A stretch of 44,179 nt of DNA from a virus, in the IMG/VR virus record IMGVR_UViG_3300031645_000921, positions 1-44,179 of that record. One strand, written 5' to 3'. The notes below the pieces were generated by a model. The model worked only from the letters and a program-made list of their open reading frames with translations, did no database searches and had not been told where the DNA came from. Position numbers and translations under genes: made by a program. Shown here piece after piece: positions 1-44,179 of the stretch (positions are counted from its first letter, which is position 1; every line of letters begins with the position of its first letter).

Positions 1-2205
1 AAAATTCATAATTTTGAATTTGAAGATCAATTTGTATCATCAAAATTATATTATACTAAAGGTACATCTACTAGAGAAGAAATAGAACTTAGATATTCAA
101 ATATCCCATCTACAAGTACAATAGCTGCTACTCAAAAATTTGCATACTATAACTTATCATCTGATAACTCAATTCAAATAAAATTCTCAAATGCTTCTGG
201 TGATTTTATTCCAGCTGCAAATAGCACTCTTTACTTAGACCTTTATTCAACTAAAGGTGCTTCAGGAAATATTGAATATACAGGTGACATACTACTTAGT
301 TTGGCTGAAGAAGAAATGCGTAATTTACCAATCTATGCAACACTTTTTAATAGCTATGCTGTTGGTGGAATAGACACACCTTCAATTAATAAAATAAAAA
401 ATGTAATCATTAGTGAAATTTCAACTCGTGATGTTATCGTTACTGAAACTGATATCAATAATTATTTCTTAATTCTTACAGCACTACTTGAAACTATTAA
501 TGATGGAAAAATTACATTCATTAAAAAACGTGATGATATTTTACGAAGAGTATTTAGCTCATATATCTTGATGCGAGATGGACTAAAAAGTGGTTCAACT
601 GCACCTTCAGGGTATCTTTCTAAAGCATTACCTACAAATACATTAGACGCAGACTTTACAGTTTCTGACAATGTTAGTAAACCATTTGGTTCTATCATTG
701 AAAGAAAAGCAGATACAAATAATGAATATCATTATGTACTTGATCCATTAGATGAAAATGACTATTACATCATTCCATTCTATACAAGAGTTACTCTTTC
801 ACCTTTCAAAAAGGTAAAATATATCTATAACTTAACAGATATGAGTACAAATTTAGCATATAGAAATGTTTCAAATAGTTCTAGTGATAAATATTTTGTG
901 CCTTCAACTGTTTCTGTTTATAGAGGAATAGAAGGCATATCTACAAGTGACTATTATTCACTAAAATTTGCATTTGTAACAAACTTTAACTTGCAAGAAG
1001 AATCATTAAAAACCGATAATTTTGATATATCATTCTATCGTAAAGGAACTGATAGTGTTGCAATTGCTACTATGAATTTTGAAGATGGTGATAATTTTAA
1101 AATAACTAGTGAAGAAGATACCGATAATGCTGGTGTATTTGAAACAATTATTGAATTTAAAGTTTATGTAAAAGATTCAGGAAATGAATTTAATTTTGCA
1201 ACTAATGAAACTACAGATTATGGAACGAATATTATATTAGTTAGCCCTGATGATTTAGAAGTTGCTCTTCCTGATGATGTAAAGTTAGTATTAAAATTTA
1301 ATAATGTCACTAGTGATAGTATAGATATGGACTTTATTTCAGGTGGTTACTTGTCATTATTTAGAAACTTAGATGAACTAATGTATTCGGATATTGATAT
1401 TAATGAAGATGAAGCTCAATGAACTGAAATAATAACTGTAGCTACAGGAACATTAGATCCAGTACATCCTACAGTAAACGCAGTTGTATATACACATTAT
1501 ATTGATACAGATGATGGAAGTTTATGGACTTCTGATGGAGTTGATACTTGGACAGACAATACATTAATTAATTTAACAGCGACTGATACAGAACCTGCAA
1601 CAGTTGATGAATCTTATTGGCTTACACTTACAACTAATAAACTATATCAATATCATTTAGCTACATATATTACATCGATAAAAATTAAAAATATTCCACT
1701 TGTACATTCATCATTCTTTACAGGTGAAGAAAGTAACACGAAATTTATCAATCAATTATTTGTATATATCGATATGTTAAAAGAAAATCTTGGAAAACTA
1801 GAAACGAACACTTTTTTCGATTTAAAATTCTATAATACATATGGAGATGCACAATATTACAATACACTAAGTACTAATTTAAAATTAGAACTTGATATCC
1901 ATATTAAAGAAAATCAGTTTAGTGAAGGTTTAGATACGAGTATTAAAGATTATGTAAGATTATTAGTTGATATGGCAAACAATCAAAAATCATTAAAGAT
2001 TTCAGAGTTAATTAGAAGCCTTACAACACAATATTATAACCAAATAGATCATGTTGATTTTAAAGGTCTTAATGATACGTTTACTCAATATATTAACGAA
2101 GACTCTTCAATTAAGAAAAATCTATACGCACCAGAGTATTTAAATATTCCTGAAGCAAATCTAGATTATATAGTTATATACGATTATGATGGCACACAAT
2201 ATTAA
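1..2205 (+). CDS. Putative virion protein with tail-fibre-like repeats (5' end missing, TGA read as Trp)
   Basis: The frame is open from the first base of the window to TAA at 2203-2205 (734 residues seen), so the start lies upstream. It contains one in-frame TGA at 1420-1422, decoded as Trp (reads EAQ-W-TEI); the protein continues without a break in composition. The first two thirds are beta-rich (many Y, T, S, N, D). At about residues 479-519 it carries a 41-residue block identical to one in the 970-aa protein on the other strand. This is followed by a W-I-D type repeat (DESYWLTLTTNKLYQY) of the kind found in phage tail fibres and baseplate proteins. The C-terminal third is more helical. 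I do not recognise a family; a virion role is inferred from length, repeats and neighbours. Confidence 0.75.
1435..1557 (+). repeat. Shared 123-bp coding module, copy 1 (inverted partner at 6255-6377)
   Basis: These 41 codons are present again on the opposite strand in the 970-aa protein gene. I count six base differences, all at third codon positions and all silent, so the encoded peptide (starting TVATGTLDPVHP and ending SDGVDTWTD) is identical. It covers one YIDTDDG..W repeat unit plus a 20-residue lead-in. Confidence 0.9.
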
Positions 2206-2216
2206 ACAATATATTA
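2205..2216 (+). promoter_or_regulatory. Putative late promoter, AACA-N6-TA motif
   Basis: AACAATATATTA starts on the last base of the preceding stop codon and lies about 40 bases before the next start. It matches the AACA-N6-TA motif found before many genes here. Confidence 0.5.
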
Positions 2217-2255
2217 TATGAATTATAAAATATAGTATACGAGAGGATGGTTAAA

Positions 2256-3422
2256 ATGGCAAAAGAATTTGAACTTACTAACGCTTTATGTGGGGTTGGT
2301 AGTAAAACATTAAAGAAAAATCAAAGAATACAAGAGCAAACTAATGAATATTTGGAAAAATATTATGCTGGTTTGAGAGACGAACAAACTCAAAAAGAAG
2401 AAGCTTTAAAAGAATCAATGCTTAGCGGTGCTGCTTTCTCACAATCTTCTGCATATATGAGAAATAAACAAAGAGTACAATTAATGGAGCAAGCTATTAA
2501 ATATAATAACCGTGCTGCTACAATTGTTATGGCCGACTATCTTTCTAATATTGTTGAAAGTGCCCTTTTAATGGAAACTGAAGAATTTGCAGAATTAAAT
2601 CCTGCGTATAGAGCAAATATTAGAGAAACAGTTTTAGCGTTTTTAGAAAATGCTGATTTAAACGAATCAGTGAATGAAAAACGTACTCTAAAAATTATGG
2701 AACATATTTCTAGAAATCTTCCTGATGTTAAAACAGGAATTTATCTTAAAGAAGAAGAAATTGTAGATATCGTTAAAAAAGCAACTCCAAAAGAAGTTAA
2801 TAATTCAATTGAGGATTTAATTGGAGATGTAAAAGAAAGAGTAGCAAATTTAGTAGCTAAAGAACAAGGCGCTGAAGAAGAATTACAAGATCAAATTGAT
2901 CAAATTGTAGCTATTAGTGAAGCTGCTAAAGCTAAAAAAAGAGTAAAATCTGAAGTTAAAGATCAAAAGAAAAAAGCAATATCTGATAAAATTGCTAAAA
3001 AAGCTGGAGTAGATCCTGCTGTAGTGTCAGGAGATCCACTTCCAGTAGAAGAAGAAACTCCTTTAGAAGAAGTGCCTGCTGTAACTCCAACTGCTGCAAC
3101 AACTGAAGCATCTACTACAACTATAGATCCTGCTGTAGCTGGCGTTGGTAAAGAAACTAATATTAGCATTGCAACAGATGGAACTGTATCTGTAAATATT
3201 AAAGAATCATTTTATAGAGAAACACCGGCAAAAGGCGTTCTTGAGACATTTGCCCTTAATGAAGCACTTGAAATGATTGAAGAAGGACATGAATATAATG
3301 GCGAGTTAGCACTTGGTAATGCTATTATGTATATCACAATTCTTGAAGCATTCAATGCAACAGGTCTTTTAAACATGCAACCTATAGATTATAAAAAAAT
3401 TGCTGCAAGACATATACGATAA
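2256..3422 (+). CDS. Hypothetical coiled-coil protein, possible virion-associated or scaffold-like
   Basis: The protein is 388 aa from the ATG at 2256. An in-frame ATG at 2247 (MVK-MAKEF) directly abuts the GAGAGG ribosome site, so the second ATG, about 9 bases downstream of that site, is the better start. The protein is highly charged and helical: a Q/E-rich N-terminal third, a K/E-rich coiled coil near residues 165-255, then a Pro/Thr/Ala-rich linker (about 255-300) and a compact C-terminal domain with no Trp. No catalytic motif is visible. It sits directly after a putative virion gene under its own AACA-N6-TA motif and ends at a bidirectional terminator. A scaffold or head-associated role is a guess from its composition. 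Confidence 0.65.
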   Translation: MAKEFELTNALCGVGSKTLKKNQRIQEQTNEYLEKYYAGLRDEQTQKEEALKESMLSGAAFSQSSAYMRNKQRVQLMEQAIKYNNRAATIVMADYLSNIVESALLMETEEFAELNPAYRANIRETVLAFLENADLNESVNEKRTLKIMEHISRNLPDVKTGIYLKEEEIVDIVKKATPKEVNNSIEDLIGDVKERVANLVAKEQGAEEELQDQIDQIVAISEAAKAKKRVKSEVKDQKKKAISDKIAKKAGVDPAVVSGDPLPVEEETPLEEVPAVTPTAATTEASTTTIDPAVAGVGKETNISIATDGTVSVNIKESFYRETPAKGVLETFALNEALEMIEEGHEYNGELALGNAIMYITILEAFNATGLLNMQPIDYKKIAARHIR

Positions 3423-3426
3423 ATAA

Positions 3427-3457
3427 AGAAATAACCGAAAGGTTATTTCTTCTTTTT
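3427..3457. terminator. Bidirectional terminator between convergent genes
   Basis: A 10-bp perfect stem AGAAATAACC / GGTTATTTCT with a GAAA loop has T-rich sequence on the right and A-rich sequence on the left. It separates the rightward gene ending at 3422 from the leftward gene ending at 3456. Confidence 0.85.
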
Positions 3458-4121
3458 AGTTTGTAATTATTTGAATATATGGGTTTGCTGTCTTTACTAA
3501 ATATATTTTATCTCGTATTGGAATTCTATTAGCTTTTATATCACTCACTATTCGTCCTGGATTTATTCCATTTATAGTAAATAACATTTCTTTTCCTGGA
3601 GTTGGTGCATATAACTCGGCATCAAAGATTTCTAAATCTGAAGGATTAACTCCATTATTTAGTTGATAGTATTTAATAATTGGAACCATAATATCAAAAT
3701 GTATTTTAGATAGTTTTATATAACTACTGTGTTTCATTGTAAATACTTTATACATATACTGTGAAAAACTAGTTGTAGCGAATGGTACAGTCTTCGTTTT
3801 GTTTCTATACAATGCTGTAATATTGTCTATTTGACTAGAATTAAACTCTAAAAAACCATTTTTATTATAGCCTTCAATTGTTTTTCTAATTATATTATAC
3901 GATACTGCTGAATTTTTATAGATGTTAAAATTGTTTTTAATAACACTTGAATATGATTTGACGATATTTTTTGAATTGTTCTCATTTTCGGTATTCACTG
4001 AAAGAAGGTTCTTTATGAACGAGTACATAACACATGATACAATAAGTTTATCAGTGTTATCATCAAATTCTACAAGCATTAGACCTTCATAAACCCCTTG
4101 TTTTAACTCACTAATTCTCAT
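3456..4121 (-). CDS. Hypothetical protein, putative virion operon
   Basis: A 221-aa protein rich in N, Y, S and I with no Trp and no motif I recognise. Its ATG lies inside the last codons of the preceding 59-aa gene (11-base overlap), so the two are translationally coupled. It is the last gene of a leftward run that begins with the 970-aa protein, and it ends at the shared hairpin terminator. The run of long uncharacterised proteins suggests a structural or assembly role, but the sequence itself does not prove this. Confidence 0.7.
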   Translation of the reverse strand: MRISELKQGVYEGLMLVEFDDNTDKLIVSCVMYSFIKNLLSVNTENENNSKNIVKSYSSVIKNNFNIYKNSAVSYNIIRKTIEGYNKNGFLEFNSSQIDNITALYRNKTKTVPFATTSFSQYMYKVFTMKHSSYIKLSKIHFDIMVPIIKYYQLNNGVNPSDLEIFDAELYAPTPGKEMLFTINGINPGRIVSDIKANRIPIRDKIYLVKTANPYIQIITN

Positions 4122-4290
4122 CTATGACCCTTACAATTGTTTCTTTCATTTTTTCTTTTAGCAAAGATGCATCTTTAATATTATTTCAAAGATAGTCGTC
4201 ATGTAAGTCAATATAATCTTGAGATTTTTCAGCTAGTTCTAGTAGAGCGCCTTTACATACTGTTAGTTGTTTCGTTACTTCGTCGTACAT
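4111..4290 (-). CDS. Small hypothetical protein (59 aa) containing TGA as Trp
   Basis: This gene becomes visible only with TGA read as Trp (DDYLWNNIKD). It starts MYDEVTKQL; the A of its ATG is the last A of the upstream TAA (TAATG junction at 4288-4292), and it ends in TAG overlapping the next gene's start. The product is acidic and helical with no recognised family. Tight overlap on both sides and a sensible protein composition support it being real. Confidence 0.7.
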
Positions 4291-7202
4291 TATAACACGC
4301 TCCATTCATCTATAAGAATTTTTTCTAATAAGTTGTCAATAGTCATATCTTCTTTTCTATATATTGTTTTCTCAGCAATAGTTGTATCAAGTGTTGGCAT
4401 ATAGCTTTTTGTTGTATCATTTAATTTTTCTTTATAAAATACCTCGTAATTCTTTGTGAAACTATTTCCATCTGTATCATAAGCATTATACTTATAAAAG
4501 TTTTGGAATAAATTATAAATTAAGAAATTTTTAAAATCTAATTTAGTTGGTACATTTCGCTTGTAAGTTCTAACTAATACTTCAGGAATATCTAAAGCTG
4601 CCGTAATTTTGGTAAAATCATTATAGGCTTTTAATCTTTTAGATTGATCTGCTAGATGTACCTTTCTAGATAAATCTGAAGGAAATCTCTCATAATCTAA
4701 TAACTTTGTGAATATATTTTCTGTAGCTAAGTTCTCTAAAATATATGGCATACTTTGTGTATAAATTTTAGTATTTATAGTACTACTTTCAACTTGAATA
4801 TCACCAACGATAATTCTAGGGCTAAGCAAATCATAAGTTATTAAGTCTTTTGTAGCCTCTGGTAACTCAAATAATGAGTTATCTTTTTCTAAGCCTTTTA
4901 AATAACCTTCGGAAAATATTCGCATATTTGTTAAAGCATTATCTGAAAATAACATGTCTGAGTCATAGAATAAGAAATCATCATAACGTTTTTCCATAAA
5001 TACTGCAGATAGCTCTTTTATAGCTCTCATACGTTGATCATATATAACATTTTCAGCTATAAGATTACCTCTGATTCCAGTTATATCTTCAGTTGGATAA
5101 CCCATCATAAAATAGTGTGAATAGTTGAAATTAGCTATAAGGTCTTCTATAGTTACAGGCTCAGTAATTGCTGAAGCTCTATATATTGTAGAGTTTGATT
5201 TTAAATTAAGTTGTGTTCCTGTAGTTACATTATGTTCATAATCTAAAAATTCAGTAAATTGGGGTTCAGGAGCAATTTCAGTTACAACGGTTTTTATATA
5301 AGACTCTTTATATTCTACATACATGCTATTATCAAAAATATCTTTTAAAATAGTAGTTGTTTCAGCTTTTTCTATATCCAAAGCATCAAATGAACTTAGA
5401 ACGGGCGCGTCATATTTTTCCAATATAAACACTGATTGTTGGTTTATATTTATAGAATCTCCAAATATAGTTTTATCATGTGTATAATCGAAATTTGTTG
5501 GTATTAAGAATGAGCCTGCTGTATAAGTACCATCAGTTGTAACATTAATTGTATATGCCATTCCATTAATAACAAAAACAGGATTTTCATATTCATTTAT
5601 AGTTGATTTAGTATTTTTAAAAGTATATTCATCATATTCTATATCGCCTATTGTTATACTATTTACTGCAACACTATCTATTTTCATTTTTAAATATTTT
5701 CTAAAGTTATATTCAACCACTTCGAAATAATAATATCCATCAAATATGTCTAATGGTATTAATAAAGTTCTATCTATAACATACATACTTCTAAAATGTG
5801 TATCCAATAATATTGTTTCTCTTGTATCACTTAGATTAATATTATCAATTGCTGTATAAGAAACATTTTTATATTGATATAAATTATTATCATCATCAAT
5901 CCAATATGCATCGGTTGAACTTGTTGGAGCAGTAGTACTAACAGTTCTAGTTAAAGCTATGCTAGTTCAATCTCCATCATATTGTCTTAAAATATCAGTA
6001 TCTGTTGTTGTGTCTATTCAATAATCATCAGTATCTGAATTTGTTGGAGCAGTATCTTGTGCTATAACGTTTAATTGAACTCATTTGTTAATTCCTGTAT
6101 TTTCCAGTACTCTAAGTTTTCTAAGGTTATCTAAGTTTAATACAGTTTGAATCGGGCAATTTGGAGTTTCAACAACTACTATTGGAGTTCCAATAACAGG
6201 AAGTATACTTCTACTTCTATCTATATATTGATATTCAGTTGGAGTTCCAGTTGTATCAGTCCATGTATCAACTCCGTCAGAAGTCCATAAGCTTCCATCA
6301 TCTGTATCAATATAATGCGTATATACAACTGCGTTTACTGTAGGATGTACTGGATCTAATGTTCCTGTAGCTACAGTTGTTAGTCTAGTATATGTTTTAG
6401 TTCTAGTATATTCTTCATAATAAACTAAACTTTTATTTCTAGCAATTCCACTGTCAAGTATTCCAAGAACTTCAGGATTAAATTGTGTGATTCCGATTTG
6501 TTCATTTACAGTATTTATTTTATTATATACTTCTCTAATAGACGCATTGTGACGAGAAAATTGATCCTCTAAAGAATAATTTATAGTTTCTCTATCATAT
6601 TCTATAGTTTCTCTATCATATTCGTCTAAGAATATTAAATTTCCTTCAGCATCAGTATCTTGTATTTGGAATAATGTATTCTCATAAATATAGCCAATTG
6701 CAGTAGGAACATTATTTTTGATATTTCAACGTTGGTATGATGGATCCCAATTAGCTGTAAGTGGATCGACAGTATCAAATAATACAGTTTGGTCTTTATT
6801 ACCAGTCATTGTAAAAATTGTTTCATCTGTTTTTGAAAGTATTTCAGATAATTTAATAAAATTTTCTCAGGTAACAATATCACTTGTAAATCTATAGTGA
6901 TGACCAGTTACAAAATTTAGAGTAGAATCATAGAAAAGACTTCCAGTAAATACTGGGTCATCGATTAGTGCGTAAATAGACGATCCTGAAAAATATGTAT
7001 CTAATTCATCATAAATATCTACAAAATCAAAAGTAGATCTATAATAATATGAAGTACCAACCACATTATTCATTTCGAATTCATATTCATATATAACTGG
7101 AGTTATATATTTTGGAGTAAATACTGTTGGTGTTAAGTTAGTCTTGTTAAAATACTCCATAAATAGATTGATAGGAATATCATTTAAATGTATACCTTTC
7201 AT
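4290..7202 (-). CDS. Large putative virion protein with W-I-D repeats, tail fibre or baseplate-like (TGA as Trp)
   Basis: A 970-aa protein read through five in-frame TGA codons (near 6868, 6726, 6080, 6017 and 5967), each at a Trp-like position such as GDW-TS and DYW-IDT; ordinary TGG Trp codons are used as well. It starts MKGIHLND after a GAGGTGA ribosome site. Residues about 275-460 hold several repeats of the phage-tail type (APTNSDTDDYWIDT, APTSSTDAYWIDDDNNLYQY) and the 41-residue block shared with the gene at 1-2205. A perfect 21-bp tandem duplication (EYDRETI twice) lies near residue 195. The C-terminal half is a long, non-repetitive, Y/N/D-rich region. A tail or baseplate function is inferred. 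Confidence 0.8.
6255..6377 (-). repeat. Shared 123-bp coding module, copy 2 (inverted partner at 1435-1557)
   Basis: The reverse complement matches 1435-1557 with six third-position differences and no amino-acid change over 41 codons. Similarity stops abruptly on both sides, so this is an exchanged segment and not a duplicated gene. Confidence 0.9.
6582..6623 (-). repeat. Perfect 21-bp tandem duplication inside the 970-aa gene
   Basis: Bases 6582-6602 and 6603-6623 are identical and in frame, encoding YDRETIE then YDRETIN within EYDRETIEYDRETINY. Confidence 0.9.
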
Positions 7203-7223
7203 ATTATCACCTCATTTTTCATA

Positions 7224-7235
7224 TAATTAATTGTT
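7224..7235 (-). promoter_or_regulatory. Putative late promoter for the 970-aa virion gene
   Basis: AACAATTAATTA followed by TATG lies 22 bases before the ATG at 7202, with GAGGTGA between them. It is identical over 12 bases to the motifs at 7567, 15771, 29029 and 42767. Confidence 0.6.
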
Positions 7236-7265
7236 GAGTTATAAAATACAATTAAGCAAATAAAA

Positions 7266-7289
7266 AAGAATAACCCTAAGGTTATTCTT
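7266..7289 (-). terminator. Terminator of the 81-aa gene
   Basis: A 10-bp stem AAGAATAACC / GGTTATTCTT overlaps the stop codon of the 81-aa gene and is followed on the minus strand by a T run. Confidence 0.85.
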
Positions 7290-7533
7290 AATTTTTTATT
7301 GCATTTTTAGCACTGTCAGCAGTTTTCTTAGTTGATTTAGCAAGTTTTTCAGCATCTGTTAGTGTTATTTTATCTTTTCTTTTCAAGATACCAAATAACT
7401 TACTACCAGTTTCTTTAGTTTCTTTAGCATTTTCAACTATTTCTTTAGCTTCTTTTTTATTAATATTTTTTAATGTTTCTACAGCTTTAGCAAATCTTAA
7501 TTTTGCTTGTTCTTTAAATTCCTTAAATTTCAT
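7288..7533 (-). CDS. Small Lys-rich helical protein
   Basis: An 81-aa protein, about a quarter Lys, with Ala/Glu heptad-like spacing and no Trp or Cys. It starts MKFKEFKEQ after AAAGGGG. It has its own promoter motif (7567-7578) and terminator, so it is a single-gene unit. No family recognised; a nucleic-acid- or virion-associated basic protein is possible. Confidence 0.7.
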   Translation of the reverse strand: MKFKEFKEQAKLRFAKAVETLKNINKKEAKEIVENAKETKETGSKLFGILKRKDKITLTDAEKLAKSTKKTADSAKNAIKN

Positions 7534-7566
7534 AATTACACCCCTTTCAGTATTTTTATATAAATA

Positions 7567-7578
7567 TAATTAATTGTT
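7567..7578 (-). promoter_or_regulatory. Putative late promoter, AACA-N6-TA motif
   Basis: AACAATTAATTA lies 34 bases before the ATG at 7533, in the gap after the gene ending at 7579. Confidence 0.6.
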
Positions 7579-8082
7579 CTATTTACCGAAACCATATCCA
7601 TTATTATTTGATATTTTTATTGTTGAAGTATCTTTAATAATATTATCTTTAATAATAGCAATATATAGTGTACCTACTAAATGCTCTACATGTTTTACAA
7701 TATATGAGTATGCTCCAAAATATTGTCCTAGTTCTGGTGTAGCCCAATTAATATTTGATAATAGCATTAAGTCTATTGGATTACCAATAATATATAAGTC
7801 GCATTCAGTAATATCATAATTTGTTAAAAGCTCGCAAGCTGCGAAATCAATAACAGGTTTTAACATTTCTCTCCATTGTACTGGGGATCCAGCATAACCT
7901 ATAGCTGGTATTACATCGAATACTCCATCACTTTTTGAAATTAAATTTTCTATATCTTTAAAGCTTTCAGCGCCTAATGTATCTCGTATTATTAATAATT
8001 CTTCATTAATTAGAGTTTCTCTTAATGCTCTTGCTGAGTTTTCTATATTTTTTAGTTGTTCTTTTAATTTATCGTTTCTCAT
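7579..8082 (-). CDS. Hypothetical protein
   Basis: A 167-aa protein. The first 50 residues are a charged helix (MRNDKLKEQLKNIENS), followed by an alpha/beta-looking domain with ITECDLYIIGNP and VGTLYIAIIKD strands and a Gly/Asn-rich tail. Its ATG shares an A with the TAA of the NADAR gene (TAATG), so the two are translated together and may act in one process. I do not recognise the family. Confidence 0.7.
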   Translation of the reverse strand: MRNDKLKEQLKNIENSARALRETLINEELLIIRDTLGAESFKDIENLISKSDGVFDVIPAIGYAGSPVQWREMLKPVIDFAACELLTNYDITECDLYIIGNPIDLMLLSNINWATPELGQYFGAYSYIVKHVEHLVGTLYIAIIKDNIIKDTSTIKISNNNGYGFGK

Positions 8083-8483
8083 TATTTTATATCCTCTCTT
8101 ATTTTCATTAGTATTTCACCAAGATGATTCTTTCCATAACCGTTTACAATGCCCCAGAATGTATCATTCCAAGTATTATTTTCAGCTATAAATTGATCTT
8201 TAGTGTTTAATAGTTGTTTTTTTAAGTTTGGTTTTGAAAATTTTATTCTAAGTATTTCTTCCATAATACCGAGTTGTACAACATACCAATCAGAACGCAG
8301 CTTAACTTGCTGTCCGAGCTTCTTAGCATCATATCCTGATATTCCTATGAATAATATTCGGTCTTCTTCATTAGCGCATTTGGCCGCTTGATATGCAGCT
8401 TCTGAGCATCCAAAAGTTAAACCATTATAATCAATTTTAATTGAGTACATATTACTAAGGAAACTATTTATAGTATTTACCAT
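8082..8483 (-). CDS. NADAR domain protein (YbiA-like, NAD/ADP-ribose family)
   Basis: A 133-aa protein, about the length of the bare domain. It shows the family's landmarks in order: FLSNMY at residues 8-13 (family FLSNFY), the conserved Glu in CSEAAYQAAK (E28), the Arg-Asp-Trp in LRSDWY, then DTFWGI and the closing GKNHLGEILMKIRE. NADAR proteins act on ADP-ribosylated substrates; some remove ADP-ribose from guanine and neutralise DarT-type toxins, and YbiA is linked to riboflavin-intermediate hydrolysis. In a phage an anti-defence or NAD-related role is plausible, but this is inference. The start has no clear ribosome site, and a GIY-YIG gene lies just upstream. The next gene downstream is coupled by TAATG. 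Confidence 0.88.
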   Translation of the reverse strand: MVNTINSFLSNMYSIKIDYNGLTFGCSEAAYQAAKCANEEDRILFIGISGYDAKKLGQQVKLRSDWYVVQLGIMEEILRIKFSKPNLKKQLLNTKDQFIAENNTWNDTFWGIVNGYGKNHLGEILMKIREDIK

Positions 8484-8496
8484 ATTTTAATAGTAT

Positions 8497-9219
8497 TTAT
8501 ATATCGTATTTCCATATAAACCCCCCAGCTTTCTTTCGCTTATTTTTACAAACTTTAATAATAGCACTATTGTCTATGCCTGTTCTTCTAGAAGCTTCCG
8601 CAGCGCTAGAAAATTTATTAATTATATTATTGGTAGTTAATTGAATTACTGGCCGACTTTTAACTTTAGCAGCGGCTTCTAATTGATATTTAGTAGGTAC
8701 TTGGCCTTTATGGGCCTCAGCTAATTTCGATTTATGTTCTTCTGAAAAACTCCGGCCTTTATTACTTTCTGAAATTTTAGATCGATGTTCTAATGTAAAT
8801 GATTTTCCATAATTATGATTATCTTTTCCACACATACTTTCAGATTTATTCTTTTTTACAATATCGCTACGTTTTATGCCAGTTAGAGCATTAGATATTA
8901 ATTGTTTGCTCTTTTGAGAATGTTTAAAGAATTCTCCTCCAGATGTAATATTATAACCATATATCGGATTATTAGATTTAAAAAGTGTTATAGCCTCGAT
9001 TTCAAGTTTAGAAGCTATTTTAGATGTATTGATATTTTTAAATAATATTTCGTGTTTAAAATTTTTTCATCCATATTTTATAATAGCCCTATAAAAATAT
9101 GTATTATGCTTATAGCATCTACCATTATTTCCTGCTCGTTCATTAAGAGTTTTAGTAGTAAGGCCAATATAAGCTTTTCCATTTGGGCTTGTATGCTTAT
9201 AAATTATAAAGTTTTTCAT
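8497..9219 (-). CDS. Free-standing GIY-YIG homing endonuclease (TGA as Trp)
   Basis: A 240-aa protein starting MKNFIIYKHT. The GIY-YIG domain spans about residues 4-100: IIYKHT, YIG at 17-19, a following Arg-containing helix, and a late Glu in KLEIEAI before YGYNITSGG. The C-terminal half has NUMOD3 repeats (GKSFTLEHRSKISES, GRSFSEEHKSKLAEAHKG) and an HTH/NUMOD1-like segment with AAEASRRTGIDNSAI that binds DNA, as in phage Seg enzymes. One in-frame TGA is read as Trp (KYGWKNF); GFIWKYDI uses TGG. It lies between rusA and the NADAR gene with its own late-type promoter motif and no intron signature nearby, so it is a free-standing mobile gene. Confidence 0.9.
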
Positions 9220-9238
9220 ATTACAACATCACTTCCTT

Positions 9239-9250
9239 TAATTATTTGTT
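9239..9250 (-). promoter_or_regulatory. Putative late promoter of the GIY-YIG gene
   Basis: AACAAATAATTA lies 20 bases before the ATG at 9219 and just upstream of the GGAAGTGA ribosome site. Confidence 0.5.
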
Positions 9251-9286
9251 TCACGACCGGATCTAAATAAATAAAATTTAAAACAT

Positions 9287-9826
9287 CTAGTCTTTGATTA
9301 TAGTAATTTTAGCAAGTATCTCTGTTCTAGGTTTTAGTGAATAAAATTTATGACTATTCACAAATACTATTCGTTTATCATCATCAAATAATACATTATG
9401 GAGACTATCTATTGTAAATTTTAAATAATTATCAATATCTGGTCGTATTGCTGGAAGAATAATCTGTTTCTCTTTTAACACAGATTTCTTTATTGATTCA
9501 TTCTTTTGAATTGCTACATAGAAGTTAATATCTATATCAATATAATATTCAGCTGTTTTGTTTACAACTAATTTTGTTAATCTGCTTTTAAGATGTGCTG
9601 GTATTTGTTTTACATAAAGTTGTTGATCTTTTTTCATTAGACCGCCTTTTTTATTATAAAAACGACCACCACGGCTTGTATATCTTTCACGAACATAATT
9701 CTCAGGTGGACCATCTTTAAAGAAGGCCAACGAAATAGTTTCTTTCGTTTCTAAATAATCATCAGTTATCTTTTTGATATATTCAGCATCGTCTAATTTT
9801 TCGTCTATTTTTTTTCTTTCGGCCAT
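9287..9826 (-). CDS. rusA: RusA-type Holliday junction resolvase
   Basis: A 179-aa protein, longer than the usual 120 because of a charged 45-residue N-terminal extension. The C-terminal domain carries the RusA signature: RPDIDNYLKFTIDSL (D130, D132), LFDDDKRIV (D148-D150) and a terminal PRTEI strand. The conserved Asp residues bind the catalytic metal, and the enzyme cuts four-way DNA junctions during recombination or before packaging. Its ATG lies within the last codons of the hydrolase gene (22-base overlap), so the two are co-translated. Which junctions it resolves in this phage is not visible. Confidence 0.88.
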   Translation of the reverse strand: MAERKKIDEKLDDAEYIKKITDDYLETKETISLAFFKDGPPENYVRERYTSRGGRFYNKKGGLMKKDQQLYVKQIPAHLKSRLTKLVVNKTAEYYIDIDINFYVAIQKNESIKKSVLKEKQIILPAIRPDIDNYLKFTIDSLHNVLFDDDKRIVFVNSHKFYSLKPRTEILAKITIIKD

Positions 9827-10629
9827 TTTACCCTACGCTTTCCATATAAAAATTTGATGATCTCAATTATAACATCTTTTCTTAATTCAGATACCATAAT
9901 TCTATGGCCAACTTTAGTTAAGATTTCAATTCGTTTATCGGTTGATGTCACTTTATCAAATATATAGAATGCTGCATCAATAGGAACGATTTCATCATGT
10001 TCAGATATATAGATTCTAGTTGGTGCATCAATTGTAATTATATGCTTTTTAACATTGCTTACAAGTCTCATAAAATTAGTAAAGACTGAGATTTTTACCC
10101 CTTTTAATGTATCAGCGTAATCTTCAGCTAAATTAATTGTAGAGTTTTTATCAGCTATAAATTCATCCATAAGCTCTTGTGCTGCATTATCGTTTAATAC
10201 TTTTTCTATAATCTTTGGCAAGTCTTCTTCATTTTTTCCTTTGTGTGCTTTAAAGAAATCACCTACTTTTGATATAATTTTGTTTCCTCCGCCATACTTA
10301 AATGCTGGTGAAATAAGAACCATTTTGTCAGCTCCATAATGACTTGCAAGATGACCTGCAATAACTCCACCCATGGAAAATCCCATAATGTAGACCTTTT
10401 CATATTGTTGCTGAAATACTTGGTACTCAATTTCAACTTGTCTTAAGCACTTTTTATAATTAAATGTATTAATATCATCATCATAACCATGTCCTTGTAA
10501 TTGAGTCATCCAGAAATCTATTCTATTTTTCTTTAGTATTCGTGGTAAATCATCAAATCCCGTTGTTGCATTTCCTAAAAAACCATGGACAATAAAGAAT
10601 CCAATTTTTTTCTTTTTAATTTTAATCAC
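9805..10629 (-). CDS. Alpha/beta hydrolase, esterase or lipase-like
   Basis: About 272 aa. It shows the alpha/beta hydrolase order: an HGF oxyanion segment (FFIVHGFLG), an HGYDDD loop, nucleophile elbow GFSMGG (S85), acid in ISEHDEIVP (D212) and catalytic His in KVGHRI (H242). This resembles small bacterial carboxylesterases and monoacylglycerol lipases. The substrate cannot be read from sequence; membrane lipid or host surface acyl groups are possibilities. The start is unusual. The GTG at 10629 lies inside the GAGGTGA ribosome site, while an ATT codon at 10620 sits at the spacing used by the neighbouring genes (see findings). The gene has its own promoter motif and overlaps rusA. Confidence 0.85.
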   Translation of the reverse strand: MIKIKKKKIGFFIVHGFLGNATTGFDDLPRILKKNRIDFWMTQLQGHGYDDDINTFNYKKCLRQVEIEYQVFQQQYEKVYIMGFSMGGVIAGHLASHYGADKMVLISPAFKYGGGNKIISKVGDFFKAHKGKNEEDLPKIIEKVLNDNAAQELMDEFIADKNSTINLAEDYADTLKGVKISVFTNFMRLVSNVKKHIITIDAPTRIYISEHDEIVPIDAAFYIFDKVTSTDKRIEILTKVGHRIMVSELRKDVIIEIIKFLYGKRRVKWPKEKK

Positions 10630-10639
10630 CTCTCCTATA

Positions 10640-10651
10640 TAATTAGTTGTT
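10640..10651 (-). promoter_or_regulatory. Putative late promoter of the hydrolase-rusA unit
   Basis: AACAACTAATTA followed by TATAGGAGAGG; the motif is immediately upstream of the ribosome site, giving a very short leader. Confidence 0.55.
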
Positions 10652-10674
10652 GATTTTTCTATAAAGACTTAAAA

Positions 10675-10698
10675 AAGAATAAGGTTTCCCTTATTCTT
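10675..10698 (-). terminator. Terminator of the 717-aa and 947-aa virion unit
   Basis: Stem AAGAATAAGG / CCTTATTCTT overlaps the stop codon at 10697-10699 and is followed on the minus strand by six Ts. Confidence 0.85.
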
Positions 10699-12850
10699 AT
10701 ATTCGACTCATTCATGGTACAGACTTCATATTTAGAGTTTTAGCTACTTTAGAGCGTTCCGTAGTTATATAACTACTGTGTATAGCTTTTTTATCGTCAC
10801 TAAAATCATTTCATAAGCCATTATTAACTGTTGCATTTCCTTCACTAGAAATACGATTTATCATTTGTTTCCAGTATCTATTTAATGATTCACTTTCACC
10901 ATTATTATATAGAGCACCTAGTCCAGCCATATTATCTAAAAATACGGTAAATGATGGATTAGCTGATAAGAAATTAAGTCGTTTAACCATAGCTAAGTAT
11001 GGGTATAAATCTGTAATTGTAAATGAACCTGAAATGGCTCTTGGAAGTTTATCTTTAGTCCATAAGTTTCCGTCACCACCTCTGATTCATGTAACATCAG
11101 ATATAAGTGCTAAGTCTGATGTAAATAAACCAGGAATATCAGCTCTAACAAAGAATGGAGAAACATACCCATTTTGAGCTGCCTGTCTTGGAAGTGCAAA
11201 TGCTAATAATGAGAAGAATGGTACATAAACATATTGAAATATACTTAATGGATCCCCATATGGAGATACAAAGTTAAAGTTAAAGTTTAAGTTCTTGCTA
11301 TAATTACTATTTTGCCATAAGTTCGGATACATAACTTTCATACCATTAGTTACTGAAAAAGCTTGTACAATTGAACTTAGATCTTGATTGGTTGCAATAT
11401 TTTTAGCGGCATCCAATAGAGCTGTTCATTTGCCTCCTTCAGAATTAGGTGCTAAATTTTGCATTGTTCCTTTAAAAATATTAATTTCTTGATCTATAAC
11501 ACCAACAGTACGTCTAGCGGCGCCAATTGCGTCACTTCCCATACCTGTAATATAATTTAATCTTTGGAATTGATCGGATGCTGAGTTAGCTTCACTTTCA
11601 AGTCCAACTGATAGTTCTTGATTACTTACAGCTTCAGAAACAGCACTCATAGTTACATAGAAACCAAGTGACGATTTATATTTATTTTGAAGAGTTGTTT
11701 CATAATCTAAAGTTCCTGCAGATGCAGTAGGATCAAAGAATGAGAATAAATTAAATGTGTTTTCTTCATTAGTTGTTCCTAATCCAAGTTTTATCCACAT
11801 TGCATTAAGCATAGTTTCTAAATAAGAATAATATTGATTGTATTTTGCTTGGAATGTATAATATCTTCTATCTTTTTCAGCAAATTCAGGGTCTAAGCCA
11901 TTTTTAAGAAGATAGCTCATTGATTCTTCTAAACCATTTGTTTGATTTAAATATGTATTAGTTTTAACAGTTGAGGTACCATTACCAGATGTAATATTTT
12001 TAAAAGCACCAGAAATAGAACTTCTTATTGATTGTGTAAATGAACCACCATTAAACTTTGGAAGTCCAGGAGTTAAGCTCAAAAATACTGAGTCTTTAAT
12101 GAATGTATTTATGGTTACTCGATTATTTGGGTCTGTTATTTGGTTAAATAATGGAGGCCCACCTAAAAGTAAGTTCCCATATAAATTTGCACTGTTACTA
12201 CTAGATGGATCTAATGGAGTACTTTTAGAGAAATTTATTTTATAAGTTCCTACATTATTTACATAGTCACTAAGAAAACTATTATTTCCGCCACTTCAAG
12301 CTCGTTCCATTGCTAAGCCATATTTAGTTTCTGTAACTCCGTCACTATAAAATAATGCGGCTGTTACTGTTTCAGCTACAGCATTTAATGCTTGACCGAA
12401 AACATTGCTAGCACCACCAACTAAGGTCGACATTTTTTTTAAGTCTTCACCGAATGATGACATAATTGAATCATTGGTTGTAATATTTTTTGTATAAGTT
12501 TGATTTCAATCTCATGCTGCAGCATCAGTGTTACTTAAAATACCAATTGTTGAACTGCTATTTGCAGAATATGATCCAGCATTTATGATTGTGTCCATTG
12601 TATTTTTAATTAATGAAGTAGCTGAAGAGAGTGCTGCTGAGTATAAAGATGAACTAGCATCTGTTACAAATGAATCTACATCTCTAGATAATTGGTCTAA
12701 AGAGCTTAAGTTAGATGAATAAAAATTAATACTATCTATAACTTGCTGAGTCGTATCAATAATATCTGTTATTGTTTGAGCATCTAATCTAGCTAAGTCT
12801 TCAACATTTAGTATTAAACCATTTCTAGCATCTATTAAAAGTTGTTGCAT
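10697..12850 (-). CDS. Putative virion structural protein (717 aa, TGA as Trp)
   Basis: It reads from MQQLLIDARNG to VPWMSRI and TAA through about seven in-frame TGA codons, including AAAWDWN, ERAWSGG, GGKWTAL, DVTWIRG, GLWNDF and VPWMSR. TGG is also used. The first 120 residues are Ser/Ala/Asp-rich helix, with long Ser/Asn/Gly-rich segments after it. Near the C-terminus a hydrophobic stretch (FFSLLAFALPRQAAQ) precedes VRADIPGLFTSDLALISDV, which reminds me of tail or baseplate proteins of myophages, though I cannot name a family. It follows the 947-aa gene by 17 bases and precedes a terminator, so the two form one late unit. Confidence 0.75.
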
Positions 12851-12867
12851 TTAACGTCACTCCCTTC

Positions 12868-15711
12868 TTAGTGTCCTTGTAGTATTGAATCTAGCCCAGT
12901 GGGAAAACCACCTTGTAAAAATGGGCTAGACTTACTATTACTACCTAATTTTGCTATATTTTGTAAAGTTGCACCCGTATTTGCAATAACTGCATTTCTT
13001 TGAGTGTTTCCTGTATTTAATAGTGTTTCAAGTGATGAAATCTTCATGCTCATTTCGGCAATTACATCCATAAGTGAAAGAGTTTTTCCTTCATAATCTA
13101 CTTTATCATAGATTCCAGGATTTACAGCTATAACTTTCATTGGAGTTGATTTCTCTGCAGAACTCATTTTTAGTGCTTTAGAAATTCCGCCAGATGCAAG
13201 TTCGCCTTTAGACATACTAGGAACAGGTTTAACTGCAAACTTTTTGGCATCTCAATTAATACTTACTTGTTCTTCATTCGGTTTTCCATTAGTTGAATCA
13301 CCTGCTATAAATTGAGATACTGGTGTATTACTTGCTGCAGAGCTGGTTCCATTTGCGAATTTTGGTAATGCTTTTCCAAATCCGCCAGTAGCTAAACCAA
13401 GAACACTACTTACAGGACCACCAAGAACAGGACCAATTGCTACATTTATTGCAGCTTTAGCCGCAGTTTTCGCTAATTGTTCAAGTTTGCTTACTTTAAC
13501 ATCTTCTCTTGTGGTAACATCTTGCATTGCATTTACGATATATACTGGTAATGCTGGTTCTGTTTTAATACGAGTAATACCCATATCAATTGCAGATTCT
13601 GATAATACGCTACTGCCCTTTTCATTTTTTTGAGTCTTTTCTTGTTCTTTCATTATTTCGGCCATTAACATTGATGATTGGTCGAATACTCTTACTGCTA
13701 ATGCACCATTTCTAATTTTTATATTTCTAATTGGACTAGAAATATCAAATGTAAACATATTTGGCGCTGTTAAAATATTTTGGTTCTTTTTACTATATTC
13801 GCTTGCTGATTGTCTAAGGCGTCCGTCTTTTTTACCCAATTCAAAGTCTATACCTTTTCCTAATCCGTTAAGATCTTTTTTTCATGTTTTTTGTCTTAAT
13901 GTAATTGGAGAATCATCTGAGCTACTATTTACTTGATTAATAACAAATACTGGTAATGCATGTGTTGCAACTTCATTAAATATATCATTTGGAAGTGGGC
14001 TTGATAATTTAATTCCAATATTTGTAATTTGATTAGCAACATATACTGGCACCATTGGATCTTTAGTTGTAATTGATACTTTTAGATCATTATTTTCTAA
14101 ATTATTTGAAGGATAAACATAAGGAGTCTTGTCTCCAAATTTAGGAATTTTGTCTTTAAACATTGACGCTGTTTCTTTAGCCGCTTGATATGCAGCTTCA
14201 TTTTTATATGCTTTTCCTGCATTATGTGCGTTAGTTCGGTCTATATCCATGTCCATGACTCTAGTTTCAGCTTCTTGGGCTGTTGATAATAAAGCATTTC
14301 TGATATCTTTAGGTTTACGAGCTTTTCCAAATAAACCTGTTGTTTTTATTCCAGGAGTAGTTTCAGCTAATTTTAATATCTCTTGGTAATCTTTTCCTTT
14401 TAAGTTTTTTTGTTGTTCTAAAATATCAGAGGATATTATATTATTTCCTGATGCAAGATCAAATTCAGATAATGCATCTTGACGATTAATCATATTAAGT
14501 GCTTCTTTAGCTTTTTTTCTACTAGTACGTTTTGTTCCTAAAATTGATTCTTGAGTACGATATGCAGCTCGTCTAGAGCCTTTTACAAAATTAGCTGTGG
14601 CTCCTGGTAAACCAGCTTGTCAACCTTGAAATAATCCAGCAATTCCACCTAGACCGGCCATTGGTATAGATGCAACAGCTCCACCAATTGTTCTAGCAAT
14701 AGTTCCTGGAAGATCTTTAGTTCTACTTACAGCTCTACTTGCAGCTCCACCAAGTGGGACTTGCCTATTTTTAGAAGTAAAACCTTCTTTAGTACGAGCT
14801 TTAGCAATTTTAGCATTTTTCTTTAATTCTCGTAATTGTTCGTTATTTAAACCAGCTTCACCAGTTACAAATGCATAACTTGTATATTGCAATAAATCAT
14901 TATATGTTTTTGTACGAAGGAATGCACCAGCATACATAGTATCTGATTTACCCATAATTAATGAAACATATAATAACACTTTATTTATAATTTGGGTTGA
15001 TATTTCTTTAAATGAAGTTCCATCTTCAATATCAATTCTTAGATTATATGCTAAACCTGCAACTTCAGCTTGGTCATATATATCTCTTAATACTTTTTCT
15101 AATTCTCTTTTAAGTTGACCGTATTGATTAGTAACTTTTTTAGGAATCTTAAAACCTTTATCATAAGCTGCAAGATAATGTCTTATATCTTTGGGTGATG
15201 CTGATTTTTCTACTTTTTTATAAACATCTTCAAAACTTGAAGTATGAAATTGGCCAGAAGAAGTCTTTTTTCTTTTTTGCCGAATAGATTGAACATCTTT
15301 TTTAATTTGGCGTTCATCAACTTGAATATCTTTAAGAAGGATTTCTAAGTCTTGTTGTTTCATATTAATAATCAATGTTTCTGTACATTGTTTATTAAGA
15401 GATTCTTCAGTTGCATGTGTTTCTAGAAGAGCTGAATCACCATATTGAGTTATGATATTTTGTTTATCTTCATATGATCATGTTGAGACCATTTTGAATA
15501 CATATTTTCTCAATTCAATAATCTTGGAGTTAGACATACTTAAACTTTGGTAATTTGCTCTTGCAATACTTTCAGATACTGCACTTGATGTTGAACTTGA
15601 TAAGCTTCTTTTAGTCACACCAGAAGACAAACTACTGTCAGTATAATCATCTTGATTTCTTAATCTTTGATTTAAGCCTAAACCTGCTGTATTATTTACT
15701 GAAGATGCCAT
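12868..15711 (-). CDS. Putative virion structural protein (947 aa, TGA as Trp)
   Basis: One frame runs from MASSVNNTAG at 15711 (AGGGTGA ribosome site) to TAA at 12868-12870 through four TGA codons (near 15479, 14619, 13881, 13254) decoded as Trp. Without recoding it appears as five unrelated fragments. Residues 1-70 are Ser-rich. Residues about 115-360 are helical and Lys/Arg-rich, with Ala/Gly patches near 335-360. Two copies of a strand pattern (VPVYVANQITN and LPVFVINQVNS), and a third (LPVYIVNAMQD), lie further on, suggesting a threefold beta repeat. There is a Gly-rich hydrophobic segment (GPVLGGPVSSVLGLATGGFG) near the end. A tail or baseplate role is inferred. Confidence 0.75.
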
Positions 15712-15750
15712 AAATATCACCCTACTTTCCATATTTCGTTTTTTATCATA

Positions 15751-15762
15751 TAAAATATTGTT
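15751..15762 (-). promoter_or_regulatory. Putative late promoter of the 947-aa gene
   Basis: AACAATATTTTA followed by TATG lies 40 bases before the ATG at 15711; it is back to back with the rightward motif at 15771. Confidence 0.55.
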
Positions 15763-15770
15763 AAGCTCAA

Positions 15771-15782
15771 AACAATTAATTA
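15771..15782 (+). promoter_or_regulatory. Putative late promoter of the 507-aa gene
   Basis: AACAATTAATTA lies 35 bases before the ATG at 15817. With 15751-15762 it forms a divergent promoter pair separated by eight bases. Confidence 0.6.
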
Positions 15783-15816
15783 TCATTTAAAAAGAAAATA
15801 AAAGGAGCTGGATAAT

Positions 15817-17340
15817 ATGAAACTAAGCCAAAAAGATTTAGACTCAGTTATTATAAAAAAATTGGAGAGATTAGACCCACTTGTAGATAATTTTACACCC
15901 GGAGAGAAAGGTGCCTTTGTAAGTTATGACGGCCAAAATTTTAATTTACGAAAAGTAAATAATTTAACTCTTAACAAAATTACAAGCGTTAGTGAAATTG
16001 AAGCTCTAAACGCTCAGTTATATGATGAATCAATCTTAGTAAAAAGCAGTATATTTACTAATTTTAATATGAATAATAGAGCTAATACAAATTTCAGAAC
16101 ACAAATTGTAGAACTTACAGGAAATACTGCATTTAAGACGGATAATGAAATAAGACTTATAAAAAAAGGTAAGACTTATATTCTTATACTAGATCGTAAA
16201 GGCATTTTCTATAAATATAATTTAGAAAAAAAAGAGATAGACTTTAAATTAGATATCGCAGATAAAGTTAAACACTTATTTGCTGTAACTAATTTTCAAC
16301 CTTATGATATATTAGACTTTGATATCTTCCGTGGTGGATTCCTATTCTCTACAAAAAACAATGGTGTATTCTTTGCTGATATCGAAGGTAACAATTTAGA
16401 AGTTTTATTCCCTGAAAGAGATATTGTATTAGTAAAAGATATTAATGAAAAAGATATTATTCTAATTGATACACATGGTGTAGTTACAATATATGATTTT
16501 GATCAAGAGTTAAAATTAGAGACATTTAATATACTAAAAAAAGTAGATCAAACTATTAAAGCTATTACAATATGTGATGACGAAATAATTCTTTTAAGCT
16601 CACATAAATACAAAACTAGTACTGAAAATATTATTCATATATTGAAAAAAGACTTAGCTGGAATTGGATACAACAATATTACAGCTAATGTATATCCTGG
16701 TACTGATGTATTCGGATATATTCCATCATTTATAGATGCTGATGATAAATATATTTATGTTTCAGGATTAAAAGAAAACAAAGAGTTATTCGTATGGAAA
16801 TATAATCGTAAAGAATTATATAAAGAATATAAAGAAATCATCTTTAATAAATTGCCGATAACTGGTTTAAACTTTATAAAATTTGAAAACTCAAAAATAT
16901 ATATTAACTGTCAAGATAAATTATTAGTAATAGACGAAGATGGAAATATTAAAAGTAATATTAAATTAGGTTTTGATAAGATCCAAGATATTATTTTCGA
17001 AAATAATAAAGCTTTTATTTTTTCTGGTAGTGAACTATCTTGGTATATAATTCCTAATTACATTTTTGAAAACGAGTTCAATGCAATACTTTATGATGGT
17101 GAACCATGTAACAGTATAGACATATTTGTTAAAGGAAATACTGGTAATGAGTTAATCATGCTATTAGATTCTGAAACACTAGAACAAATACAGCCAACAT
17201 ACTATGCAACATATAAAGGAAATTCATATATAAAAATCTTAGGAAAAACAATTAAATCACTTACTGCAAAGATTACTGTATTTGAAGATACTGTAATTGA
17301 AGGAATTGTAGTAAAAGCTGATAGAATTTTTGTTAAATAG
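15817..17340 (+). CDS. Putative beta-propeller-like virion protein
   Basis: A 507-aa protein with a good AGGAGCTGG ribosome site. Most of it is a run of short beta strands with Asp/Gly turns every 40-50 residues (ILILDRKGIFYKYN, ILIDTHGVVTIYDFD, KIYINCQDKLLVIDEDG), the pattern of a WD40- or PQQ-like propeller. It has only two Trp codons, both TGG, and a small C-terminal beta domain. It is the first gene of a four-gene rightward unit that includes TGA-containing genes. A tail or baseplate receptor-facing role fits but is not proven. Confidence 0.7.
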   Translation: MKLSQKDLDSVIIKKLERLDPLVDNFTPGEKGAFVSYDGQNFNLRKVNNLTLNKITSVSEIEALNAQLYDESILVKSSIFTNFNMNNRANTNFRTQIVELTGNTAFKTDNEIRLIKKGKTYILILDRKGIFYKYNLEKKEIDFKLDIADKVKHLFAVTNFQPYDILDFDIFRGGFLFSTKNNGVFFADIEGNNLEVLFPERDIVLVKDINEKDIILIDTHGVVTIYDFDQELKLETFNILKKVDQTIKAITICDDEIILLSSHKYKTSTENIIHILKKDLAGIGYNNITANVYPGTDVFGYIPSFIDADDKYIYVSGLKENKELFVWKYNRKELYKEYKEIIFNKLPITGLNFIKFENSKIYINCQDKLLVIDEDGNIKSNIKLGFDKIQDIIFENNKAFIFSGSELSWYIIPNYIFENEFNAILYDGEPCNSIDIFVKGNTGNELIMLLDSETLEQIQPTYYATYKGNSYIKILGKTIKSLTAKITVFEDTVIEGIVVKADRIFVK

Positions 17341-17350
17341 GGGTGAGAAA

Positions 17351-18328
17351 ATGTTAGAAAATAGAATAAAAAAAGTAATACAAACAGTCTATAAATTTGA
17401 CTTTTCCAACTCTGAGCTTGTAGATGGTAGAGAGTTAGTAGTTCAAAATAATATAAGTGAATTTGTTATGGCCTTTGGTCGTAGAGATTTAGATAATGGT
17501 ATTATTGTAACTCCATCAGGTTATAAAAAAGGGTTCGTATACAAGTCAGCAAATGACGGCGAAATTTATAATCATCCCAACTGAATTCCTGATGTTATTA
17601 ATTTTTCTTTTAATATCTACGGATTAAAAAGAAATGCGTTTTATAAATTAACTGTTATTAGTAGAGATACAGGTTCTAATAGAGTTATTACAAATGATAG
17701 ACGATTAGTAATTACAAATGATGAAAATGAATTATTACTAGATGAAGATCTTACAGGTCAATACAAAAATAAAGAATTCAATTCATTATTCAGAAGCTTT
17801 AAAAATGAAGCAAATCTATTCTTTTCAGTAGGAAAAATATTTATTAGCGATATTATTATTGAAGAAGTTGAACTATTAGTTGAAGATGAACTAATAACTG
17901 ATGAACCTGATTCTCAATTTGAAGATGGTAAACTAAAACTTGCAGCATATGGTGTGTTCACAACACAACCTAATACTGATACTGAATATAAAGGCCGCTA
18001 TCTTCCTATGCTAAGATACAGCGGAAAAGGTATAAACCTTTACTTTGATACTAATACAGATCAATATGTTATTGAACGAGATAATGTTGAAGATATTTTA
18101 GGTGAAAGTTTTACAAATATAAATTATATTGTAGATTTTAACTTTAATAAAGTTATAAACAAAGGATTATTCTCACAATATAATATTGTAGATGTAAATA
18201 ATACGCCTTCACCAAATACACTAAAACAAGGTTACATAGTATTTGAATTCTCAGATCAAGATGACAATCCAGTTGTTTATAAAAACAAAGATGGTCGTAT
18301 GGTCATTCTAATTTACAAATTATTTTAA
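17351..18328 (+). CDS. Putative virion protein (325 aa, TGA as Trp)
   Basis: It starts MLENRIKKV 10 bases after the upstream stop, with GGGGTGAG before the ATG. The frame passes through TGA at 17582-17584 (HPNW-IPDVIN) and ends at TAA. It is beta-rich and acidic, with a Glu-rich strand (DIIIEEVELLVEDEL) in the middle and a terminal GRMVILIYKLF strand. No family recognised. The position between the propeller-like gene and two small TGA-containing genes suggests a structural component. Confidence 0.7.
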
Positions 18329-18346
18329 AAAAAGGAGGAATAAAAG

Positions 18347-18568
18347 ATGTCTACTAAAAAAAGTTTAAACTTAACAGGAACTTCTGATACAACTTACGAT
18401 CTTGATGCTATTGCAGCTGAAACTAGATTAAATGCAGCGAAGCCTCTTATAGTACAGATTCATAGATACAATGCAAATAGCGAATTAAATGAACTTAATA
18501 AAAACCCCAATCCTTCTAACTTACTTTTAGGCCAAATGTGACTTTCTAAGAAAGATGAAACATTATAA
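18347..18568 (+). CDS. Small putative virion protein (73 aa, TGA as Trp)
   Basis: It starts MSTKKSLNL after AAAGGAGG and reads through TGA at 18539-18541 (GQMW-LSKK) to TAA, whose last A is the first base of the next ATG. It carries a TTYDLDAIAAETRLNAAKP segment that is echoed in the next gene (KTYDLDEIVASISRDNADY), and ends with a LLLGQMWLS motif resembling one tail-type W repeat. Confidence 0.7.
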
Positions 18569-19362
18569 TGCCTAGAGAATTAATTACTACAATTATTGAG
18601 CCTACAGTTGACAATACTATTGATAATGATTCAGTAGTAAGCCCTGAAAGCTTTGATCCAACGCCTACAGATGGCATAGACAATTTAATTAGTACATTAG
18701 AAGAAGGAATAAATACTGACGATACAACACCTGAAACAGGCTTTGCTATTTCATTTACTCCAGATAAAACATATGACTTAGATGAAATTGTTGCAAGTAT
18801 ATCCCGTGACAATGCAGATTATGAACTTGTAGTAAGAGTAAATCCTGAAAATATTATATCTATATTAGCATATGCTGAGATTGAACAAGAAATTCTTATA
18901 GAATACAGTGCGGCTAGTGTAGACGAAGTTTTAGACTATCAAACTATATTTAATTCAAAATTAATAAACTTTGATTCTTATGCTGAAATAGTAAGTGCAA
19001 TGGAATATGTATATTATCCATATTCGGTTAATTTAGAAGCATGATTAGTTGCGGACGGAGCAACATTTGAAGTAATTGGTGACTATATCAAGCAAACATT
19101 AACACCTGCTGATTTAGAAGGTCAACTTTTATTAGATGAAAAGCAAGAAAAAATAAAAATTGATAGAGCTAACTTAAAGAAATATTTATTTGATGAAGTA
19201 AAATCAACAGATAAAGTAAAACCAATATTAAATTATACAAAAGCAATGACGCAATGAACTGAATTAGGTCTTGATGGAACAACTGAATCTGATTTTGATA
19301 CTATTGAGTTATATGAAGCTCGTATTGCAGCTTTAGAAGAACGTATAATTGAACTAAGCTAA
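18568..19362 (+). CDS. Putative virion protein (264 aa, TGA as Trp)
   Basis: It is coupled by a TAATG junction to the 73-aa gene. It passes two TGA codons (EAW-LVAD at 19042-19044 and TQW-TEL near 19256) and stops at TAA. The N-terminal 60 residues are acidic and disordered-looking (many D, T, P). The TYDLDEI module near residue 70 is paralogous to the 73-aa protein. The C-terminus is a coiled coil (EARIAALEERIIEL). An assembly or tail-associated role is inferred from context only. Confidence 0.72.
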
Positions 19363-19373
19363 AAATATTATAG

Positions 19374-19496
19374 TAAGTCTAGTGATACGCTAGATTATCT
19401 CTACATGAGAAAAAGCTCGAGAAAGAGGGAGGACCAATCTCTCCCCGACTCAGAGAAGCTAAGACTATTCCTGGAACTAAGCAATGTCTAGCCTTA
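19374..19496 (+). ncRNA. Candidate structured RNA of unknown class
   Basis: The 165-base gap after the last rightward gene is clearly more GC-rich than other gaps. Its ends can pair (TAAGTCTAG with CTAGCCTTA, 8 of 9 positions), closing about 123 bases. Inside there are possible hairpins (GGGAG/CTCCC near 19427-19446; GAG/CTC near 19397-19409) and AGCT/AGCT pairing. A strong terminator follows. No known RNA family is recognised, and it could simply be a structured 3' untranslated end. Confidence 0.4.
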
Positions 19497-19514
19497 TAAA
19501 TGTATAATATAAAA

Positions 19515-19544
19515 AAAAAAGGATATCCTAAGATATCCTTTTTT
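19515..19544. terminator. Bidirectional terminator
   Basis: Stem GGATATC / GATATCC, extended by an A run on the left and a T run on the right. It ends the rightward unit and overlaps the 3' end of the leftward 131-aa gene. Confidence 0.85.
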
Positions 19545-19923
19545 CTACTCCCCATAAATCAATAAAATACTTCTCACCTAATCTTTCGATTATAATGGCT
19601 GGTGTTTTCTTTATTAGCTTTTTAGTTTTCCTAGAAAAGATAACAGAATCTGTTAAATTGATTACTTCATATTCATATTGAGTAATTTGAAATGTTCTAA
19701 ATACAACAGGTTTTACTTCAAGTGAACCTCCATCAACAAATCGTCTTTGGAATAATTTGATATAGTAGTTTGTTATTAGTAAACCATTATTATGGTCTAC
19801 TATTTCAGTATATTTTTTAACAACATTTCCACCTGTAGTTTTCGAACGCGCTAAGTATAGTAAGACTATAAGTATTGGTATAATTATAAGTATAAATACT
19901 ATTGGAAATCCCTGTTCTGTCAT
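19528..19923 (-). CDS. Single-pass membrane protein
   Basis: A 131-aa protein. Residues about 7-25 are a clear membrane segment (PIVFILIIIPILIVLLYLA) followed by RSK, so the N-terminus is probably outside and the bulk cytoplasmic. The soluble part is a Lys/Tyr-rich beta domain (VVFRTFQITQYEYEVINL) with no known family. It is a single-gene unit with an AGGAGG ribosome site, AT-rich upstream sequence similar to the second promoter class, and its own terminator. A role in the envelope during infection is possible. Confidence 0.7.
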   Translation of the reverse strand: MTEQGFPIVFILIIIPILIVLLYLARSKTTGGNVVKKYTEIVDHNNGLLITNYYIKLFQRRFVDGGSLEVKPVVFRTFQITQYEYEVINLTDSVIFSRKTKKLIKKTPAIIIERLGEKYFIDLWGVEKRIS

Positions 19924-19983
19924 TTGTGTTTCCTCCTTCTTTCTATATTAATAATATATGTTTAAAATATGACTAAGCTTAAA

Positions 19984-20008
19984 AAAGAATAACCTTTCGG
20001 TTATTCTT
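19984..20008 (-). terminator. Terminator of the 103-aa gene
   Basis: Stem AAAGAATAACC / GGTTATTCTTT with a TTTC loop, overlapping the gene's stop and followed by a T run on the minus strand. Confidence 0.85.
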
Positions 20009-20312
20009 TTACAATTGCATCATCTCTTGAATTTAATTCAGTTTCTATTTCAACTTTTTTAGATAATATATAATTTTGATCTTCTCGACTTGTAACTAGG
20101 TAATAATAGTTTTCTAATACTTTTATATAGCGTCTTAAGCTAGATGACTTTGCATCTGAAATAATTACAGTATTCTTAGAAATATTATCAACAAAAAATC
20201 CTACTTTAGGCTTAGCTTTTAGATAATCTCCTGCAGCATGCAAGTTCTTTATTTTTCGTTGTTGTGATTTTATATTCTTTTCCATATTCTTCCAATTAAC
20301 TTTTTTTCCCAT
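20001..20312 (-). CDS. Small basic hypothetical protein
   Basis: A 103-aa protein starting MGKKVNWKNME, with a Lys/Arg-rich first 40 residues and then a short alpha/beta segment (ISKNTVIISDAKSSSLRRYIKVLEN) that could bind nucleic acid. It has its own AACA-N6-TA motif, an AGGAGTG ribosome site and its own terminator. Family not recognised. Confidence 0.65.
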   Translation of the reverse strand: MGKKVNWKNMEKNIKSQQRKIKNLHAAGDYLKAKPKVGFFVDNISKNTVIISDAKSSSLRRYIKVLENYYYLVTSREDQNYILSKKVEIETELNSRDDAIVKE

Positions 20313-20332
20313 AATATCACTCCTTAAGTTTA

Positions 20333-20344
20333 TAATACTATGTT
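20333..20344 (-). promoter_or_regulatory. Putative late promoter, AACA-N6-TA motif
   Basis: AACATAGTATTA, 20 bases before the ATG at 20312; the sequence continues TAAACTTAAGGAG. Confidence 0.5.
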
Positions 20345-20374
20345 TAACTTAATATAAACTTTTAGAATACAAAA

Positions 20375-20396
20375 AAGAGATCACGAATGATCTCTT
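20375..20396 (-). terminator. Terminator of the recJ operon
   Basis: Stem AAGAGATCA / TGATCTCTT at the stop of the last operon gene, followed by T residues on the minus strand. Confidence 0.85.
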
Positions 20397-20640
20397 ACTT
20401 TAAAAAATATTTTTTAAGTTGTATATCTAAATCTTCTAAGGCTTCATTAGATGTAGAGCCTTCTCCTACAAAAAGCACTTCGCTATCATAATGATCATAT
20501 AAAGGCCTATATGAATATGAAACTATAGCTTCCCAAGTAAGTATTGGTGCTCCTATCTCTATTGAATTTTCTATACGCTCACTTTTAATTACAGCGGATA
20601 AACTAACATCTAAATTTTCATCATAATATCTATATTTCAT
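20395..20640 (-). CDS. Hypothetical protein, end of recJ operon
   Basis: An 81-aa acidic protein, probably alpha/beta (TWEAIVSYSYRPLYDHYD, then SNEALEDLDIQLKKYF). It begins 3 bases after the preceding stop and ends at the operon terminator. Function unknown. Confidence 0.65.
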   Translation of the reverse strand: MKYRYYDENLDVSLSAVIKSERIENSIEIGAPILTWEAIVSYSYRPLYDHYDSEVLFVGEGSTSNEALEDLDIQLKKYFLK

Positions 20641-20643
20641 TAT

Positions 20644-20922
20644 TTAGCCTATCCATATTAGAATCATATCATCTAACATTTCTTTAATATAACCTAGCTC
20701 TTTTCTTGGAGCCAGCACTAATTTGTTGTCTTCAGAAATCATTACAACAAATTTTGAAAATTGGTCGTCTCCATATTCTTTAATAGTCCAATTTTCATAG
20801 CCTTCTGGAGTATAAAAATCTAAGCCAAGACGGCCATCATATGCAAATACTCTTTCCGGAACTGCATTCATTCGGTCCTCAAAAAATTTTGAAACTTTTA
20901 ATACTTGTTCAGTTATTATCAT
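20644..20922 (-). CDS. Hypothetical protein in recJ operon
   Basis: A 92-aa protein (MIITEQVLKVSKFFEDR). Its ATG shares an A with the TAA of the FEN-like gene, so it is translationally coupled. It has an acidic mixed alpha/beta sequence with two Trp codons, both TGG. No family recognised; the operon suggests a DNA-metabolism link. Confidence 0.65.
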   Translation of the reverse strand: MIITEQVLKVSKFFEDRMNAVPERVFAYDGRLGLDFYTPEGYENWTIKEYGDDQFSKFVVMISEDNKLVLAPRKELGYIKEMLDDMILIWIG

Positions 20923-21977
20923 TATAATTCTCCTTTTAACAACATATCAATATGAATTGGAAAGTTCGTAAAGACCTTCGCGTCTAATTCTAAGAAATAA
21001 TTAGTACTGAATGTTTGTTTTGGTTTGTTAAATAGCACTGTTATATTTGCATTATTTGAATATAATACATCATCGCTGCGAATCATCTCAAAATTTTCTT
21101 TAATACTATTAAAATTATCATATAATAATTTCTCATATGTATTTTTTGTATCCAATACTTCCTTTACGACTGGAAACGTTAGATATTCAGTATTTATAAG
21201 TTTGTGTTCATCAAGAAGTCTTTCAACAGCTTTAATTGATCTAAAAGGACCAACACGTGGTAGTTCATTTAAACTATATCTTTTAGTTCCCATAATTGCT
21301 GAAACTAGTGATATTAACTTTGAGCTAATTGGTGTTTCTCGTTTATATAAAGTTTTAACTGCATTTTCTTCTATAAGAAGTGTAGAGTCATCACTTTTCA
21401 TATCAATTAAGAATGTGTGTTTGTTTATAAGTTGTGCCATGATCTCGTCACTTGATAGAATAAAAGTCATTTCATTTGTTGGAATTTTGTTTACTAAAAA
21501 TTTAGCAACTACAAATTCGTCAAATTGACTAGTATCTATAAATTGACAATTAGGCACTTTGTTTAGTATTTTCTCTGAAATCATGACAGCCTTTTTTACT
21601 AGGTCTATTTTTTTCAGTCTTGCTGGATCATTAAAATATTTTCTATAATATTCTTTTTTATAATCCGGGAATTTAGCTATCATAACTTTACATTCAGTAG
21701 AGCTATAAAGGAAAAAGAATGAACTATATTTTCCTTGTTTATAGAAATAATTTCTGTAATGAGATACAATACCAATGATGTCTGAAGATAACTCTTCGAT
21801 TGTTTCACTGTTTATATCTCGCTCATCTAAAATATCAGGGCGAAAAACCTTTCGGAGTATCTCCTTAAGGTCAACAACCACATTTACTGTATTAGCAAAA
21901 CGAATGTCTTTTAATTTCTCGTCTAATATAATATCTAAATAATCGTATCTTAATTTAATTTCTTTAAATATAATCAT
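20922..21977 (-). CDS. Possible PIN/FEN-like 5' nuclease
   Basis: A 351-aa protein. The layout recalls phage 5'-3' exonuclease/flap nucleases: a hydrophobic first strand ending in Asp (TVNVVVDLKE), a central NEMTFILSSDEIMAQLI segment like the PIN fold's ILSSDKD strand, then FLIDMKSDDSTLL, and a helical part with ELPRVGPFRSIKAVERLLDEH. The last looks like the helix-hairpin (H3TH) motif GVxGIGPKTA..LL of FEN enzymes. Several acidic positions are degenerate, so activity is uncertain. It lies between the SAP-repeat gene and the end of the recJ operon. The context of a single-strand exonuclease supports a flap or replication-repair role, but the call is tentative. Confidence 0.5.
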   Translation of the reverse strand: MIIFKEIKLRYDYLDIILDEKLKDIRFANTVNVVVDLKEILRKVFRPDILDERDINSETIEELSSDIIGIVSHYRNYFYKQGKYSSFFFLYSSTECKVMIAKFPDYKKEYYRKYFNDPARLKKIDLVKKAVMISEKILNKVPNCQFIDTSQFDEFVVAKFLVNKIPTNEMTFILSSDEIMAQLINKHTFLIDMKSDDSTLLIEENAVKTLYKRETPISSKLISLVSAIMGTKRYSLNELPRVGPFRSIKAVERLLDEHKLINTEYLTFPVVKEVLDTKNTYEKLLYDNFNSIKENFEMIRSDDVLYSNNANITVLFNKPKQTFSTNYFLELDAKVFTNFPIHIDMLLKGEL

Positions 21978-21979
21978 AA

Positions 21980-22765
21980 TTATTGAGTATCAAGTATCTT
22001 TTGTTTTAATACAACAATAGTGTCATGATAGTACACTCGCACGCTCCTTTTTTCTAGGATTTGTCTAAACTCAGATTTTTTCATAGTTTCTAATATTTCA
22101 ATAGTAAAGAAATCTTTGTTTAATTTTTGATGATTTAATAGCTTCGTTTTAAGCAATGCTATTTTATCTTTGTATGTGAACTGAATATCTCGCTCATTAA
22201 GAATTTCTTTTAAGTCATCTTTTTTCAATTTTTTAATTTCTTCTTCTGAGAAAACTACTTCTTTTGTAGCAGTTGAAATGCTAAAGTCTTTATCCGCTGC
22301 CGTAGCAAAGAACATACTTTCTTGTAAATTTGCATCCCATACCATTTTAAACTTTTTCTGTTTTTTCATAGTTTTATGTAATTTTTGAATCTCATCATAT
22401 TCTTTTAAATTTCGTACAAGTGGATTATCAATCACTCGATCCATAGATAATGAATCTTTATGATCAATAATAAATTTGTATGTTAACGGTTGAAATCTAG
22501 CAACTGAATACCAATTTAAATATTCAGCATACTTATTCATAAAAGCAATTGGTAACATTTGAAATGTACAAATATGTTCCCAATTTAAATAAGCCGGAAA
22601 TAACTCAGCTATTGATAAGTTAAATGCTGATGATTTAGATACCAATAGCCATTCATAATCTGTCATTTCATCTTTAAAGTCGCTAATATATGCTTCTAAA
22701 TTTCGTAGTGTTTTAATACTTTGGATATCATGTATCCGTATATAATTTTGAGTAATAGTATCCAT
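21980..22765 (-). CDS. Protein with two C-terminal SAP-like helix-extended-helix motifs
   Basis: A 261-aa protein. The C-terminal 90 residues hold two similar units, KKLKKDDLKEILNERDIQ (about 176-193) and ETMKKSEFRQILEKRSVR (about 225-242), each continuing to a second helix with KIALLKTKLL or TIVVLKQKIL. This is the pattern of the SAP/HeH DNA-binding motif. The N-terminal half has repeated W-E/Y-hydrophobic-F units (YLNWEHICTFQMLPIAFMNK, YLNWYSVARFQPLTYKFI) seen in some giant-virus and jumbo-phage repeat proteins. It shares one base with the recJ stop, so it is coupled to it and is probably a DNA-binding partner in the same pathway. Confidence 0.65.
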   Translation of the reverse strand: MDTITQNYIRIHDIQSIKTLRNLEAYISDFKDEMTDYEWLLVSKSSAFNLSIAELFPAYLNWEHICTFQMLPIAFMNKYAEYLNWYSVARFQPLTYKFIIDHKDSLSMDRVIDNPLVRNLKEYDEIQKLHKTMKKQKKFKMVWDANLQESMFFATAADKDFSISTATKEVVFSEEEIKKLKKDDLKEILNERDIQFTYKDKIALLKTKLLNHQKLNKDFFTIEILETMKKSEFRQILEKRSVRVYYHDTIVVLKQKILDTQ

Positions 22766-24441
22766 TAGAGTACTTCTAACTCTTCAATTTTAAATTGATC
22801 CGATACACAACTGTCAGTCATTGCTGTGAAAATTATTTTAATTTGTGTACCATTTTCTGGAAGATTGTCCTTATAAATAAACGTTCTAAAAGGTCTACCA
22901 TCAATAAATAGTTGACGGCTGTTTTCATCATATTTTGTAATAGTTCCTGTATATTGGAATTTAAGTTTTCTAAAATTCTTTCCAAATGGAAGCAATGCAT
23001 AATGTGCATCGAAAATTTCTTTTTCTAAATTGTCTTCAAATACAAAAACATTTTCATCAATATCTTTTGAATAATCAATATAATCTTGGCTGAAGTGTTC
23101 TTTAAGAAGTTCAATGTCTTCGGTTTTACCAACACGAATACCAATAGCTCCGTCATGTCCGCCACCACTAACTGATGATTCCGGATTATTTTTTAAGAAT
23201 CTATTTAGTCCGTCATACAATGAGTACCCTGGTACTGAACGACAAGAAAATGATAAATTCTTATTCTTTTCAGTTCCTACAAATGCTGGTTTTTGTTCTT
23301 GATCCGAAATTCTATTCGCTACAAGACCAATTAAACCTCCGATTGGATATTCATATTTGTCAGCACTAATAATTATAAACCCAATGTTTTCTTCTGGGTT
23401 TGGAATGTGTTCTTTGAAAATATCTCGTGTTTTTTCTTGTCTTTCACGATTAATTTCTCTGTATCCATTAATATATTGACCGTATGTAGGTGATCCAATA
23501 ATATCTGAAACAATACTTTCAGTTTCACCAGTTACTCGTCCACTTGCATTGATTGTTGGTCCTACATAATAACCGAACGTATCTTCAGTTATATAAAGAT
23601 TTTCGTCCTTAAGTAGCCAACTCCCAACTCCAAATCCAGCTAAGAATTTAAGAGTTCTACCTTTCCAAATGTTTTTATTTTTATAATAATTTACATTATC
23701 TAAAACATATTTTAATAATGCTCTATTCTCACCAATTAAGGGCATAACATCTGAAATTGTTGCAACTGCTGCAAATAAAGCAGCGTCTTTTAATACATAT
23801 TCATTTTCTTTTATGCTTGTATCAAGCAATATATTTCCTAATTTTAAAGCTACCATAGCTCCACAAATGTGTTCCATCTTATCTGTAAGATGTGGATTAA
23901 TTATTACATCTGCATTAGGCATATTTTCTAAATCAGGAATATGATGGTCTGTTATAAGCACATCTAATCCTTTTTCTTTTGCATATGATACAACATCTGT
24001 TGCTGTAATTCCATTATCAACAGTTATAATTACTTCAGTACCTAGTGTTAAGGCTCTATCAACATGTTTTTTCTTAATTCCATAACCATCTGTTAAGCGA
24101 TCTGGAATAATATAGTCGCATTGTGCAACGCCATATTGCTCTAAAATAATTTTCATGGCAGTTGTTGCCATAATTCCATCAGCATCATAATCTCCAATTA
24201 TACAATAATGAGAGCCCTTATGTTGTTGAATATATTCTACAAACTTATCTTGATTTCCAATACCAGTAATTTCTGAATTTAAAAACTTAGCCAACCAACT
24301 TTTTCTGTATAAATCAGAAAAGTCCTCCAATATTTCTTGTGGAGTGTTGAACCCATTTTCTCTAAAAATAACAGACTCTACTAGATTAAAACCTTCAATT
24401 AATTCATAGTCATCTAATCTTTTTTCTACGTATTTTTTCAT
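22765..24441 (-). CDS. recJ: RecJ-like single-strand DNA 5'-3' exonuclease (DHH family)
   Basis: A 558-aa protein, the usual length for the RecJ core. DHH phosphoesterase motifs are in order: DYDADG (84-89), TVDNGI (140-145), TDHH (164-167), then the C-terminal DHHA1 motif GGGHDGAIG (426-434) and an OB-like end domain. The Asp and His residues bind two metal ions, and the enzyme degrades single-stranded DNA from 5' ends in recombination and mismatch repair. It is the first gene of a five-gene operon with the SAP-repeat protein and the FEN-like protein. The start follows AGGAGG and an AACA-N6-TA motif. Its Trp codons are all TGG. Confidence 0.92.
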   Translation of the reverse strand: MKKYVEKRLDDYELIEGFNLVESVIFRENGFNTPQEILEDFSDLYRKSWLAKFLNSEITGIGNQDKFVEYIQQHKGSHYCIIGDYDADGIMATTAMKIILEQYGVAQCDYIIPDRLTDGYGIKKKHVDRALTLGTEVIITVDNGITATDVVSYAKEKGLDVLITDHHIPDLENMPNADVIINPHLTDKMEHICGAMVALKLGNILLDTSIKENEYVLKDAALFAAVATISDVMPLIGENRALLKYVLDNVNYYKNKNIWKGRTLKFLAGFGVGSWLLKDENLYITEDTFGYYVGPTINASGRVTGETESIVSDIIGSPTYGQYINGYREINRERQEKTRDIFKEHIPNPEENIGFIIISADKYEYPIGGLIGLVANRISDQEQKPAFVGTEKNKNLSFSCRSVPGYSLYDGLNRFLKNNPESSVSGGGHDGAIGIRVGKTEDIELLKEHFSQDYIDYSKDIDENVFVFEDNLEKEIFDAHYALLPFGKNFRKLKFQYTGTITKYDENSRQLFIDGRPFRTFIYKDNLPENGTQIKIIFTAMTDSCVSDQFKIEELEVL

Positions 24442-24453
24442 CGTGTTTCCTCC

Positions 24454-24465
24454 TATTTTATTGTT
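24454..24465 (-). promoter_or_regulatory. Putative promoter of the recJ operon, AACA-N6-TA motif
   Basis: AACAATAAAATA followed directly by GGAGG, 13 bases before the ATG at 24441. Confidence 0.5.
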
Positions 24466-24477
24466 ACTACTAACTCC

Positions 24478-24969
24478 CTATTTTCGTAGTCGCAATAATA
24501 ATTTAAGCTCGTCACTTTGATTTTCTGGTAAAGCCCATGGATTGAGTTCAGTATTAATATAATCAAGAATACTCGTTTTCCAATATCCCGTAGTATTTAG
24601 TTTTTCAAATATTAAAATATTTTCTATAAAAAACAGTTCATTTAATTTTTGAGTTTCTAAAAGTTTTGACCAAAATGATGTAATATAGCTATTACCATCT
24701 TGATCGTAAGTATAACTAGATATTTTATTTTTAGGATCTAAGTATACTTCAATAATTTTATTTAGAGTTTTTTCTGTATGACATTCATTATTTAATAAAG
24801 CGTTTAAAATTTCAATTTTGCCATGATTGTATTTTTGGTTATTCACTATTTTTTGAACATGTGCTGTATAAAAACTTTGAGGTAGTTTCTTATAATTTTT
24901 TAATACAAATAGATAACCCTTTGTTTTTATATCTTTACTTAAATGTTTCCTTTTCGATCTTTTGTTCAT
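24478..24969 (-). CDS. Basic hypothetical protein
   Basis: A 163-aa protein with a very basic N-terminus (MNKRSKRKHLSKDIKTK) and a helical body containing FWSKLLETQKLNELFF. It is flanked by its own AACA-N6-TA motif, an AGAGGAGG ribosome site and the next promoter. No recognised family; nucleic-acid binding is possible from the charge. Confidence 0.65.
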   Translation of the reverse strand: MNKRSKRKHLSKDIKTKGYLFVLKNYKKLPQSFYTAHVQKIVNNQKYNHGKIEILNALLNNECHTEKTLNKIIEVYLDPKNKISSYTYDQDGNSYITSFWSKLLETQKLNELFFIENILIFEKLNTTGYWKTSILDYINTELNPWALPENQSDELKLLLRLRK

Positions 24970-24983
24970 AATCGTACCTCCTC

Positions 24984-24995
24984 TAAAAAATTGTT
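24984..24995 (-). promoter_or_regulatory. Putative late promoter, AACA-N6-TA motif
   Basis: AACAATTTTTTA followed by GAGGAGG, 15 bases before the ATG at 24969. Confidence 0.45.
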
Positions 24996-25018
24996 AATTT
25001 GAGTTTTTACTATTAAAA

Positions 25019-25047
25019 AAATAGAGAGGGTTAAACCTCTCTATTTT
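25019..25047 (-). terminator. Terminator of the gap-189 aa unit
   Basis: Stem AATAGAGAGG / CCTCTCTATT with a GTTAAA loop, with A and T runs on either side, ahead of the stop at 25052. Confidence 0.85.
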
Positions 25048-25051
25048 TATT

Positions 25052-25621
25052 TTATTTTAAATATTCATCCATTACTGTTCCTAAACGTTCTAGTTGAGCT
25101 GTAGCAAGTACAGTGTACGTAATGAAGCGTTCTGGGTGTTTTGTAAATTTAATAATTTCCTTTACATCTTTTTTAGGAAATTTAGTCCAATCGAAAATCT
25201 TATGGTTTAGTAGTTTCCCAGTGATTGTTAGTTCTTCAAGCCATTTGTAATATTGAGCTCTAGAAACATCATATTTCGTTAGTACTTCATAAACTTTAGC
25301 TGGTGTATTCTTAACTTCAAGAATAACTTTAGCCGCGGTTTTAAAGTATACGCGTCTACATGATTGTGGTAATTTTGTTTTTTGCCAGTTTTTAGCATAC
25401 GCTCTCGTTTCATCAGTTAATAAACCTACATAACTTCCTGTTTTAAAACGTTTACTAAATCTGTCATTCTTAATATCTAATTGTGAATAATTTTTCCAAG
25501 CTCTTTTAGCTTTCCCTATTTTTACTCCTAATCTTTCAGCTTCTGCTGCAATCATCTTTGGAGTAATTTTTTTAACTTTACTTGTTGCAAGAACATAAAC
25601 TAATTCTTCTAATTTATTCAT
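25052..25621 (-). CDS. Hypothetical basic protein with HTH-like segment, coupled to gap
   Basis: A 189-aa Lys-rich protein. The segment TPAKVYEVLTKYDVSRAQYYKWLEEL looks like a helix-turn-helix, and MIAAEAERLGVKIGKAKRAWK near residue 23 is a second possible one. Its ATG lies inside the last codons of the GAPDH gene (8-base overlap), so the two are translated together. This pairing is odd and may mean the protein modulates the host or phage program in which GAPDH acts. No family recognised. Confidence 0.65.
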   Translation of the reverse strand: MNKLEELVYVLATSKVKKITPKMIAAEAERLGVKIGKAKRAWKNYSQLDIKNDRFSKRFKTGSYVGLLTDETRAYAKNWQKTKLPQSCRRVYFKTAAKVILEVKNTPAKVYEVLTKYDVSRAQYYKWLEELTITGKLLNHKIFDWTKFPKKDVKEIIKFTKHPERFITYTVLATAQLERLGTVMDEYLK

Positions 25622-26648
25622 TAGTTCCTCCTATTTTATTTTTATTTATTAAGTATTCAGCGGTTCTAATCATTTGTGCAGTATAACTCATTTCGTTATC
25701 ATACCATGCAATGATTTTATATAATTTCTTTCCATCGACTTCGATTTCTCTAGTCATCAATGAATCGAACATTGTACCATGAGTATCACCAATAATATCG
25801 CTAGATACGATTGGATCTACAGTGTATCCTAATGTGTCAGATTTAGATGCTTTCATTGCAGCATTAATCATTGCCACACTTGGATTTGTTTCTAATTCTA
25901 CAACTAAATCAATCATTGATCCAGTTGGATTTGGAACTCTAACAGCAATTCCATCTAATTTGCCTTGTAATTGTGGTAAAACTAAGCCTACAGCACTAGC
26001 AGCACCTGTACTTGTTGGAATAATATTTGCTCCTGCAGCTCTACCTCGTCTCGCATTGATTCCCTTCTTATGAGGTTTATCTAATACAACTTGGTCATTA
26101 GTGTAAGAGTGAATTGTAGTTATAAAACCTTTAACGATGCCAAAGGCTTTATCTAAAACATTAGCAATTGGAGCTAAACAATTAGTCGTGCAACTTGCAC
26201 AGCTAATAACAGTTTCAGTTCCATCAAGTATTTCGTGATTGACACCAAATACAATTGTTTTCATATCACCTTTTGCGGGTGCATTGATAATTACTTTCTT
26301 TGCTCCTGCTCTAATATGTTTTTCAGATAATTCTCTACTTGCAAAGAATCCAGTACATTCAAATACTACATCAATGTCAAGTTCTTTCCAAGGTAATGTT
26401 TCAGGATCTCTTTGAGCGTAAATCTTAATTCTTCTACCTTCAACAATTAAGTAATCGTCTTCAGTTGAAATTTGATCTACTTTATAACGACCTTGAGTGG
26501 TATCATATTTTAATAAATGTGCTAATTCTTTTGGATTGGATAAATCATTGATTGCTACAACCTCAAATTTATCATTGTCGTGCATAAGTCTATATGCTAA
26601 TCTCCCAATACGACCAAAACCATTAATTGCTATTCTTACTTTATTCAT
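25614..26648 (-). CDS. gap: Glyceraldehyde-3-phosphate dehydrogenase (NAD-dependent, glycolytic type)
   Basis: A 344-aa full-length, apparently intact enzyme. The Rossmann motif is NGFGRIGR (9-16), with Asp35 after the second strand, which favours NAD over NADP. The active site is ASCTTNC (151-157, catalytic C153), His180 lies in TIHSYTNDQ, and phosphate-site segments PTSTGAA and RVPNPTGS and the closing WYDNEMSY are present. It converts glyceraldehyde-3-phosphate, phosphate and NAD+ to 1,3-bisphosphoglycerate and NADH. It is preceded by AGGAGG but not by the AACA-N6-TA motif of its neighbours. It is followed without a gap by the 189-aa gene. GAPDH is rare in phages; transfer from a bacterial host is likely, but codon use (TGG Trp, AT-rich) now resembles the neighbours. 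Confidence 0.95.
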   Translation of the reverse strand: MNKVRIAINGFGRIGRLAYRLMHDNDKFEVVAINDLSNPKELAHLLKYDTTQGRYKVDQISTEDDYLIVEGRRIKIYAQRDPETLPWKELDIDVVFECTGFFASRELSEKHIRAGAKKVIINAPAKGDMKTIVFGVNHEILDGTETVISCASCTTNCLAPIANVLDKAFGIVKGFITTIHSYTNDQVVLDKPHKKGINARRGRAAGANIIPTSTGAASAVGLVLPQLQGKLDGIAVRVPNPTGSMIDLVVELETNPSVAMINAAMKASKSDTLGYTVDPIVSSDIIGDTHGTMFDSLMTREIEVDGKKLYKIIAWYDNEMSYTAQMIRTAEYLINKNKIGGTNE

Positions 26649-26736
26649 TATAATTCCTCCTCTTTCTTATTTACAAATCTATCATAAAATATATAAACTC
26701 AAATCCTTCATCTTAGCCCTCTTTTTTTAATAAAGT

Positions 26737-27087
26737 CTAATCTACTGAATCTTTATATAAATATATTTTTCTATCGTACTCAAATATAAAATTATTATCT
26801 CCATCTAAAAATAACCATTCTGCATCATTATACAATAATGTATTTGCTAATGCTAAGTCTCCAGTATAGTCATTACCTGCGTTTTCATCTTCGCCCTCTA
26901 TTATTAATGTATATATTGGATATGTTTTTAGAAGTGTTCCATTTTCTGTTAATGTAGTAACTATATCATCAAACGTATAATCTTCATCAAATACTTGTAC
27001 TAATATATCATATGACACATCTTTTGGTGTTTCACAAACATCAAATTTCATAGTAATATCTTTAAATTGTACATCTATTTTTTTCAT
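26737..27087 (-). CDS. Small acidic hypothetical protein
   Basis: A 116-aa, strongly acidic protein (DEDYTFDDIVTTL, EGEDENAGNDY), probably alpha/beta, with one TGG Trp. Its ATG lies within a 22-codon upstream reading frame (27062-27130) that has its own ribosome site, so it may be controlled by coupling. No recognised family. No terminator is visible between it and GAPDH, so read-through into gap is possible. Confidence 0.65.
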   Translation of the reverse strand: MKKIDVQFKDITMKFDVCETPKDVSYDILVQVFDEDYTFDDIVTTLTENGTLLKTYPIYTLIIEGEDENAGNDYTGDLALANTLLYNDAEWLFLDGDNNFIFEYDRKIYLYKDSVD

Positions 27088-27130
27088 AGTTCCCCCTTTT
27101 ATTTATCTTTTTAAGTAATAATTTAGCCAT
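27062..27130 (-). CDS. Putative 22-aa leader peptide
   Basis: ATG at 27130 after a GAGGTAATATT ribosome site encodes MAKLLLKKINKRGNYEKNRC plus two residues and ends in TAA inside the next gene. It is the first start after the promoter-like element at 27148. It may couple or regulate translation of the 116-aa gene. Confidence 0.4.
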   Translation of the reverse strand: MAKLLLKKINKRGNYEKNRCTI

Positions 27131-27147
27131 AATATTACCTCACTTTC

Positions 27148-27162
27148 CATATTTATAATATA
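27148..27162 (-). promoter_or_regulatory. Second promoter-like motif, TATATTATAAATATG
   Basis: Identical over 15 bases to 27755-27769 before the hibernation factor gene. It lies 18 bases before the leader start. A shortened version occurs at 41901-41910. Confidence 0.45.
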
Positions 27163-27176
27163 TGCTTAAAAAAAAA

Positions 27177-27197
27177 GATAAACCAAAAAGGTTTATC
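27177..27197 (-). terminator. Terminator of the hibernation factor gene
   Basis: Stem GATAAACC / GGTTTATC with an AAAAA loop overlaps the stop; a long T run follows on the minus strand. Confidence 0.8.
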
Positions 27198-27723
27198 CTT
27201 GTTCTGTTTCTATAGTTTTTAATAATCCATAATTTCCATCATGGCGTTTATACACAACAGACATTAGATCATTTTCTCTATCTTTGAATATAAAGAATGA
27301 GTGCCCTAGAAGTTCCATTTCTTCAATAGCTTCTTCTCGTGTAATAGTTTCAGTAGGCACTACTTTTTCTCTAACAATATAACCCACTTCTTCTTCAGAA
27401 GAATAATCTTCTTCAATTGGTAATAGATTGACTGCTGAGAAATGTGTTTTATTTTTATGCTTTAAGCCTTTGTATCTTTCAAGTTGTCGTTGTAGTTGAT
27501 CAACAATTTCGTCAACAGCACTATAATAATCTTTATTTATTACAGATGCTCTGATTTTACTTGATAACATAACTTCTAATTTCTTTTGATATCCTTCTTT
27601 TTTTAATGTTACTTGTCCATCTAACTCATTAAAATAATGTGAAAGACTACTTACTTTGTCCATGAAATACTCTTTCATTGGTTTTGTGAATTTAAGAGCT
27701 TTAGTACTTGCAAAAAATTTCAT
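27193..27723 (-). CDS. hpf: Long-form ribosome hibernation promoting factor (HPF)
   Basis: A 176-aa protein with both domains of long HPF. The N-terminal S30AE/YfiA domain (about 1-95) has a basic helix VDQLQRQLERYKGLKHKNK that binds the decoding region of 16S rRNA. A linker leads to the C-terminal dimerisation domain (about 120-172) with IVREK, EAIEEMELLGHSFFIFKD and VVYKRHDGNYGLL, nearly the bacterial signature. Long HPF joins two 70S ribosomes into inactive 100S dimers. It is preceded by AGGAGG and the TATATTATAAATATG motif and ends in its own terminator, so it is a single-gene unit. A phage copy could idle host ribosomes or protect them during infection; that is inference. Confidence 0.92.
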   Translation of the reverse strand: MKFFASTKALKFTKPMKEYFMDKVSSLSHYFNELDGQVTLKKEGYQKKLEVMLSSKIRASVINKDYYSAVDEIVDQLQRQLERYKGLKHKNKTHFSAVNLLPIEEDYSSEEEVGYIVREKVVPTETITREEAIEEMELLGHSFFIFKDRENDLMSVVYKRHDGNYGLLKTIETEQG

Positions 27724-27754
27724 ATTAGCCTCCTATTAAGATATATTAGTGGTT

Positions 27755-27769
27755 CATATTTATAATATA
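27755..27769 (-). promoter_or_regulatory. Second promoter-like motif before hpf
   Basis: TATATTATAAATATG, identical to 27148-27162, lies 32 bases before the hpf ATG. Confidence 0.45.
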
Positions 27770-27774
27770 TAATT

Positions 27775-27819
27775 AAAAGCATATTTACCCCCGTTTCATA
27801 GGTAGGCAAATATGCTTTT
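27775..27819 (-). terminator. Terminator of the thioredoxin-like gene
   Basis: A 12-bp stem AAAAGCATATTT / AAATATGCTTTT with a C/G-rich loop, 14 bases after the stop. Confidence 0.75.
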
Positions 27820-27832
27820 ATCATCTTCTTTC

Positions 27833-28102
27833 TTAGTTATCTAACCATTCATCGTAAGCTTTTTTTCGTTTAAGTCCTATAAATACATCTATATTTCCAT
27901 TGTCATCTTCTTTTACAAAAGATGGATATGCACTAATACCATAGCTCATAGCTAAAATATCAGCGTCGTCGTCACCAGCTCCAACATAATACTCAGTAAC
28001 TTTCATTTCTGGTCGTGATGTTGTTAGATATTGTATTACACCAGCAGACATTTTACATGGTCCGCAATCTAGTTTTTTAAATACGTTTAATGTTGTAATC
28101 AT
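27833..28102 (-). CDS. Thioredoxin/glutaredoxin-like protein, CGPC active site
   Basis: An 89-aa protein starting MITTLNVFKKLDCGPCKMSA. The redox pair is C13-C16 in the classic thioredoxin order CGPC; a cis-Pro is in ISAYPSFVKEDD. The length fits a minimal thioredoxin fold of the phage NrdH/NrdC type. It lies just downstream of the ribonucleotide reductase gene (with an endonuclease gene between), so it is the probable electron donor that reduces the reductase. The start follows GGAAAGG. Confidence 0.82.
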   Translation of the reverse strand: MITTLNVFKKLDCGPCKMSAGVIQYLTTSRPEMKVTEYYVGAGDDDADILAMSYGISAYPSFVKEDDNGNIDVFIGLKRKKAYDEWLDN

Positions 28103-28116
28103 ATTATTTACCTTTC

Positions 28117-29004
28117 CTACAGTCTACTTATATGTTTTCATTTTTTATTGTTTATAATAGCTCTAGCATGTTCTCGAGAAATATTGAATTTATCTGCAAT
28201 TTTTTGTTGAGTTAGTTTTTCAATATTCCGAAGCCTAAGTATTTCTATAATATCATCTTTTTTTAATTTTGAGTTTTGATGATTTTCGCCTTTACGAGTA
28301 TGTATTAATCCATTTTTATAAGCATGTTTAACATTTTCTTTTTTAGTTATTATTTCTAAATTAGATAAATTATTATTTAATTTATTTCCATCTTTATGAT
28401 TTACTATATAATTTTTTGGAATTTCTTTTATAAACGTAGTTGCTAATAAAACATGAACATATAATGTTTTTTGTTTATTATTTTTTGAAAGATGTACTCT
28501 ATAGTAGCCACTATCTAATATTCTTTTTTTAATATAATTATTTTTTCTAATTCTTCCTAAATTCGAAATTTCATATTTTGGATATTCTTGTATTTTTTTT
28601 CATATTTCATTAGCAAATGAGTATGTTTGATTTTCTAAAACAGAATTAGTATTATATTTTATTAGCTTATTTTTATGAGCATGCATAGCGTTTTCTTTGT
28701 ATGAGCATCATTCTAAATTTTCTATAGAATTATTTAATTTATTTCCATCTTTATGATTTATTATTGGATAGTTATTCAAATTTGAAATAAAAGCTATGGC
28801 TACTAGTCTATGAAGAGCACAATTTTTGCACTTTCCGTTTTTTTGAAGCGTGATTCGATAATAGCCATTACTATTTCTAGGATATCGTTTAATACCTTTT
28901 ATAAAATGTTTGTTGCTGGTTATTCTATCCTTTGATCGTATATTCCCTAAATTAGAAACTTCATAAAATTCTTCAAAATTTTCTATAGTTTTTCATATTT
29001 CCAT
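28117..29004 (-). CDS. Free-standing homing endonuclease with two NUMOD4-HNH modules (TGA as Trp)
   Basis: A 295-aa protein visible in full only with TGA as Trp; all four Trp codons are TGA (MEIW, NLEWCS, NEIWKK, KKWKH). It has two tandem copies of NUMOD4 plus HNH: first FYEVSNLGNIRS with HRLVAIAFI and INHKDGNKLNN, then KYEISNLGRIRK with HVLLATTFI and VNHKDGNKLNN. A C-terminal HTH follows (TQQKIADKFNISREHARAI). HNH enzymes of this kind cut a cognate site and copy themselves by repair. It sits between nrdJ and the thioredoxin-like gene. Its ribosome site is enclosed in a hairpin (29013-29052) whose loop is a late promoter motif. Confidence 0.9.
28125..28136 (-). promoter_or_regulatory. Possible AACA-N6-TA motif before the thioredoxin-like gene
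   Basis: AACATATAAGTA lies inside the last codons of the HNH gene, 23 bases before the ATG at 28102. It could be a chance match in coding sequence. Confidence 0.3.
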
Positions 29005-29012
29005 TTTTTATC

Positions 29013-29052
29013 CTCCTATTAGTATATATAATTAATTGTTTACTAATAGGAG
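29013..29052 (-). promoter_or_regulatory. RBS-sequestering hairpin with promoter in its loop
   Basis: CTCCTATTAGTA pairs perfectly over 12 bp with TACTAATAGGAG. The right arm contains five of six bases of the AGGAGG ribosome site of the HNH gene, and the 16-base loop is AACAATTAATTATATA, the late-promoter motif. There is no T run, so it is not a standard terminator. Confidence 0.75.
29029..29040 (-). promoter_or_regulatory. Putative late promoter of the HNH endonuclease gene
   Basis: AACAATTAATTA located wholly in the loop of the hairpin; a transcript starting here lacks the left arm. Confidence 0.6.
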
Positions 29053-29060
29053 CCTGTTTT

Positions 29061-30007
29061 TTAAAGACGATCGCCTAAACATGCACCTGTAGCACAATCG
29101 GGATCTACTTCAACTTCTTCTTTATAATATTCATCTAATTCTAAATATTTTGTAAGAAGTTCATGTGATAAGTCATCTAAATCTTTAGATGCTTCTAAAT
29201 ATTCTTCCTTTGTAATAGTTTGATATGGTGCTTGAACATACTGATGATCCGTAAGTGATAAGAATGATACTGCCGTAAAATTATTCCAGTTATTATATAA
29301 CCATTTAGTTGCAGTTTCCCATTCACCACTTTGTACTGTTACAGTGATTGATGTATTTTGATCTGTATAGTATGTTTGAAAGCGTTTATATCTTTCTAAT
29401 TGTTCAGTTACAGAAACATCGAATTTAGTTCTTTTAGCAGCTGATTTAATAGGGAAGTAAATTACAGCCGTTGTGGCTGGTCTCGTAATGTCATCCTCTA
29501 TGCGCCAATTAAGTTGGCTAACTACTTTAAACATTGGGTTCGCTTTGTCCATACGGATGGTTCTCCAATGATATGGGCTATGACTCATATGTACTCCGGC
29601 GCTACTTGCATTAGCAACTAGTCCAAGAGTTCCAGATGGTTTAACTGCAGTTATGTTTAATGAGTGGTTTAACCCTAATTCATCAGCATAATCGTCAGCA
29701 GCTTTTCTAATTATAGCATATAGCCATTTCATAAATTCTATTTCTTCTGTTTCACCCATATTAGTTGCTTCAATCATATCCATCCATGATGATGGACTTA
29801 CACCTAATAATCGGTCTTCTTCTTGTGTTATATTCCATTCAGCTAATTCTAATTTGTTCATTGTTACTCTATAAGCTGAACGAGTTAAAACTTGAAGATC
29901 TTTTTCTAATAAATCATAATTAATAGTCTTATCATAATTTAAATATGAAACGACATTAAATGTCACAAGATTACATGTTTGTTTTGATCTGAGTAGAATT
30001 TCTCCAC
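29061..30007 (-). CDS. nrdJ: Class II ribonucleotide reductase, exon 2
   Basis: This is the 3' exon. It opens with the last two bases of the catalytic Cys codon (T|GT), then reads GEILLRSKQTCNLVTFN, continuing NPC from exon 1. It includes VKPSGTLGLVANASSAGVHMSHS, typical of adenosylcobalamin-dependent reductases, and ends with the redox pair CATGACLGDRL (C786, C791 of the spliced 796-aa protein), which passes electrons from thioredoxin. The joint is in frame only after removal of 30008-31071. TAA at 29061-29063 ends the gene just before the HNH hairpin. Trp codons are TGG. Confidence 0.88.
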
Positions 30008-31071
30008 CTTACAACACTAACTTTTGTTAGCCATTTTTATATAAATGTTGTTGTCTAGACTATATCATCCTGAATCATTCTATCTATAAATTCAGGGTGC
30101 GCACTAATTTCTTCGTATAAATTTTGATATTCTTCTGAGACATATCGTCTCCAGTCAAGTGATTCATTTCTAAAACCTAAATCTAATTTATAAAGCATTG
30201 ACGGGTAATTATTGATAAATTCATCTTTTATTAACATAAAAAATGGCTGGATCACATGATTTGCTAATCTTATTCTGTAACCAGTTGGGTTATTATTAGA
30301 TTTGTCTTTATAATCGCGATTAATTATTTTAGTGTCATCGGTATTTAATAATTTGTCAAAATATTTTTTAATTAGTACAACGTCTTCTTTTAAAAAGCCG
30401 TCGGTACATATTTCAACTCTACGATTATTAAGTCTATCTATTTTATGGGCCTTATATTTTTCTAGTCCAATAAAATTAGTAGTTCCGTCATCTGCAAACC
30501 ATATAGCTAAGCCTCTAGTATCTAAAGCCTCTAATATTTTTGTATCAACACGTTTTATACCATTTTTATAAAAACGCTCTCGTATTTTTCTAAAATAGTC
30601 ATGTTGAATAGTTAATCTATATAATGTTTGTCTGTTTCTTCCGTCTTTTTGCTTATAATTTTGTGCTTTATAATTTATTATACATTTATTTAATTGGGTT
30701 TCAATAATCTTTTTTTTATAAAGAATTACGTCTTCCTTTACTTGTCCACATCCAAATCTTCTATGTGATACTTTATGTATATATGAGTCTCCTAACATAG
30801 TTCCATAAATAAATGCTTTAAATTCACTTGATTTTAATTGATTCATAATTTATACCTTTCCGTTAACTGAGTTAACTTTCGTCTTTTTCTTAAAGAAACC
30901 TTAGTCGTTGAACTTTCTTCCCATAGGGAAGCTTAGCTGCTGATTATCCAATCTTTTAGATTTTCAAACATTCACGCTCACCTTTGCAGGTCACGTTGTA
31001 GTTCTAAAAGCTCTAAGGAGATTCCAGCAATTCACGCACTTTTAAATCCGCATGTTAAATTGAATAGGTTA
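30008..31071 (-). ncRNA. Group I self-splicing intron in nrdJ
   Basis: A 1064-base insert. P1: exon end AATCCGT pairs with intron GCGGATT, giving the required U-G pair at the 5' splice site. Core: AATTGCTGGAATCTCCTTAGAGC (P3/J3-4/P4 type) near 31015-31040; P7 strand GTTCAACGACTA near 30910; the P7 partner ATAGTC near 30055-30061; P9 arm ACAACA/TGTTGT with a CTAAC/GTTAG hairpin before the 3' end. The intron ends in G (30008). A LAGLIDADG ORF fills the loop between the two P7 strands, and its stop codon overlaps the second P7 strand. Splicing restores NPCGEI. Confidence 0.9.
30055..30846 (-). CDS. LAGLIDADG homing endonuclease encoded in the nrdJ intron
   Basis: A 263-aa protein with two LAGLIDADG-type motifs, FIYGTMLGDSYIHK (12-25) and GLAIWFADDGTT (112-123). 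The acidic residues at the end of each (D20; D119/D120) are the metal ligands. The body is Lys/Arg-rich, as in DNA-binding intron endonucleases. It lies wholly within the group I intron, and its TAG overlaps the P7 strand. Its Trp codons are TGG, unlike the two free-standing endonucleases. It would cut intronless nrdJ alleles at the intron site, spreading the intron. The start follows GGAAAGG. Confidence 0.88.
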   Translation of the reverse strand: MNQLKSSEFKAFIYGTMLGDSYIHKVSHRRFGCGQVKEDVILYKKKIIETQLNKCIINYKAQNYKQKDGRNRQTLYRLTIQHDYFRKIRERFYKNGIKRVDTKILEALDTRGLAIWFADDGTTNFIGLEKYKAHKIDRLNNRRVEICTDGFLKEDVVLIKKYFDKLLNTDDTKIINRDYKDKSNNNPTGYRIRLANHVIQPFFMLIKDEFINNYPSMLYKLDLGFRNESLDWRRYVSEEYQNLYEEISAHPEFIDRMIQDDIV

Positions 31072-32515
31072 ACGGATTCATTCCTCTAGCTAATGGATGT
31101 CTTTTCTTAAGTTCACTTTCATTCATAAATCCAGGTTCACCAAAGTTTTTAATATTTTCCATTAGTGCTTGTACTTCTTCAAAAGTTGGTTCATAACCAT
31201 CTTCAATAACCATTGTATTATTTGAGATCCAGTAATGTGATATTTTTCGATCACTGAAATCAACAAAATTAGTTTTAGCTGTTGCCATTTCGGTATCATC
31301 ATGAGAGAATAACGAAATCATTGCACTTCTACGAACTCCACCGACAACAATAGCTTCGGCAATTGAGTTTGCTATGTGCATAATATGTATAGGACGAATT
31401 TTTCCATCCACCATTTTCTTAGTTAATACATTACCATGACTATCTCTATAATCACTAGTAATTACCTCATGAATTTTTTGAATTGCTTGAATAAATGGTT
31501 CTGCTCCTGAAGCATAGCCCCCAAAAGTTTTGAGCGGTTCTCCACTTGGTCGAATGTTATTAAATACCATTCTGATATTTTTATAATCATGCTCGTATTC
31601 ATAACTCATATATTTTAAGAATTCAGTTATAGCTTTTCCCCAACCTTCTCTGCTGTCACCAACAATAATTGAGATTGTTCCATTAAGTTTTAACACTTGA
31701 GTTTTATCTTTTCTCATTGTTTTTGGTAAAGGATTGTAAGGAACTGTTTGTAATCGTATGTCATCTCTAAATTTTGGAAGTTTATCTGCAACATCCCATG
31801 TATTTCTGTATCCAACACCAGCTCCTACTGATAACAAATATAAGATATCATAAAAAGCATCAAGCGTATCTGGTTCAATAAATGAACAATTAAATAAACT
31901 TAAAGGGAACTTTTCTGCTGCTGAACTTCCACCTGTAAACATTGCACGTCCACTAAGAAATGAACGTAAATTAAATTGCATATCGAACATTTGTTCTGCT
32001 TCTTTTTTCAAGAATTGCATAACATCTTCGTCTCTAGATCTTATATCCATATTGATATTGTGATCTACAGCTCTAATTGTTGTTTCTTTAAATGTTTCTC
32101 GGCGTCCTAATTCAATAACGTCTCGACTATATGTTCTCAAGTAAGTAAACTTACTAATTGGACTCATATGTTCTGGGTAATTGTCATAGTTGATTAAAAA
32201 ACTAGGTGCTAAGTATTCTGAACTGTAGACAACATCTTTCAATGATTCTCTACGCTTTGATCTAGCATTTCGTCGTAGTATGTAGTGTTCAACTGCCTCT
32301 GGATATTCCTTAATAGCATATTGAACTTTGTTTTGTATTTCTTCAATGCCAATTCCTTCATAAACATGAACTGATTTTGCCATAGCTTTTATGTCGTCAA
32401 ATAATTCTCGTGCTTTTTCACGGCCATAAGTTTCTTTAAAAGCCTTGTATATAGCATCCTCAATTTTTCTCATGTTAAATTCTTGTAATTCACCAGTTCT
32501 TTTTCGTATGAACAT
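31072..32515 (-). CDS. nrdJ: Class II (B12-dependent) ribonucleotide reductase, exon 1
   Basis: This is the 5' exon, 481 codons plus one base. Residues 1-90 form an ATP-cone allosteric domain (FIRKRTGELQEFN at the start). The catalytic barrel has the first active-site Cys in LFNCSF (C210), GAGVGYRN, the RTPR-like IRPSGEPLKTFGGYASGAEP, and GVRRSAM. The exon ends GMNP plus T, the first base of the thiyl-radical Cys482 codon. Spliced, the motif is N480-P-C482-G-E484. The enzyme makes deoxyribonucleotides for phage DNA. No second subunit is visible in the window. The gene has a 185-base leader with an AACA-N6-TA motif and a palindrome. Confidence 0.9.
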
Positions 32516-32669
32516 ATTTTGTCATCCTTTCTACAATTTCATAAAAACGGATAAAACTAATATATCTTTGTAGTAGCGTTGTATATCTCTTTCTGGACAT
32601 TTTATTAAATTTTTTAGAAAAGAAATTTTAACACTCACTATAAAATATATCATCTTTGGTTTTTTGAAA

Positions 32670-32690
32670 TTGAATGGAAATTTCCATCAA
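32670..32690. promoter_or_regulatory. Palindromic operator candidate upstream of nrdJ
   Basis: TGGAAATTTCCA is a perfect 12-bp palindrome, extended to TTGA...TCAA arms with one unpaired A. It lies just downstream of the promoter motif at 32700-32711 and within the leader of nrdJ. It does not match the NrdR box. Confidence 0.35.
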
Positions 32691-32699
32691 ATTAATTAT

Positions 32700-32711
32700 T
32701 AATTTATTGTT
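32700..32711 (-). promoter_or_regulatory. Putative promoter of nrdJ, AACA-N6-TA motif
   Basis: AACAATAAATTA, 185 bases before the nrdJ ATG. The rest of the 284-base gap (32516-32799) is AT-rich and holds the palindrome and the terminator of the next gene but no ORF I can support. Confidence 0.35.
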
Positions 32712-32767
32712 TAGCTCAAATTCTTTGTTTTAAATTATATATCTTTTTCAAAAATATTAAACAAAAA

Positions 32768-32789
32768 AAGAAGAACCGTAGTTCTTCTT
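32768..32789 (-). terminator. Terminator of the 471-aa gene
   Basis: Stem AAGAAGAAC / GTTCTTCTT with a CGTA loop, followed by seven Ts on the minus strand. Confidence 0.85.
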
Positions 32790-32799
32790 ATATTTAAGT

Positions 32800-34215
32800 T
32801 TATCTTTCTCTCCATAGATGAGCAAACTCAGGGAGACTCCCTAAATCTAACTCGATATACAGAGCTTCATAATTCCTGCTATAAAGTTCACAATTTTTTA
32901 TCTTTTCGTTTGTATTAAAATCGATATATTTAAAATATTCTTGAACAGCTCTTAGCATTCTTGCTGAATACTCATCATCTAATTTGATATAGAAATCAAA
33001 TATTTCTTGATCTTCATCAATGTCACAATGCATTTTAAACATTTCTACTTCCTTGCTGTCATAAGCCTTAATTCGTCCAACTTTTACAAAATTACTAGTA
33101 AAAGTAGAAGGAGCTGGAGCTACAAAAATCTTTCCGAATTCTTGGACTGAAAGAAGTGGTCTTTTTTCTTCATATAATGCAATGTCAATGGATGTTTTCA
33201 ATCTCTCTAAATCCAAAGGATTCTTTAAATTTACTTCAACAACGTCATTTTTTTCTTCTTCTAAATAAAGTGTATCATCAATTCCTTTAACAATAACATT
33301 TCCACTTTCGATGTTATATGTATTTCCATACATAGGAACCATCATTTGAAACTCATCATCCATTTGAATAATCGCAACAACAAAATCTTCGATTTCATTA
33401 TTACTGTCAGAATAAGCTCTAAGTAAAATATAATTATCATTATGCTCTAAGTACTCAAGTTTATCAATACTTTGAAGCGCTGGAGCTAAGTTATAACCCT
33501 GTAACGTTGCAAACATTGAAAGATCATAAGATCCTTCGCCATAAACATCTTTGAAATTTTCATATATATCTTCAGATGCTGTATGTTTAATAAAACCAAA
33601 TGAGTCTTCTTGAGTAATAATTTCATACTCATAAGAATCTGATAATAAATTATCTATTTCTTCCTCTTTTTCACCGATTTCACTATTACTAACTATATTT
33701 TTTGTATTTTTCTTTGTAATTTTTTCAATTCGCTTTATTAAATCATTAGCGTCTTGTTGACTCACACCTAACGTAGACATAAATTCAGATATCATACTTT
33801 GTGGGTTAGTTGGGTCTATACCTGCAAATGGATTTGTTGATTGTTGTTTTGGAACATGGTTTCCTTCTAAAAATTTATCTAGAATTATTTTTAATCCCAT
33901 GATATCTAATTGAAAACCACTTTCGTCATCTTCAACAGGGTGCATATGGGGTTTTATTTGTTTTATAAATTCTGGATCAGTACCAGTGATTAACAAATTT
34001 GAAAATTCTTTCATTGCATAATCTAGCTGTTCCTGAGTCACACCAAACGTCTGACTGATTTGATTGAGTACTGCATCTTTTTCTGAAGAATCAAAGCCTG
34101 ATTCAGCATTGATATTACTATCATCGCCAAAATCAATTTCTTCATTTTCAGGCATACCACTAATTTCAGCATGTATGTTATTGTTGTTATCTTTTTCATC
34201 ATCGAATAAATCCAT
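32800..34215 (-). CDS. Acidic hypothetical protein
   Basis: A 471-aa, strongly acidic protein. Residues 1-50 are a D/E/N-rich disordered tail (MDLFDDEKDNNNNIHAE). Two similar helical segments follow, FGVTQEQLDYAMKEFSNLL and LGVSQQDANDLIKRIEKI, and then a mixed alpha/beta domain. The start has GAGAGGAGG. It follows clpP and has its own terminator. The acidic tail and neighbours (ClpP, SPFH, Clp ATPase) make a regulatory or adaptor role conceivable, but no family is recognised. Confidence 0.68.
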   Translation of the reverse strand: MDLFDDEKDNNNNIHAEISGMPENEEIDFGDDSNINAESGFDSSEKDAVLNQISQTFGVTQEQLDYAMKEFSNLLITGTDPEFIKQIKPHMHPVEDDESGFQLDIMGLKIILDKFLEGNHVPKQQSTNPFAGIDPTNPQSMISEFMSTLGVSQQDANDLIKRIEKITKKNTKNIVSNSEIGEKEEEIDNLLSDSYEYEIITQEDSFGFIKHTASEDIYENFKDVYGEGSYDLSMFATLQGYNLAPALQSIDKLEYLEHNDNYILLRAYSDSNNEIEDFVVAIIQMDDEFQMMVPMYGNTYNIESGNVIVKGIDDTLYLEEEKNDVVEVNLKNPLDLERLKTSIDIALYEEKRPLLSVQEFGKIFVAPAPSTFTSNFVKVGRIKAYDSKEVEMFKMHCDIDEDQEIFDFYIKLDDEYSARMLRAVQEYFKYIDFNTNEKIKNCELYSRNYEALYIELDLGSLPEFAHLWRER

Positions 34216-34239
34216 AGTGTCCTCCTCTCAAAATAAAGA

Positions 34240-34260
34240 AAGAGGGATTAGATCCCTCTT
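34240..34260 (-). terminator. Terminator of clpP
   Basis: Stem AAGAGGGAT / ATCCCTCTT overlapping the clpP stop codon. Confidence 0.8.
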
Positions 34261-34843
34261 ATTCTTCTAATGCGTGTGTTACAATTTCATCAATTAATCC
34301 ATATTCTTTTGCATCTTCTGAAAACATCCAATTGTCTACAAGAATAGCTTTCTTGATTTGAGCTACAGTTTTACCTGTTGCTTTTGCAAGAAATTTATTT
34401 GCTCTAATATTCAATTTTTCTGAAAATTTTGCATAAGATTGAAAATTTGATGTTGTTCCTTCATTGCCATTTGATCCTTCATGAATCAAAATAACACTGT
34501 TTGGTAACGAAAATCTTTTACCCTTTTGACCAGCAGCTAAAATTAAAGCTCCCATTGATGCTGCCATTCCACGAGCAATTGTATAAACTGGTGCTTCGAT
34601 AAAATTCATTGCATCTATAATAGCCATTCCATCAATAACACTACCGCCAGGACTATTAATATACATTTGAATTGGACTTTTTCTATCAAGTTCATTTAAA
34701 TGAAATAATGTTTGAATAATATAACTTGCTAATGCAGGATCCACTTTACCTTCTAAGTGAATAACCCTACTGTCTATTTGTGCTTTTTGAATATCATATT
34801 TTGGTTGTGCATAATTACTAGTAAGCTTTTCCGGTTTATTCAT
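34259..34843 (-). CDS. clpP: ClpP-type serine protease
   Basis: A 194-aa protein, the normal ClpP length. The catalytic triad is in order: S96 in GMAASMGA, H121 in ILIHEGSN, D170 in LVDNWMFSEDAKEYGLID. The Gly-rich SPGGS loop (64-68) shapes the oxyanion site. ClpP forms a barrel that degrades proteins fed by a Clp ATPase. It lies between the acidic 471-aa gene and the SPFH gene; a Clp-like ATPase is two genes upstream at 36153-38375. In phages ClpP-like proteases can also process head proteins, so the target is open. Confidence 0.9.
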   Translation of the reverse strand: MNKPEKLTSNYAQPKYDIQKAQIDSRVIHLEGKVDPALASYIIQTLFHLNELDRKSPIQMYINSPGGSVIDGMAIIDAMNFIEAPVYTIARGMAASMGALILAAGQKGKRFSLPNSVILIHEGSNGNEGTTSNFQSYAKFSEKLNIRANKFLAKATGKTVAQIKKAILVDNWMFSEDAKEYGLIDEIVTHALEE

Positions 34844-34869
34844 AATTTAATTCCTCCCTCTTTATAAAA

Positions 34870-34899
34870 AATAAGGCAGACATTATGTCTGCCTTATTA
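34870..34899 (-). terminator. Terminator of the SPFH gene
   Basis: Long stem ATAAGGCAGACA / GTCTGCCTTAT followed by a T-rich tract on the minus strand. Confidence 0.85.
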
Positions 34900-34912
34900 T
34901 ATTTTTTAGTAT

Positions 34913-36109
34913 TTATTCATTATCTGATGGTAAGATTAAACTTAGCCCATCTTCGCCAGCGATAACTTCTGGTAAAATTCCATCCCAAGTATCATAATAT
35001 AATTGTGTTAATATGATATTAGAAACTTCTTGAATAGTTAAGAATCCACCATCACTAGTTTGAGTGATAAAGTCATCTGTTAAATCTAATGGAGTACCAT
35101 TATCATTTGTTATCATTGTTATACTTGCTTCAAATGCAGCTCTTTCAATGTCATCAGCGAATTGACCAATATACATTGTATTAATCGCATTTACAGTAAC
35201 AGAATTCAATAATGTTTGAGCAGTAGAAGTACCTTCAGCTCTAGTTACATCAGCTGTTGCTTGAGCAATAGCCATTGCAATGTTTTGTGCATTTAAAACT
35301 TCTTGAATTTCTAAAGCTTCATTAGCTTGAACAACAGCAATTTCTTTTTCTGTAGCAGCTTTAATTAAATCTTGTTCAGCAACTACTTTTGCATCAATTG
35401 AATCTTGGAAAGTAATTGTAAAGTTAATATTTGTTAAATATGCTGCTGTAAGTATTACTGGAAGCGGGTCATCACCAGAAGCAAGTTGTGTTCTGATATC
35501 ATTTTCAATTTCTCCAGATAGTACAGCACGGTTTTCAATAAGTCCGTCTGGCGTATATTTTGATATAGTTCCTTTAACTTCAGCGATTAATAATGAACTT
35601 AATTTAGTTTGTACTGCATCAATATTGCCACCGAAAACTTCATAAATTTGTGCGGCATTAGTTACATCAATTTTATATTGAACTGTTACCAATGCAAATA
35701 CATCTTGACCAGTACTAGCCCAACATGAAATTTCCAAATGATCAACATTATCATATCGGATTTCTTGAACTTCAGTTGAATATTTATTATATTTGTCTAA
35801 TGGGTTCTTGACCTTAAGGCCTGGTTCATTAACTACTTCTTGAACTTCGCCAAAACGTGTTACAACTGCAACTTCAGTTGCGTCTACTGTTGTAAACATA
35901 CCAAATAAAATTATTAACAATGCTAATGGTGCCAACAATTGTAATTTATTAAGTTTAAAACCAAATTTACTGCTAGTTTTTTCAACATCTTCAATTTCAT
36001 TTGTTGTATAATTGCGTTTACGTTCTATATATTTATATTCATGATCCCCTAATCCTAAACCTATGAATACTGCTATCATTACAATAACTGCTAAAATAAT
36101 TAATACCAT
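34913..36109 (-). CDS. SPFH/prohibitin-domain membrane protein (HflC/stomatin-like)
   Basis: A 398-aa protein. There are two membrane segments: residues 1-19 (MVLIILAVIVMIAVFIGLG) and 56-74 (LQLLAPLALLIILFGMFTT). The second is followed by the SPFH domain: ATEVAVVTRFGEVQEVVNEPGLKVKNPLDKY, QEIRYD, and a helical Ala/Glu/Gln-rich coiled coil (about 270-330). SPFH proteins such as HflK/HflC form ring assemblies on the inner membrane and control membrane proteases. Here it lies between clpP and a Clp ATPase, suggesting a phage membrane-protein quality or shielding function. Two Trp codons, both TGG. Confidence 0.85.
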   Translation of the reverse strand: MVLIILAVIVMIAVFIGLGLGDHEYKYIERKRNYTTNEIEDVEKTSSKFGFKLNKLQLLAPLALLIILFGMFTTVDATEVAVVTRFGEVQEVVNEPGLKVKNPLDKYNKYSTEVQEIRYDNVDHLEISCWASTGQDVFALVTVQYKIDVTNAAQIYEVFGGNIDAVQTKLSSLLIAEVKGTISKYTPDGLIENRAVLSGEIENDIRTQLASGDDPLPVILTAAYLTNINFTITFQDSIDAKVVAEQDLIKAATEKEIAVVQANEALEIQEVLNAQNIAMAIAQATADVTRAEGTSTAQTLLNSVTVNAINTMYIGQFADDIERAAFEASITMITNDNGTPLDLTDDFITQTSDGGFLTIQEVSNIILTQLYYDTWDGILPEVIAGEDGLSLILPSDNE

Positions 36110-36132
36110 AATTGCCTCCCTCTTTAAAATAC

Positions 36133-36154
36133 AAGAGAACCCTTGGGTTCTCTT
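36133..36154 (-). terminator. Terminator of the Clp ATPase gene
   Basis: Stem AAGAGAACC / GGTTCTCTT overlapping the stop codon, with a TGTATTTTA tail on the minus strand. Confidence 0.85.
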
Positions 36155-38375
36155 ATTTAATTTCTACTAATTTTTTATTTTGAATTTTTTCTCTTAACTT
36201 TTTTTCTAATCGATCATAAACCTTAGAAATTTGTTTCTTAACAGCTTTCTTTAGTCCACGCGCCCCGTAACTTTCGATATTTGCTTCTTTGATAATTTCA
36301 GCAATGTCAGTTTTACTAAACTTAACGTCATTCTTAGTGACAGTATTAGCAACATATACTTTTCTATATCTTTCGATAAGTTGTTCAGCAATATCATTAG
36401 TTAATCCTGCGTAAACGATTATTTCGTCAAGACGATTAATGAACTCTGGACGAAAGTGTTTTTCAACAGCTTCACGGATTTCCATTGAGCTTGTTCTATG
36501 TCTAACAACACCTTGACCTTTAGCTTTTGCAAAGTCTTTATCATAACCTAAGTTAGTTGTAAAGATAACTAATGCATTTCTAAAGCTTACACGGTTTCCG
36601 TGGTTGTCAGTCATTTCTCCTGTATCTAAGATGTTTAGTAATGCGTCAAATACTTTATCAGCCATTTTTTCACATTCATCAAATAATACAACAGAACTTG
36701 GATATTGCTTAATCATTGAAACTAATCCAGATTCATCATCAGAACCGATGTATCCAGGTGCTGATCCAGTGATTTTAGTTATATCCATGTCATTACTATA
36801 TTCTCCACCATTGATTTTGATGAAGTTCTTTTCAGAACCAAAGAATACTTTTGAAATGATTTTTGCAGTCTCTGTCTTACCTACACCAGTTGGTCCAGCT
36901 AAAATAACTGAGCCTAGTGGCTGTTCAGGATCAACAAGTCCGCGGTCAATACGTTTTAATATTTTTACAACGTCTGTTAAAGCTGCATCTTGACCTAAAA
37001 TGAAATCAAATAATGCTTTTTCACTATCAGTTGCTTTAGTTTCAGAAATGTTAATATTATATTTTACTTTGATAGCATTTCGAATATCTTCAGTCATCAC
37101 TATTTCTCCATCTTCATTGAAAACAGTTGAGTTAGCAAATGCAAGTTCAAGCATATTAATAGCTTTTGCAGGATTTGCTTGGTCTAGTGTATATTTTTCA
37201 GAATAATCTAATACTTTTTGGATTAAATCTTTGTCTGAACCATGTTTACCAAAGAACTCTTCAATACCAGGTTGAACACCTTTAAGTATTTGATAAGTTT
37301 CTTCTTTTGATGGTTCAATGATATTTACTCTATGGAATCTTCTTTCTAGTGCTTTGTCCTTGCTGATGTTCTTTTGATATTCATCAGTAGTCGTTGCCCA
37401 GATCATTTGTATTTCTCCACGAGTAATAAATGGTTTTAAAATGTTTCCAGCACTCGCAGCGCCTTCAGCATCACCAAGTTTAACCATCATATGTGCTTCA
37501 TCAATAAATAGAATAACTTCAGGATTGGCAATAACCAACTTGATAATATTCATTAATTTTGCTTCCATATCTCCACGATATCTAGTACCAGCAACTAATT
37601 GGCCAGCATCTAATTGATATATGATTTTGTTGTGGAATTTCTTGATTGTATTTTTGTTGATAATTCGTTTTACAAATTCATATACTGAAACAGTTTTACC
37701 AGTTCCAGCAAGACCAACAAGAATAACATTATTAATTGATTTCCCTGATAAACCAAGTTGAATTTGATTTACTGCATTATCAGCGCCAACGACAAATGGT
37801 TTGCTCTCCCTTACGTACTTATTAAGATTTACTAATTCAGGAACTTTCTCTAATGCTGCAATTTCTTGCTTTGCAATTTTAACATTGAATGCATCAGCCA
37901 TTTTTTCAGCTAATTCATCAACTTTTTGAGAAGCATTCGCTGATGTACTTTTTAATACATATTCAAGGATATCTCTTAAAATAAAGCTACTGTCTGAAAA
38001 TAGAACTTTGATTAAATCTTCAACTTGCATTTGACGCTTTTGTTTACTTGCATCTAATTTTAAGTTTCTACGAACAGTTTGTCCTTCTTCATGCCACTCA
38101 ACCTTATATGTTTCTCCACTAATTTTAAGGCCAGGATATAATTCTAAAAACATTTCTGTAAAATTTTCTCCTGTAATTCCATATTCTTTAAGAATACCTG
38201 AAAAGTTTTCATAACTCTCAGTATAACGATCTTTTTCTTTATTTGCATTTAGAAATCTTGCAGTTGCTAAGAATAAATGTGGAGTTCCAATCCACGATTG
38301 ATAATTATTAACTGCCTCATTTCCAGCTTTTTGTGATATAAGTTCAATATCTGGTGATAACGCTTTTACGCCCAT
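36153..38375 (-). CDS. Double-AAA+ Clp ATPase (ClpA/ClpC-like)
   Basis: A 740-aa protein. The order is a Clp N-domain (about 1-150), then AAA-1 with Walker A GLAGTGKT (221-228) and Walker B VILFIDEAH (287-295) and arginine finger ERRF (344-347). AAA-2 has Walker A GPTGVGKT (494-501), Walker B VVLFDE (562-567) and a C-terminal GARGLKKAV sensor-2. There is no ClpB middle coiled coil, so it belongs with ClpA/ClpC unfoldases. The tripeptide loop that docks on ClpP (IGL or IGF) is not evident; the corresponding stretch is KGQGVVRH (619-626). It follows a 139-aa gene by 17 bases. Confidence 0.9.
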   Translation of the reverse strand: MGVKALSPDIELISQKAGNEAVNNYQSWIGTPHLFLATARFLNANKEKDRYTESYENFSGILKEYGITGENFTEMFLELYPGLKISGETYKVEWHEEGQTVRRNLKLDASKQKRQMQVEDLIKVLFSDSSFILRDILEYVLKSTSANASQKVDELAEKMADAFNVKIAKQEIAALEKVPELVNLNKYVRESKPFVVGADNAVNQIQLGLSGKSINNVILVGLAGTGKTVSVYEFVKRIINKNTIKKFHNKIIYQLDAGQLVAGTRYRGDMEAKLMNIIKLVIANPEVILFIDEAHMMVKLGDAEGAASAGNILKPFITRGEIQMIWATTTDEYQKNISKDKALERRFHRVNIIEPSKEETYQILKGVQPGIEEFFGKHGSDKDLIQKVLDYSEKYTLDQANPAKAINMLELAFANSTVFNEDGEIVMTEDIRNAIKVKYNINISETKATDSEKALFDFILGQDAALTDVVKILKRIDRGLVDPEQPLGSVILAGPTGVGKTETAKIISKVFFGSEKNFIKINGGEYSNDMDITKITGSAPGYIGSDDESGLVSMIKQYPSSVVLFDECEKMADKVFDALLNILDTGEMTDNHGNRVSFRNALVIFTTNLGYDKDFAKAKGQGVVRHRTSSMEIREAVEKHFRPEFINRLDEIIVYAGLTNDIAEQLIERYRKVYVANTVTKNDVKFSKTDIAEIIKEANIESYGARGLKKAVKKQISKVYDRLEKKLREKIQNKKLVEIK

Positions 38376-38392
38376 TTAATATCCTCCCTTTC

Positions 38393-38812
38393 TTAAAAAC
38401 CTAAGCCAGTTTTTTTGTCATTGCCATCTTCTGGTTTAACTATTACCGCTTTGTTTTTACTTTCAAATTCTCTTAAATCATTGAAAGACATTTCTTTAAC
38501 CGTACTTTTGATTTCATCAATTCTTTCAAGAATTTCATCTTCTGTAAGCTCTGGTGCTTCTTCATCAATTTCGCCTTCAAAATTCATAGGTGATATTAAT
38601 GCTTCTAAATCTACAACAGCTCCAACATATCTCGATAGTATTGAGAAATTTGCTCTGAATTCTGCTTCTTCTTTATATTCGATATTCTTTTTTGCTATTT
38701 TAACAACATCACTAATTTGATTTAATATTTCTAATTTCGCTTCTTCAACGGGTCCAATAGCATTTTCATCATCTAGTTCCTCGTTGCTAAGGGTAAAATC
38801 ATCATAATCCAT
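38393..38812 (-). CDS. Small acidic protein before the Clp ATPase
   Basis: A 139-aa protein from ATG at 38812 (MDYDDFTLSNEELDDEN), preceded by AAAGGAGG at the right spacing; a start at 38845 lacks a ribosome site. It is very acidic and helical (PELTEDEILERIDEIKS). It is co-transcribed with the Clp ATPase gene and could be an adaptor for it, by position only. Confidence 0.65.
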   Translation of the reverse strand: MDYDDFTLSNEELDDENAIGPVEEAKLEILNQISDVVKIAKKNIEYKEEAEFRANFSILSRYVGAVVDLEALISPMNFEGEIDEEAPELTEDEILERIDEIKSTVKEMSFNDLREFESKNKAVIVKPEDGNDKKTGLGF

Positions 38813-38833
38813 AAGTATTCCTCCTTTAAAGAT

Positions 38834-38861
38834 AAAGAGGGACATAGAAATATCCCTCTTT
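38834..38861 (-). terminator. Terminator of the MoxR-VWA operon
   Basis: Stem AAAGAGGGA / TCCCTCTTT shortly after the VWA gene stop. Confidence 0.8.
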
Positions 38862-38868
38862 TGTTATT

Positions 38869-40341
38869 TTAATAACCTTTTTTCTTATTCATTTTAACCC
38901 AATCTGCATCTTTTTTTAATGCTTTTACTTCACCGAATGGTTCAGCTAATGATAGGTTTTCTTCACTATCAATAACGATCCATAAGTTTCTTAATGTTCT
39001 AGGTTTAGGAATTTCACTATCTCCATAACCATCTGTAAAGTATACCATTAATGCATTTCGGTATTGATTTGATTCATTGATATGTTCAATTACAGGTATG
39101 AATGAAGTTCCTCCACGGCCTGTAAATTTTGTATGAATATCCGATGGATTCTTAGCTGTATAGATTGCTCCAATAGCTGAATCACATTCGATGATTGTTA
39201 CTTTTGTATCATAATCTTTAACAATGCTAAAGATTTCATTTGTAACATATTCAAGATCTTCCGCTGACATTGAACCTGAAGTATCAATTGCTAATACTAT
39301 TTCAATATGTCTTTTTGGAAGTTTACCAGATAAATCTGGACGGTATGGTTGACGCCTATTAAGACGTGTTTTAGTTCTTCTATAAGGTACAGGAACTGTT
39401 CCTAAATATTTCTTTAGAATTTGTTTCCAAGAAATCTCTGGTTTTCTAAGCAAAAATTTAATTTGCTCTTGTAATCCAGCAGGCATTAGGCCTCTTGCAC
39501 GATCATCTAATTTACTATAAACATCTCCGATTAAGCCTTTAATACGATCTTTAGCGTCTTCAGAATCAACTTGTTCCCATTGATGAGGTTGTTGTCCATT
39601 ATTATTATTTTCGGTTGCAGGAGAATCTCCATCACCGTCTTCACCTTGACCAGGTGCTGTCATGCCCATTCCTTGACCTTCGCCTTGACCTTCGCCTTCT
39701 TCAGGTGGTGGTAAAGGTGGTCCAAATTGTTTTAGGAATCTATAATAATAATCCATAGAACTATCATCTTTTGGTGTTCTATGTGTTTCTTCGTTTATTT
39801 TAGCTGTGGTATAGGTTCCTCTAGGAAGTCTTAACCTAGCAGATGCATCATCTTTATCTAATCTAACATCATGTTGTACCATAGATGCGATTGATGCGCT
39901 AGAACCTTTTTCTAAATTCATGTGATTTTCTTTATCCATTTCAGCATTTAAATCACCGAATGTTGCTGGATGTTCGTATACCAATCTGAATATTTCAGAA
40001 ACTACAAGTGCTGTAAATTCTGAATAAGAATATTTTGCTAGGAACATAGGATTAAATAGTAATTCAATTGGTTCTTTTGAAACATCTAAATCCATTGGTC
40101 CTCTAAGATTAAATTTAATCTTTGTAGTAACGCTAGTTAAAACAGCGCCATAAAACACGTCATAAGCCATAATCAAGTGAATTTTTTCAAATTCGATTAC
40201 TTGCTCAAATGCTTCTTGTAAAGGAGGAAGTATATTTTTGTCTACTTCCCCTTCATTTATTATCGCAGAAGCCTCAGCTTGAGTTACAAGATCACGACAG
40301 ATATTGTATATTGTTAAAATATTTGCTTTTTTCTCTGCCAT
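38869..40341 (-). CDS. VWA-domain protein partnering a MoxR ATPase (DUF2201-like)
   Basis: A 490-aa protein. The C-terminal von Willebrand A domain (about 345-480) has the metal-binding MIDAS motif DTSGS (353-357) in IEIVLAIDTSGSMS, later GGTSF, and YFTDGYGD. The N-terminal part resembles the putative metallopeptidase half of DUF2201 proteins, but the expected HExxH is replaced by EIFRLVYEH (116-124), so it is probably not a protease. A Pro/Gly/Gln-rich linker spans 208-255. It starts 9 bases after moxR, so the two form the classic MoxR-VWA chaperone pair that remodels protein complexes. Confidence 0.85.
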   Translation of the reverse strand: MAEKKANILTIYNICRDLVTQAEASAIINEGEVDKNILPPLQEAFEQVIEFEKIHLIMAYDVFYGAVLTSVTTKIKFNLRGPMDLDVSKEPIELLFNPMFLAKYSYSEFTALVVSEIFRLVYEHPATFGDLNAEMDKENHMNLEKGSSASIASMVQHDVRLDKDDASARLRLPRGTYTTAKINEETHRTPKDDSSMDYYYRFLKQFGPPLPPPEEGEGQGEGQGMGMTAPGQGEDGDGDSPATENNNNGQQPHQWEQVDSEDAKDRIKGLIGDVYSKLDDRARGLMPAGLQEQIKFLLRKPEISWKQILKKYLGTVPVPYRRTKTRLNRRQPYRPDLSGKLPKRHIEIVLAIDTSGSMSAEDLEYVTNEIFSIVKDYDTKVTIIECDSAIGAIYTAKNPSDIHTKFTGRGGTSFIPVIEHINESNQYRNALMVYFTDGYGDSEIPKPRTLRNLWIVIDSEENLSLAEPFGEVKALKKDADWVKMNKKKGY

Positions 40342-40350
40342 TTCGGCCCC

Positions 40351-41835
40351 CTATTCTTTCATTAATGATTTAAGTGATGAATCAAAATCAACAAGTTGTT
40401 TTAATACATCTTTTGAAAAGCATTTTGAAATTTTAGAAAATACGTTTTTACCATCTTTTGCAACAATGTAATCGACATTAGCAATTTTCTTAGCGAATGT
40501 GATAGTTGTTGAATCATCAAGCATTTTTACGAATTCTGAAATTTGACTTTTGTAGTTATTGTATTGTTTTGCAATTTTGATGTCTGCCATTTTTTTCTTT
40601 TGTTCAAAATCTACAATAGTTTCAGCAATATGATATACTACAGTATCTGCAGTAATTTTTCTACGTAATTGCCCCTGTTTTGCGAATTTATCTTTGATTT
40701 CTTTAGAAATATCTGTAGTTCTGCCATTGATAATATCCATTGGTTTAATAATAGTTGAAGTATCTTGCATGTTACGAATAAATGCACGTCCAGCAACTTG
40801 CCCAACTTTACCAATAATCATTTTTTCCATATCTTTTGAAGATTCATCTCTTTCTGATCTTGTAAGCAAAGTTGTATTATGGAAGATACTAAAGCTATCT
40901 ACGATGTATGCAACCATTTCCCAAGAACGTGGAGATGGATGTTGTTCATCCATATCTTTATGCGAATTATCTTTGTTCATAAATTGAGATTCATCTACTG
41001 CAACTGCATTAATTACTTCATGGTTAAGCCCTTTATCTAAAGCGTAATCTACCCAATCAACTAATTTTGCGTCTACAACGATTTTTAAGAATCTATCTTT
41101 TTGTGCATCATCCATTTCATTAGTAGCATATGTACTATTTTGAGATGAAGGATTTACTGCACCAAGCATAGAAACCCACCAAGGAATATCGTACCCATTA
41201 ATATTTCTATTTAATACAATGTTCATTAATTCTTTCATTGTTTGAGGTTCTGTTCTGTTTAACTCATCAATAAAGAATAATACTGGTTTAATTTCTCCAG
41301 ATTCAACTAATTCGATTTTAAGTTCTGGTGGTAATTTTGAGCCAAATTTAAATTTGTTAACTTCACCACTGACAATATTATCCATTTTTGAATTTACTGG
41401 AAGTGTTTTAAGAAGTGTTCCTAATTTACCAGCAGCTTTTTGCTTAGCAGTTGGGATATCGCGAATTTCAATTCCTTTGTCTGTTAATTTAATTCTTCCG
41501 TTTAAGAAACCTTCATTTGTTGCTTTACGATAATATTCTTCTTCTAAAGACATAATACTATTTGTTATATAATACGGAACGAAACGAACTTCAGTTCCCC
41601 CATTTTGTGTTGGACTTGCGAATGGTAGGCCTGTTACTTCTCCCTCTTTCAATGATCCACCTTCGACTACTAATGCGTAACCGCCTAATTCTCTTGCAGC
41701 TGCATTGACAATTTCTGTTTTACCAATACCGTGTGGTCCTGATAAAAGAACAGTAATGCCTTTTCCTGGTGGTGTAATTAGGTTTGTTAAATACCCTCTC
41801 TTCACCAATCTTTTTCCTGCTTTAATAGTTGCCAT
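40351..41835 (-). CDS. MoxR-family AAA+ ATPase
   Basis: A 494-aa protein. Walker A is GPHGIGKT (33-40), Walker B VLFFIDE (185-191) followed by LNRTEPQTMKELM, and a sensor-1 region SMLGAVNPSSQ is typical of MoxR/RavA/dynein-branch AAA+ proteins. The C-terminal 180 residues are a helical lid plus Lys-rich region. Ring-shaped MoxR ATPases act with the VWA partner encoded next to them. The gene follows AGGAGG and lies downstream of a TATATTATAA promoter-like element. Confidence 0.88.
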   Translation of the reverse strand: MATIKAGKRLVKRGYLTNLITPPGKGITVLLSGPHGIGKTEIVNAAARELGGYALVVEGGSLKEGEVTGLPFASPTQNGGTEVRFVPYYITNSIMSLEEEYYRKATNEGFLNGRIKLTDKGIEIRDIPTAKQKAAGKLGTLLKTLPVNSKMDNIVSGEVNKFKFGSKLPPELKIELVESGEIKPVLFFIDELNRTEPQTMKELMNIVLNRNINGYDIPWWVSMLGAVNPSSQNSTYATNEMDDAQKDRFLKIVVDAKLVDWVDYALDKGLNHEVINAVAVDESQFMNKDNSHKDMDEQHPSPRSWEMVAYIVDSFSIFHNTTLLTRSERDESSKDMEKMIIGKVGQVAGRAFIRNMQDTSTIIKPMDIINGRTTDISKEIKDKFAKQGQLRRKITADTVVYHIAETIVDFEQKKKMADIKIAKQYNNYKSQISEFVKMLDDSTTITFAKKIANVDYIVAKDGKNVFSKISKCFSKDVLKQLVDFDSSLKSLMKE

Positions 41836-41900
41836 TTGTTTCCTCCTTATGTTTTTTGTATTTGGAATAATTAAAACTTAACTATTCCACTAACTCGGTT

Positions 41901-41910
41901 TTATAATATA
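41901..41910 (-). promoter_or_regulatory. Second promoter-like motif before the MoxR-VWA operon
   Basis: TATATTATAA followed by AACCG matches the first ten bases of the 15-base motif before hpf. It is 65 bases before the moxR ATG. Confidence 0.35.
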
Positions 41911-41931
41911 TTATTAAAAGTACATTTAAAA

Positions 41932-41962
41932 ACATACAACCTATATTAACTAAGTTGTATGT
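41932..41962 (-). terminator. Terminator of the zinc-finger nuclease-like gene
   Basis: Stem ACATACAAC / GTTGTATGT spans the stop codon, with a T-rich tract after it on the minus strand. Confidence 0.7.
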
Positions 41963-42737
41963 TTGTATAATCAGTATTTTCGTGAAAAATTTTGTGCTTA
42001 TTATTTGGTGTTTGTTTCTTTATCATTTCAATTATCTCTAAAAATTTATCAAAGTCATTATCATATAACTTTAAGTAATTGAAATTCGATTTTTTAATTG
42101 CGGCATCTTGAGCTTTCTCAATATCAAGATCTCTCAATCTATAATGCTTATTATCAGACGCTTTTACATTCACTATAAGATTTAAACTAGTAATATAAAA
42201 ATCTGGAATATGAAATCTTTGTTTTTTGTCTTCACCTATATATGGAAATGTCATTGGAGCTGGACCCATGATGTCTCCGGGATTAGCTCAATCTACATAT
42301 ACATCTAAATATTCAAGAAATTTTCTTTCATAGCTTCCAGTATACTGTGTTTTCTTTCCAACATTTCATTTATATTCTCCGGAAATACTTCGGCTTGCAA
42401 GCATTTTCTTTTGTTGATCTGGTTCATCTAGTATAGTATCTTTACCATATCTTCGAATCATATTTTTTCTAAAATATTCTCGATACATTTTTCTAGCATG
42501 GTCGTCTGCAAATCTTTCGTATCTTCCCGTTACAATATTAAATTTCGTTGCTTTACCAGTCATTACACACTTTCCATTTTCTTTTGTTAGCGCATATTTA
42601 TTACGCCAATTAAATTCAATTTGTTGTGCAGGTAAACCATGTAGCTCGTCTTTGTGATCTTTTTCCATATGACCGTATAATGCATCAACAACTATATAGC
42701 TCTTTTTGCAAAATGGACACTTGTGTAATTTAGCCAT
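41946..42737 (-). CDS. Zinc-finger protein with PD-(D/E)XK nuclease-like domain (TGA as Trp)
   Basis: A 263-aa protein read through two TGA codons (EYKWNVG and YVDWANP); NFNW-type TGG (EFNWRNK) is also used. N-terminus: a C2H2 finger KCPFCKKSYIVVDALYGHMEKDH (C7, C10, H23, H28). Then a basic region is followed by a Vsr/TnsA-like nuclease pattern: SYERKFLEYLD (Glu), HIPDFYI (D179) and LIVNVKASD. In the last the usual Glu/Gln before x-Lys is Asn, so catalysis is uncertain. It may be a mobile endonuclease or a DNA-repair nuclease. It has its own AACA-N6-TA motif and terminator. Confidence 0.7.
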
Positions 42738-42766
42738 ATTCTCACCTCAATTTTCATATAATTATA

Positions 42767-42778
42767 TAATTAATTGTT
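42767..42778 (-). promoter_or_regulatory. Putative late promoter, AACA-N6-TA motif
   Basis: AACAATTAATTA, 30 bases before the ATG at 42737, followed by TATAATTATATG and GAGGTGA. Confidence 0.6.
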
Positions 42779-42808
42779 CCTATTCTAACGCTTTTTAGAT
42801 TAAAAAGT

Positions 42809-42842
42809 GTCAAAATAGACTGAAGAGAGGGCCTATTTTGAC
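42809..42842 (-). terminator. Terminator hairpin, second of two
   Basis: A 10-bp perfect stem GTCAAAATAG / CTATTTTGAC with a C/T-rich loop, followed on the minus strand by ACTTTTT. The 186-base gap 42738-42923 holds this hairpin, another at 42884 and the promoter motif; no ORF is seen. Confidence 0.75.
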
Positions 42843-42883
42843 GTTCAAAGAGAAATGAAGAAAGAAACTATGAAGAGATATAC

Positions 42884-42903
42884 AATGGGACTCTAATCCC
42901 ATT
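42884..42903 (-). terminator. Hairpin after the 282-aa gene
   Basis: Stem AATGGGA / TCCCATT shortly after the stop at 42924, followed on the minus strand by a pyrimidine-rich tract; probably the first of two tandem terminators. Confidence 0.55.
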
Positions 42904-42923
42904 AATAATTTGTTCTAAAATTA

Positions 42924-43772
42924 TTATTGTAATTTCAACCATAATTCTAATTCAGTTTTACCTTTAACACGCTTTAAAAATTTTTTAGTTTTTGTTGTAT
43001 ATGCAAATCGTAGTTTTGCATATTTATCAGTTATTGTAGACATTATTTCAAAAATAATATCTTCGTCGATAACATCCTGATGCATTACTAGTCTATATCG
43101 ATTTGTTATATCAGTTCTATCTCCGCACATTGGGACACTTCGTTTAGCTATAAAATTCCCATTATTTATAATTTCCATAAGCTCTTTCTTTGAAAATTGA
43201 ACTATTGTAGCTCCGCCAAGTACTCTGTATGGTTCTATTTTTCCATTTAATACACATTCCATAATTAACTTCTTAGAAGAATGATTAATATCTAAATTTC
43301 CTAAAACTGTGCCAATTATAGTCTTTGATACTTTATTATTAAATATGCTAAATAATTCGTCTAATGTATATTGTTTGTTAAAGCCAATATATTTTAAATC
43401 AATATTTCTAGTTCCAACATAAAACTCTGAATAATATGGATGAGTATTATGACCCTTTCCTCCACCATAATTACTTGCTAATATAATGCTTGTAATTAAC
43501 TCAAGTTTAAGTTGAGATGGAATTTTTCTTTCAAGTACAATATGTGTTGGGCCTACATTTTGTGGTACAAATTTTCTTTTATTAAAAGATTCAATAAGCT
43601 TTCTAACACTTGCTACAGTTGGTCTTCGTATGCTATAGTATTTTATAGTTTTATCCCAATGGCTTTTTGTTTTAAAAATTATTTTGTCTTCTAATTTAGT
43701 ATTGCCCATTATAGTTTTTGTAATTCGTTTAAATTCTATATCAGTAAATATATTAGTTCTAATGTATTTCAT
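42924..43772 (-). CDS. Hypothetical protein
   Basis: A 282-aa basic protein, mixed alpha/beta, with a Gly/His-rich loop (ASNYGGGKGHNTHPYY) near residue 110 and a CGDRTDITNRYRL segment that could be a binding loop. Trp codons are TGG. It starts after TTAGGAGAA, 8 bases beyond the preceding stop. No recognised family. It is the last gene of a unit that enters from beyond the window's right edge. Confidence 0.65.
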   Translation of the reverse strand: MKYIRTNIFTDIEFKRITKTIMGNTKLEDKIIFKTKSHWDKTIKYYSIRRPTVASVRKLIESFNKRKFVPQNVGPTHIVLERKIPSQLKLELITSIILASNYGGGKGHNTHPYYSEFYVGTRNIDLKYIGFNKQYTLDELFSIFNNKVSKTIIGTVLGNLDINHSSKKLIMECVLNGKIEPYRVLGGATIVQFSKKELMEIINNGNFIAKRSVPMCGDRTDITNRYRLVMHQDVIDEDIIFEIMSTITDKYAKLRFAYTTKTKKFLKRVKGKTELELWLKLQ

Positions 43773-43780
43773 AAATTCTC

Positions 43781-44179
43781 CTAAACTAACAATCTAAATA
43801 ATGGTATTAAGTAATTAATATAATTATAAACTATGTCAATATCATCCAAAAGATCATCTGGAAGGTCTTTTAATTTATAACCGTTAATACTAAATTCACC
43901 AGTATCTAGATTTCTATAAGTATTTTTGTCTAATTCCCTTGTAAGATATCTACTACGATATTTTTTTAAATATGCAAACATTTGGTCTGGCATAAGTTTT
44001 TCAGCCATTTTTAAAATGTTCTTTATATCTTTTAATAAGTAAGCATCTTGCAATTCTTGGTTCTCTTTACCAATTCCTTTTACTGTTAATTTTTCTGTAT
44101 AAGCTGAATAATAAAATTCTTTATTATTTAAATAACAATATGATGTATACTCGTCTTTAGCTCTGAATTCAAATATTTC
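43781..44179 (-). CDS. Hypothetical protein, 5' end beyond the window
   Basis: The frame is open from the window edge (EIFEFRAKDEYTSYCYLNNK) to TAG at 43781, 132 residues visible. It is helical and charged (KNILKMAEKLMPDQMFAYLKK) with a C-terminal DDLLDDIDIVYNYINYLIP helix. The true start is outside the window. Family unknown. Confidence 0.65.
   Translation of the reverse strand, partial: EIFEFRAKDEYTSYCYLNNKEFYYSAYTEKLTVKGIGKENQELQDAYLLKDIKNILKMAEKLMPDQMFAYLKKYRSRYLTRELDKNTYRNLDTGEFSINGYKLKDLPDDLLDDIDIVYNYINYLIPLFRLLV

Follow-up and report, generated by a model that had tools for sequence, protein, structure and literature searches.

A promoter-spanning hairpin before a homing endonuclease gene of an AR9-type phage, a probable gate on its translation

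When a mobile endonuclease gene resides within the transcription unit of another gene, what keeps it from being translated whenever that unit is transcribed? This question is raised by a locus in a complete IMG/VR record of 44179 bases (hereafter, the window), which is probably a fragment of a virus genome. In this locus, an HNH endonuclease gene follows nrdJ, the gene for a ribonucleotide reductase, and the sequence between them contains an inverted repeat with a promoter motif in its spacer.

The endonuclease gene, its neighbors and its phage

The features of the locus are as follows.

27833..28102, minus strand: thioredoxin-like gene, 3' of the HNH gene (Thioredoxin match at 1e-4, slightly short of the Pfam cut-off)
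28117..29004, minus strand: homing endonuclease gene with two NUMOD4 + HNH_3 units (Pfam NUMOD4 2.8e-24, HNH_3 1.9e-23)
29012..29017, minus strand: Shine-Dalgarno sequence AGGAGG, 7 bases 5' of the ATG, assigned by sequence
29013..29024, minus strand: right (3') arm of the hairpin, TACTAATAGGAG, which contains most of the Shine-Dalgarno sequence
29029..29040, minus strand: AR9-type late promoter AACA-ATTAAT-TA; the predicted transcription start is the last A, 29029
29041..29052, minus strand: left (5') arm of the hairpin, CTCCTATTAGTA, the perfect complement of the right arm, starting 8 bases past the nrdJ stop codon
29061..29966, minus strand: 3' part of nrdJ, separated from the 5' part by an intron-like insertion and without a Pfam match alone; stop codon at 29061
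30055..30846, minus strand: LAGLIDADG endonuclease gene between the nrdJ parts (LAGLIDADG_2 4.1e-20)
31055..32515, minus strand: 5' part of nrdJ, B12-dependent ribonucleotide reductase (ATP-cone, RNR_Alpha and RNR-II insertion domain)
32700..32711, minus strand: late-type motif AACAATAAATTA upstream of nrdJ, with 1 mismatch to AACAATTAATTA; a possible source of read-through RNA

The gene at issue is indeed a homing endonuclease gene, as the original prediction had it: NUMOD4 and HNH_3 each occur in it twice, far beyond the Pfam cut-off. Its product is 44% identical to AR9 g271 over 117 aa; no relatives of the protein were found in IMG/VR. The gene is freestanding, located 3' of nrdJ, between nrdJ and the thioredoxin-like gene; the latter is plausibly the partner of nrdJ, from which it is separated by the HNH cassette. 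The reading frame is open only if TGA is taken as an amino acid codon and comprises 295 aa with TGA read as Trp; the four TGA codons previously claimed for this gene are real (codons 4, 99, 135 and 289), and TGG is absent. Within the 22-kb block 19528-41835, this is the sole gene with in-frame TGA, and the presence of such codons amid a TGA-free block fits either late expression or a separate origin of the gene; the codons may also constitute a second late-only lock, as had been suggested. More generally, in-frame TGA is found in many genes at 301-19362 and in the gene at 41946, that is, recoding in the window is partitioned by gene block.

The nrdJ gene itself is split by the insertion 29967-31054, which holds the LAGLIDADG gene and matches no Rfam intron family above the threshold; the split arrangement is also seen in locus L002. 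The fold of the region upstream of the LAGLIDADG gene contains no promoter-hairpin. A terminator scan between nrdJ and the HNH gene revealed no credible terminator. The search of IMG/VR for nrdJ returned only near-identical fragments, all of which end before the hairpin, and yielded neither an empty site nor covariation.

Several other genes in this part of the window deserve mention in their own right. A full-length glyceraldehyde-3-phosphate dehydrogenase gene, with both Pfam domains (E-values of 1.9e-53 and 1.5e-37), is located amid the phage genes at 25614-26648 on the minus strand. The minus-strand gene at 27193-27723 encodes a ribosome hibernation factor with the N-terminal and C-terminal S30AE domains; it has a good AR9-type early promoter directly upstream and its product might target host ribosomes in early infection. 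The leader of the gene 26737-27087 (positions 27088-27163, minus strand) contains an early promoter and, between this and the annotated start, a ribosome site with a short frame (ATGGCTAAATTATTACTT...) that may encode an upstream peptide.

As for the phage, it had been described as jumbo-like. The record itself is a 44-kb fragment, and the description is supported by homology to AR9, with both homologous genes and shared gene order placing the window among relatives of the AR9/PBS1 jumbo phages. Specifically, the gene pair 40351/38869 matches AR9 g028/g029 in order, with an early-type promoter upstream of the pair in both phages, and the gene 41946 is 49% identical to AR9 g233.

The hairpin and the promoter in its loop

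Read along the minus strand from 29052 down to 29013, the element consists of CTCCTATTAGTA - AACAATTAATTATATA - TACTAATAGGAG, and is followed by GATAAAAAATG. The inverted repeat 29013-29024 / 29041-29052 is perfect over 12 bp and encloses a spacer of 16 bases (29025-29040), so that the hairpin originally reported is exact in coordinates and letters. The end of its right arm is the AGGAG of the ribosome site AGGAGGATAAAAAATG; the predicted pairing thus covers AGGAG, in line with the claim that the hairpin hides the AGGAGG. In the RNA that reads through from upstream, the 12-bp stem makes up both the minimum-energy fold and the centroid. The energy of this fold is -14.8 kcal/mol, as compared to -5.6 +/- 2.2 kcal/mol in 200 shuffles, only one of which was as good; in a larger shuffle test, 9 of 3000 were equally good. 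Perfect stems of at least 12 bp with at least 4 G/C are expected only 0.125 times per shuffled contig. The other long stems in the contig are mostly intergenic and terminator-like, with short loops; unlike most of these, the stem at 29013-29052 encloses a loop of 16 bases and lacks a T-run on the sense strand. An Rfam search gave no match, and a scan of IMG/VR for the pattern of arms plus promoter found no match with long AATAGGAG arms. The same scan produced 44 matches with CTCCT...AGGAG, in which the stems are just 5-8 bp long; these were taken as chance.

The loop begins with AACA-N6-TA, in which a late promoter had been recognized. In AR9, late promoters have the form AACA-N6-TA/G, with the last base being the transcription start (PMC5312081); the late consensus on the template strand is given in PMC9209446. 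In the whole contig, the short pattern is no commoner than expected by chance (67 copies seen, 62.5 expected), so that the informative evidence is its position and its fuller form, AACAATTAATTA. With respect to position, 14 of the 67 copies lie 15-60 bases upstream of gene starts, where 1.4 would be expected. The fuller form, which conforms to AACA-N6-TA, the AR9 late consensus whose last A serves as the start, is present in 5 copies, with 0.115 expected, and all 5 are directly upstream of a gene on the same strand. Given this excess of AACAATTAATTA (about 0.1 copies expected) and the clear AR9 homologues in the contig, the assignment of the motif to the AR9-type late promoters, with their characteristic consensus and position just upstream of genes, appears good. 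Certain other genes in the contig are preceded by ATATATTAT-N6-G, the early motif of the AR9 type. The promoter in the loop is presumed to be recognized by an AR9-type non-virion RNA polymerase of the phage; no polymerase gene was identified in the 44-kb fragment. Because the last base is the start in this class of promoters, and owing to the AR9 homology, transcription is predicted to start at 29029, which is 3' of the entire left arm and 5' of the entire right arm.

Such a geometry suggests the following scenario. RNA reading through from the nrdJ unit would carry both arms, and the 12-bp hairpin formed in this RNA would bury the Shine-Dalgarno sequence, so that no endonuclease would be made. 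The non-virion polymerase would start at the loop promoter, at the predicted position 29029, and would yield a 25-base leader without the left arm; in this RNA, the ribosome site would be open, allowing translation. In fold predictions, the first five Shine-Dalgarno bases of the read-through RNA are unpaired with a probability of 0.00-0.02, and the sixth with a probability of 0.90; in the RNA from 29029, the corresponding probabilities are 0.30-0.40 for the first four bases and 0.89-0.98 for the last two. The energy required to open the start region is 13.1 kcal/mol in the read-through RNA versus 1.3 kcal/mol in the promoter-initiated RNA, a larger drop than in any other promoter-gene pair of the contig that was tested. 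Counting against this result, the start-region opening energy was reached in 1 of 30 shuffles when just the 60 bases upstream of the promoter were shuffled. By virtue of the hairpin lock, the HNH gene would be able to sit in the nrdJ-thioredoxin unit and yet stay silent when this unit is expressed.

Recurrence in AR9-group phages and alternative readings

Hairpins with the same general geometry recur in AR9 and BpSp. In AR9, for which maps of the promoter classes exist, four endonuclease genes (g079, g188, g265 and g190) have a promoter in a hairpin loop; the loop is at about 64330 on the plus strand for g079 and at about 149101 on the minus strand for g188. At g079, the sequence reads CAACACTAA - AACAAAAATATAAA - TTAGTGTTG, then GAGG: a 9-bp stem has a late promoter in its loop, and its right arm abuts GGAGG. 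At g188, a 17-bp stem surrounds the late promoter AACAAAATAA-TA; this stem, however, stops short of the Shine-Dalgarno sequence and does not cover it, which counts against the proposed role. At g265, an 18-bp stem is formed around the annotated early promoter, and the right arm includes the start codon; at g190, an arm lies over the start codon, and the early start has been mapped (PMC5312081). In AR9 g146 and g147, as well as in BpSp gp149 and gp188, the left arm is the late promoter itself, and the ribosome site directly adjoins the right arm. The predicted starts at the endonuclease hairpins of AR9 and BpSp either lie between the two arms or coincide with the inner end of an arm.

To put this in numbers, with every AR9 gene entered once, the pairing energy across the predicted start has a median of -11.8 kcal/mol in 6 endonuclease genes versus -3.95 kcal/mol in 95 other promoter-bearing genes (Mann-Whitney p = 7e-4, with the window's gene left out). 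The two endonuclease genes of BpSp agree with this (p = 0.02). The length of the uninterrupted stem alone is only weakly enriched at the endonuclease genes of AR9 and BpSp (Fisher p 0.05-0.11).

Similar elements are also encountered elsewhere. In AR9 (KU878088), the early promoter elements of g047 (at 39505) and g108 (at 85631), loci L049 and L050, are complementary to the ribosome sites and start codons of their own genes, with stems of 16-17 bp, e.g. CATATATTATCTTCCT / AGGAGGATAATATATG; owing to this complementarity, RNA started upstream would be subject to the same lock at these ordinary genes. In BpSp (KT895374), gp148 (start 109358, locus L059) has an AACA-type late promoter in a hairpin loop directly before its ribosome site, the hairpin being 16 bp uninterrupted and about 20 bp in the fold; this gene directly precedes the homing endonuclease gene gp149. 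The window itself encodes a second homing endonuclease (8497-9219, minus strand; NUMOD3, phrog_314; one TGA codon), which has no promoter-spanning hairpin despite the late motif AACAAATAATTA 20 bases before its start. Since g047, g108 and gp148 share the plan and this second endonuclease gene does not, the plan appears to be favored by endonuclease genes but is neither exclusive to them nor universal among them.

Phage Goe21 lacks g188 and g265 and thus presents empty sites. Comparison with it shows that each of the two genes was inserted downstream of the stop codon of a virion-polymerase gene and ahead of the terminator of that gene, and that the inserted cassette brought the left arm with it. 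The terminator of the invaded gene is now beyond the endonuclease gene, and hence read-through, which the hairpin would keep silent, is built into these insertions. The window's HNH gene stands in the same relation to nrdJ as g188 and g265 do to the genes they invaded. PBS1 keeps both arms of the g188 stem unchanged compared to AR9, so that there are no compensatory changes at this locus.

It could be argued that the inverted repeat works in DNA rather than in RNA, either as a promoter-flanking operator, at which, for example, the endonuclease or some other phage protein would bring about autorepression, or as a cruciform that exposes the single-stranded promoter to a polymerase reading the template strand. 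The arms are symmetric about the promoter, the AR9 non-virion polymerase indeed recognizes its promoter on the template strand and is capable of initiation from single-stranded DNA (PMC9209446), and T4 I-TevI binds an operator at its own promoter and represses it (PMC2988022). However, the other four AACAATTAATTA copies in the contig have no comparable perfect long stem, and hence the inverted repeat is not needed for the promoter; besides, the right arm coincides with the ribosome site. The AR9 genes point in the same direction: the arms of different endonuclease genes are unrelated in sequence, the right arm of g265 covers the start codon at a distance of 39 bases from the promoter, and an operator would be a poor fit in those cases where the promoter is itself the left arm. 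We regard a DNA-level function as unlikely.

It seems quite unlikely that the hairpin is an element of RNA processing or stability, such that cleavage within the stem or the loop shortens the read-through RNA, which is then translated, with the nrdJ unit supplying the endonuclease mRNA. An RNase specific for double strands might attack the 12-bp stem, and cleavage of the loop would likewise free the RNA of its left arm, but the exact AR9-type promoter in the loop, a motif that clearly represents a promoter class in the contig, would be left without an explanation.

Chance has to be considered as well, inasmuch as AT-rich DNA yields many stems, the endonuclease genes are only weakly enriched by stem length alone, and the second homing endonuclease gene of the window is devoid of a hairpin; the element could then be a coincidence or a relic, i.e. 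a cassette with a promoter and a chance inverted repeat that has no regulatory effect. Yet, with 0.125 such stems expected contig-wide, this one overlaps both the promoter and the ribosome site, and the same geometry is seen again in AR9 and BpSp, which makes a fortuitous origin look very unlikely.

Finally, the possibility that the hairpin is the terminator of nrdJ, directly after which it lies, or that of an antisense RNA on the other strand, where the stem is followed by CCTGTTTTTT, with a promoter in the loop in either case, is hardly credible and was rejected: the nrdJ strand has GGATAAAAAATG after the stem and no T-run, the stem is absent from the terminator scan, there is no plus-strand gene nearby, and the genes invaded by AR9 g188 and g265 have their terminators beyond the endonuclease gene.

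Taken together, the position of an AR9-type promoter between two arms, one of which overlaps the ribosome site, makes it probable, as far as can be judged from sequence, that the element locks the translation of a mobile endonuclease gene unless the RNA starts at this gene's own promoter.

Timing of expression and known systems

The original prediction envisaged a timing switch. The part of it that stands is the I-TevI-like logic, whereby promoter-initiated RNA lacks the left arm; the part that is less secure is strict early/late timing, considering that nrdJ has a good late-type motif upstream and only imperfect early-type ones, so that the read-through RNA may itself be late. An early/late switch as first proposed is possible. 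However, two of the AR9 endonuclease genes use early promoters (that of g190 is located inside the late gene g189; PMC5312081), and hence the common principle would be "translate only RNA from own promoter", not "late only", and is better stated as the silencing of read-through RNA.

Control of this kind is already known. Hairpin-regulated homing endonuclease genes of phage T4 include those for I-TevI (of the td intron), I-TevII, I-TevIII and segB (PMC2988022). Like I-TevI, the endonuclease gene of the window is embedded in the transcription unit of another gene, has a ribosome-site hairpin in the upstream-initiated RNA, and has a promoter of its own, the RNA from which lacks the left arm; in the window, both properties of the RNA are predicted, and in this form the parallel with I-TevI drawn originally is upheld. 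There are also differences: the effect of the hairpin was demonstrated for I-TevI and is predicted for the window; I-TevI is a GIY-YIG enzyme encoded in the td intron, whereas the window's NUMOD4/HNH gene is freestanding 3' of nrdJ; and the promoter is of the AR9-type AACA-N6-TA form (AACAATTAATTA) as opposed to the T4 late promoter TATAAATA. The latter motif was not found at the corresponding place in the window, but it is a trait of the T4-like members of this class, not of the mechanism. Given the different promoter, the polymerase presumably differs from that of the T4-type cases, too.

In its situation, the closest known system is mobE of Aeromonas phage Aeh1, where an HNH homing endonuclease gene likewise lies in a ribonucleotide reductase locus and has its ribosome site covered by an RNA hairpin, which is reported to lower translation initiation (described in PMC2988022 and PMC3014915). 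Aeh1, however, is a T4-like phage, whereas the window belongs to an AR9-type phage in which the locus is that of the B12-dependent nrdJ, TGA is read as an amino acid and the hairpin effect is predicted. In T4, long RNA folds over the ribosome site, which are avoided in late-promoter RNA that lacks the 5' strand, are also found in gene e (lysozyme), soc and others (PMC2988022, PMC3014915); in contrast to the gene of the window, these are not mobile genes and have T4 promoters. The seg43(25) gene of Aeromonas phage 25 resembles AR9 g188 in having a very stable hairpin directly upstream of the endonuclease ribosome site (PMC2988022) but, unlike in the window, this hairpin does not sequester the ribosome site itself.

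The endonuclease genes of AR9/PBS1 and BpSp resemble that of the window in design: the promoter lies in the loop or makes up the left arm, the right arm covers or adjoins the ribosome site or start codon, and several of these genes are cassettes in or behind polymerase genes. They differ in belonging to other nuclease families (VSR/Hef-like, HNH-AP2), in the absence of recoding, in the early promoters of g265 and g190, and in stem sequences that are unrelated to that of the window. A full-text search of the open-access literature found no description of a hairpin-gated endonuclease in AR9-type phages; the kind of control is known from T4 I-TevI and Aeh1 mobE, but its use in AR9-type phages appears to be undescribed in this literature. 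Whether this amounts to a general control layer, with mobile endonucleases of several unrelated nuclease families in the AR9-group jumbo phages sharing a hairpin design that admits only RNA from their own promoter, early or late, with ordinary genes (g047, g108, gp148) sharing it as well, and with the whole being the convergent equivalent of the T4 system, is a matter on which we see the balance as close, tilting slightly against.

If the proposed translation lock is real, the solution that T4 found for a dangerous mobile endonuclease in the operon of another gene has evolved again, with an unrelated polymerase and promoter. AR9 would then set apart two ideas that go hand in hand in T4, namely, delaying the endonuclease and keeping the RNA of the invaded gene from being translated into endonuclease, because in AR9 the plan occurs with early and late promoters alike. 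The AR9 cases are testable in Bacillus subtilis, with transcript maps already in existence. For uncultivated jumbo phages, the arrangement would provide a sequence rule for spotting hidden control of the expression of homing endonucleases.
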